A stretch of DNA of 42,295 nt from Candidatus Alectryocaccomicrobium excrementavium (GTDB lineage Bacteria; Bacillota; Clostridia; Christensenellales; Aristaeellaceae). The stretch is from the NCBI GenBank assembly GCA_018716755.1, contig DVJN01000217.1, forward strand, positions 1 to 42,295, written 5' to 3'. The position numbers were made by a program, and so were the translations under genes. Each line of letters opens with the position of its first letter. Positions within the stretch are counted from its first letter, which is position 1. Positions 1-42,295 of the stretch are shown here, piece after piece. The notes below the pieces were generated by a model. That model was not told the DNA's origin. It saw nothing but the letters and a program-made list of their open reading frames with translations, and made no database searches.

Positions 1-1440
1 GAAATCTACGGCAATTTTTCCGAGCACCTGGGCCGCTGCATCTATGGCGGCGTATACGTGGGCGAAAACTCGCCCATTCCCAACGTGAACGGCATGCGTA
101 CCGACGTGGTGGAGGCGCTGCGCCACATCCGCCTGAGCGTTCTGCGCTGGCCGGGCGGCTGCTTTGCCGATGAATACCACTGGAAGGATGGCGTGGGCCC
201 CAGAACTGCGCGCAAAACCATGGTGAACACCAATTGGGGCGGCGTGACGGAGGACAATTCCTTTGGCACGCATGAATTTTTGGAACTGTGCCGCCAAATT
301 GGCTGCAAGCCCTATATCAACGGCAACCTTGGCAGCGGCACGGTGCAGGAAATGAGCGAATGGGTGGAATACCTGACGAATCCGGGCGTTTCCCCCATGG
401 CGGACTGGCGGCGGCAGAATGGGCGCGAAGAACCATGGGAAATCCCCTATTTCGGCGTGGGGAATGAAAACTGGGGCTGTGGCGGCAATATGACCGCCGC
501 GCATTACGCGAACGAATACCGGCGCTATCAGACGTACATCCACTCGTATGGCGGCGCGCGCGTGCACAAAATCGCCTGCGGCCCGGGCACGAGCATGACG
601 AGGCCCAATTACGATTGGACGGAAACGCTGATGCGCGAGGCCGGGCGCATGATGGATGGGCTTTCCCTGCACTATTACACCACGCCGCAGCGCGCGCCCG
701 GCGCGCGGATCGACGCGACGCGCTTCACGCACGAGGAATATGCGGACACCATCCGGCGGGCCGCGTTTATCGAGTGGCTGCTGGAAACGCATGGCGCGAT
801 CATGGACCGCTACGATCCCGAAAAGCGCGTAGGCCTGATCGTGGACGAGTGGGGCACCTGGTATGACGTGGAGGAGGGCACAAACCCCGGCTTCCTTTAT
901 CAGCAGAATACCATGCGCGACGCGATGGTGGCCGCGCTCTCCCTCAACGCCTTCAACCGGCACGCCGGCCGCGTGCACATGGCGAACATCGCCCAGCTGG
1001 CGAACGTGCTGCAGGCCGTGATCCTCACTGAGGGCGAAAAGATGGTGCTCACGCCCACATACCATGTGTTTGACCTCTATAAGGTGCACCAGAATGCCAG
1101 CCTGGTGCACAGCATGGCCATCGCGCCCAAGATGGAAAACGGCCTGTGCCAGCTTTCGCAGAGCGCTTCCATCGATGCGGAGGGCACAGTGCATGTGACT
1201 GTGGCCAACCTGTCCGATACCGATGGAGCGGAGATTGAGATGTATTTCGACCAATGCGCGTTCCGGTTGCAGGAGGGCTATCTGCTGGCGGGCGACGCGC
1301 ACGCGCACAACACGTTTGAGGCGCCTGAGAGCGTGCGGCCGCAGGACTTCGGCTGCGTAACGGTTCGGGCCGCTGCCGATGGCACTCACGCGAAATTTTC
1401 GCTGCCGCGTTGCTCCGTCGTGCGCTTGAGCTTCGCGTAA
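1..1440 (+). CDS. GH51 alpha-L-arabinofuranosidase (5' partial)
   Basis: Retaining exo-enzyme that releases alpha-L-arabinofuranose from arabinan or arabinoxylan oligosaccharides. The frame is open from base 1 (reading [17 protein letters not shown]), so the ORF-track start at 58, a GTG, is internal and the gene begins outside the window; about 20-30 residues are probably missing. The GH51 pattern is clear: [13 protein letters not shown], the acid/base Glu in GVGNENWG (about residue 155 of the visible part) and the nucleophile Glu in VDEWGTW (about residue 283), followed by a C-terminal beta-sandwich ending VVRLSFA. The stop TAA is one base from the next start. With the true N-terminus unseen, a signal peptide cannot be excluded, but GH51 enzymes are usually cytoplasmic. 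Family call is very secure; the natural substrate is inferred. Confidence 0.95.
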
Positions 1441-1441
1441 C

Positions 1442-1723
1442 ATGGCCGTTTCCAGCGGGGAAATCCTCTGCCGGCGCTGCGCCGCGCAGGAACTGCCGGA
1501 GCCGGAACTGTTGCGCTATCTGGATGAATACGTATCCTCCCTGCCCCAGGCCATGCGCGCCAGCGACGAAACCTATGCCCGCCGGCTGGCTGCCTGCGCC
1601 GTTTGCCAGCACCGCACGCACTATACCTGCACGCTGTGCGGTTGCTATGTGCAGGCCCGCGCGGCCAAGCGCGCTATGGCCTGCCCGCTTCCCGGCACAC
1701 CCCGCTGGGAACGGGAACTGTAA
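1442..1723 (+). CDS. Small Cys-rich protein, DUF6171-like
   Basis: A 93-residue protein starting one base after the GH51 stop, so probably translated from the same mRNA. It carries paired cysteines near the N-terminus (CRRC), then CAVC and CTLCGC toward the C-terminus, and finally ACPLP before a Trp, a layout suggesting a structural zinc or other metal site. This spacing resembles the Clostridial DUF6171 family, which has no known function as far as I recall. No signal peptide or membrane segment. The link to the arabinofuranosidase is positional only and may just be read-through. Confidence 0.7.
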   Translation: MAVSSGEILCRRCAAQELPEPELLRYLDEYVSSLPQAMRASDETYARRLAACAVCQHRTHYTCTLCGCYVQARAAKRAMACPLPGTPRWEREL

Positions 1724-1745
1724 TCCTGGAAAAGCCCCTTGCGCT

Positions 1746-3068
1746 TTATTCGAAAACCGCGATGGAGAGCATGTTCACGCTGTCCCGCGCAGAGCGGATG
1801 CGCACGCGCAAGGCGCCGGTTTGCGCGGAAACGGGGCAGATGCGCTTGTGCCCGATGGTCGATCCGTGATAGATGGCCCGCCACTGCCCATATTCATCCT
1901 GCGCTTCCAGGGAAAACGCCTCCACGCGCTGGCCCTGGCGGATGTCCTCCTGCAGCACGACATGGCGGATGGCGGCCTTTTCCGGCAGGGAGAGGATATA
2001 GTCCCAGCCGGATGGTTCCACGCGCGCCTCCAGCGGATGGGAGAACGACGCCCGCAGCCAGTCGCCCAATTCCCTGAGGCGGGCCACATCGCGCGGGTCG
2101 AGAAGGCCGTCCTTCGTGGGCGGGACGTTCAGGTGTAAGCAGGCGTTGCCGCCCACGCTGGTGATATAGGTGCGCTTGAGCCGGTCGAGCGAATGCGGCT
2201 CCTCCTCCGGGTGATAGAACCAGCCGGGCCGGATGGACATATCCACTTCCGCCGGGCAGAAGCACAGGCCGCCCGAGAGCATGATGTTCGACAGCGCGCC
2301 CAGATCGGGCATGGTGTTGTAGATGCCGTCGAGTGGGATGCAGCCGTGCAGGGGGGCAGGGCCGGTCTGCACTTCAGCCATATGGGTCAGTTCGCGGGGC
2401 ATGACGGCCCACTCGGCAAAGCGCGCTGTGCCGCTTTCGTTGCCGATCCAGCGCACGTCCGGCCCGTGGTCGTTGAAGATCACCGCGCCGGGCTGGTACT
2501 TGCGCACCAGTTCGACATAGCCGGGGAAATCGTATTCCTGCTTTCTGCCATTCGGGCCTTCGCCGCATGCGCCATCAAACCACACGATGAATACGTCGCC
2601 GTATTCGGTGAGCAGCTCGGTGAGCTGGGCCTTGTAATAGTCGTTGTAGGCCGGAGTGCCGTAGAGCGCGCAGTTGCGGTCCCAGGGCGAAAGGTAAAAG
2701 CCGAATTTCAGCCCCGCGCGGCGGCACGCATTGGCCACCTCGCGCACCACATCGCCCTTGCCGCCCTGCCAGGGGCTGTTTTTTACGCTATGCTCCGTGT
2801 ATTTGGAGGGCCACAGGCAGAACCCATCGTGGTGCTTGGCGGTGATCACCATGCCGCGCGCGCCCGCGGCCTTCACGGCCTCGGCCCACTGATCGCAATC
2901 CAGGCGCTCGGGGTTGAAAAGGGCGGGCGATTCCGTTCCCTCGCCCCATTCGCGGCCGGTGAAGGTGTTCATGCCAAAGTGGAAAAACGCGTAAAATTCC
3001 GTGTCAAACCACGCCATTTGCCGCTCGCTGGGGATGACGCTCGCGGCCGAACGCAAAAATGCCTGCAT
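1746..3068 (-). CDS. GH29 alpha-L-fucosidase
   Basis: Retaining fucosidase that removes terminal alpha-L-fucose. About 440 residues: an (alpha/beta)8 barrel (residues ~1-340) with the GH29 landmarks FFHFGMNTF, TAKHHDGFCLW, FGFYLSPWDRN and the nucleophile Asp in VWFDGACGEG, then a C-terminal beta-sandwich (~345-440). The ORF track starts at a TTG at 3089, but that codon lies inside the ribosome binding site AAAGGAGAGG; the ATG at 3068 (MQAFLRSA) is correctly spaced and chosen here. No signal peptide, so intracellular action on imported fucosylated oligosaccharides is likely. It is transcribed from its own promoter in the divergent region shared with the aminotransferase gene. Subfamily and linkage preference cannot be told. 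Confidence 0.93.
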   Translation of the reverse strand: MQAFLRSAASVIPSERQMAWFDTEFYAFFHFGMNTFTGREWGEGTESPALFNPERLDCDQWAEAVKAAGARGMVITAKHHDGFCLWPSKYTEHSVKNSPWQGGKGDVVREVANACRRAGLKFGFYLSPWDRNCALYGTPAYNDYYKAQLTELLTEYGDVFIVWFDGACGEGPNGRKQEYDFPGYVELVRKYQPGAVIFNDHGPDVRWIGNESGTARFAEWAVMPRELTHMAEVQTGPAPLHGCIPLDGIYNTMPDLGALSNIMLSGGLCFCPAEVDMSIRPGWFYHPEEEPHSLDRLKRTYITSVGGNACLHLNVPPTKDGLLDPRDVARLRELGDWLRASFSHPLEARVEPSGWDYILSLPEKAAIRHVVLQEDIRQGQRVEAFSLEAQDEYGQWRAIYHGSTIGHKRICPVSAQTGALRVRIRSARDSVNMLSIAVFE

Positions 3069-3103
3069 GGACGATCCTCTCCTTTGCAATATAGGATAAG
3101 AAT

Positions 3104-3132
3104 AGTATACAGAAAAATCACGGTTTTGGCAA
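3104..3132 (-). promoter_or_regulatory. Sigma-A promoter of the GH29 gene
   Basis: On the minus strand TTGCCA (3127-3132), a 17-base spacer and TATACT (3104-3109). It sits about 36 bases before the GH29 start codon. No clear operator or catabolite-repression site is seen beside it. Confidence 0.7.
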
Positions 3133-3152
3133 CCCGAATTTTCCCAAAGGGA

Positions 3153-3181
3153 TTTACTTTTTTTCGCGATTGCGGTATCAT
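3153..3181 (+). promoter_or_regulatory. Probable promoter of the aminotransferase operon
   Basis: TTTACT (3153-3158), 17 bases, TATCAT (3176-3181), placed just ahead of the AAGGGGGTG ribosome binding site. This gives a very short leader (start codon at 3205). Match to sigma-A consensus is moderate. Confidence 0.5.
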
Positions 3182-3204
3182 ACAGTGGTAAGGGGGTGTT
3201 GCTG

Positions 3205-4047
3205 ATGGAAACACTTGGCTATTACAATGGGAAGATCGGAGAAATCCAGGATATTTTCGTGCCCATGGACGATCGCGCCTGCTATTTCGGCGATGGAATT
3301 TACGACGCTACGAACACGCGCAACCATGTTCCATTTTTGCTGGAGGATCATGTGGACCGCTTTTACCGCAGCGCGGCGCGCGTGAATATGGAGTGCGAGC
3401 TGAAAAAGCCGGAATTGATGGAGCTTTTGCGCGATTGCGCGCGGCGGGTGGATTCGCCCGATACGCAGGTTTATTGGCAGCTTTCGCGCGGCACGGCTCC
3501 GCGCAACCACGCGTTCCCGAAAAACGCGAAAACCAATCTGTGGATCACCGTGCGGCATAAGCCGTTTGTGCCCATGCGCGCGCGTTACGCGCTGATTACG
3601 CATGAGGATACGCGCTATTTCCATTGCGATATTAAAACGATCAACCTGCTTCCCTCGGTGATGTATTCGCAGCGCGCTGCCCAGGCGGGGGCGCAGGAGT
3701 GCGTGCTGCACCGCAACGGCCGCGTGACCGAATGCGCGCATTCAAATGTGCATATCCTCAAAAATGGCGCGCTGATCACCGCTCCGCTGGACAATTTGAT
3801 CCTGGCGGGGATCACGCGCAAGCTGCTTTTGCAAAAGGCGCGCGAGCTGGGCATTCCGGTGGAGGAGCGGCCTTACACCATCGAAGAATTGCGCGGCGCG
3901 GATGAAATCCTTTTCACTGCGGCGAGCGCGCTGTGCTGCGTTGCCAACCGGCTGGATGGCGCGCCGGTGGGCGGCCGCGCGGGTGAATTGGTGGAGAAGC
4001 TGCAAAGCGCGATCGAAGCGGAACTGATCCGGCAGACGGATCGATGA
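3205..4047 (+). CDS. dat: Aminotransferase class IV, D-amino-acid aminotransferase-like
   Basis: PLP enzyme of fold type IV. D-amino-acid aminotransferases interconvert D-alanine and D-glutamate with their keto acids, supplying cell-wall precursors; branched-chain aminotransferase and aminodeoxychorismate lyase are relatives. 280 residues from ATG 3205, preferred over the GTG at 3196 because AAGGGGG overlaps that codon. Seen: VPMDDRACYFGDGIYD near the N-terminus, the PLP lysine in IKTINLLPSV, the cofactor-phosphate region around RVTECAHSN, and ILAGITRKLLL. The D-aminotransferase assignment rests on overall pattern and length and is not proven. Its stop TGA overlaps the ribosome binding site of the next gene, indicating a coupled operon. 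Confidence 0.85.
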   Translation: METLGYYNGKIGEIQDIFVPMDDRACYFGDGIYDATNTRNHVPFLLEDHVDRFYRSAARVNMECELKKPELMELLRDCARRVDSPDTQVYWQLSRGTAPRNHAFPKNAKTNLWITVRHKPFVPMRARYALITHEDTRYFHCDIKTINLLPSVMYSQRAAQAGAQECVLHRNGRVTECAHSNVHILKNGALITAPLDNLILAGITRKLLLQKARELGIPVEERPYTIEELRGADEILFTAASALCCVANRLDGAPVGGRAGELVEKLQSAIEAELIRQTDR

Positions 4048-4060
4048 GGAGGATATGGCC

Positions 4061-4684
4061 ATGCGAGTTTTGCTTGTGAACGGCAGCCCCCGGGAGGCGG
4101 GCTGCACCTATACCGCATTGATGGAAGTGGCCGGCGCGCTGGAACGCTCGGGCGTGGAATGGGAAATGTTCCAGGCGGGCGCGCAGCCCATTCGCGGCTG
4201 CACCGGCTGCGGCCGCTGCCGGCAAACGGGGGGCAAGTGCGTCTTTTCCGACCGCGTGAACGATTTGATCGACCGCGCGCGGGAGGCGGACGGCTTTGTA
4301 TTCGGTACGCCGGTGCATTATGCGGCGGCTTCGGGCGCGATCACCTCGCTGCTCGACCGGGCGTTTTATGCAAACAGCGCGGCGTTTTGCGGCAAGCCGG
4401 CCGGCGTTATCGCTTCCTGCCGGCGCGCGGGCTCCACGGCGGCGCTGGAACAATTGATGAAGTACCCCACCATTTCGCAGATGCCAGTGGTGTCCTCGCA
4501 GTACTGGCCCATGGTGCATGGCAATTCACCCGAGGAAGTGCGCAGGGATCTCGAGGGCATGCAGACCATGCGCGTGCTGGGGTATAATATGGCCTGGCTG
4601 CTCCAGTGCATCGCGGCTGGGCGCGCCGCGGGCGTGCCGGAGCCGGTGCGGGAAGCGCGGGAATGGACAAATTTCATTCGCTGA
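4061..4684 (+). CDS. NADPH-dependent FMN reductase / flavodoxin-fold protein
   Basis: A 207-residue protein of the flavodoxin-like fold. The N-terminal LLVNGSPREAGCTYTAL is the FMN-phosphate loop, and PIRGCTGCGRC with a further Cys resembles the cluster-binding Cys pattern of iron-sulfur flavoproteins, so it may bind a 4Fe-4S cluster as well as FMN. FGTPVHYAAASGAITSLLDR is the second flavin-binding segment. The ATG at 4061 is eight bases after AGGAGG (4047-4052); the upstream ATG at 4055 is too close. Probably moves electrons in the cytoplasm; donor and acceptor unknown. It overlaps the next gene by 22 bases, so the two are translationally coupled. Confidence 0.85.
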   Translation: MRVLLVNGSPREAGCTYTALMEVAGALERSGVEWEMFQAGAQPIRGCTGCGRCRQTGGKCVFSDRVNDLIDRAREADGFVFGTPVHYAAASGAITSLLDRAFYANSAAFCGKPAGVIASCRRAGSTAALEQLMKYPTISQMPVVSSQYWPMVHGNSPEEVRRDLEGMQTMRVLGYNMAWLLQCIAAGRAAGVPEPVREAREWTNFIR

Positions 4685-5829
4685 CCGCCCGCCGCGCGGG
4701 GGCGCTCGCCGTGGCGCTCCTCGCGTGGATGGCTGTGCTGGCGCTGTTGAGCCGCCTGTGCGGATACGATCCCTTTGGCACATCGGCCTATAACACCTAC
4801 ACCCTGCAGGCGCTTGCCTGGCGGGAAGGCCGCACCTGGCTTTCGCAGGACTATCCGCATTTGGAACTGGCGATTTTTGGCGGGCGCTATTATGTGAGCT
4901 TTCCGCCCGTGCCGTCGGTTCCCCTGTTTTTGCTTTCGTTCTTCTGCGGGGTGAACACGCCGGATGGCCTGCTCGTAAAGCTATATGCGCTGGGCGCATT
5001 TTCCGGTATTTACTGGTGGGCTTCGCGCCGGGGCCGCATTGGCCCGGCGCTGTTCTGGGCGTCGGCGTTTGTGTTCGCCTCGTCTCTGCTGCCGCTCATG
5101 TTGATTGGCGCGGTGTGGTATCAGGCGCAGCTGCTGGCGTTTTTGTGCACGGTGCTGGCCGTGTTGTTCGCCGAACGGAAAAGGCCCACGCCCAGCCTGA
5201 TTTTATATGCGCTGGCCGTGGGCTGCCGCCCCTTCAATGCGGTGGCGGGGCTGGCCGTGGCGGCGCTGCTGTGGCACCGCCGCGTGCCCTGGAAAAAGTG
5301 GATCCCCGGCGTGTGCGCGGGATTGGCCATTGGGCTGTGCTATGGGCTGTACAATTTGGCGCGGTTTGGCTCGTTTTTTGAATTTGGGCACAACTATCTG
5401 CCGGAATTCACGCGATCGGAGCACGGGCAGTTTTCCCTGGCCTATTTTTGGGACAATGCAAAGCTCGTGTTCACTGGCATGCCGTTTGTCAATGGGCAGT
5501 TTGCGCAATTTGGATTCAACCTGTTTTTGGCCAATCCCATCTTCCTTTTGCTGGCGGTGTGGGTGGTGGCGGACATCGTCCGCCGCCGGGTCCGTCCTGC
5601 GCAGGTGGCGGCGCTGGTGGCTATGGCGGCGCAGCTGTTTTTGCTGATGCTGCACAAGTCATTTGGCGGGTTCCAGTTTGGCCTGCGGTACACGGCGGAT
5701 CTGATCCCCTGCGCGCTGGCGTATTTTGTGCTGTCCGGCCGCCACAGGCGCGTGCGCTGGGGCGAGGCGGCGTTGATGGCCGCCGCGCTGGCATTTTTTG
5801 CCATAGGCGCGCTTTGCGTGCATATTTAG
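4663..5829 (+). CDS. Polytopic membrane protein, GT-C glycosyltransferase-like
   Basis: 388 residues with about nine to ten hydrophobic segments. After the first membrane helix comes a loop with DPFGTSAYNTYTLQ and then GGRYYVSFPPVPSVPL. That arrangement resembles GT-C enzymes (GT39/GT83-type mannosyl- or aminoarabinose-transferases), where an acidic residue after TM1 is catalytic and a following loop reads roughly YYSxxPPGxP. The ATG at 4663 lies inside the end of the flavoprotein gene; the longer ORF-track start at 4606 would add an Arg/Gly-rich stretch typical of out-of-frame coding sequence and is rejected. It would use a polyprenyl-phosphate sugar and act at the outer membrane face, but donor and acceptor are unknown. 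GT-C is an inference; a different multispanning protein is possible. Confidence 0.65.
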   Translation: MDKFHSLTARRAGALAVALLAWMAVLALLSRLCGYDPFGTSAYNTYTLQALAWREGRTWLSQDYPHLELAIFGGRYYVSFPPVPSVPLFLLSFFCGVNTPDGLLVKLYALGAFSGIYWWASRRGRIGPALFWASAFVFASSLLPLMLIGAVWYQAQLLAFLCTVLAVLFAERKRPTPSLILYALAVGCRPFNAVAGLAVAALLWHRRVPWKKWIPGVCAGLAIGLCYGLYNLARFGSFFEFGHNYLPEFTRSEHGQFSLAYFWDNAKLVFTGMPFVNGQFAQFGFNLFLANPIFLLLAVWVVADIVRRRVRPAQVAALVAMAAQLFLLMLHKSFGGFQFGLRYTADLIPCALAYFVLSGRHRRVRWGEAALMAAALAFFAIGALCVHI

Positions 5830-5892
5830 CGCCCCGGGCGGGAACGCTACGTTTTGCGGAAACGCAAATTTTGCTCGGGAGGCTGAAACGAT

Positions 5893-6057
5893 ATGAAACC
5901 CAATACGGACATTCGTTGCCGCGTGGAAAGCTGCCGCTTTCATTGCCAGGGCCAGGATTTCTGCTCGCTGAATTCCATCCAGGTGGAGCCGTGCAACGGC
6001 TGCGGCAGCGGCAACCCTTCGGATGAAAGCTGCTGCGGAAGCTATAAGACAAAGTAA
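5893..6057 (+). CDS. DUF1540 small Cys-rich protein
   Basis: A 54-residue ORF too short for the ORF track. The product begins MKPNTDIRCRVESCRFHC, followed by QDFCSLNSIQVEPC, matching the DUF1540 pattern (CxVxxCxxH...CxxxxIxV). It has eight cysteines plus one His, suggesting metal binding. GGGAGG lies nine bases before the ATG. DUF1540 proteins are widespread in spore-forming Firmicutes with no settled role. It ends just before a terminator hairpin, so it is either the last gene of the upstream operon or a short unit of its own. Confidence 0.85.
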   Translation: MKPNTDIRCRVESCRFHCQGQDFCSLNSIQVEPCNGCGSGNPSDESCCGSYKTK

Positions 6058-6077
6058 CAACTTCTTCGGATCCCCAA

Positions 6078-6112
6078 GGCGACGCGTTTCCATGCGAAAC
6101 GCGCCGCTTTTG
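6078..6112 (+). terminator. Terminator-like hairpin after DUF1540
   Basis: CGCGTTTC pairs with GAAACGCG around a five-base loop, extended by three more pairs beyond one mismatch, and followed by CTTTT. The T tract is short, so termination may be partial before the FkbM gene. Confidence 0.6.
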
Positions 6113-6172
6113 CGCATGGGGAGGGAATTTTTCTTTCCGCGCCCGCGTACAATGGGGCGGGAGCGTGATGGT

Positions 6173-7099
6173 ATGACGGGAATCGACAGGAGCTTTTACC
6201 AGATGGCGCGGGAAATTCAGAGCCTGGATGAGAAAGAGCTGTATCACCGGATGCGCCGGAGTTTTGAGGCCGTGCCCGCGGAAACGCAAAAGAGCTGCGC
6301 GGATTTCTTCAACCAGTTTTTGTATTGGGGCAGGCTCGATCCGGCCAACGGAATTTTTGAAGAGATCGAATGGAAACAGAAGGCGCTCACCGGCCACATG
6401 GAGGATTTTATCTGGGTATATGAGCGCCTGGGCGATTATCGCTCGAAAAAGACGCTCTATGCCATTTTGAACAACTGGTATTGCTATGATTTCGCCACCC
6501 CGGCGCAGGCGCGGGAAATCCTGTTTGAAAGCTATTTCGATCTGGATCTCGTTTCCTGCACCGGCGAGGAAGTGGTGGTGGATCTGGGCGCGTATACGGG
6601 CGATACGGCGCTGTCCTACCTGCGCAATTATGGGGAGGATGGCTATAAAAGGATGTATTGCTATGAAATCACGCCCAGCACGTTTGAAATTCTCACCCGC
6701 AATCTTGCGCCCTACCGAAACATCGATTGCCGCCTCAAGGGCGTGGGGGACGCGGAAGGCACTTTATACGTGCGGGATCACCAGACTTCCGCCTCCGGCA
6801 ACGCGCTGGACGCACAGGGCGGCGAGGCGGTCGCCGTCACCACGCTGGACGCGGATATCCGCGAGCCGGTCACGCTCATCAAGGCGGATATCGAGGGCTA
6901 TGAACAGAAGGCGCTGCTCGGCGCGCGGGGCCACATTGTAAGGGAGCATCCCAAACTGCTCTTTTCGGTGTACCACAACAACGAGGATTTGTGGAAAATT
7001 CCGCGCATGATCCACGAAATGTCCCCGGACTACAAATTCTATCTGCGTTTTGATGGCTCGCCCATCTACCCCACCGAAATCACGCTCTTTGCGCTGTGA
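6173..7099 (+). CDS. FkbM-family SAM-dependent methyltransferase
   Basis: 308 residues. The Rossmann SAM-binding motif VVDLGAYTGDTALSYL is near residue 140, and IKADIEGYEQKALLGA near residue 240 is the conserved FkbM segment; the region ahead (~1-130) is helical and of unknown role. FkbM proteins methylate hydroxyl groups on sugars or polyketides; many act on surface polysaccharides, which would fit the nearby GT-C-like gene, but the target is unknown. I chose ATG 6173 (MTGIDRSF) because GGGAG lies nine bases before it; the ORF-track start at 6023 overlaps the DUF1540 gene and the hairpin. A strong terminator follows directly. Confidence 0.88.
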   Translation: MTGIDRSFYQMAREIQSLDEKELYHRMRRSFEAVPAETQKSCADFFNQFLYWGRLDPANGIFEEIEWKQKALTGHMEDFIWVYERLGDYRSKKTLYAILNNWYCYDFATPAQAREILFESYFDLDLVSCTGEEVVVDLGAYTGDTALSYLRNYGEDGYKRMYCYEITPSTFEILTRNLAPYRNIDCRLKGVGDAEGTLYVRDHQTSASGNALDAQGGEAVAVTTLDADIREPVTLIKADIEGYEQKALLGARGHIVREHPKLLFSVYHNNEDLWKIPRMIHEMSPDYKFYLRFDGSPIYPTEITLFAL

Positions 7100-7100
7100 A

Positions 7101-7147
7101 ATGCGGCTCTCCACCGGAAACATTTTCCGCGGAGAGCCGCATGTTTT
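7101..7147 (+). terminator. Strong intrinsic terminator after FkbM
   Basis: Twelve perfect pairs (ATGCGGCTCTCC with GGAGAGCCGCAT) around an 18-base loop that can form a small inner hairpin, followed by GTTTTAT. It separates the plus-strand operon from the convergent GRE activase gene, whose stop codon overlaps the T tract. Confidence 0.9.
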
Positions 7148-7988
7148 ATAGCGTGCGCACTTCGATGCCGCGCTTTTGGTAGGGCGCTTCGTGGATCTCC
7201 ACGGGCCGGGCAGGGTCAAAAGTGGGCGCGTAGGGCTTTGCCACCATCTCATATTTGGCTGCCGCCGTAAAGTGATAGGGGAGCAGCTCCACGCGCAGAA
7301 GGTTTTTCGCCCCTTCGAGCAGGGCGGCGGTCTGCTCGGCCGTGCCCATTGCGTCGTTCACGCCGGGAATCAGCGGTACGCGCGCGATGAAAGGCTTTTC
7401 GTGCGCCTTGAGATAGGCCAGATGGCGCAGGATGGGCGCGTTGTCCACGCCCGTGTGGCGGCGGTGCGCGGCCGGGTCGGGGTGCTTAATATCGATCATC
7501 ACCAGATCCATGGACGCGCGCATGCGGGCAAAATCCTCATCCGCGCAATAGCCGCTGGTTTCGATGGCGGTGTGCAGGCCGTCCAGCAGGGGGATCACCG
7601 CCTCGACAAAGGGCCACTGCATCATGGGCTCTCCGCCGGAAAAGGTCACGCCGCCTTCTGCCGCCAGAAACGTGCTGGCGCGCCGGAGCCGCCCGGCCAG
7701 CGCTTCCGCCTCCATGCGCTGCCCTGCGATGCGGCGCAGTCCGCCGGGGCAGACGGGCAGGCAGCGCCCGCATACCACACAGCCATCCGGGTGCCCGCAC
7801 ACAGCCCTGCACGCGCCGCAGTGCGTGCAGACGGCCGCGCTCACCATGATCTGCGGCTGGGGCGACAGGCCTTCGGGGTTGTGGCACCAGCTGCACCGCA
7901 GCGGGCACCCCTTCAGGAACACCGTGGTACGGATGCCGGGCCCGTCGTGCAGGGCGAACTCCTTGATGTCAAAAACGACGCCCGTCAT
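7146..7988 (-). CDS. Glycyl-radical enzyme activating protein (radical SAM)
   Basis: Radical-SAM activase that abstracts a hydrogen from the glycine of its partner GRE. 280 residues. GIRTTVFLKGCPLRCSWC carries the CxxxCxxC site for the SAM-binding 4Fe-4S cluster. An insert with two full ferredoxin motifs follows (CTHCGACRAVC and CVVCGRCLPVC); such eight-Cys inserts occur in activases of GRE eliminases and decarboxylases, whereas the pyruvate formate-lyase activase lacks them. FSGGEPMMQ is the SAM-binding GGE motif. The ATG at 7988 overlaps the GRE stop (ATGA), and GGAG is eight bases upstream; the longer ORF-track start is rejected. Cytoplasmic and oxygen-sensitive. Its partner is almost certainly the adjacent GRE. 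Confidence 0.95.
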   Translation of the reverse strand: MTGVVFDIKEFALHDGPGIRTTVFLKGCPLRCSWCHNPEGLSPQPQIMVSAAVCTHCGACRAVCGHPDGCVVCGRCLPVCPGGLRRIAGQRMEAEALAGRLRRASTFLAAEGGVTFSGGEPMMQWPFVEAVIPLLDGLHTAIETSGYCADEDFARMRASMDLVMIDIKHPDPAAHRRHTGVDNAPILRHLAYLKAHEKPFIARVPLIPGVNDAMGTAEQTAALLEGAKNLLRVELLPYHFTAAAKYEMVAKPYAPTFDPARPVEIHEAPYQKRGIEVRTL

Positions 7989-10012
7989 AGGGTCAGCTCC
8001 GCGCGGCGCAGGATATGATCCTGATAGCACTTGTCCAGCTCCACAAAATATCCGCTCCAGCCCCAGACGCGCACAATCAGGTTTTTGTGGTTTTCCGGGT
8101 GCGCCTGCGCGTCCAGAAGCAGGGCGCGGTTGAGCGTGTTGAGCTGCAGCTGGTGACCGCCGCGCAGGATGAACTCGCGCACCAGCGCGGCTACCTTCAA
8201 TAGGGAATCTTCGTCCTTCATTGCCGTATCGCTGAATTCGATGGTCAGCGGCCCGCCGTTGATGACGCGCGCGAGGTCTGGCTTGGTGAAGGAGCAGATC
8301 AGCGAAACCGGCCCGCGCAGCTTTACCCCCAGGGAAGGCGCGTAGTTGGCGGGCAGGGGCGTTTCCGCGCGGCGGCCGTCCGCGGTGGCGCCCAGCGCCT
8401 CCGCGTGCGAGATGTAGTACATGGCCGAGCCCGTGCCGGGCCGGAAGCAGCCGCCCCGCTCGTTTGTGAGCCCGCGCAGCGCGTCGGCAAAATCGGCGAG
8501 CAGGATGCTGGCGAACCGGTCGGCGCGGCCGTCATCGTCGCCGAATTTCGGGCATTCGTTCGCCAAATGGTAGCGCAGCGCGTCCGCACCGGCAAAGTCG
8601 GCGTCCATGGCGCGCAACAGATCCTGCGGCGCGAGCCCTTCGACGAACACCGCCTGCTCCACCGCGGCCAGCGAATCCACCGCCGTTGCCAGCCCCGTGC
8701 CGTGGAAGCCGAAATTGTTGTACACGCAGCCCAGGGAGATGTCGCGCGAGCGCTCCACGCAGTTTTCGAAGAACAGCGAGAGATACGGCGCGGGAATCAT
8801 GTAAATGTCGCGGATGGCGCTGGCCATGCGGCGCGCTTCGGCAAAGATTTCCGCGCGCACGGCGGCGAGGATTTCTTCCATGCCGCTGGCTGACGGCAGG
8901 GTTTCGCGCAGCACGCGGTTCACAATGGAGGCAAAGGGCAACGCGCCGATGTTGGGAATGTCCGCGCCCTTGCCGGGAATGATGAATTCCCAGCAGGCGG
9001 CGACCACATAATTTTGCGCGTCTTCGGGCGCGTAGCCCAGCCCAATTAGGCCGGGGATGACCACATCGTCGTTTTCGTATTGCGGAAAGCCCAGGCCGCG
9101 CCGGGTGAGCCGCGTGCCCAGCAGATAGGTGGAAAGGGGCGTATCGCGGTTCACGCGCAGGTTGATTTTGGGATCGATCACGCCCAGCTCGCGGCTGGCC
9201 GCGAGGCACGCCTCACTGAGCGGATTGAATCCCTCCCCGCCGCTGCGCGCCGTGCCGCCCAGCACCATGCTCTGGCCGTTGTCGCCCTGCTGCATGCCGG
9301 GGTAGAGGTCGCTGTCGCGGTTGAGGCTGAGAAAGAATTCTTCCAGCCATTCGAGCGCGTCTTCCGGCGTGAGCGCGCCGGACTCCCGGTCGCGCTGGAA
9401 ATAGGGATACATGTATTGGTCGAAGCGGCCCAGCGTGTTGTGGTATTCGCCCTCGCACCACATCGCGTAATGCAGGATGCGCAGGCTTTGCAGCGCTTCG
9501 GGAAAGGTGCGCGCGCCATAGGCGGGCACGCGCTTAAGCCGCGCGGCGATATCCGCCTGCCCCTGGCGCAGCGCCTCTTCGCGGTAGCGCCGCGCGAAGT
9601 CCAGCACTGCGTCGATGGCCATGCGCACGCTATCGCCATATTCGCCGTTTTGCAGGCGCGCGCGCTGGGCGATCAGCCCTTCCTGCAGGATGCGCCCGTA
9701 ATCGGGCGAAAGATTGGAAACGTAGCCGCGCTCATGGATGAAATGGCGGCTTTCGATCCCGCGCCATTCTTCTTCGGTAAAGATGCCTGGCAGGGCGGGA
9801 CGCGTGCGCGTGGCCACGATGCGCTCCTCCGGGAAGATCACCGGCGTTTCCGCTTCCAGCGCCGCTTTCAGCCGCAGCGCGCTCCTGCGGTGGGCGGGGA
9901 GGGCGGCGTCCCGATAGGGAGCGCCTTCCGCCCCGGGCGCGGGGACGCGGACGGCGTGGTGCGCCTTGTCCAGCACAAAATACTGTTTTAGGGCCTCGAT
10001 GCGCGGTGTCAT
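7985..10012 (-). CDS. Glycyl radical enzyme of unassigned subclass
   Basis: 675 residues, shorter than usual GREs (about 760-850), with the N-terminal part reduced. The catalytic Cys is in NYVVAACWEF (about residue 340), where most eliminases have GCVE; the Glu two residues later, a general base in diol dehydratases, is kept. There is no tandem Cys-Cys, so it is not pyruvate formate-lyase. The radical loop reads LIVRVWGWSGYFVEL (Gly about residue 650), close to the RVxGY pattern but with Trp at two positions. Other GRE landmarks are GFPQYENDD and NGQSMVLGG. AGGAGG precedes ATG 10012; the ORF-track start at 10033 is too long. It lies 11 bases after the GH127 gene and overlaps its activase gene. 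An eliminase (dehydratase-like) reaction is my inference; the substrate is unknown. Confidence 0.92.
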   Translation of the reverse strand: MTPRIEALKQYFVLDKAHHAVRVPAPGAEGAPYRDAALPAHRRSALRLKAALEAETPVIFPEERIVATRTRPALPGIFTEEEWRGIESRHFIHERGYVSNLSPDYGRILQEGLIAQRARLQNGEYGDSVRMAIDAVLDFARRYREEALRQGQADIAARLKRVPAYGARTFPEALQSLRILHYAMWCEGEYHNTLGRFDQYMYPYFQRDRESGALTPEDALEWLEEFFLSLNRDSDLYPGMQQGDNGQSMVLGGTARSGGEGFNPLSEACLAASRELGVIDPKINLRVNRDTPLSTYLLGTRLTRRGLGFPQYENDDVVIPGLIGLGYAPEDAQNYVVAACWEFIIPGKGADIPNIGALPFASIVNRVLRETLPSASGMEEILAAVRAEIFAEARRMASAIRDIYMIPAPYLSLFFENCVERSRDISLGCVYNNFGFHGTGLATAVDSLAAVEQAVFVEGLAPQDLLRAMDADFAGADALRYHLANECPKFGDDDGRADRFASILLADFADALRGLTNERGGCFRPGTGSAMYYISHAEALGATADGRRAETPLPANYAPSLGVKLRGPVSLICSFTKPDLARVINGGPLTIEFSDTAMKDEDSLLKVAALVREFILRGGHQLQLNTLNRALLLDAQAHPENHKNLIVRVWGWSGYFVELDKCYQDHILRRAELTL

Positions 10013-10023
10013 GGGATTCCCTC

Positions 10024-11697
10024 CTATTCGCATGGCTCGACGATGGGATACACGCTGAACGGCTCGTCGTGAATGTCGGTGTAGGCCCGGTATTCGTGGG
10101 CGTTATCCCCCTTCAGGCGCAGGGTGCGCACGCTGCCCGGCTGGGGCGTGAACCAATCCTCCGGATGCCGGGGATCCCACCTGACGCACACCGGCGTGGG
10201 CGCGCCCAGGGCCGCATAGAGCAGCGGGCCGCGCTCCAGCGCCCAACGCTCTTTGCCGGCGATTTCTTCGCCACCGGTGTAACGCGTGGCGCGGTAGAGC
10301 AGGGGGAAATCGCGCACAAAAACATCGCCCGCCCTGGCGTTTTCGATCACCTCGTACTGGCCGGTGTAGTCTTCGCGCGACCAGCGCGGCACGCGCAGGC
10401 GCAGTGTGAAGGGGCGCGGCGCTTCCAGCACGCGCACGGCCGCGTGCCCGCCATCGGGGATGTCGGTTTCCACGCGCAGGGAGACGCCGTTGGGCAGGTT
10501 CGCTTCGCTGGGGGCATACAGATCGACGCTTACGCTCTCCTCCGTAAAGGTATACAGGAACTGCGGCAGCAGGCCCGCCAGCCGCGTGCCCAGCGAGGCG
10601 CAGCAGGTGGCGCGGTCGAGATAGCGCGTGTCCTTGCTCCTTTCGAGGAAATTGAGATAGTGATAGCCCTGGCTGCCCACCTGCGCGGCGAAGAGCACGT
10701 TGTAGAGCGAGTTTTCCATTTCGTCCACGTAATGGGCGTTGTCCGGCTCCAGGCGGTGCATGCGCTGGTTGAGCAACACCCAGAAATTGGTGGAACACAG
10801 CTCGTTATAATTGTGGCGTGGAGATAGCCAGTTGCAGCCGGGCCAATAGGTATCGTGTTCGCACATGTTGATGCCGCCGCCCACGTGCTGCCACTTGTCC
10901 TCGTACATTTGGAGGGCGCTCTTCACCGCGCGCAGATAGATGTCCTCGCCCGTGGCGCGGTAGAGATCGCAATAGCCTTCCAGCGTGGTGAGCAGCGTGG
11001 AATGCGGGTGGTTGCCCGGGTGGTCGTAAATCGCGCGCTGGTCCCCGGCGATGACCTGTTCGAGCCACCAGGTTTCCTGGTAGTGGTCAATGGCCGTTTG
11101 CATATCGGCCCATTTGCCGTCCGGCGCGTCGTACTGCCGGGTATTCGCCAGAATGCCCTGAAAGCCCAGGTTCAGATCCTTCACATAAGGGAGCACGCCG
11201 CAGGTATTGAAGTAGTCGCTCATGCCGCGTGCCAGCTCGAAGGCGCGCGCCTCGCCCGCATAGCCCGCGTCCAGCAGGCCAAAGGTGATCCAGGCGCGCG
11301 TGTAATTGGGGTATTCCTTGGTTTTGAACTGGTCGCGGGGGATGGGGATGAGAAAGCCGTCTTCATCCCGGCAGGCATCGATTTCCGCCACGATGGCGCG
11401 CACCATTTGGCGCAGTTCTTCGTCTTCCCGCCACAGCAGCGCAGTGCCCGCGCCCATCAGAAATTCGCCCGCGGTTTGCCCTTTGAGGTTGTTTTCAAAG
11501 TGCCCGTCGCCAAAGGCATAGGGCACGCCCGGTGCGTTTTTGCCCTTGTGCACTCGATACCAGTAGAGCATGCGGTCGAGGTCGAAACCCTTGAGAAAGG
11601 CGGCGTTGTTTTCAAACACGCGCTGAAAACGGCCGCCCGTCAGGCGCACACCGCCCATGGGGACTTGGAGTTTATACTCCACAGCATACTTTTTCAT
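10024..11697 (-). CDS. GH127 beta-L-arabinofuranosidase (DUF1680 family)
   Basis: 557 residues. The characterised member HypBA1 removes beta-L-arabinofuranose from the Hyp-linked arabinooligosaccharides of extensin-type plant glycoproteins, using a Zn-bound Cys nucleophile. The Zn ligands expected from HypBA1 are visible: Glu and Cys in NYNELCSTN (about residue 298) and the Cys pair in ATCCASLGTRL (about 366-367). An (alpha/alpha)6 barrel fills residues ~1-390, with beta-sandwich domains after it. AGGAGG sits just before ATG 11697; the 23-residue extension in the ORF track would start upstream of the transcription start. No signal peptide, so it should act on imported sugars. First gene of a three-gene operon with the GRE and activase. 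Related GH families (GH137, GH142, GH146) are alternatives but fit less well. Confidence 0.93.
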   Translation of the reverse strand: MKKYAVEYKLQVPMGGVRLTGGRFQRVFENNAAFLKGFDLDRMLYWYRVHKGKNAPGVPYAFGDGHFENNLKGQTAGEFLMGAGTALLWREDEELRQMVRAIVAEIDACRDEDGFLIPIPRDQFKTKEYPNYTRAWITFGLLDAGYAGEARAFELARGMSDYFNTCGVLPYVKDLNLGFQGILANTRQYDAPDGKWADMQTAIDHYQETWWLEQVIAGDQRAIYDHPGNHPHSTLLTTLEGYCDLYRATGEDIYLRAVKSALQMYEDKWQHVGGGINMCEHDTYWPGCNWLSPRHNYNELCSTNFWVLLNQRMHRLEPDNAHYVDEMENSLYNVLFAAQVGSQGYHYLNFLERSKDTRYLDRATCCASLGTRLAGLLPQFLYTFTEESVSVDLYAPSEANLPNGVSLRVETDIPDGGHAAVRVLEAPRPFTLRLRVPRWSREDYTGQYEVIENARAGDVFVRDFPLLYRATRYTGGEEIAGKERWALERGPLLYAALGAPTPVCVRWDPRHPEDWFTPQPGSVRTLRLKGDNAHEYRAYTDIHDEPFSVYPIVEPCE

Positions 11698-11710
11698 AGC
11701 CACCTCCTGG

Positions 11711-11728
11711 AATATTAACGATAATATT
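11711..11728. promoter_or_regulatory. LacI-type operator of the GH127-GRE operon
   Basis: AATATTAACGATAATATT is an inverted repeat centred on CG, with seven of eight matching positions per half-site. It lies at about +4 to +21 of the predicted transcript and immediately before the ribosome binding site, a typical place for repression. The LacI gene just upstream is the natural candidate to bind it. Confidence 0.7.
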
Positions 11729-11737
11729 TCTGCGTAT

Positions 11738-11766
11738 AGCATAGCATATCCGGGCAAAAAAAGCAA
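11738..11766 (-). promoter_or_regulatory. Promoter of the GH127-GRE-activase operon
   Basis: Minus strand TTGCTT (11761-11766), 17 bases, TATGCT (11738-11743), with a second overlapping TATGCT just upstream of that -10. The operator begins right after the expected start site. Confidence 0.6.
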
Positions 11767-11794
11767 TAGAAATTTTCAAAACAGGGGGTTGGAA

Positions 11795-12796
11795 TTATCG
11801 CGAGCTTTCCCGCTCGACGAGGCGCACATCGAGCACCGCGCGAGCAATGGGCGCATCGGGGGTTTCCATGCGGCGCAGGAGCATTTCCACGGTGCGGCGT
11901 GCCTCTTCCCCCTTATCGGCGGAAATGCTGGTGAGGCCAAAGGGCAGGCTGATACTGGAGAGGACGTTGTCGAATCCGGCGAGGCGCACATCCTGCGGGA
12001 TGGCCAGGCCGCGCGCCAGCAGCCAGCTCGCCGCCTCAAAGCCCATCAGATCGTTGAACGCGAACAGGGCGTCCACGCTGGCGCCGGAAGCAAAGAGCGC
12101 CTCCAGCGCATCGCGCACGCCGCCCGCCATGGGCTGGGCCTCGCACACGCGCACGCTTTGCCCGGCGGCTGTAAGCGCCTGCGCATATCCTTTCAGCCGC
12201 CGGGCGGCGGAGGAGGTTTCCAGCGCCGCGTTCAAAAAGACCATATGGACGCAGTTTTTCTGCAACAGGTGCTGCGCGGCGAGCAGGCCGCCCTTTTCGT
12301 CGTCCCACACTACGGCGTCCATGGGGTCATCCTCGAATTCGCGGCCCAGCAGAACGAAGGGCACGCCGAATTTGCGCAGCAGGGCGATGCTTTCCCGCCC
12401 CTTCTGGCAGGGGCAAAGGATGACGCCATCCACCCGGTGGCTGATGGCGGTGCGGATGGCCTCGCATTCGAGCCGCAAGTCCTCGTCGGTATTGAGGATG
12501 AGCGCGCGGAAATTGTGTTCGCGCAACTCGCGTTCCAGGTATTTGAAGCGCTCAGCGAAGAGGGGATTGGCCACGTCGCCCAGCACGATGGCGACGGTGT
12601 GCGAGCTGCCGGAGCGCAGCGAACCGGCCAACGCGTCGTGCACATAGCCGATGTCCCGCGCGGCTTTGCGCACGCGCTCCCTGGTCGCCGGGGCGACCAG
12701 GGGCGAATTGCGCAGCGCCAGCGAAACGGTGTTGACCGTCAGGCCGGTTTTTTGCGCGATGTGCTTCATGGTGGGGCGCTGGCTTTCTTTGCGCAT
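11795..12796 (-). CDS. LacI-family transcriptional regulator (GH127-GRE operon)
   Basis: 333 residues. The N-terminal helix-turn-helix is TMKHIAQKTGLTVNTVSLALRN (split here only for reference, residues ~9-30), followed by a hinge near ALAGSLRSG and a periplasmic-binding-protein-like effector domain (~60-325) containing TVAIVLGDVANPLFAERF and RLAGFDNVLSS. It should sense a sugar or sugar-phosphate and release DNA. ATG 12796 has GGGAGA six bases upstream. It has its own promoter, and the next gene downstream is GH127, about 97 bases away with a palindromic operator, so local repression of that operon is likely. The effector is unknown; an arabinose-containing compound is a guess from context. 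Confidence 0.92.
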   Translation of the reverse strand: MRKESQRPTMKHIAQKTGLTVNTVSLALRNSPLVAPATRERVRKAARDIGYVHDALAGSLRSGSSHTVAIVLGDVANPLFAERFKYLERELREHNFRALILNTDEDLRLECEAIRTAISHRVDGVILCPCQKGRESIALLRKFGVPFVLLGREFEDDPMDAVVWDDEKGGLLAAQHLLQKNCVHMVFLNAALETSSAARRLKGYAQALTAAGQSVRVCEAQPMAGGVRDALEALFASGASVDALFAFNDLMGFEAASWLLARGLAIPQDVRLAGFDNVLSSISLPFGLTSISADKGEEARRTVEMLLRRMETPDAPIARAVLDVRLVERESSR

Positions 12797-12825
12797 AGCA
12801 TTCTCCCGTGAATCGTGTTTTTTTC

Positions 12826-12854
12826 ACTATAGCACATGCGGGGGAAAATGGCAA
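12826..12854 (-). promoter_or_regulatory. Promoter of the LacI gene at 12796
   Basis: Minus strand TTGCCA (12849-12854), 17 bases, TATAGT (12826-12831). GTGAA and TTCAC flank the likely start site as a loose inverted repeat, perhaps for autoregulation, but this is weak. Confidence 0.6.
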
Positions 12855-12897
12855 GGGCGCAGCGGCGAAATGGACGATTTTTGCTCTGGAAACGGAG

Positions 12898-14403
12898 TTA
12901 GCTGAAATGGACGCCCGCCGCAAAAGCGTTTTGCCGGATGCCCGCTTCTGCAAGGTCATGCAGCCGGCGGCCATTCAGGCGGATGTTTTCGAAAGCGATG
13001 TTGGAGCACAGGTGTTGCGCGTCGTATCCGTGGATTTCGGAGGGCGGCATGCGAGGCGCGGAAACGGCAACGTTTCGGAAGGCGACGTCGCGAATCCTGC
13101 CGCGCCGCGTGCCGTCTTTGGAGTATTCCGGAATGTATAAAATGTACGCGCCGAAAAGGCCGGGCATATAATCGCTGTCCGGATCTTCGGCGTAGACGTC
13201 CAGGTCGCTTTTTTGCAGCATGGGGCGCTGGGAAACCGCGCCGTATTCCACGCGGATATTTTCGAAGAGAACGTCATGGATGTCCGCGTAGTCCACGTTC
13301 TTGACATCCAGCGCCACCGCCGCATTGTGGATCAGATCGCAATCGCGGAAAGTCACCCCGCAGATTTCGCGCGCGCGGGTTTCCGCGCCAAATTCCAGCG
13401 AGCATCCCCAATCGCACCAGATGACGCAGCCCTCCACCAGCACATCGCGGAAGGTATCGTGCAAAATGCCATTGTGCAGCATATCCGCCTCATCCTGCAG
13501 GTAATCAAAGCCCTTGATGCAGATGGAATCGTCATAGGTGCGCACAAAGCAATCCTTGATGTGCACGCGCTCGCAATTGTGCATATCGATGCCATCGGAA
13601 TTGTAGCGCCAGTTGCCGATGATTTTCACACCTTCGATGCGCAGATCCCGGCAGGCGATGGGGCGGATGGTATAGAGCGGCGAATCCCGGAGCGTGATGC
13701 CATCGATCTCCACGTGGTCGCAATATTCCAGCTGCACCAGGTGGCTGCGGCCTGCGTTTTCCACCGCAAACCCCTTGTTAAATTGCTCGATTTCCCTGTC
13801 GCCGAATTCAAAAAGGATTTTTTCATGGTTACGGCTGCCATCCAGGATGCCGTGGCCCAGGATGCGGATGTTGTGCGCATCGCAGGCCTCGACGCGCGCG
13901 TAAACGACGGCGCCTTCATCCAGGAACAGCGTCTGGTTGGATTGCAGGCGAATGAGGCCCACATCGTGGATGCCCTTGCCATAATAGAGCACGTTTTCAT
14001 CCCGGGGACCGGCGCCGTAGCGTTTCACCGGATCGGCAAACAGGTGCAGGGCGCAGTGGGGGCCGTCCAGTTCCACCGTATAGGCGCCAGCGCGGGGCAG
14101 TGTAAAGGATATGACGCCCGCTTCCACCCTGGGGCGCACGGCGCGGGAGAGCGGGCGCACGGTTACGCTGTGAAAAGGGCGGGATGGCTTGAGCACGATT
14201 TGCGCGGGCGCGTCCATTTCGAACAGCGCAAAGCTCGCCAGTTCGGTTTGCTCCACCGGGCGCTGGTGGCCGGGCCAGCGGCGGTTGATGGGGTGCTTCG
14301 AAACCCGCGCGCTGTACAGCGGCGTGGGCGCGCCATCAACGGTCATGGTGAAAGCCGCGCTGGGCGGCTCGCCGACGGACATGGGATATACTCTGCTGCT
14401 CAT
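12898..14403 (-). CDS. GH28-like parallel beta-helix glycosidase, copy A
   Basis: 501 residues. An N-terminal beta-sandwich (~1-130) is followed by a right-handed beta-helix. NWRYNSDGIDMHN corresponds to the NTD motif of GH28 and YDDSICIKG to its DD motif, so the catalytic Asp residues appear present. The GHG motif of classical polygalacturonases is replaced by WCDWGCSLEFGAET, and the usual RIK is not obvious. GH49 (same clan, GH-N, also with an N-terminal sandwich) is a more distant possibility. No signal peptide, so it should act on imported oligosaccharides. GAGGAG is eight bases before ATG 14403. Last gene of the transporter operon and clearly more divergent than copies B and C. Substrate is probably a galacturonan or related pectin fragment, but not certain. 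Confidence 0.82.
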   Translation of the reverse strand: MSSRVYPMSVGEPPSAAFTMTVDGAPTPLYSARVSKHPINRRWPGHQRPVEQTELASFALFEMDAPAQIVLKPSRPFHSVTVRPLSRAVRPRVEAGVISFTLPRAGAYTVELDGPHCALHLFADPVKRYGAGPRDENVLYYGKGIHDVGLIRLQSNQTLFLDEGAVVYARVEACDAHNIRILGHGILDGSRNHEKILFEFGDREIEQFNKGFAVENAGRSHLVQLEYCDHVEIDGITLRDSPLYTIRPIACRDLRIEGVKIIGNWRYNSDGIDMHNCERVHIKDCFVRTYDDSICIKGFDYLQDEADMLHNGILHDTFRDVLVEGCVIWCDWGCSLEFGAETRAREICGVTFRDCDLIHNAAVALDVKNVDYADIHDVLFENIRVEYGAVSQRPMLQKSDLDVYAEDPDSDYMPGLFGAYILYIPEYSKDGTRRGRIRDVAFRNVAVSAPRMPPSEIHGYDAQHLCSNIAFENIRLNGRRLHDLAEAGIRQNAFAAGVHFS

Positions 14404-14443
14404 GGCGATTTCTCCTCATAGCAAAATTGTGCGCAAAGCGCAG

Positions 14444-14478
14444 GCCGCACGGCGCGCCGGAAAAGCACGCCGTGCGGC
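14444..14478 (-). other. Intercistronic hairpin after the solute-binding protein gene
   Basis: GCCGCACGGCG and CGCCGTGCGGC form 11 perfect GC-rich pairs around a 13-base loop. In the operon direction no T tract follows (T residues lie before the stem instead), so it does not look like a simple terminator. A 3' mRNA-stabilising hairpin that keeps the binding-protein message abundant relative to the downstream GH28-like gene is the likely role. Confidence 0.7.
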
Positions 14479-14494
14479 AAAAAAGGTATGGAGA

Positions 14495-16273
14495 TTATTG
14501 CGCGGCGAAGTAGGCGGCGGTCGCGTCCTGATAGACCTGCTGCACCTCTTCGGCCCCCAGCTTGCGCAGTTCCTCCACAAAGGCGTCGTAGTCGCTCAGC
14601 GGCGTCGCGCCGGTGATGAACTTGGCCTCCATCTGCTTCACGTAGTCCTCCAGCGGCGTCCACAGTTCATCGATCACTTCCTGCTGGTCTTCCGTGAACC
14701 ACACGGTGGGCATGCCCTGCGTGAAGTATTCGGTGATGGTATTTATCTGCGAGGAGCGCCACGCGCCTTCAAAGGTCGTTACATCGGCATTGATGGCGGC
14801 ATAGCAGTCCACGCCATACGCGAGGGAAGCGGCCGACCATTCATCCAGCCCCATGTGGAAGCCCGTGCCCTTGTCGCGCGGGCCGATGTAGCGGCAGTAC
14901 CAGTCCCACGGCCCCAGATCTTCAGGATTCACCACGGTGGTGCGCATTTCATATTCCCATTCGCTCTCTTCCCAGGTGGGCTGGCTGATCTGCACGTAGT
15001 ACTTGAACACGGGCACGCCCAGCATGGCCTCGGGATACTTGCCCGCGGCGATATCCTCTTCCGTTACGGTGCTTACATACTCGCCAAAGGGCGCCCACGC
15101 ATCGTCCTCGGGCATGGTTTCGGTGAAGTAGGTCGGGCCATAGAGGCAACCCCAGGCGATGTAGGGATCGTACAGCAGGTCGAGGAAGCGGATGGCCAGC
15201 ACGGGATCCTCGCAATTGTCGGAGATCTGCGCGAAGCCCATGGAATAGCCGTTCTGCTGGTAATACATGGGCGTGTCGTTCACATCGGAAGTGAGCGGCA
15301 GGATGTGCTGGTATTCAAAGCAATTGTCCTCGTAGGCGGTCATCAGGAAGGGCGCCGCGTCGCCCGAATAGCCGATGACGCCATCGCGGCCTTTCACGCG
15401 GTACTGTTCGGTGGTCTGCGTGAAAATATCCGGATCGATCAGGCCTTCGGCATACAGCTGGTGCATGAATTCGAGATAGAGCTTGTAATCCTCGTGCAGC
15501 GGCATGTAGACGGCCTGTCCGTCTTTAATGGCGATGTTATTGCCATCTGTGATGAAGCCCAGCGCGTTGAAGATCGGGCCGTTGCCCTTGGGGGCATATT
15601 CCCAGGAGCCGGACCAGGGGATTTCATCCGCCTCGCCGTTGCCGTTGGGGTCGCCCTCTTTAAAGGCCTTCAGCACTTCATACAATTCCGTCAGCGTGGT
15701 GGGCATTTCCAGCCCCAGGTTGTCCAGCCAGGCCTGGTTGATCCACGTGCGCATATCGGAATAGATCAGGTTGCCCTTGTTGACATAGGGCAGGGTGTAC
15801 AGGGAGCCATCCGGCAGGGTGGCTGCGGCACGGGTGCCGGGCACCCATTCCTCAATGGCCCAGCGAATGTTTTCGCCATACTCATCCACCAGATCGTTCA
15901 GGTCGATGAAAATGCCTTCCGCGCCAAAGCGCGCGATTTCCGCCGTGGTAAAGGTGGGGCTGAAGAAAATGTCGGGATAATCGCCGGAAGCCATCAGGAT
16001 GGTCTTTCGATCGGGCCACACGGTGTTATCGATGTATTGCACTTCGCAGGTGACGCCCGTGAGTTCTTCCAGCCATTGCCACATGAACTGATCCTGCGGC
16101 TCGCCGGTGGACTGGCCGCGCAACGCGACAAAGGACAGGGTCGCCGGTTCGTCGGTCAACTTATACTGGCTCAGGTCGATGGATTCCGCTTCGGGAGCGG
16201 TTTCGGCAAAAGCGACGTTGCAAACGCCCAGCAGCAGGCACAGCAGTACGGCCAAAGAGATCGATTTTTTCAT
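14495..16273 (-). CDS. ABC transporter extracellular sugar-binding protein (LplA-like)
   Basis: 592 residues with a signal peptide (MKKSISLAVLLCLLLGVCNVAFA, quoted in part) likely cut after AFA. LGVC resembles a lipobox but has Val before Cys, so lipoprotein anchoring is uncertain. The mature part reads like large family-1 solute-binding proteins of LplA type (ATLSFVALRGQ, DPNGNGEADEIPW, YSMGFAQISDN), which capture oligosaccharides for CUT1 importers. GGAAGGAAG precedes ATG 16273. Follows the two permease genes in the same operon; no ATPase gene is in the window, so a shared MsmX-type ATPase elsewhere probably powers uptake. The GH28-like neighbours suggest a pectin-derived ligand. Confidence 0.92.
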   Translation of the reverse strand: MKKSISLAVLLCLLLGVCNVAFAETAPEAESIDLSQYKLTDEPATLSFVALRGQSTGEPQDQFMWQWLEELTGVTCEVQYIDNTVWPDRKTILMASGDYPDIFFSPTFTTAEIARFGAEGIFIDLNDLVDEYGENIRWAIEEWVPGTRAAATLPDGSLYTLPYVNKGNLIYSDMRTWINQAWLDNLGLEMPTTLTELYEVLKAFKEGDPNGNGEADEIPWSGSWEYAPKGNGPIFNALGFITDGNNIAIKDGQAVYMPLHEDYKLYLEFMHQLYAEGLIDPDIFTQTTEQYRVKGRDGVIGYSGDAAPFLMTAYEDNCFEYQHILPLTSDVNDTPMYYQQNGYSMGFAQISDNCEDPVLAIRFLDLLYDPYIAWGCLYGPTYFTETMPEDDAWAPFGEYVSTVTEEDIAAGKYPEAMLGVPVFKYYVQISQPTWEESEWEYEMRTTVVNPEDLGPWDWYCRYIGPRDKGTGFHMGLDEWSAASLAYGVDCYAAINADVTTFEGAWRSSQINTITEYFTQGMPTVWFTEDQQEVIDELWTPLEDYVKQMEAKFITGATPLSDYDAFVEELRKLGAEEVQQVYQDATAAYFAAQ

Positions 16274-16359
16274 TTTCTTCCTTCCTTTCTAAATGAATTG
16301 TAACGTCATGCACGGGGAAAGTGTCGTGCGCCCCTCCTTTCTGCTGCGTATTGTGGATC

Positions 16360-17280
16360 CTATCCCTTGAGCGCGCCGATCATTACGCCCTTGACGAAAT
16401 GCTTTTGCACAAAGGGATAGGCAACGAGAACCGGCAGGCTGGAGACGAAAATCAGCGCGTATTTCATGGATTCCGCCATCATGGAACGGCGCATCATGGC
16501 CTCCATCTGGATGCTGCTCATGCTGTTCACATCGATGTTTTTCAGCATCTGGTTTTCCATCAGGATGTTTCGCAGGATTAGTTGTAGGGGGTATTTATCG
16601 CTGTCGTTCAGGTAAATCAAAGCGTTCATGTAGGAATTCCAGTGGCCGACCGCGCAATACAGCGCGATGACGGCGATGATGGAGCCGGAAAGCGGCAACG
16701 CGATTTGGAAGAAAATCCGGAAATCGTTTGCCCCGTCGATCTTGGCGGATTCCAGCAGTTCGTTGGGTATGTTGGATTTGTAGAACGTGCGCACAATGAT
16801 CATATTGTATACGCTCAGGCCCGAGGGCAGGATCATGGCCGCACGGGTATCCAGCATGCCCAGGTTTTTGATGAGCACATAGGTGGGAATCAGGCCGCCG
16901 CCAAAATACATGGTGAACATGAAGTAAGCCATAAAGAGGTTGTGACCCTTGATATTGCGGCTCATCACATAGGCGGCGGGCATCGTCAGCGCCAGCGCGT
17001 ATATCGTGCCCACGCCGGCATAGAGGATGGAGTTGGCATAACCAATCCAGATTTCTTCGTTTTTGAAGATGTTTGTATACGGTTCCATCGTGAACCCCTT
17101 TGGCAACAGGATGACATTGCCGCCCATCAATTCATAGGGATCGCTGATGGAAGCGATGACTGTGAAATACAGCGGATAGAGGATGATGAGGATCACAATC
17201 ACCAGAAGCGCGACGTTGACGGCGTCGAACACCCGGTCAAACGTCGATCTGCGCACTTTTTCCCGCTTGGCTTTTATCAT
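16360..17280 (-). CDS. Carbohydrate ABC transporter permease (LplC-like, CUT1)
   Basis: 306 residues with six predicted membrane helices. The ATPase-coupling EAA loop is seen as LLESAKIDGANDFRIFFQIALP. N-terminal RRSTFDRVFDAVNVALL and C-terminal PFVQKHFVKGVMIGALKG are typical of the LplC/YtcP type. AGGAGG is nine bases before ATG 17280. Starts 18 bases after the partner permease, forming the inner-membrane heterodimer with it. Confidence 0.95.
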   Translation of the reverse strand: MIKAKREKVRRSTFDRVFDAVNVALLVIVILIILYPLYFTVIASISDPYELMGGNVILLPKGFTMEPYTNIFKNEEIWIGYANSILYAGVGTIYALALTMPAAYVMSRNIKGHNLFMAYFMFTMYFGGGLIPTYVLIKNLGMLDTRAAMILPSGLSVYNMIIVRTFYKSNIPNELLESAKIDGANDFRIFFQIALPLSGSIIAVIALYCAVGHWNSYMNALIYLNDSDKYPLQLILRNILMENQMLKNIDVNSMSSIQMEAMMRRSMMAESMKYALIFVSSLPVLVAYPFVQKHFVKGVMIGALKG

Positions 17281-17298
17281 GGGATAGCGCCTCCTTTT

Positions 17299-18237
17299 TT
17301 ACCACAGCGAAGTTTCCGACACGCGCCGGGCAAAGCCGTTGCAGATGACCAGCAAAACGACATTGACAACGGAACTGAACACGCCTATGGCCGTGGTATA
17401 GCTGTATTGCGCGTCCTTGATGCCCAGCCGGTAAACGTAGGTGCCGATGATGTCGGATGTTTCCATATTCAGCGAATTTTGCAGCAAAAGGATTTTTTCG
17501 TATCCCACGCTCACCAGGGAACCCACATTCAGGATCAAAAGCGTGATGATCGTTGGCAGGATGGTGGGGAGATCGATATAGAGGATTTTCTGGAAGCGGT
17601 TTGCCCCGTCGATGATGGAGGCTTCGATCATTTGCGGATCGACGCTGCTCAGCGCGGCCAGATAGATGATCGATCCCCAGCCTGTGCCCTGCCAAACCCC
17701 GCTGAGCACGTAAATCGTTTTGAAATACTGGGGCTCGGCAAGGAAGGCTACGCGTTCGCCGCCGAATGCCGCAATGATGTGGTTGAATACGCCGTTTGTG
17801 CGGTCCATAAACAGCATCATCATGGAACAGATGGCGATGGCGGAAATGAAGTGAGGGATATACGTGATCATTTGCACGCATTTTTTGAATTTTTCCGAGC
17901 GCAGCTCGTTGAGCATGAATGCGAGCAGGATGGGCATGGGGAACCCGGCAACCAGCGAATACACGCTGATGCCCAGCGTGTTGCGCAGCAGGGGCCAGAA
18001 ATTGGAGGATGTAACAAAGCGGATAAAGTGCTCCATGCCTACCCAGCTGCTGCCAATGATGCCCTTGCGGAAGGAAAAATCCTTAAACGCGATCTGGATG
18101 CCATACATGGGCACATAGCAAAAAATGAAAATGAACACTACGCCGGGGAGCAACAGCAGATACATTTGGTAATTGTTTTGCAGGTATCGCCAGAAGCGCA
18201 TCCAGCGCATACCATTGGATAGGCGGCGGTTCACCAT
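17299..18237 (-). CDS. Carbohydrate ABC transporter permease (LplB-like, CUT1)
   Basis: 312 residues with six membrane helices. The opening NNYQMYLLLLPGVVFIFIF and FKDFSFRKGI are typical of LplB-type permeases, and the EAA loop is MIEASIIDGANRFQKILYIDLP (about residues 205-226). An AAAGGA-type ribosome binding site lies ahead of ATG 18237. Pairs with the following permease for uptake of an oligosaccharide presented by the solute-binding protein. Confidence 0.95.
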   Translation of the reverse strand: MVNRRLSNGMRWMRFWRYLQNNYQMYLLLLPGVVFIFIFCYVPMYGIQIAFKDFSFRKGIIGSSWVGMEHFIRFVTSSNFWPLLRNTLGISVYSLVAGFPMPILLAFMLNELRSEKFKKCVQMITYIPHFISAIAICSMMMLFMDRTNGVFNHIIAAFGGERVAFLAEPQYFKTIYVLSGVWQGTGWGSIIYLAALSSVDPQMIEASIIDGANRFQKILYIDLPTILPTIITLLILNVGSLVSVGYEKILLLQNSLNMETSDIIGTYVYRLGIKDAQYSYTTAIGVFSSVVNVVLLVICNGFARRVSETSLW

Positions 18238-18279
18238 GAATATCCCGTCCTTTCTGGCCTGAATGGCGGTTTTATCCGA

Positions 18280-19770
18280 TCATTTCACTGTGATGTTCCT
18301 GTCCCACGCGGACATTTCGAGGCAAAGCTGCTCCGGCGCCAGGCGGCGGCCATTGAGGACGGCGTTTTCGATCACGATGTCATGGTTGCAATGCGCCTCG
18401 TCCGCCCCCACAAAGCGGCATTTGGGGCAGGGCATGTTTTCCGGGCCGTATATATGGATGTCTTCCAGGCGGATATTGTAAGTTTCGCCCAGCATATGAT
18501 CCCGCGACCACATGCCATTGTAGATGACGGATTCTATCAGCGTGGGCTGCCATGGCGCCCCGGCGGCCCCGTAAGGCGCGCTCATATCCTGTTGATACAC
18601 GGGCGGCATGTCGTGCGCGCTGTATTCGCAGCGGATGTTGCGCACCAGCATATCGTGAATGCGGGCGCGGTCGCCGTTTTGCAGGTCTATATGGATGTGG
18701 GTGCCGTGGATCAGGTCGCAATCGTCCCACAGGATGTCATAGTATTCGTCCGCGCAGGTCTCCGCGCCCAGCTCCAGGCAGCGCCCCCAGTCGCACCAGA
18801 CGGTGCAGCCGGTTACGGCAATGTGGTGCTGGCTCGTCTGATCCCAGCCCTTGATGCCCTTGAGCACGATGCAGTCGTCAAAATTGCGGAAAAATCCGTT
18901 GGCAATGCGTACATAACAGCAGTTGAAAAGATCGATGCCGTCGCTGTTGTAGCGCCACATGCCGATGGTTTTGATCCATTCGCAATTCAGCCGCTCGCAG
19001 CCGGCCAGGGTATAGGCGTATTCGGAACTGTCGCGCGCGATGACGCCCGCGATTTCGCAATCCTGGCAGGAGTACAGGCGCACGCAGCCGCGCGTGATGG
19101 GCTCGGTTTTCAAGAGGGCGCGCACGGTTTCCTCGCTGCGGCAATCCAGATCTTCCCCCCGGGCCGAGCAGATCTGCCGGCTGCGGCTGGTGCGTTCTTC
19201 GCGGCTGCCGTCGATTACGCCGTAGCCCACGATGCGCACATTTTTTTTGTGAATGGCCCATACCGAGCCATAGAGCACCGCGCCGCCATCCAGAAACAGG
19301 GTTTCGCCGTCCTCCAGCTCCAGGTTGCCCACTTCGTGCACGCCGGGGCCGAAATAGCGCACGCCCGGCGCGGCCTTGTCCACGCCAAAATCGGTGAGCG
19401 GGTTGGCAAAAATGTGCAGCGCATTGTGCCAGCCATCCAGCTCCACCGTATAGCTGCCGGGCCGGTCGATGGTAAATGCAATTTCACGGCCGCTCACGCG
19501 TGGCAAAATCCCTTTGCTCAGCGGGCGCACGACGGCTTCCTGGAAGGGCCTGCATGCCACCAGCTTCACTTCGATGGGCTCGTCCATTTCGAAGCTGATG
19601 AAAGAAGCGAGTTCCGTTTGCTCGATGGGGCGTTGCCCGCCGGGCCATACGGTATTGTAGGGCATGGCGGAAACGCGGCAGTACCAGGGAGCGGTTTTTT
19701 CGCCCTGGATAAAGGCTTCAAAGGTGGTAACCGAAAGCTCCCCGGCGGGCAGATGGTGAATTCTGTACAT
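18280..19770 (-). CDS. GH28-like parallel beta-helix glycosidase, copy B
   Basis: 496 residues, exactly the length of copy C next to it and very similar throughout, so the pair arose by tandem duplication. N-terminal sandwich with VWPGGQRPIEQTELASF, then beta-helix with YNSDGIDLFN and NFDDCIVLKGIKG holding the putative catalytic Asp residues; WCDWGRCLELGAET stands where GHG would be. No signal peptide. ATG 19770 is chosen over the GTG at 19779 because GTGAGG is properly spaced; it lies ten bases after the stop of copy C. Second gene of the transporter operon. Probably cleaves imported pectic oligosaccharides; differences from copy C (for example RSRQICSARGEDLD replaced there) may reflect a different linkage. 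Confidence 0.82.
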   Translation of the reverse strand: MYRIHHLPAGELSVTTFEAFIQGEKTAPWYCRVSAMPYNTVWPGGQRPIEQTELASFISFEMDEPIEVKLVACRPFQEAVVRPLSKGILPRVSGREIAFTIDRPGSYTVELDGWHNALHIFANPLTDFGVDKAAPGVRYFGPGVHEVGNLELEDGETLFLDGGAVLYGSVWAIHKKNVRIVGYGVIDGSREERTSRSRQICSARGEDLDCRSEETVRALLKTEPITRGCVRLYSCQDCEIAGVIARDSSEYAYTLAGCERLNCEWIKTIGMWRYNSDGIDLFNCCYVRIANGFFRNFDDCIVLKGIKGWDQTSQHHIAVTGCTVWCDWGRCLELGAETCADEYYDILWDDCDLIHGTHIHIDLQNGDRARIHDMLVRNIRCEYSAHDMPPVYQQDMSAPYGAAGAPWQPTLIESVIYNGMWSRDHMLGETYNIRLEDIHIYGPENMPCPKCRFVGADEAHCNHDIVIENAVLNGRRLAPEQLCLEMSAWDRNITVK

Positions 19771-19780
19771 GGCGCGCACC

Positions 19781-21271
19781 TCACTTCACGGTAATGTCGC
19801 TGAAGGCGTCTTTTTCGATTTTGAGCTCCTCCGGCCGCAACCGTTTGCCGTTCATCACGATGTTTTCCAGCACGATGCCGCGGTTGCAGTGCTCCCCGTC
19901 CTGGCCCCCGAAGCTGCAGGGGGGGACTTCCATGCCTGGCGGGGCATAGATGGTGATGTCCTGGTAGCGCACATGGCTCGTGCGGCCGAGAATGTGATCC
20001 TGGGAATAGGGGCCGTCATAGATGGGCGAGGCGATCAGGTGCGGTATGGCGCGCCGCCGGAAGGCGGCAAAGGGCTGCGTCATATCGTGCTGGTACACGC
20101 CTTCCAGGTCATAAGGGCTATATTCGCAGCGAATGTTGCGCAGAACCATGTCGTGCACGTGGGCGCGGTCGGAATTGTGCGTGCGCATCACGACGTGCGA
20201 GGCGTGGATTACGTCGCAATTCTCCCATACGATATCGTGGTATTCGTCCGCGCAGGTTTCCGCGCCGATTTCCAGCGCGCTGCCCCAATCGCACCATACG
20301 GTGCAACCGGTTACAGTGATGTGGTGCAGATTTTCCCTGTCCCAGCCCTTGATGCCCTTGAGCACGATGCAATCGTCAAAATCGCGGAAGAAGCCGTTGG
20401 CAATGCGCACATAGCGGCTGTTGAAAAGATCAATGCCGTCGCTATTGTAGCGCCACATGCCGATGGTCTTAATCCATTCGCAATTCAGCCGCTCGCAGCC
20501 GGCGGCAATGTAGGCGAAAGTCGAGCTGTCGCGCGCAATAATGCCCGCAATTTCGCAGTCCTGGCAGGAATACAGGTGTACGCAACCGTTCAGTACCCGG
20601 TTTTCGCGCATGTACGCGCGCAGGGTCTCTTCGCACCGCAGGTCGCCGCCGTCCACGGCGTAGTCCACCGGGATGAGGAGGTTGGCGGTGGTGCGCTCTT
20701 CGCGGCTGCCGTCGATCACGCCATAGCCCACGATGCGCACATTCTTTTTGTGAAACGCGCTGACGGAGCCATAAAGCACTGCGCCGCCGTCCACAAACAG
20801 GGTTTCCCCATCGTTCAGTTCCAGGTTGCCCGCTTCGTGCACGCCGGGGCCAAAATAGCGCACGCCCGGCGCGGCTTTGTCCACGCCGAAATCGGTGAGG
20901 GGGTTGGCAAAGATGTGCAGCGCGTGGTGCATGCCGTCCAGTTCCAGGGTGTATCCACCCGGTTCGGAAATTGTGAACATGATTTCGCGCCCCTGGGTGG
21001 CTGGCTGGATGTTTTTGCTGAGCGGGCGCACAATGGCCTCGGAAAACGCTTTGCAGGCCACGAGGCGCACTTTTACGGGTTCCTGCATTTCAAAGCTGAT
21101 AAAAGAGGCGGTTTCGGTCTGTTCGATGGGGCGCTGGAAGCCCGGCCACACGGTATTGTACGGCATGGCGGAAACGCGGCAATACCACAGGGCGGTTTGC
21201 TCGCCATTGAGAAAAACCATGAAATCGGTGGGCACCGGTTCCCCTTTGGGCGGATGATGAATACGCAACAT
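19781..21271 (-). CDS. GH28-like parallel beta-helix glycosidase, copy C
   Basis: 496 residues, first gene of the operon. Same plan as copy B: sandwich with VWPGFQRPIEQTETASF, helix with YNSDGIDLFN, DFDDCIVLKGIKG and WCDWGSALEIGAET in place of GHG. The ORF track extends to 21340, but ATG 21271 (MLRIHHPP) has GAGGA eight bases upstream and aligns with the N-terminus of copy B, so it is preferred. No signal peptide. Transcribed from a strong promoter with an operator and a leader hairpin ahead of it. Substrate inferred as a pectin fragment from the GH28-like catalytic Asp pattern. Confidence 0.82.
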   Translation of the reverse strand: MLRIHHPPKGEPVPTDFMVFLNGEQTALWYCRVSAMPYNTVWPGFQRPIEQTETASFISFEMQEPVKVRLVACKAFSEAIVRPLSKNIQPATQGREIMFTISEPGGYTLELDGMHHALHIFANPLTDFGVDKAAPGVRYFGPGVHEAGNLELNDGETLFVDGGAVLYGSVSAFHKKNVRIVGYGVIDGSREERTTANLLIPVDYAVDGGDLRCEETLRAYMRENRVLNGCVHLYSCQDCEIAGIIARDSSTFAYIAAGCERLNCEWIKTIGMWRYNSDGIDLFNSRYVRIANGFFRDFDDCIVLKGIKGWDRENLHHITVTGCTVWCDWGSALEIGAETCADEYHDIVWENCDVIHASHVVMRTHNSDRAHVHDMVLRNIRCEYSPYDLEGVYQHDMTQPFAAFRRRAIPHLIASPIYDGPYSQDHILGRTSHVRYQDITIYAPPGMEVPPCSFGGQDGEHCNRGIVLENIVMNGKRLRPEELKIEKDAFSDITVK

Positions 21272-21318
21272 AAGGCATTCCTCGCTTTTTTTGGACTTTT
21301 GTCTGGCGTTCCGGGGAG

Positions 21319-21350
21319 CGCTGCGCAATGCCGGGAGCAACTGCGCAGCG
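21319..21350 (-). other. Leader hairpin of the GH28/transporter operon
   Basis: CGCTGCGCA and TGCGCAGCG pair perfectly (nine pairs, 14-base loop) in the untranslated leader, about 30 to 60 bases after the predicted transcription start. No T tract follows, so a stability or 5'-end protection role is more likely than attenuation. Confidence 0.6.
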
Positions 21351-21354
21351 ATAA

Positions 21355-21371
21355 TGAAACCGATTGCATCA
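21355..21371. promoter_or_regulatory. LacI-type operator of the GH28/transporter operon
   Basis: TGAAACCGATTGCATCA lies at about +9 to +25 of the minus-strand transcript. It shares the uninterrupted ten-base core AACCGATTGC with the site in front of the MFS gene, so one regulator probably binds both. Confidence 0.7.
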
Positions 21372-21385
21372 CGGGTTATGGACTA

Positions 21386-21414
21386 ATTGTATATTATATA
21401 ATCCATTCTGTCAA
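21386..21414 (-). promoter_or_regulatory. Promoter of the GH28/transporter operon
   Basis: Minus strand TTGACA (21409-21414, perfect -35), 17 bases, TACAAT (21386-21391). Gives a leader of about 108 bases before the copy C start. Confidence 0.8.
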
Positions 21415-21473
21415 TAGGTAAATCAAATTTTTATTGGATTTCTTGTTCTAAACGGGAAATCATGAATTTTTGC

Positions 21474-21502
21474 TTGACTTTTCCGTGGGACGACGGTATA
21501 AT
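21474..21502 (+). promoter_or_regulatory. Promoter of the MFS transporter gene
   Basis: TTGACT (21474-21479), 17 bases, TATAAT (21497-21502), a near-perfect sigma-A promoter. The operator starts about six bases after the expected start site. Confidence 0.85.
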
Positions 21503-21514
21503 CTTTGGCGAATG

Positions 21515-21530
21515 GCGCAACCGATTGCGC
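21515..21530. promoter_or_regulatory. LacI-type operator of the MFS gene
   Basis: GCGCAACCGATTGCGC, an inverted repeat with six perfect pairs per arm around CCGA. It has the GCAANCGNTTGC-like form known for LacI/PurR-type regulators and lies at about +7 to +22. Confidence 0.75.
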
Positions 21531-21555
21531 ATAGCGGTATGCGGGAGGAGCTTGC

Positions 21556-22791
21556 ATGAAAAATACCAGGGCCGCTTCACGGGCGGATGGCAACCGCCTT
21601 TCGCCGGCGTTTTACCCGTTTCTGGCCATGATTTCGTGCTTCAGCATGGTTCAGCTGGTGCACAACACGTTTTTGAGCACGTATACGTTGGCGGCCACGG
21701 GGAGCACGCAAAATGTGCAGATTTTCAATATTCTCCTGGCGGCCTGCCAGCCGGTTGCGATGGTTGCGGCCGTGGCGATGGTGCGCCGGGTTTCCGCCTT
21801 GCGCGCGCAGCAGCTGGGGCTATTGCTGATTGTGCTCATCAATGTGTATTTATTTGTGGCGGTGGATCGTGCGGCGGAACACATTTTTGCCGTTTCCGTG
21901 GTTCAATCCACGGCCAATGGCTTTTATTTCACGACATACGCGTGCCAATTCGTCAGCTACACCGCCAATGAAAACCGCGACAGGGCTTCCGGGCTGGCCA
22001 ATCTTGTGACCAATGTGCTATCGTTGCTTTTTTCCCTGGGCAGCAGCGTGCTTTTTGGCGTGTATCCGGGTGGCGCGGGATACCGCATTTTGTTTTTGGT
22101 GGCGTTTGCCGTTTCCGTGGCGGCGTTGGCGCTCTCCTTTCGCCTGGAACCCCTGCGGGGGGAAGAGAGCGGCCGCACGATGTATTACCTGTATGCGCAT
22201 CGGGTATTTTGGCGCAACCGCTGGGCATGCGCCAGCTTACTGGTCAGTACGCTGGATGGCATGCGCGCGGGCGTCATGGCGTTTTTCCTCAATGTTTTGC
22301 TGTATTCCATGGTGGATAGCGAAGCGCTGGTGGGGGTGAATACGCTCATCACCACGCTTTGCAGCATCGTGGCGTTCGCCATTTATGCGCGCGCCGTCGG
22401 CGTCCACAGGCGCTATCGATCCGCGCAGTGGAGCATTTTTGCCATGCTTCTGGCCACTTTGGGGCTGATGGCCTGGATGGATCCCGTTTCCATCATGGCC
22501 TATAGCGCCATCAACGCCTTCATGCTGCCGTTTTACAGCACGCCGCTATTGAACGTGTATTGGACGGTACTGGAAAAATTGCCCGAATTGGAAAAATGCC
22601 GGGCGGAAACGCATGCCGCGCGGGAAGTTTATTATGGCCTGGGGCGCGTGGCGGGCGTGGTGCTCACGATGCTCCTTCCCGCCACGGGCGTTGGCGCCGC
22701 CATGGCGCTGCTGTGCCTGATGGGCGCGCAGTATTTGGGGCTGTATCTGTCCCGCGGGGTCATGCGGGATCTGGATCAAATTCCTTTATAG
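21556..22791 (+). CDS. MFS transporter, probable sugar transport
   Basis: 411 residues with about 12 hydrophobic segments, no signal peptide. FYPFLAMISCFSMVQLVHNTF opens the first helix pair; VSYTANENRDRASGLANLV is the loop before the central region, with the conserved ENRDRA-like MFS signature. It resembles the YqgE-type group of Firmicute major-facilitator proteins, whose substrates are unsettled. GGGAGGAG precedes ATG 21556. It is divergent from the GH28 operon and shares an operator core with it, so it likely imports or exports a related sugar or breakdown product. Confidence 0.85.
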   Translation: MKNTRAASRADGNRLSPAFYPFLAMISCFSMVQLVHNTFLSTYTLAATGSTQNVQIFNILLAACQPVAMVAAVAMVRRVSALRAQQLGLLLIVLINVYLFVAVDRAAEHIFAVSVVQSTANGFYFTTYACQFVSYTANENRDRASGLANLVTNVLSLLFSLGSSVLFGVYPGGAGYRILFLVAFAVSVAALALSFRLEPLRGEESGRTMYYLYAHRVFWRNRWACASLLVSTLDGMRAGVMAFFLNVLLYSMVDSEALVGVNTLITTLCSIVAFAIYARAVGVHRRYRSAQWSIFAMLLATLGLMAWMDPVSIMAYSAINAFMLPFYSTPLLNVYWTVLEKLPELEKCRAETHAAREVYYGLGRVAGVVLTMLLPATGVGAAMALLCLMGAQYLGLYLSRGVMRDLDQIPL

Positions 22792-22794
22792 CTT

Positions 22795-22823
22795 TTGACA
22801 AACAGAGGCAAACGTGGTATGAT
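22795..22823 (+). promoter_or_regulatory. Promoter of the second LacI gene
   Basis: TTGACA (22795-22800), 17 bases, TATGAT (22818-22823). It begins four bases after the MFS stop codon, so the regulator can be made independently of MFS transcription. The start site would be near 22830. Confidence 0.75.
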
Positions 22824-22826
22824 ATT

Positions 22827-22840
22827 CGCATCAATTGCGG
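22827..22840. promoter_or_regulatory. Possible degenerate operator at the LacI start
   Basis: CGCATCAATTGCGG has CGCA and TGCG arms like the MFS operator but with one base less between them. It covers the expected transcription start and the TTG start codon, which would suit autoregulation. Weaker match than the other two sites. Confidence 0.4.
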
Positions 22841-23968
22841 AAAAAGGATGTGGACGGTATCAATAAGGCTTCCATTTACACCATTGCCCAGCGGGTAGGG
22901 GTGTCTGCCGCCACGGTAAGCCGCGCGCTTTCGGGGCAGGGGCGCGTTCGCCCGGAAACCCGGCAACGCATTCTGGCGGCCGCTGAGGAGCTGAATTATC
23001 GTCCCAGCCGGCTTGCGCGCAGGCTGTCCGGGCCGGAGATCACCATCGTGGTGTTTTACGCGGGAATGCATCTGGAAGAATTTGGCCTGGACATTTTTCG
23101 CGGCGCATACGATGCCTGCCAGGAACTGGCGGATTATCATGTGCGGGTACGGATGTGCTATTTGCCCAATATGATGAATTTCCGCGCAAAGGAATGCGAA
23201 GTGGAACAGATCATCCGAATTTTGGAATCGGGCGTGCGCGGCGCGATCAATTTGCCCATTTTTTCGGATGAGGCGCAGAACGCGCGCATCCAGCAGGTTG
23301 TGCAGGAGCGCGGCATTGCCCTGGCGCAAACGGTGCATAGCCGGGATAAGGGGAACCCCATCTTTTCGTATCAGTCCGATGTTTACACGGCCGGCGCCAT
23401 TGCTGCGGAACTGCTGTGGAACATTCTGGGCGACGGGGGAAAGGTGAGCATTTTCACCACACAAAAGGATTTGCCCTTTTACGCGGCGGGGATCCGCGGC
23501 TTTCGCGATGCGATGCAGCGGTATCCGCTGGATCTTCTGGTCATTTACGAAAATTATGACGACCGGCAAATCGCCTATCACGCGACGGATGCCCTGCTGC
23601 GCAACTATCCCGATGTGCGGGGGATTTTTGTTGGCTCGGCCAATTCCAAAACGGTGTGCCAGCGCATTGCCGAAAGCCCGCACCCGGAGGAAATTTCCCT
23701 CATCACCAGCGATTTGTATCCGGAACTGGTGCCCTATATTGAGCGCCGCATGGTGCGCGCCACCATCATTCAGGCGCAGTATACGCAGGCGTTCGAGGCG
23801 TTTCGCGCGCTGGCCAATTATCTGATCACGCACATTCCGGCGGAACAGCCGGTGCGCATGGTGCGCCCGCAGATTGTGCTGCACAGCAATGTGGAGCAGT
23901 TTCTCACGCCCATGTCGGACAAGCGCGTTGCCGCGTGCCTGGCGGCCATAGAGCGCATAGAAACATAA
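22835..23968 (+). CDS. LacI-family transcriptional regulator (GH28/MFS regulon)
   Basis: About 377 residues. Helix-turn-helix IYTIAQRVGVSAATVSRALS (residues ~15-34), hinge RPSRLARRLSG, then an effector-binding domain (~65-370) with ITIVVFYAGMHLEEFGLDIF and a TAGAIAAELL-type segment. It probably represses the GH28/transporter operon, the MFS gene and itself through the CCGATTGC sites, and is relieved by a pectin-derived sugar; this is inferred from position. The start is unclear: TTG 22835 lies only about five bases after the predicted transcription start, and the GTG at 22850 has a poorly spaced AAGG. A strong bidirectional terminator follows. Confidence 0.9.
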   Translation: MRKKDVDGINKASIYTIAQRVGVSAATVSRALSGQGRVRPETRQRILAAAEELNYRPSRLARRLSGPEITIVVFYAGMHLEEFGLDIFRGAYDACQELADYHVRVRMCYLPNMMNFRAKECEVEQIIRILESGVRGAINLPIFSDEAQNARIQQVVQERGIALAQTVHSRDKGNPIFSYQSDVYTAGAIAAELLWNILGDGGKVSIFTTQKDLPFYAAGIRGFRDAMQRYPLDLLVIYENYDDRQIAYHATDALLRNYPDVRGIFVGSANSKTVCQRIAESPHPEEISLITSDLYPELVPYIERRMVRATIIQAQYTQAFEAFRALANYLITHIPAEQPVRMVRPQIVLHSNVEQFLTPMSDKRVAACLAAIERIET

Positions 23969-23994
23969 GCGCGCGGCTGGCACGGGACGCAAAA

Positions 23995-24033
23995 ATACAC
24001 AGCCCATTCTTTGCATGGGCTGTGTATCTTTTT
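23995..24033. terminator. Bidirectional terminator between LacI gene and tRNA array
   Basis: ATACACAGCCCAT pairs with ATGGGCTGTGTAT (13 perfect pairs, seven-base loop). CTTTTTC follows on the plus strand for the LacI transcript, and on the minus strand TTTTTGCG follows for the tRNA transcript. Confidence 0.92.
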
Positions 24034-24034
24034 C

Positions 24035-24109
24035 TGGAGGCGCCATCCGGATTCGGACCGGAGAATGAGGGTTTTGCAGACCCTTGCCTTACCACTTGGC
24101 TATGGCGCC
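24035..24109 (-). tRNA. tRNA-Cys (GCA)
   Basis: 75 bases with encoded CCA. Acceptor stem GGCGCCA/TGGCGCC, anticodon loop CTGCAAA giving GCA, T-loop GTCCGAATC. Last tRNA of the array, 49 bases after tRNA-Gly; that spacer contains a small CCGCGC/GCGCGG hairpin that may aid processing. Confidence 0.97.
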
Positions 24110-24158
24110 ATGCCCTTTATGGCACGCAACCGCGCCAAAGCGCGGCTGTAAAAAACAA

Positions 24159-24234
24159 TGGAGCGGTAGACGAGACTCGGACTCGCGACCTTCGCCTTGG
24201 CAAGGCGACGCTCTACCAACTGAGCTACTACCGC
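24159..24234 (-). tRNA. tRNA-Gly (GCC)
   Basis: 76 bases with encoded CCA. Acceptor stem GCGGTAG/CTACCGC, anticodon loop TTGCCAA giving GCC. Three bases separate it from tRNA-Phe. Confidence 0.97.
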
Positions 24235-24237
24235 AAA

Positions 24238-24313
24238 TGGTGCCTTGGGGCGGAATCGAACCACCGACACGTAGATTTTCAGTCTACTGCTCTACCGACT
24301 GAGCTACCAAGGC
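24238..24313 (-). tRNA. tRNA-Phe (GAA)
   Basis: 76 bases with encoded CCA. Acceptor stem GCCTTGG/CCAAGGC, anticodon loop CTGAAAA giving GAA, T-loop GTTCGATTC. Confidence 0.97.
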
Positions 24314-24317
24314 AAAA

Positions 24318-24394
24318 TGGCGACCTGGAAGGGGCTCGAACCCTCGACCTCCAGCGTGACAGGCTGGCATTCTAACCAACTGAACTACCAGGCC
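24318..24394 (-). tRNA. tRNA-Asp (GTC)
   Basis: 77 bases with encoded CCA. Acceptor stem GGCCTGG/CCAGGTC with one G-T pair, anticodon loop CTGTCAC giving GTC. Confidence 0.97.
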
Positions 24395-24400
24395 GCATCC

Positions 24401-24476
24401 TGGTGGGAACAACAGGGCTCGAACCTGTGACCCCTTGCTTGTAAGGCAAGTGCTCTCCCAACTGAGCTATGCTCCC
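24401..24476 (-). tRNA. tRNA-Val (TAC)
   Basis: 76 bases with encoded CCA. Acceptor stem GGGAGCA/TGTTCCC with one G-T pair, anticodon loop CTTACAA giving TAC. First tRNA of the array. Confidence 0.97.
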
Positions 24477-24516
24477 AGGAACCCTGCAGTTCGCAGTCGC
24501 ACAAGCGACGAATAAT

Positions 24517-24545
24517 ATAATACACGATTTCTTCCCTCTTGTCAA
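24517..24545 (-). promoter_or_regulatory. Promoter of the tRNA array
   Basis: Minus strand TTGACA (24540-24545), 17 bases, TATTAT (24517-24522), about 40 bases before tRNA-Val. Together with the terminator at 23995 it defines a single five-tRNA transcript. Confidence 0.8.
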
Positions 24546-24616
24546 GGGGTTGGCGGCATTTTTCCACGCAAAAATTCGGATAAAATGCGGCGGAAAATTT
24601 AGACACAATATCCACT

Positions 24617-25774
24617 TTATTCTATCAGCATCCGGCACAGCGCTTCGCCTTCCTCGTCGAAGGACACCGGCTCGCCGCGCACGGAGCGGATGATCCGCTC
24701 CACGGCGTTCACATTCAGCCGGGGGCGCGGAGCGGTGAGGATTTCCCCGGCGAGCTGGGGTACGGAGCGGATTTCCAGCGCGTCCAGCTTGCGCTCTCCC
24801 GCCATGCGCTCGAGCAGCGCGTAAACGACCGCGCTGCAGGGCGCGTCGGCGGCCAGGGCGAGCGCGCGGGCCAGGGAAGGCAGGGTTTTCTGGAAGAGGT
24901 ACTGGCGCGCGTCCATTTCGCCGTCGCTGGCGCTGGCGCGCGCGAGCAGGCGCGCCACCAGCTCCGCTTCCGCCACCGGCTGGATGCAAAAGCGCGTGCC
25001 CGCCATGTGGCAGATGGCGCGCATGGCGTCGCGATAGCCCATCTTCAGATTTTTCAGCGTGTATTTCGGATCGAAACCGAGGACCGGCCCCAGCGGTTCC
25101 GCAGGCTGGATGGTGAGCACCTGCACCTGGGGGTATTCGAATTTGCGCGAGCGGCCGAGGGAAAGCGTGCGCACGGCCACCAGCTGCGTATAGCCGCGCC
25201 GGGCGAGCATGTTCAGGGGACAGTTGTCGTAAAAGCCGCCGTCGATGAACACCTTGCCGTCGAGGGGCTCCAGGCGGAATACCGGCAGATTGGCGCTCGC
25301 CATCAGATAGTCCACCAGTTTGCCGCGGGGGATGTCCTCCTTGAACAGTTCCGCGTGCTTGAGATCCGTCAGATTCACGGTCACAATGCCGAAATCCGTG
25401 TTCATGGCGCGCAGCTTGGGCTCGTTGATCACGAGGTTCAACAGCCGCCGGATGGGCGCAGTATCCAGGCCGCGTTTTTCTACCAGTTCGCGCGCGGCCG
25501 TGGCGATATAGGAAAGGGTATCCCGGTCGAATTCCAGGCTCAGGAGCCGGTCCAGCCGTTCGTCATGCGTGTCGAAGAGCATGTTGACATTCAGCCGCCG
25601 CCACCAGGCCAGCGCCAGCTCAAAATCGCCCTGCGCCAGGAGCGCGCCGTTGATCGCGCCGATGCTGGTGCCGGCCACGCCATCGAAGCGAAAGCCCTTT
25701 TCGTTCAACGCCTGAAACGCGCCAATTTGAAACGCGCCCCGCGCGCCGCCGCCTTCCAGAACCAGGCCAAGCAT
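24617..25774 (-). CDS. Patatin-like phospholipase family protein
   Basis: 385 residues. The serine acyl-hydrolase dyad is visible: oxyanion loop GGGARGAFQIGAF at the N-terminus, nucleophile Ser in GTSIGAING (about residue 37) and catalytic Asp in DGGFYDNCP (about residue 190). The C-terminal part (~270-385) is helical and of unknown role. Bacterial relatives (RssA/YlbK type) are lipid acyl hydrolases with mostly unknown substrates. AAAGGAGG precedes ATG 25774; the longer ORF-track start is rejected. Last gene of a minus-strand group with the amidohydrolase and the lipase-like gene, 35 bases after the former. Confidence 0.92.
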   Translation of the reverse strand: MLGLVLEGGGARGAFQIGAFQALNEKGFRFDGVAGTSIGAINGALLAQGDFELALAWWRRLNVNMLFDTHDERLDRLLSLEFDRDTLSYIATAARELVEKRGLDTAPIRRLLNLVINEPKLRAMNTDFGIVTVNLTDLKHAELFKEDIPRGKLVDYLMASANLPVFRLEPLDGKVFIDGGFYDNCPLNMLARRGYTQLVAVRTLSLGRSRKFEYPQVQVLTIQPAEPLGPVLGFDPKYTLKNLKMGYRDAMRAICHMAGTRFCIQPVAEAELVARLLARASASDGEMDARQYLFQKTLPSLARALALAADAPCSAVVYALLERMAGERKLDALEIRSVPQLAGEILTAPRPRLNVNAVERIIRSVRGEPVSFDEEGEALCRMLIE

Positions 25775-25809
25775 GGAAACCCCTCCTTTCACCCTTCGCC
25801 GGCGGCGGA

Positions 25810-26592
25810 TTACAGCCCTAAGAGCCGCGCCGCGTTATCATAGAAAATGGCCTGCTTTTCCTCCTGTGTGAGCGCAAGCGCTTCCAGGCGCCGCTTTTCC
25901 TCGCCGGGATTCCACATGGGGTAGTCGCTGCCGAAGAGCACGTGATCCACGCCGAACGCGCGGATGATTTCCACCGCGCGCTCGGGGGAAAGCGCGAAAA
26001 GCGAGCTGGATGTATCCACATACACGCCCGTGCCAGGCAGCAAATCCACGGCTTCTTCCCATTCGCTGTAGCCGCCCAGGTGCGCGCAAATCGCCGTGAG
26101 GCGGGGGAAGCGCTGCATCACCTCGGCCATGCGGCGCGGATTGGAATAGGGATAGCGCTTATCGCCCGTGTGAATCAGCACGGGGAGCCGCCCTTCCAGC
26201 GCCTCGAACATTTTCAGCGCGCGCGGCTCATTGAGGGCGAACAGCTGCATATCCGGGTGGATTTTGATGCCTTTGAGGCCCAGGGAAACCGCATAGTCGA
26301 TGTCCGCCGCGATGTCCGGGCTGTCGGGGTGCAGGGTGCCAAACCCCACCAGCTTATCGGGGTGCTCGCGCACGCACTGGGCGATGTAATCATCGATGTG
26401 GCGCGTGCGTTTGGGCGACATGGCCACGGAGTGCACGAGAAAGCGGGTGATGCCGTTTTTTTCGCCGATATCAAGCAGCGTGCCGAGCGTTCCGTCGCAA
26501 AGGACGGGGATATCATAAAATTCGGCGATGCTGTGCGCCGCTTTCAGGGCGATGGCGTCGGGATAGATATGGGCATGTGCGTCAAAAATCAT
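25810..26592 (-). CDS. Amidohydrolase-2 (ACMSD-like TIM-barrel) metal hydrolase
   Basis: 260 residues, a single TIM barrel. Metal-binding motifs: DAHAHIYPD at the N-terminus, KIHPDMQLF, a His in LIHTGDKRYPY, HLGGYSEW and the terminal Asp in FGSDYPMW. This is the amidohydrolase-2 group, covering decarboxylases such as ACMSD and various hydrolases; the substrate is unknown. GGAAGG lies before ATG 26592. Sits between lipase-like and patatin genes, which suggests a catabolic set, but no pathway can be named. Confidence 0.88.
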   Translation of the reverse strand: MIFDAHAHIYPDAIALKAAHSIAEFYDIPVLCDGTLGTLLDIGEKNGITRFLVHSVAMSPKRTRHIDDYIAQCVREHPDKLVGFGTLHPDSPDIAADIDYAVSLGLKGIKIHPDMQLFALNEPRALKMFEALEGRLPVLIHTGDKRYPYSNPRRMAEVMQRFPRLTAICAHLGGYSEWEEAVDLLPGTGVYVDTSSSLFALSPERAVEIIRAFGVDHVLFGSDYPMWNPGEEKRRLEALALTQEEKQAIFYDNAARLLGL

Positions 26593-26620
26593 GGACTCAC
26601 CTTCCGGCTCGATTGGTATT

Positions 26621-27427
26621 TTACCCGCCTATTGTACCAGAGGATTGTAAACTGCGCAATCCATATAGGGCAATTCTGCTGGCAGCCTCGATGGCGCGCG
26701 ATGTGCATGAGCGTTCCGCGGGCACGGGATAACCGTCCGCCTGGAAGAGGAAGGCAGAAAGTGCGTGCGCGTTTTCCTCCGGCCGGGCGGCGCAGAATTC
26801 GCGCCTTTCCGGGTGGTAGAGCAGCGATCCGACGATATCGTCCCGCGTGACATAATTGACGGCGGCCGCGTGCAGGCGCGCCTTTTGCGCGCGGTCGAGC
26901 TGGTCGCGGCGGAAGCCCTGCCCATTGAAGGCGATGGCGCGCGCCTGGGGGTTTTTGGCCACTGCCAGCGCGTAAAGCGCGTTGTGCCCGCCTTTGGAAT
27001 GCCCTGTGATGGTGAGCGCACCCGTTGGGAAACGGTTGACCAGGCGGTAAATGTCCTGGTACTGCACGGAAGTGCCAAAGGGCGCGGCGAAATTGTCCGT
27101 CCAGTCCACGAGCGACGGCGCGCACGGGCCGCTTTCAGAGCCGCGCAGCGCCAGCGTCACGCTCCCCTCCGGGTCGAGAAACGCGTAGGCGGCAAATCCC
27201 GTGCTGGCGTTTCGGTTGATATAGTGCAGCACCATCAGGTGGCTTTGCGCGAGCGCGTCCAGCGCGTTTTGGGCAAAATCGCTCAGCGCGCCGCAGGGCG
27301 GGTCTTCCCGGGCGGCGGCGCAGGCTTCGCGCAGGGGAAAGGGGCCGCGGCCCAGGCGGCGCACCAGCGCGCGCGGCAGGTCTATGTAGCTGAATTCACA
27401 CAGGTATGCCAGCGTTTCGGGCGGCAT
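26621..27427 (-). CDS. Mbeg1-like alpha/beta-hydrolase (lipase-type)
   Basis: 268 residues. Nucleophile elbow GHSKGGHNALY (about residue 140) follows a VNRFPTGALTITG strand, and LALRGSESG plus DWTDNF before it are typical of the Mbeg1/DUF2974 lipase-like group. A later Asp in TRDDIVGSLL could complete the triad, and candidate His residues are near the C-terminus. No signal peptide. ATG 27427 has AAAGGAG ten bases upstream and is preferred over the longer ORF. First gene of the three-gene minus-strand group. Substrate unknown. Confidence 0.8.
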   Translation of the reverse strand: MPPETLAYLCEFSYIDLPRALVRRLGRGPFPLREACAAAREDPPCGALSDFAQNALDALAQSHLMVLHYINRNASTGFAAYAFLDPEGSVTLALRGSESGPCAPSLVDWTDNFAAPFGTSVQYQDIYRLVNRFPTGALTITGHSKGGHNALYALAVAKNPQARAIAFNGQGFRRDQLDRAQKARLHAAAVNYVTRDDIVGSLLYHPERREFCAARPEENAHALSAFLFQADGYPVPAERSCTSRAIEAASRIALYGLRSLQSSGTIGG

Positions 27428-27551
27428 ACGATCACGCTCCTTTCGGCGGGCAGGCGCCCGCGGCATTGTATGCGTAGAACGCGCGCGGCGCCCGGGGCAT
27501 ATGGATGCACGGGGCGGATTCTGCCCCGGAACTCGGAAAGGAAGATGGCGT

Positions 27552-27773
27552 TTGACGCTTTATGATATGGCTCCGGGCCGGGAGGGCATAATCGCCCGGC
27601 TCGGCGAACATGGCGCGATGCGGCGGCGCTTATTGGATATGGGCTTCACGCAAGGCGCGCTGGCGCGCTGTGAATTTTTAGGCCCATCGGGCGGCATGCG
27701 CGCCTATCGCGTGCGGGGCGCGCTGGTGGCGCTCCGGCGGGAGAATGCAAGGAACATTTTTCTGGAGGGATAG
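27552..27773 (+). CDS. feoA: FeoA, ferrous iron transport accessory protein
   Basis: 73 residues, SH3-like fold that assists FeoB. Typical pattern: EGIIARLGEHGAMRRRLLDMGFTQGALARC, partly quoted, ending VALRRENARNIFL. The ORF track begins at 27501 with unrelated residues; the TTG at 27552 follows AAGGAAG by seven bases and gives the family's usual length. One base separates its stop from the feoB start. Uncommon start codon noted. Confidence 0.92.
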   Translation: MTLYDMAPGREGIIARLGEHGAMRRRLLDMGFTQGALARCEFLGPSGGMRAYRVRGALVALRRENARNIFLEG

Positions 27774-27774
27774 C

Positions 27775-29802
27775 ATGAGCAGGGCGGAAACGGACTGGGT
27801 GATCGCGCTCGCAGGCAACCCCAATGTGGGCAAGAGCACGCTGTTCAATTGGATGACCGGCCTTAAGCAGCATACGGGCAACTGGCCGGGGAAGACGGTG
27901 GAACTGGCGCAGGGCGTGGCGAAGGCGGATAGGAGCGTGCGCGTGGTGGATTTGCCCGGCACGTATTCGCTCATGGCACATTCCAGGGAAGAAGAGCTTG
28001 CGCGCGATTTTCTGCTGTTCGAGCGCGTGGACGTCGTTGTGGCCGTCTGCGACGCGACGTGTTTGGCGCGCAATTTGAACCTGGCGCTGCAGGCGCTGGA
28101 AACCGGCAAGCGCGTGGTGGTGTGCGTCAATTTGCTCGATGAGGCGCGGCGCAGCCGCATTTCCATCGATTTGCGGCGGCTGGAAGCGCTGCTGGGCGTG
28201 CCTGTCGTGGGCGCCAGCGCGCGGAGCAACCAGGGTGTGGAGGAACTGCTCCGCCGCGCGCGAACCTGCCCGCTGCCCCGGTTTGCGCTGCCGGTTGCTT
28301 ATCCCGCGCCGGTTGCGCGCGCGGTGGACGCTGTGGCCGCGCGGCTGAATGGGGGAAGCCTCGACCGCCGCTATCTCGCCATGCGGTTGCTCGATGGCGG
28401 CGAAGCGTTTTGGAAGCGGGCGCAGGCCCAGCTGGGCGTGCCCGAGGAGGCGTTGCGGCAAGCCCGAAAAGAACGTGCGGCCCTGCTGGCGGCAGGATAC
28501 GATGAAGATACATGGAGCGATGCGGTGGTTGCCGCGATTTACCGCCGGGCGGACGAAATCGCCGCCCAGACCGTCCGCCACGCGGACGCGCGCCGCCTGG
28601 AAGGGCAGCGCGCCGTGGACCGGCTGGTCACCAGCCGCCGCGTGGGCATCCCGCTGATGCTCCTTTTGCTTATGCTGGTATTCTATCTCACCATCGCGGG
28701 TGCGAATGCGCCCTCGCAATGGCTCTCGCAGCATTTGCTCGGCCTGCAGGGCGGTTTCTTTTCGGCCCTGCAGGCGTGGGGCGCGCCGCTCTGGCTGGCG
28801 GACGCGCTGGTCAATGGCGTATACCGCACGCTGGCCTGGGTGGTTTCTGCCATGCTGCCGCCCATGGCGATTTTCTTTCCCCTGTTTACGCTGCTGGAAG
28901 ATTTGGGCTATTTGCCGCGCGTGGCCTTCAATCTGGATGGCGCGCTGCGCCGTTGCCGGGCCTGCGGCAAGCAGGCGCTCACCATGGCGATGGGCTTTGG
29001 CTGCAATGCGGTGGGCGTGATGGGCTGCCGGATCATCGATTCCCCGCGCGAACGGCTGGTCGCGATCCTCACCAACAGCCTTGTGCCCTGCAATGGCCGG
29101 TTTCCCCTGTTGCTTTTGCTGATCGCGATGTTCTTTTCGGGGGCCAATTCTGTGGCTACGGCCGTTTTGCTCACGGCCGCGGTGGCGCTGGGCGTTTTCG
29201 CCACGTTTTTCGCCTCCTGGCTGCTCTCGCGCACCGTGCTGCGCGGCATGCCTTCGGCGTTTGCGCTGGAACTGCCGCCTTACCGGCGCCCACAGGTGGG
29301 GAAGGTGATTGTGCGCTCTGTGCTCGACCGCACGGTTTTTGTGCTCGGCCGCGCGGCCCTGGTCGCCGCTCCGGCGGGGCTCGTTTTGTGGCTGATGGCG
29401 AATGCGCGCGCGGGCGGCATGAGCCTGCTCGCGCATGGCATCGCGTTTTTCGATCCATTTGCCCGCTGGATTGGCCTGGATGGCACGCTGTTCATGGCGT
29501 TTTTGCTGGGATTCCCGGCCAATGAAATCGTGCTGCCCATTGCCCTGATGGGCTATCTGGCTGAAGGCGCGCTGGTGGAAGCGGGCGATGCGCTCCAGCT
29601 GCGCGCGCTGCTTCTCGCCAATGGATGGACGCTGGAAACCGCCGTATGTACGCTGCTGTTTTCGCTGATGCACTGGCCATGCTCCACTACCTGCCTGACA
29701 ATATACCGGGAAACGCGCTCCTGGAAATGGACGCTGTTGGCCATGGCACTGCCAACGGCCATGGGCCTGTCCGCCTGCGCGCTCGCAGCGCGGATCCTGT
29801 AG
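27775..29802 (+). CDS. feoB: FeoB, ferrous iron transporter
   Basis: 675 residues. Cytoplasmic G domain (1-~165) with GNPNVGKSTLFN (G1), VDLPGTYSL (G3), NLLDE (G4) and SARSNQG (G5), a helical GDI-type region (~180-300), then a membrane part with two gate domains: LTMAMGFGCNAVGVMGC and LLGFPANEIVLP are conserved. The Cys in MGFGCNAVG is the conserved pore-region Cys. GGAGGG lies before ATG 27775; the ORF-track start at 27745 overlaps feoA. Imports Fe(II), the form available to anaerobes. No convincing Fur or DtxR box is seen upstream of feoA. Confidence 0.97.
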   Translation: MSRAETDWVIALAGNPNVGKSTLFNWMTGLKQHTGNWPGKTVELAQGVAKADRSVRVVDLPGTYSLMAHSREEELARDFLLFERVDVVVAVCDATCLARNLNLALQALETGKRVVVCVNLLDEARRSRISIDLRRLEALLGVPVVGASARSNQGVEELLRRARTCPLPRFALPVAYPAPVARAVDAVAARLNGGSLDRRYLAMRLLDGGEAFWKRAQAQLGVPEEALRQARKERAALLAAGYDEDTWSDAVVAAIYRRADEIAAQTVRHADARRLEGQRAVDRLVTSRRVGIPLMLLLLMLVFYLTIAGANAPSQWLSQHLLGLQGGFFSALQAWGAPLWLADALVNGVYRTLAWVVSAMLPPMAIFFPLFTLLEDLGYLPRVAFNLDGALRRCRACGKQALTMAMGFGCNAVGVMGCRIIDSPRERLVAILTNSLVPCNGRFPLLLLLIAMFFSGANSVATAVLLTAAVALGVFATFFASWLLSRTVLRGMPSAFALELPPYRRPQVGKVIVRSVLDRTVFVLGRAALVAAPAGLVLWLMANARAGGMSLLAHGIAFFDPFARWIGLDGTLFMAFLLGFPANEIVLPIALMGYLAEGALVEAGDALQLRALLLANGWTLETAVCTLLFSLMHWPCSTTCLTIYRETRSWKWTLLAMALPTAMGLSACALAARIL

Positions 29803-29848
29803 GCAAAAAGATTCCCGCCGCGCGTTGGATACGGACGCGCGGCGGGAA
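29803..29848 (-). terminator. Terminator hairpin between feoB and the dockerin protein gene
   Basis: TTCCCGCCGCGCGT pairs with ACGCGCGGCGGGAA (14 pairs, nine-base loop). On the minus strand it is followed by TCTTTTTG, so it best terminates the large secreted-protein gene; read from feoB, no T tract follows. Its first bases directly follow the feoB stop. Confidence 0.85.
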
Positions 29849-29860
29849 AGATGTAAGCTC

Positions 29861-29891
29861 GCGGCGCGCGCGTTTGAGGAACGCGCGCCGC
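29861..29891. repeat. Second GC-rich inverted repeat in the same gap
   Basis: GCGGCGCGCGCGT and ACGCGCGCCGC pair around a short TTGAGGA loop with a two-base bulge. It has T residues only on its upstream side for minus-strand transcripts. It may back up transcription end for one of the converging genes. Confidence 0.5.
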
Positions 29892-29911
29892 AAAAGTGAG
29901 GGGGTCAGTGG

Positions 29912-32900
29912 TTAACCCAGGTACAGGTCGATGATGGCGTTCACGTCAGACACGCTCAGCCGGTCATCGTTGTTGACGTTGGCGGCGAGCCACTGCTCGT
30001 GCCGCACGACCTCGGTCTTGAGGAACACATCGATGGTGAGGTTGATGTCGCTGACGCTGATTCGGCCGTCGCGGTTCACATCGCCCGCGATGGAGAGCGT
30101 TGCGGTTTCCACTTCGTTGCCGTTCACATCGAGCATGGTGATGGTGTAGCCCGTCGCGATGGTCGCGGTTGCGGCAACCGAAGCGCCGTTGCGGTCGTTC
30201 ACCTGGAAACGGCCCAGGCCATCGTTCAGGTTGCCCATCAGCGTTTGCGCGGTGGTGCCGGCCGGGATGTTGTACAGGTATTCGATGCCGGATTCCTCCA
30301 CCTGGCGGTACGGCGCGCCCGCGTTCACCACGATCTGGCTGTCAAGCGCTTCGCTGCGCGGCTCCTGATAGACATTCACGGTGATGAGCTGCTGCAGGTT
30401 GTTGGCGTCCTTCCAGAGGATCTTCAGCGAGGACTGCCGCGCGGTGGTGCCGGTGTTCTGCGTGACCATGATGCCGATGGAGGCATTGCCGGTGCCGGAG
30501 ATGGTGCGCGCCGCGCTGGCGCCCGTGGGATCCGTGGTGCGGTTGTACACCGTCAGCCAGGCGTCGGTGGTATCGATCGTCCAGTTGGTGTTGGACGAGA
30601 GGTTGAAGGTGCCGCCCGCGCCGGCGCGGTAGGTGGCCAGCAGGCTCTGGTTGGTCAGCAGGTCGGTAGAGAGCCGGGGCACGAAAGCCTCCACGTACAC
30701 GTTGATACCATTTTCCTTCGCGTACACATAGGCCGCAGAATTTTCCACGCAATGGATGCGCAGGTTCTGGTTCGCGCCGCTAAAGGCGCCAGTCGCGATG
30801 GTGGTCACGCTGTCGGGGATGCTGATCTCCTCCAGGCTCGAGCAGTTGGCAAACGCGTAGTCGCCAATGTAGGTCACGGTGGTCGGGATGCTCACTTTCG
30901 TGAGGCTGGTGCAGTTATAGAACGCGTAGGGGTTGATGTGCGTCGCCCCGCTGTTGATCGTCACGCTGGTGAGGTTCTTGCAGGACTGGAACGCGCGGTT
31001 GCTGATCGTCTTCACGCTCGAGGGAATGATCACGCTCGCGAGGCTGGAACCCTGGAACGCGCCCGTTCCAATGGAGGTTACGCTCGTGGGGATCGAGATC
31101 GAGGTGATCGAACTGTTCAGGAAGGCGTTCGCGCTGATCGAGGTGATCGTCGAAGGCAGCGTTACGCTCTTCAGGTAGCGCGAGTTGGCGAACGCGCCGC
31201 TCGCAATAGCGACGATGGTCGCCGGGGTCTCATCGTTGATGGTGCTCAGCTTCAGCTCGCTTATGTTCTTGGCCGGCGGGAACCGCAGCAGTGTGGTGCT
31301 GTAGCTGCGGGTGAAGAGCACGCCATCGAAGTCCAGGAAATTGGGGTTGCTCCCGTGCACTTCGAACGCGGCCAGGTTCGTGCAGCCATCCACAAAATCG
31401 GAGCTGATGCTGGTGACGCTGCTGGGGATGTAGAGCGAGGTCAGCTTCGTGCAGCCATTGAACGCGCCGGAACCAATGCTGGTGAGGCGGTAACCCGTGC
31501 CCTTGCCTGCCGCGCCCACGTAATTGGCCAGCTGCGTGCAGCCGGAGAACGCCTTGGCGCCGATGCTCACCAGCGAGGTCGGGATGATGATGCCGGTGAT
31601 GCGGGTGTTCATCAGCGCGCCCTCGGGCAGGCCCACCAGGCCGGAAGGAATCGTAAACGCGGTCAGATCCGTGTTGGCAAAGGCATAAGCGCCCATGGAG
31701 GTCACGCCCTGCATGCCATTCACCTGCAATAGTTCGGAGCCTTCGAACGCGTTCGCGCCGATGCTGGAAATGCAGGCGGGGATCGTCACGCTGGTGACGG
31801 TCGCATTGTTCTGGAACGCGCCATCGCCAATGGCCGTTACCACGCGGCCGCCCAGATTCGTCGGCAGGGTGATGTTGCTGGCGGTGCCCGTGTAGCCCGT
31901 GATGGTCGCCGTGGTGCCGGTGATCGTGTACTTGTAATCGCCGGAAACCATTTCGCCCGTATCCGGGTCTTCGCTGCCGCCGCCCGCGCCCACGATGATG
32001 GTCATCGTTTCCGCCGGGCCATAGACTTTGACGTTGTCGATTGTGATATAGGCGCTCAGGGCAACGGTGTAGGTCGTGTTGGCGGCAAAATTGCTGCTGT
32101 AAATCAGCATGGTGGTAAGTGTCGAGCTCGCCGGGGTGGTGGTGACGTAGGTCTTGTCGCCTCCAGTCATTTGCAGGCGGTAACCATCTGCCCCAGAGAC
32201 TGGAGTAAACATAACGCTTACGTTTGTCGGGGTGGCGATGTTCAGCGGATCGGCAGTAACAATCGCCGGGGCTGCAGGGCCGACCGTGATGCTGCCCGTG
32301 GCGAGAACGGTGTCGCCAACGCGCACTTCAAGGGTATGCATGCCGTACCCGGCAGCGGTCTTGAGAACCAGCGTTACCGTACCGGTGTCCGAAATGGTTT
32401 CGGTGGTCATGGCGGTAGTCGAGCCGTTGAAGTATAGCCCGGCCGTTTCACCGCGATGCGCCTGTCCGATGCCTTTCAACGTAACGGTGACAGTCTGATC
32501 TTTGCCCGTGAAAGCGATTACTTCCGGCTCAATGGTCATGCTGAGCGCCTTGGTGGAAACGCGTACGGTGGCGATGTCGCTATACACGCCGCCCGACTGT
32601 GCGCGCACGCCGATGGTGAAGGTTTCCGCGTCCGGCAGCGAGTCAGCCGGGATGGTCACGGTCTTTTCCGCCGTCTGCGTCCAGGCGCCATAGGCGCCCG
32701 CTTCGTCCTGGAAAGCGTATTCGTAGGTTACGCCATATTCGTTTTTCACATCGTCCGTGAAGGTGAGGATGTAGCCATCGCCCGCGGAAATGGTGTCCTC
32801 GCTGCTGGAGAGCACGGGGGTGGCAGGCTTCACGGTGAGGGAAGCGATTTCGCCGATTTGAGGCCAGTCGCCAGCGCCGTCCTGATACGTCACGCGCACC

Positions 32901-35900
32901 GAGTATTCGCCCGGCTTGCTCAGCACTTTGAACGGATAGGCCGTACCGCCGATTTCCAGGGTGATATTGCCGTTTGCGTCGCGCAGGGCGTCGGTCACCT
33001 GGATGGTGTCGATCTTCTCCTCGCCCACCTTCACGGCCAGGCGCTGCGCGTCTTCCGGCAGGTTATACACCGTCAAATTGAATTTCGCGCCCTCCACGCT
33101 CATGGAGACCTCGTTCGCAGACAGGTCGAAGCGGGGGAGGGAGCTCTCGATGATGAGAGCCACGTTCAGCTGGCTCTGGCGCGTGAGGCCGCTTTCGCTG
33201 TCCTTCTGCTCAATCACCAGCACGATTTCGGTCGAGGTTGCCTGGAAGCTGAATTCCATGGGCTGGGTCAGGTCGGTGTAGGTTTGCGCGTCGGCGCCGC
33301 GGCGGATGGTGATGGTGTCCACGCGCGGATCCAGATTCGTGGCGGAAATGCGCACCTTCGCGCTGTTGTTGGAACCCAGCAGCGCTTCTTCCACGGTGAA
33401 GGTGCCTTCCGAGAGCGGCTGCGTGCCCACGGCCACGTTCACGGTGGCGGGCTTGCCCACCACGGCGGTTTCGCCGCTGCCCTTGCGGGCTTCGATGGTG
33501 ATGGCGTAGCTCTTGCCGTCCTCGAAATTGCCGCCGGGGATGGTGATGCTGGTGCCCGTGATGGTCGAATGCTCCTTGCCGTCGATCTTTACGATGTAGT
33601 CCTCCGCGCCGCCAACTGCGTTCCAGGTGATCGTCAGCGCTTCGCCAGCGTTGTGCTCAATCTCCGTGCCCGATGTGATTGCGGGAACGGCGGGCGCGAG
33701 CTGGATGGTGGTCGTAAGGGCTTCGATATCCTCTTCTTCTCCATCCGCTCTGAAGCACACGGTGGTGGTGGAGAACATAGGATCGCCAATGGAGAATGTC
33801 GTTTCGATTTTTACGGTGCCGTTTTCGGCCGTAAAATGATCTTGCGCGAATTCAGTATTGAGTGCGGCAATCGTTAGGCTGTCTACCCCTTCGATTTCGG
33901 CGGAGAGGGTATACTTGCCGTTTTCATCCGGGTAGAGCAGGGTTTCCGGCGCTTTCACAAAGCGCGGGCTGCCCTCGTTGGTCAGGGTGATGGTATCGAT
34001 AGCGCTGCGCATCTTACCAGCTTCATACACCGCGCGCACGCCGAAGGTATGCGAGCCGGTGCTCTCAAAGTAAGAAGCGGAGATGGCGTAGCTATTTTCC
34101 GTCAGGCCGGTTTTAAGAACCTCCCAATCCGCATCGTCCGTGCTGTTGGGGTCATCGCCCTTCAGCATGGCCACCGCGTAAGTGATCTCCACGCCCTCGG
34201 CATACTGGTCGGTGTTGTAATTCCAGGTCAGCGTATAATCCTCGCCGGGGGTGTAGGTGCCTGTTTCGGCCACCGTCGGCGCGTTCAACGCGACTTTATG
34301 CGATACGTAGTTCTTCGCGGCTTCCGTGCTTTCCGGATAATACCAATTGCCGCCGTCCTCGTAGGAAGCGATGATGGTATATTGGCCGGGGGTCTTCAGC
34401 AAAGCGTTCACAGCCGCCTCTTTCGTGGTAAACGCAACGGTGCCTTCCTCTACTGCGAAGTATTCCTTCTGCTTGTTGCCAGCCGCGTCCTGCACGTTGA
34501 TGCAAACTTGCTGCACGCCTTCTGGCAGGTTCGCAAAGGTTGCGGTGATGCTGTCCGCGCCGACTACAACATTTACGGTCACCGGATGCACATACTCCGT
34601 CACCTTGAAAGCCTGCTGGGAAACCACGCCGTTAACCTTGGCTTCGATGTAGTAATCGCCAGCCTTGTAGATTGTATACGTGTATTTGCTGGGCTCGCCC
34701 TCTGCCGCTGTAAGCGTGTCGATCACGCCAGACGCGTTGCAGATGCGCACGTAATCAATGGTCGCGCCCTCGGGCACGGTGACGATGGCGGTTACGGTCG
34801 CGTTGCCTTCGCTGTTCAGCGCCACGTCCGAAACATCAATGCCCACTTCCGGCGCGTCGGTAGCGGTCAGATTCACTTCCAGCCGGTCGCCTTCAAATTT
34901 TTCCTCGTCCACCGTGGCGATTGCGCGCACGGAATACTTCGTGCCGTACTTGGCGAGGTCGGAAGAGGAGAGATACAACTTGGTATCGGTGTCAGACTGG
35001 ATGACGATCCAATCCTCTTCTTCCGCGTTTTCCGGCAGGCCCCAATACGATACTTCGTAAGCGATGTTAGCGTCTGCGTATTCCACATCCGATTCCCAGA
35101 TCAGCGTGTAGCTCGCGCCCTGCGTGTATGTGGGCTCCGAAACGAGGGCCGGAGCAACGGGAACGAAAGTGATGGTATCGCGCAGCGCGTAGTCCGCTTC
35201 TTCCTGCGCGGCGTTTTCCAACTTGATGTAAGACGTAACTTTGTAGGCTCCCGGGGTTACGGCGTTTGCGGTGAGGGTAACGCCATACATGCCATCCTTG
35301 ATTTCGGGATCAGCCACCGCTCCCGTACCAGAACCGTTGTTCACGCTGGTGTTGATGACGGCCACTTTCTCAGGAAGCCCGGTGATCTTCACATCGATCA
35401 ACAATTTCCCGTCTTCGATGCGGGTTCGGGTATCGATCTGCGGATCGTATTCGTCCGCGTTCCGGGTCTCTACGTTCTGCGACTCCGTGCTCATCAGCGT
35501 GATGCCATTTGCGGCGTCGCTGGGCACCTGGCCGCCTTCGCCCTCGTTTTCATTTCCCTGTTCGCCTTCGGGAGAAGAAGGTTCGTTGTTCTCTCCTTCC
35601 TTCGGCTCGCTGGAATCGCCTGCGGGCGCGCCCTTCACTTCGAAGGAAGCGGAGCCGCATTCGGCGCCATCGAGTTGCGCCTTGATGGTGTAGCTGCCTG
35701 CGGGCATGTTGAAAGAATTTGAAAACCGTGCCTGCCCTTCAGCATTCACGTCCAGATCAACAGGCCCCAGGGTTTTTCCCCCGCCCTCCAGCGTACTGGT
35801 GGCGTTCCCGGCGTTGGCCGGGAAGCCGCTGAAGCTGGCGGAAACGGTGGTGGTGCCATCCGCACTGGTGGTGGCATCCACGCTGATACTTACGCTTTCC

Positions 35901-35980
35901 GCCAAGGCAAAGCCGCTCATCGAGGTGATGATCAGCATCAGAGCCATCGTCAGCGCAAGCACTCGTCCTTTCAGTTTCAT
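29912..35980 (-). CDS. Giant secreted Ig/FN3-LRR-BACON-dockerin protein
   Basis: 2022 residues. Signal peptide ends ALA-E at ~27. An acidic Glu/Pro/Ser-rich linker (about 115-155) is followed by alternating Ig-like and FN3-like beta-sandwich modules to ~1330 (FN3-like ones open PALVSEPTYTQG, VPAITSGTEI, ATPVLSSSED and the like). Residues ~1340-1750 are BspA-type leucine-rich repeats (SVTIPACISSIGANAFEGS pattern). Next comes a BACON-like domain (~1773-1860, GTFNLSSNTNWTIDTTDAW). Two dockerin repeats close the protein (GDVNRDGRISVSD and VNNDDRLSVSDVN). ATG 35980 follows GAGGGGG and lies after the promoter; the ORF-track ATG at 36034 is upstream of the transcription start. No enzyme domain is seen: a binding, adhesion or scaffold-docked surface protein is likely. 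Its cohesin partner is outside the window. Confidence 0.9.
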   Translation of the reverse strand: MKLKGRVLALTMALMLIITSMSGFALAESVSISVDATTSADGTTTVSASFSGFPANAGNATSTLEGGGKTLGPVDLDVNAEGQARFSNSFNMPAGSYTIKAQLDGAECGSASFEVKGAPAGDSSEPKEGENNEPSSPEGEQGNENEGEGGQVPSDAANGITLMSTESQNVETRNADEYDPQIDTRTRIEDGKLLIDVKITGLPEKVAVINTSVNNGSGTGAVADPEIKDGMYGVTLTANAVTPGAYKVTSYIKLENAAQEEADYALRDTITFVPVAPALVSEPTYTQGASYTLIWESDVEYADANIAYEVSYWGLPENAEEEDWIVIQSDTDTKLYLSSSDLAKYGTKYSVRAIATVDEEKFEGDRLEVNLTATDAPEVGIDVSDVALNSEGNATVTAIVTVPEGATIDYVRICNASGVIDTLTAAEGEPSKYTYTIYKAGDYYIEAKVNGVVSQQAFKVTEYVHPVTVNVVVGADSITATFANLPEGVQQVCINVQDAAGNKQKEYFAVEEGTVAFTTKEAAVNALLKTPGQYTIIASYEDGGNWYYPESTEAAKNYVSHKVALNAPTVAETGTYTPGEDYTLTWNYNTDQYAEGVEITYAVAMLKGDDPNSTDDADWEVLKTGLTENSYAISASYFESTGSHTFGVRAVYEAGKMRSAIDTITLTNEGSPRFVKAPETLLYPDENGKYTLSAEIEGVDSLTIAALNTEFAQDHFTAENGTVKIETTFSIGDPMFSTTTVCFRADGEEEDIEALTTTIQLAPAVPAITSGTEIEHNAGEALTITWNAVGGAEDYIVKIDGKEHSTITGTSITIPGGNFEDGKSYAITIEARKGSGETAVVGKPATVNVAVGTQPLSEGTFTVEEALLGSNNSAKVRISATNLDPRVDTITIRRGADAQTYTDLTQPMEFSFQATSTEIVLVIEQKDSESGLTRQSQLNVALIIESSLPRFDLSANEVSMSVEGAKFNLTVYNLPEDAQRLAVKVGEEKIDTIQVTDALRDANGNITLEIGGTAYPFKVLSKPGEYSVRVTYQDGAGDWPQIGEIASLTVKPATPVLSSSEDTISAGDGYILTFTDDVKNEYGVTYEYAFQDEAGAYGAWTQTAEKTVTIPADSLPDAETFTIGVRAQSGGVYSDIATVRVSTKALSMTIEPEVIAFTGKDQTVTVTLKGIGQAHRGETAGLYFNGSTTAMTTETISDTGTVTLVLKTAAGYGMHTLEVRVGDTVLATGSITVGPAAPAIVTADPLNIATPTNVSVMFTPVSGADGYRLQMTGGDKTYVTTTPASSTLTTMLIYSSNFAANTTYTVALSAYITIDNVKVYGPAETMTIIVGAGGGSEDPDTGEMVSGDYKYTITGTTATITGYTGTASNITLPTNLGGRVVTAIGDGAFQNNATVTSVTIPACISSIGANAFEGSELLQVNGMQGVTSMGAYAFANTDLTAFTIPSGLVGLPEGALMNTRITGIIIPTSLVSIGAKAFSGCTQLANYVGAAGKGTGYRLTSIGSGAFNGCTKLTSLYIPSSVTSISSDFVDGCTNLAAFEVHGSNPNFLDFDGVLFTRSYSTTLLRFPPAKNISELKLSTINDETPATIVAIASGAFANSRYLKSVTLPSTITSISANAFLNSSITSISIPTSVTSIGTGAFQGSSLASVIIPSSVKTISNRAFQSCKNLTSVTINSGATHINPYAFYNCTSLTKVSIPTTVTYIGDYAFANCSSLEEISIPDSVTTIATGAFSGANQNLRIHCVENSAAYVYAKENGINVYVEAFVPRLSTDLLTNQSLLATYRAGAGGTFNLSSNTNWTIDTTDAWLTVYNRTTDPTGASAARTISGTGNASIGIMVTQNTGTTARQSSLKILWKDANNLQQLITVNVYQEPRSEALDSQIVVNAGAPYRQVEESGIEYLYNIPAGTTAQTLMGNLNDGLGRFQVNDRNGASVAATATIATGYTITMLDVNGNEVETATLSIAGDVNRDGRISVSDINLTIDVFLKTEVVRHEQWLAANVNNDDRLSVSDVNAIIDLYLG

Positions 35981-36024
35981 GGTCAATTCCCCCTCAAACA
36001 AGGTATTTGTATCCATCTGCGGGT

Positions 36025-36053
36025 ATTCTATCATATGTTTCGGGACTTGTCAA
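36025..36053 (-). promoter_or_regulatory. Promoter of the dockerin/LRR protein gene
   Basis: Minus strand TTGACA (36048-36053), 17 bases, TAGAAT (36025-36030). Expected start near 36018, which leaves about 38 bases of leader and settles the start codon at 35980. Confidence 0.85.
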
Positions 36054-36124
36054 TTGGTATGACGAAAATATTTCAAATTTTCTTGATTATATTACAATGT
36101 GGGAGGTATCCTTTGCGGATGGAA

Positions 36125-36166
36125 ATAAATGGAATCACAGCCGGGGCGACCGGCGATTCCATTTAT
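36125..36166. repeat. Perfect 12-bp inverted repeat in an intergenic gap
   Basis: ATAAATGGAATC and GATTCCATTTAT flank an 18-base loop that contains its own CCGG/CCGG pair. It lies between the GT2 terminator and the dockerin-gene promoter, about 70 bases upstream of the -35. No T tract follows on either strand. Could be a regulator site, a small structured RNA or a miniature repeat. Confidence 0.6.
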
Positions 36167-36227
36167 GCTATATATAATAGTAGATAAATTTTTGACGGGT
36201 CGTGAAATGGCTCGAAATATGTCGCTG

Positions 36228-36263
36228 GCAAAAAACAAACCCCGGTCTGCAAACGAACCGGGG
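36228..36263 (-). terminator. Intrinsic terminator of the GT2 gene
   Basis: CCCCGGT and ACCGGGG (seven pairs, ten-base loop) followed on the minus strand by TTTGTTTTTTG. It lies about 20 bases after the GT2 stop codon. Confidence 0.9.
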
Positions 36264-36284
36264 CTGAAATATTTGCGTAACAGA

Positions 36285-36968
36285 CTAAAGTTTCTTTTTC
36301 CTGGCGCGCATTTTCTTTTTCCAGCCCAGCAGCAGGCGGTAAACGCGCTTGCCATCGCGCAGGGTGTGGAAGTGGGAACCGCGGTTGTTATCGATATAAA
36401 CGGTTTCGATTTCCACTTCGCGAATGGGCAGGCCGCGGTGGCAGGCGTCCAGCAACATGTTCATTTCGTATTCATAGCGGTCGCCTTCCAAATCCTGGCA
36501 CACGCCCACGTAGCTTTGCGGAATGCCGCGCAGGCCGGTTTGCGTGTCGGAAATCCAGCGGTGCGTAACCAGCGCGAAGGTAAGGCAGGTGAGCGTGTTG
36601 CCCATTTTGGAGCGCAGGGGCATTTCGCGCTTGCGGCGCACGCCCATTACCAGCGCGCCATCAATGGCGCGGGCGATTTTCTCAATGTCGCTGGGGGTGT
36701 GCTGCCCGTCGCAATCGGCGGTGACGACGTTATAGCCGCTCAGGGTTTTCAGCCCCGTGCGGATGGCCGCGCCCTTGCCGCGGTTTTGCGCGTGCCGCTC
36801 CAGCGAGCACAACGCGCTCACCTGGGCGAAAATGGGCTCATATTCCGGGCCGCTCCCATCGTCCACCACCACGATGCGGCCGATAAACGCACGCTCGCGC
36901 AGCGCGCGCAGCAGATCGAGCAGGCTTTCGTCCGGCTTATAGGCCGGGATGACTACGGCGGTTGCCAT
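36285..36968 (-). CDS. Glycosyltransferase family 2 (polyprenyl-P-mannose/glucose synthase-like)
   Basis: 227 residues, a single GT-A domain with no membrane helix. AVVIPAYKPDESL and IVVVDDGSG bind the nucleotide sugar, DCDGQH holds the DxD metal site, and SDTQTGLRGIP is typical of the dolichyl/undecaprenyl-phosphate sugar synthase-like GT2 branch. The basic tail WKKKMRARKKKL could sit at the membrane. If it makes a polyprenyl-phosphate sugar it could feed a GT-C enzyme such as the one at 4663, but that link is speculative. AAGGAG is eight bases before ATG 36968. Flanked by its own promoter and terminator, so monocistronic. Confidence 0.9.
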   Translation of the reverse strand: MATAVVIPAYKPDESLLDLLRALRERAFIGRIVVVDDGSGPEYEPIFAQVSALCSLERHAQNRGKGAAIRTGLKTLSGYNVVTADCDGQHTPSDIEKIARAIDGALVMGVRRKREMPLRSKMGNTLTCLTFALVTHRWISDTQTGLRGIPQSYVGVCQDLEGDRYEYEMNMLLDACHRGLPIREVEIETVYIDNNRGSHFHTLRDGKRVYRLLLGWKKKMRARKKKL

Positions 36969-37024
36969 ATGATAGCTCCTTGTTTCCGGTTATGCCATTG
37001 GCGGCTGCTTATAAGATACCCTGT

Positions 37025-37054
37025 ATTATACCATGCCTGCCGCGCAAAAGCCAA
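37025..37054 (-). promoter_or_regulatory. Promoter of the GT2 gene
   Basis: Minus strand TTGGCT (37049-37054), 18 bases, TATAAT (37025-37030). The stretch from 37055 to 37214 beyond it is AT-rich with no gene; it holds a weak ATTTCC/GGAAAT hairpin near 37180-37195 with a T run after it, of doubtful meaning. Confidence 0.65.
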
Positions 37055-37214
37055 TTCCAATTTGCGCAAGAAACTGTGAAGAAATCCATAAAAAAATCTC
37101 CGCGGGTGAAAAAATTCATTCTTGTGCGCAAAGTGCAGGATTTCTTGCAAAGTAAAAATATCATTAAATCTGGAATTTCCGGCAGGAAATCGCGTTTTTT
37201 GCCCTGCGCGTGAA

Positions 37215-37243
37215 TTGACATGCGGAAAAAAACATGCTATAAT
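37215..37243 (+). promoter_or_regulatory. Strong sigma-A promoter of rpoB-rpoC
   Basis: TTGACA (37215-37220), 17 bases, TATAAT (37238-37243), a perfect consensus match. Start expected near 37250, about 185 bases ahead of rpoB. Confidence 0.92.
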
Positions 37244-37249
37244 ACTAAA

Positions 37250-37435
37250 TTGCACTCATATGGACAAAGTGCCGGATTTTCTGTCCCCTCGCGGGGCAAA
37301 TCCCCTTTTTCAGCGCTTGCGCTCATTGTACACCGTTTTGGGCAAAAGCGCAATAGGGGAAATCGCGAAAATTTTACGCGGCCCGGCATGGGAAGTTTTC
37401 ATGAATTGCGAGGCTCATGAAGGGGTGATTGCGAA
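37250..37435 (+). promoter_or_regulatory. rpoB leader with possible attenuator
   Basis: About 185 bases of untranslated leader. CCCC (37285-37288), GGGG (37293-37296) and CCCC (37302-37305) allow two mutually exclusive short stems, the second followed directly by TTTTT (37306-37310). This has the form of a terminator and antiterminator, but stems of four to five pairs are weak. AAGGGGTGA lies before the rpoB ATG. A 130-codon ORF at 37122 covers this region and is taken as chance. Confidence 0.45.
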
Positions 37436-40400
37436 ATGCACGAGGTGCAGCAAGGCAAGCGGACGAGGCAATTCTTTTCCAAGATACACGAAGCGCTCGA
37501 AGTGCCGGATTTGATTGAGGTGCAGAAGCGTTCGTATCAGAACTTTCTCGACGAAGGGCTTCGCGAGGTGCTCGCTGACGCGTCTCCGATTACCGATTAC
37601 AGCGAAAGCCTGATGCTGGAGTTCGTCGATTATTCGCTCGACGAGCCGAAGAACACGATTGAACGCTGCCGGGAACGCGATTTGACATATGCCGCGCCGC
37701 TCAAGGTGACGGTGCGCCTCACCAACCGCGATACGCACGAGATGAAGGAAAGCGAGGTTTTCATGGGGGATTTCCCGCTGATGACCGAGCACGGCACATT
37801 CGTGATCAACGGCGCGGAGCGCGTCATCGTCAGCCAGCTGGTGCGCTCGCCGGGCGCGTATTTTTCCTGCACCATCGATAAGGGCGGCAGCCACTTGTAT
37901 GCCGCGCAGATGATCCCCAACCGGGGCGCGTGGATTGAGTTCGAAACCGATTCCAACGCCGTGGTGTATTGCCGCATCGACCGCGCCCGCAAGCTGCCGG
38001 TGACGGTGCTTTTGCGCGCGTTGGGCGTGGAGAGCGATGCGGAGATCATCGATCTGTTTGGCGGCGACGAGCGCGTTTCCGCCACCATCGCGCGCGACGG
38101 TTCGGCCGAGGACAAGAACGAGCATGGCCGCACCCGCCGCGAGCAGGCGTTGATTGAGATTTACAACAAGCTGCGTCCGGGCGAGCCGCCTTCCGTGGAG
38201 AGCGCCACGCAGCTGATGCACAATTTGTTCTTCGATCCCAAGCGGTACGATCTCGCCCGCGTGGGCCGCTATAAATTCAATAAGAAGCTGGCGCTTGCTT
38301 TGCGCATCGACGGCCGCGAAGCGGTGGAAACGCTGGCGCATCCCGCCACGGGCGAACTTCTGGTGGAAGCGGGCAGCGTGATCGACACCGAAACCGCCTG
38401 GCGCATCCAGAACGCGGGCATCAACCGCGTGACCGTGATGGTGGATGGCCGCGAGATCAACGTGATTGGCAACAACTTTGTGGATTTCCGCATTTATATG
38501 GAAGAGAGCGAGCCGGAACTGTATAAGCAGTTCGATGCGGAAAAGGTGGATGTGCGCGAGCGCGTGCACCTGCCCACCCTGCTCTCGATCATCGAGCGCG
38601 TGCGCGCCGATGGCGTGGATTTCAATCAGGCGCTGAACGACAACATGACCCAGCTGGTGCCCAAGCACATTTTGGTGGACGATATCCTGGCTGCGGTGAG
38701 CTATCAGTTCGGCCTGTTCTATGGCATTGGCGATGTGGACGATATCGACCACATGGGCAACCGCCGCCTGCGCTCCGTGGGCGAGCTTTTGCAGAACCAG
38801 ATTCGCGTGGGCATGTCGCGCCTGGAGCGCGGCGTGAAGGAGCGCATGGCCATTCAGGATTTGAGCAAGGCGCGCCCGCAGGATCTGATCAACATCCGGC
38901 CCGTTTCGGCCACGATCAAGGAATTCTTCGGTTCTTCGCAGCTTTCGCAGTTCATGGACCAGCCCAACCCGCTGGCCGAGCTTACGCATAAGCGCCGCCT
39001 TTCCGCGCTGGGCCCCGGCGGCCTGAACCGCGACCGCGCGTCCTTCGCCGTGCGCGATGTGCACTATTCGCACTATTCGCGCATCTGCCCCATTGAAACG
39101 CCTGAAGGCCCGAACATCGGCCTGATCGGTTCTCTGGCCACCTACGCGCGCATCAACGATTACGGCTTTATCGAGGCGCCCTACCGCCGCATCGACAAAA
39201 AGACCGGCACCGTTACCGACGATATCGAGTATATGACCGCGGACGAAGAGGACCGCTACGTCATCGCCCAGGCCACCGAGCCCCTCACCGAGGATGGGCA
39301 CTTTGTGAAGCCGCGCGTCACCGTGCGCAAGCGCGAGGAGATCATCGAGGTGGACGCCAACCAGGTGGACTATATCGACGTGAGCCCGCGCCAGCTGATT
39401 TCCGTGGCCACGGGCATGATCCCCTTCCTGGAAAACGACGACGCCAACCGCGCGCTGATGGGTTCGAACATGCAGCGCCAGGCCGTGCCGCTGCTGGTGC
39501 CGGAAGCGCCCATCGTGGGCACCGGCATCGAGTACAAGGCCGCGTGCGATTCCGGCGTAGTGCTGCTCGCGCGCGAGGCGGGTATCGTCAAGCGCGTGAC
39601 GGCGGATGAAATCATCATCCGCACGGACGAGGGCGCGGACCAGCGCTACCGGCTTTCCAAGTTCGTGCGCTCCAACCAGGGCACCTGCATCAACCAGCAT
39701 CCGATCGTGAAAGAGGGCGAGCGCGTGGAAAAGCGCCAGCCCATCGCCGATGGCCCCTCTACCGACGAGGGCGAAATCGCCCTGGGCCGCAACGTGCTGA
39801 TCGGTTTTATGACGTGGGAAGGCTATAACTATGAGGACGCCGTGCTGCTCAGCGAGCGCCTGGTGAAGGACGACGTTTACACTTCGATCCACATTGAGGA
39901 ATACGAATCCGAGGCCCGCGACACCAAGCTGGGGCCGGAGGAGATCACGCGCGATATTTCCGGCGTGGGCGAAGAGGCCCTGCGCGATTTGGATGAGCGC
40001 GGCATCATCCGCATCGGCGCGGAAGTGCGCGCGAACGATATTCTGGTGGGCAAGGTCACGCCCAAGGGCGAAACCGAGCTTACTGCCGAAGAACGCCTGC
40101 TGCGCGCCATTTTCGGCGACAAGGTGCGCGAAGTGCGCGATACTTCGCTGCGCGTGCCGCACGGCGAGTTCGGCATCGTGGTGGATGTGAAGCTGTTCAC
40201 GCGCGAAAACCGCGATGAGCTCTCCCCGGGCGTGAACCAGATGGTGCGCGTGTACATCGCCCAGAAGCGCAAAATCTCCGTGGGCGATAAGATGGCAGGC
40301 CGCCACGGCAACAAGGGCGTGGTCAGCCGCATTTTGCCGGAAGAGGATATGCCCTTCCTGGCGGATGGCACGCCGCTGGACATCGTGCTCAACCCGCTGG

Positions 40401-41209
40401 GCGTGCCCAGCCGCATGAACATCGGCCAGGTGCTGGAAGTCCACCTGGGGCTCGCCGCCCGCGCGCTGGGTTGGCACGTCGCCACCCCGGTGTTCGATGG
40501 CGCGCGCGAGGAGGACATTGTCGAGCTGCTCGAAATGGCCGGCAAGAAGGAAGACAGCGGCGAGCTCTTCGACGCGAAGGGCCGGCCGACCATCCAGTTC
40601 TCCAAGTGCGGCATTACCTCCAGCGGCAAGCTGGAATTGTACGATGGCCGCACCGGCGATAAATTCGATAACCCCGTGACCGTTGGCTATATGTATATGC
40701 TCAAGCTCCACCATCTGGTGGACGATAAGATCCACGCGCGCGCAACCGGCCCCTATTCGCTGGTGACGCAGCAACCGCTGGGCGGCAAGGCACAGTTCGG
40801 CGGCCAGCGCTTCGGCGAAATGGAAGTTTGGGCGCTGGAAGCCTACGGCGCGGCGCACGTGCTGCAGGAAATCCTCACCGTGAAGAGCGACGACGTGTCC
40901 GGCCGCGTCAAGACCTACGAGGCCATTGTGAAGGGCGAAAACATCCCCGAACCGGGCATCCCGGAATCCTTTAAGGTCTTGATCAAGGAACTGCAATCCC
41001 TGGCGCTGGACATCAAGGTGCTTTCCGCCGATAAGCAGGAAATCCAGATCCGCGAACTGGACGACGATGGCGACGACGAAAGCGAATTCAAGGACGAGCT
41101 GTCGCCGGGCCTCTCTCTGGAAGCCTTTGCGGATGAGGACAACGAGGCGGAAACGTTTGATTTCGACGATCTCGAGCTGGGCGGCGACCTGTTTGACGAC
41201 GATTTTTAA
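37436..41209 (+). CDS. rpoB: RNA polymerase beta subunit
   Basis: 1257 residues, catalytic subunit of RNA polymerase. N-terminal [18 protein letters not shown], then [19 protein letters not shown], the rifampicin region [20 protein letters not shown] (from about residue 497) and [18 protein letters not shown]; the residues most often changed in resistance (Asp after FM, His before KRR, Ser before ALGP) are unmodified, so no resistance is indicated. C-terminal [20 protein letters not shown] is intact. A Firmicute-like acidic tail (about 1205-1257) ends DLFDDDF. ATG 37436 is used. rpoC follows after 19 bases. Unlike the usual Firmicute order, no rplJ-rplL precedes it. Confidence 0.99.
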
Positions 41210-41213
41210 ATAG

Positions 41214-42295
<1,082 letters not shown>

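Follow-up and report, generated by a model that had tools for sequence, protein, structure and literature searches.

A dockerin-bearing leucine-rich repeat protein and a candidate five-cohesin partner in a gut member of the Clostridia

The locus and the LRR-dockerin protein

The window analysed here is a stretch of 42,295 nucleotides from Candidatus Alectryocaccomicrobium excrementavium and forms contig 147 of its MAG, which is 3.05 Mb long, 83% complete and alone in its genus within the genome collection compared. The best matches of its RpoB, at 69-71%, include uncultured Clostridia MAGs. On the reverse strand, a single uninterrupted frame of 2040 aa (ORF 29912-36034) codes for a secreted protein, about 2020 aa long, that combines leucine-rich repeats (LRR) with a dockerin (Table 1). 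Translation probably starts at Met19 (base 35980), because the upstream ATG is overlapped by a strong sigma-70-like promoter and a purine-rich Shine-Dalgarno sequence (GAGGGGG) lies just ahead of the ATG at 35980. The gene stands alone. It is convergent with feoB, with a GC-rich hairpin and T run in between, and upstream of it lie a same-strand family 2 glycosyltransferase ORF and then rpoB on the opposite strand. The window also contains plant-polysaccharide genes, including those for GH127, GH28 and arabinofuranosidase.

Table 1. Features of the LRR-dockerin gene and of its flanks, with window positions
Feature	Position	Strand	Basis or remark
Probable CDS of the dockerin-LRR protein	29912..35980	(-)	2022 aa from Met19; frame open from 36034
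Signal peptide MKLKGRVLALTMALMLIITSMSGFALA	35897..35980	(-)	Sequence; no other strongly hydrophobic stretch in a hydropathy scan of the protein
Acidic Glu/Gly/Ser/Pro-rich linker, residues 136-190	35465..35629	(-)	Sequence
Stalk, residues 198-1349, FN3-like alternating with Ig-like modules	31988..35443	(-)	Internal alignments; sub-threshold fn3/Big matches
BspA-type LRR block, residues 1366-1780	30695..31939	(-)	PF13306 (LRR_5), E 1.9e-75
BACON-like beta-sandwich, residues 1816-1890	30365..30589	(-)	PF13004, 21.5 bits, E 2e-4
Module between BACON-like module and dockerin, residues 1895-1980	30095..30352	(-)	X-module position, by position only
Type I dockerin, two Ca-loop/F-helix repeats DVNRDGRISVSDINLTIDVFLK and NVNNDDRLSVSDVNAIIDLYLG	29930..30088	(-)	Pfam; repeat positions
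Sigma-70-like promoter, TTGACA-N17-TAGAAT with TG extension	36025..36053	(-)	Consensus scan only, 11/12 matches
Probable terminator, GC-rich hairpin then T run	29805..29845	(-)	Sequence; absent from consensus-scan list

The signal peptide is followed by an Ig-like module, the acidic linker, alternating Ig-like and FN3-like modules, the LRR block, the BACON-like module, a module that matched no family in a Pfam scan of its segment (residues 1895-1980), and the dockerin. A sequence-only reading of this DNA had described FN3-like modules, at least five, in alternation with Ig-like ones, and we recovered five mutually alignable FN3-like modules (residues 294-392, 585-686, 784-868, 1070-1162 and 1253-1349) with Ig-like modules between them. 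The label "FN3/Ig-like" can be no more precise, because every single Pfam match to these modules fell under its cut-off. The many BspA leucine-rich repeats of that reading were borne out by an LRR_5 score of 251 bits against a cut-off of 27.7, which places the block within the family, and by matches to solved BspA-like LRR proteins (PDB 4fs7, E 5e-45). The same PF13306 repeats are found in BspA-family LRR surface proteins, whose solved relatives include 4fs7, 4gt6 and 4h09. The proposed BACON-like domain held only in its looser form: the segment, scanned alone, scored under the PF13004 cut-off of 25 bits and does not qualify as a BACON member, and "BACON-like" appears a fair label without Pfam certification.

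Pfam and NCBIfam scans of the whole protein matched no enzymatic or catalytic family, in agreement with the absence of an enzyme domain claimed from the sequence. NCBIfam matches to the HupY/LrrG adhesin and to Gli349, with their best stretches in the LRR region, were far under the cut-offs and were rejected. No confirmed relative of the whole protein was found in 84,980 named genomes, and its C-terminal 261 aa retrieved only itself among 150 host-family genomes.

The dockerin and a cohesin-like protein on another contig

The C-terminus carries a dockerin, a module that BspA itself, to our knowledge, lacks. The segment scored 28.4 bits against Dockerin_1 (PF00404), and 27.1 bits in a six-frame genome search, both above the cut-off of 22.9; with the whole protein scanned, the score was 19.9 bits. 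Two Ca-loop/F-helix repeats of about 22 residues, DVNRDGRISVSD and NVNNDDRLSVSD, have D or N at loop positions 1, 3, 5 and 12. EF-hand models gave only about 15 bits on these repeats, under their own cut-offs, which speaks against unrelated EF-hand-like Ca sites. Positions 10, 11, 17 and 18, at which dockerins touch the cohesin in known complexes, are V, S, I and D in both repeats alike, as would be expected if the dockerin is internally symmetric and can bind through either of two equivalent faces. A slight peculiarity of the second Ca loop is Asp in place of Gly at position 6. Judged by these sequence features, the two C-terminal repeats form a true dockerin of type I.

This dockerin is the only one detected in the host genome, even at E 1 in the six-frame search of 3.05 Mb, and it sits on a non-enzymatic protein. 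The non-cellulosomal use of dockerins suggested by the sequence-only reading is thereby supported, and a cellulosome in the sense of dockerin-bearing carbohydrate-active enzymes on a scaffoldin was not found in this genome, where dockerin enzymes may be missing from the count because the MAG is 83% complete.

The Pfam cohesin model had no match in the host genome. We set this null result aside as insufficient once a family cohesin profile (A1), built from eight aligned cohesin stretches (Pfam cohesins of relatives from five host-family genomes) and able to retrieve solved cohesins, gave one match to the host genome (G000:C239:20168-20515, E 7.9e-6); the genome is thus not devoid of a cohesin candidate, as the Pfam model alone had indicated. 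The match lies in a gene on contig C239 (G000:C239:20069-23074, plus strand) that encodes P0002, a protein of 1002 aa in which a signal peptide, five repeats (each about 130 aa) and a C-terminal domain of 250 aa were recognised. In profile-profile comparison, A1 matched the five repeats at 95% (E 2.4e-8), which points to cohesin homology, while control comparisons of A1 with the FN3 and Ig modules of the window protein gave 3.9%, 7% and 0.2%. On these low values, the idea that the Ig or FN3 modules of the window protein are hidden cohesins was rejected. In the reverse search with a profile of the repeats, a Pfam-certified cohesin of G147 ranked first outside the own genome (E 5e-4). Of the four PDB sequence matches to the repeats, three are cohesins; the top match is the CLIPPER domain 9ifr. 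Neither Pfam family reached its cut-off, with a best score of 14.9 bits for Cohesin (PF00963; cut-off 24.1) and 19.3 bits on repeat 1 for CLIPPER/DUF11 (PF01345; cut-off 24.6). No CBM, SLH domain or dockerin was found in P0002, and none of its five cohesin-fold modules is Pfam-certified.

Structure prediction was more decisive for one repeat than for another. Repeat 1, modelled with AlphaFold from an alignment with its four sister repeats, reached a pLDDT of 92.7 and a pTM of 0.82, and ranks 1-9 of a Foldseek search with this model were all solved cohesins (best E 8e-7), from R. flavefaciens ScaB, A. fulgidus, C. acetobutylicum, C. thermocellum OlpC and C. perfringens. The model of repeat 4 was less good (pLDDT 74); its first match was CLIPPER, the next being mostly cohesins from C. 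perfringens and C. acetobutylicum interspersed with integrin domains, and the TM to 2vo8 was 0.75. Since integrin domains match at E < 0.001, a generic beta-sandwich contributes to these results, and the CLIPPER (DUF11) adhesin-stalk domain comes nearly as close in structure to the C239 repeats as cohesins do. This fibrillar-adhesin stalk domain (PDB 9ifr, PMC12617251) resembles the repeats in length and in its beta-sandwich and is the top structural match for repeat 4, but it ranks only 10 for the confident repeat 1 model, and its isopeptide-forming Lys near the N-terminus has no visible counterpart in the first strands of either repeat 1 or repeat 4. On the strength of its model, repeat 1 very probably has a cohesin fold; the other four repeats would share it by homology with repeat 1, with less certainty.

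For the C-terminal domain of P0002, considered as a domain common to cohesin proteins, the only significant relative was a CxxC-repeat protein of G225 that lacks a cohesin, and profile comparison with three such domains gave 28%; this is no more than suggestive and was not taken as evidence. Among 250 host-family genomes, the search for orthologues of P0002 yielded weak partial matches only. A binning error is unlikely, since C239 resembles the window in GC content (0.605 versus 0.603) and in tetranucleotide composition, with a correlation of 0.978 that exceeds those of four other contigs of the same MAG, whereas sixteen stretches from related genomes reached at most 0.863.

Cohesins and dockerins in the host family and in known systems

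Dockerins were found in 23 of the 150 host-family genomes. Cohesins were detected in five of the 150 with the Pfam model and in 13 with profile A1, and all 13 belong to the dockerin-bearing 23 (hypergeometric 6e-13). With the five profile-source genomes and the host removed, seven of seven genomes with A1 matches fall within the 17 dockerin genomes among 144 (P about 9e-8). These P values ignore phylogenetic relatedness and some A1 matches sit in dockerin proteins themselves, so the co-occurrence is support and not proof.

Between them, seven relatives (G050, G147, G105, G114, G068, G040 and G149) encode single-cohesin proteins and LRR, transglutaminase or peptidase dockerin proteins. The combination of LRR and dockerin recurs in G068, G105, G040 (twice, one dockerin being sub-cut-off) and, weakly, G149, and secreted cohesin proteins are a further point in common between the host and its relatives. 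In the relatives, most cohesin proteins have a single cohesin with CxxC repeats after it, whereas P0002 lines up five cohesin-fold modules in tandem and lacks CxxC repeats. Neither the window protein nor P0002 had a clear orthologue in the host-family genomes searched.

The LRR-dockerin proteins of R. flavefaciens FD-1, among whose dockerin proteins 28 LRR modules have been counted (PMC2930009), likewise consist of a signal peptide, leucine-rich repeats and a C-terminal dockerin, with no enzyme (Rincon et al., 2010; PMC2930009). An LRR protein with a dockerin is therefore not unprecedented, and the type recurs in the host family. The protein described here differs from those of FD-1 by its long FN3/Ig stalk and its BACON-like module. 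LRR-dockerins are also a minor group among more than 200 dockerin proteins in the enzyme-rich cellulosome of FD-1, whereas here one such protein bears the sole dockerin detected. The C. perfringens non-cellulosomal cohesins (PDB 2vo8, 2jh2 and 2w1n), together with those of R. flavefaciens and C. acetobutylicum, are the closest solved folds to the C239 repeats; they are used outside cellulosomes and sit on secreted glycosidases, whereas the cohesin folds of P0002 form a non-enzymatic tandem array. One non-enzymatic dockerin together with one multi-cohesin protein, and no other dockerins, was not found described in a limited search of the open-access literature. What stands out is the combination of a single non-enzymatic dockerin with a single five-cohesin protein, the LRR-dockerin itself being already known; the main caveat for this count is the missing 17% of the genome.

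A candidate secreted complex and its alternatives

Few known protein-protein interactions are as strong as those of cohesin-dockerin pairs, which have mainly been investigated as organisers of enzymes. We consider it probable, at roughly 0.6, that the dockerin of the LRR protein docks on the five-cohesin C239 protein of the same cell and that the two form a secreted, non-enzymatic recognition or adhesion complex. The observations behind this reading are a dockerin on a protein that has no enzyme domain, the presence in the same genome of five repeats with a cohesin fold (modelled for two), and the co-occurrence of the two domains in the host family. The genes for the two proteins are on different contigs, with no operon link. 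The LRR-dockerin protein would be a secreted recognition or adhesion protein without enzymatic function, in which the FN3/Ig array may act as a stalk and the BspA-type LRR block, perhaps together with the BACON-like module, could bind a ligand. The C-terminal dockerin would then serve as a Ca-dependent plug for the tandem cohesin-fold modules of P0002, and these could display up to five copies of the LRR protein together as a multivalent recognition complex.

The cohesin-bearing surface scaffold predicted by the sequence-only reading is matched in part by P0002, a secreted five-module cohesin-fold protein; its place at the surface is conjectural. Both proteins have signal peptides and the genome encodes four sortases, which that reading had named as a possible route of anchoring. 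No SLH domain was found in the host genome, and neither an LPXTG-type signal nor, in a hydropathy scan, a membrane segment was found at the C-terminus of either protein. The scaffold may nevertheless be retained at the cell surface. The further step to an entirely enzyme-free cohesin-dockerin system, in which a single five-cohesin scaffold serves the multivalent display of a single LRR recognition protein, is tentative and on balance doubtful.

It is rather unlikely that the dockerin is real and finds its partner elsewhere, on the cohesin of another gut bacterium or on one encoded in the 17% of this genome that the MAG lacks, the C239 repeats then being ordinary adhesin stalk modules. The incompleteness of the MAG leaves room for such a partner, and ten of the 23 dockerin-bearing host-family genomes have no A1 match at E 0.001. 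In R. albus, moreover, 58-90 dockerin proteins are accompanied by at most one cohesin, and inter-species docking has been proposed for this species (PMC4081043). Against this stand the high-confidence cohesin-like fold of C239 repeat 1 and the specific match of the C239 repeats to family cohesins.

A conventional cohesin-dockerin enzyme system, with the LRR-dockerin protein as one of many clients and the others either absent from the incomplete MAG or beyond the reach of the dockerin model through divergence, is quite unlikely. The R. flavefaciens cellulosome does count LRR-dockerin proteins among its minor clients (PMC2930009), and the plant-polysaccharide genes of the window would suit such a system, but the GH127 and GH28 proteins carry no dockerin, and a single dockerin contrasts with the roughly 180-220 of R. 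flavefaciens strains (PMC4081043), a number too large for the missing 17% to hide. Very unlikely, finally, is a dockerin that no longer docks and is kept as a Ca-stabilised C-terminal cap beside an unrelated C239 protein: the lack of the anchors looked for and the slightly unusual second Ca loop would fit, but the identity of positions 10, 11, 17 and 18 between the repeats would be superfluous in a mere cap, and dockerins and cohesins co-occur in the family.

If docking within the same cell is correct, the assembly principle of the cellulosome would have been reused for the display of adhesion or recognition proteins in a gut bacterium, and a minimal system of one dockerin and one scaffold, if enzyme-free, would offer a clear example of the non-cellulosomal role that has long been suspected. 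Standard cohesin models also appear to miss partners: the lineage-specific profile found, always in dockerin-bearing family genomes, cohesins that the Pfam model did not, so some dockerins regarded as "orphans" may in fact have a partner.

Cohesin proteins and their companion repeat

In most secreted single-cohesin proteins of the family genomes (L124, L125, L127, L165, L171, L182), the cohesin is followed by many CxxC repeats of the type ATCTETGLTEGKKCTVCGE, and these are sometimes followed in turn by a shared C-terminal domain. The CxxC repeat is a recurrent companion of cohesin in these proteins.

Dockerin matches in two family genomes

A protein of G149 (L131) has several dockerin matches, of which the genome search gave three, and also carries a short LRR stretch; no cohesin was found when this genome was searched for one. 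An RHS-repeat protein of the same genome (L132) has an N-terminal dockerin-like match slightly below the cut-off. A serine/threonine kinase-like protein of G081 (L138) has one predicted membrane segment and two dockerin matches in its extracytoplasmic part, and is apparently a receptor kinase with dockerin sensors.

Other genes of the window and its genome

The GH127 and GH28 proteins among the plant-polysaccharide genes of the window were checked for dockerins and both lack one, as does the second BspA-type LRR protein of the same genome (L130).

Locations of the features discussed
Feature	Location	Strand
LRR-containing protein, 1231 aa (G149)	L131:6678-10370	-
RHS-repeat protein, 1950 aa (G149)	L132:995-6844	-
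Kinase-like protein (G081, contig 105)	L138:4302-6848	-
BspA-type LRR protein, 463 aa (own contig C18)	L130:3929-5317	+
Plant-polysaccharide genes	window 58-19779	
Arabinofuranosidase C-terminal domain	within 58-19779	
GH127 beta-L-arabinofuranosidase	within 58-19779	
GH28	within 58-19779	
Two sugar-type ABC permeases	within 58-19779	
Glycyl-radical enzyme	within 58-19779	
tRNA gene cluster with five members, for Cys, Gly, Phe, Asp and Val	window 24035-24476	-
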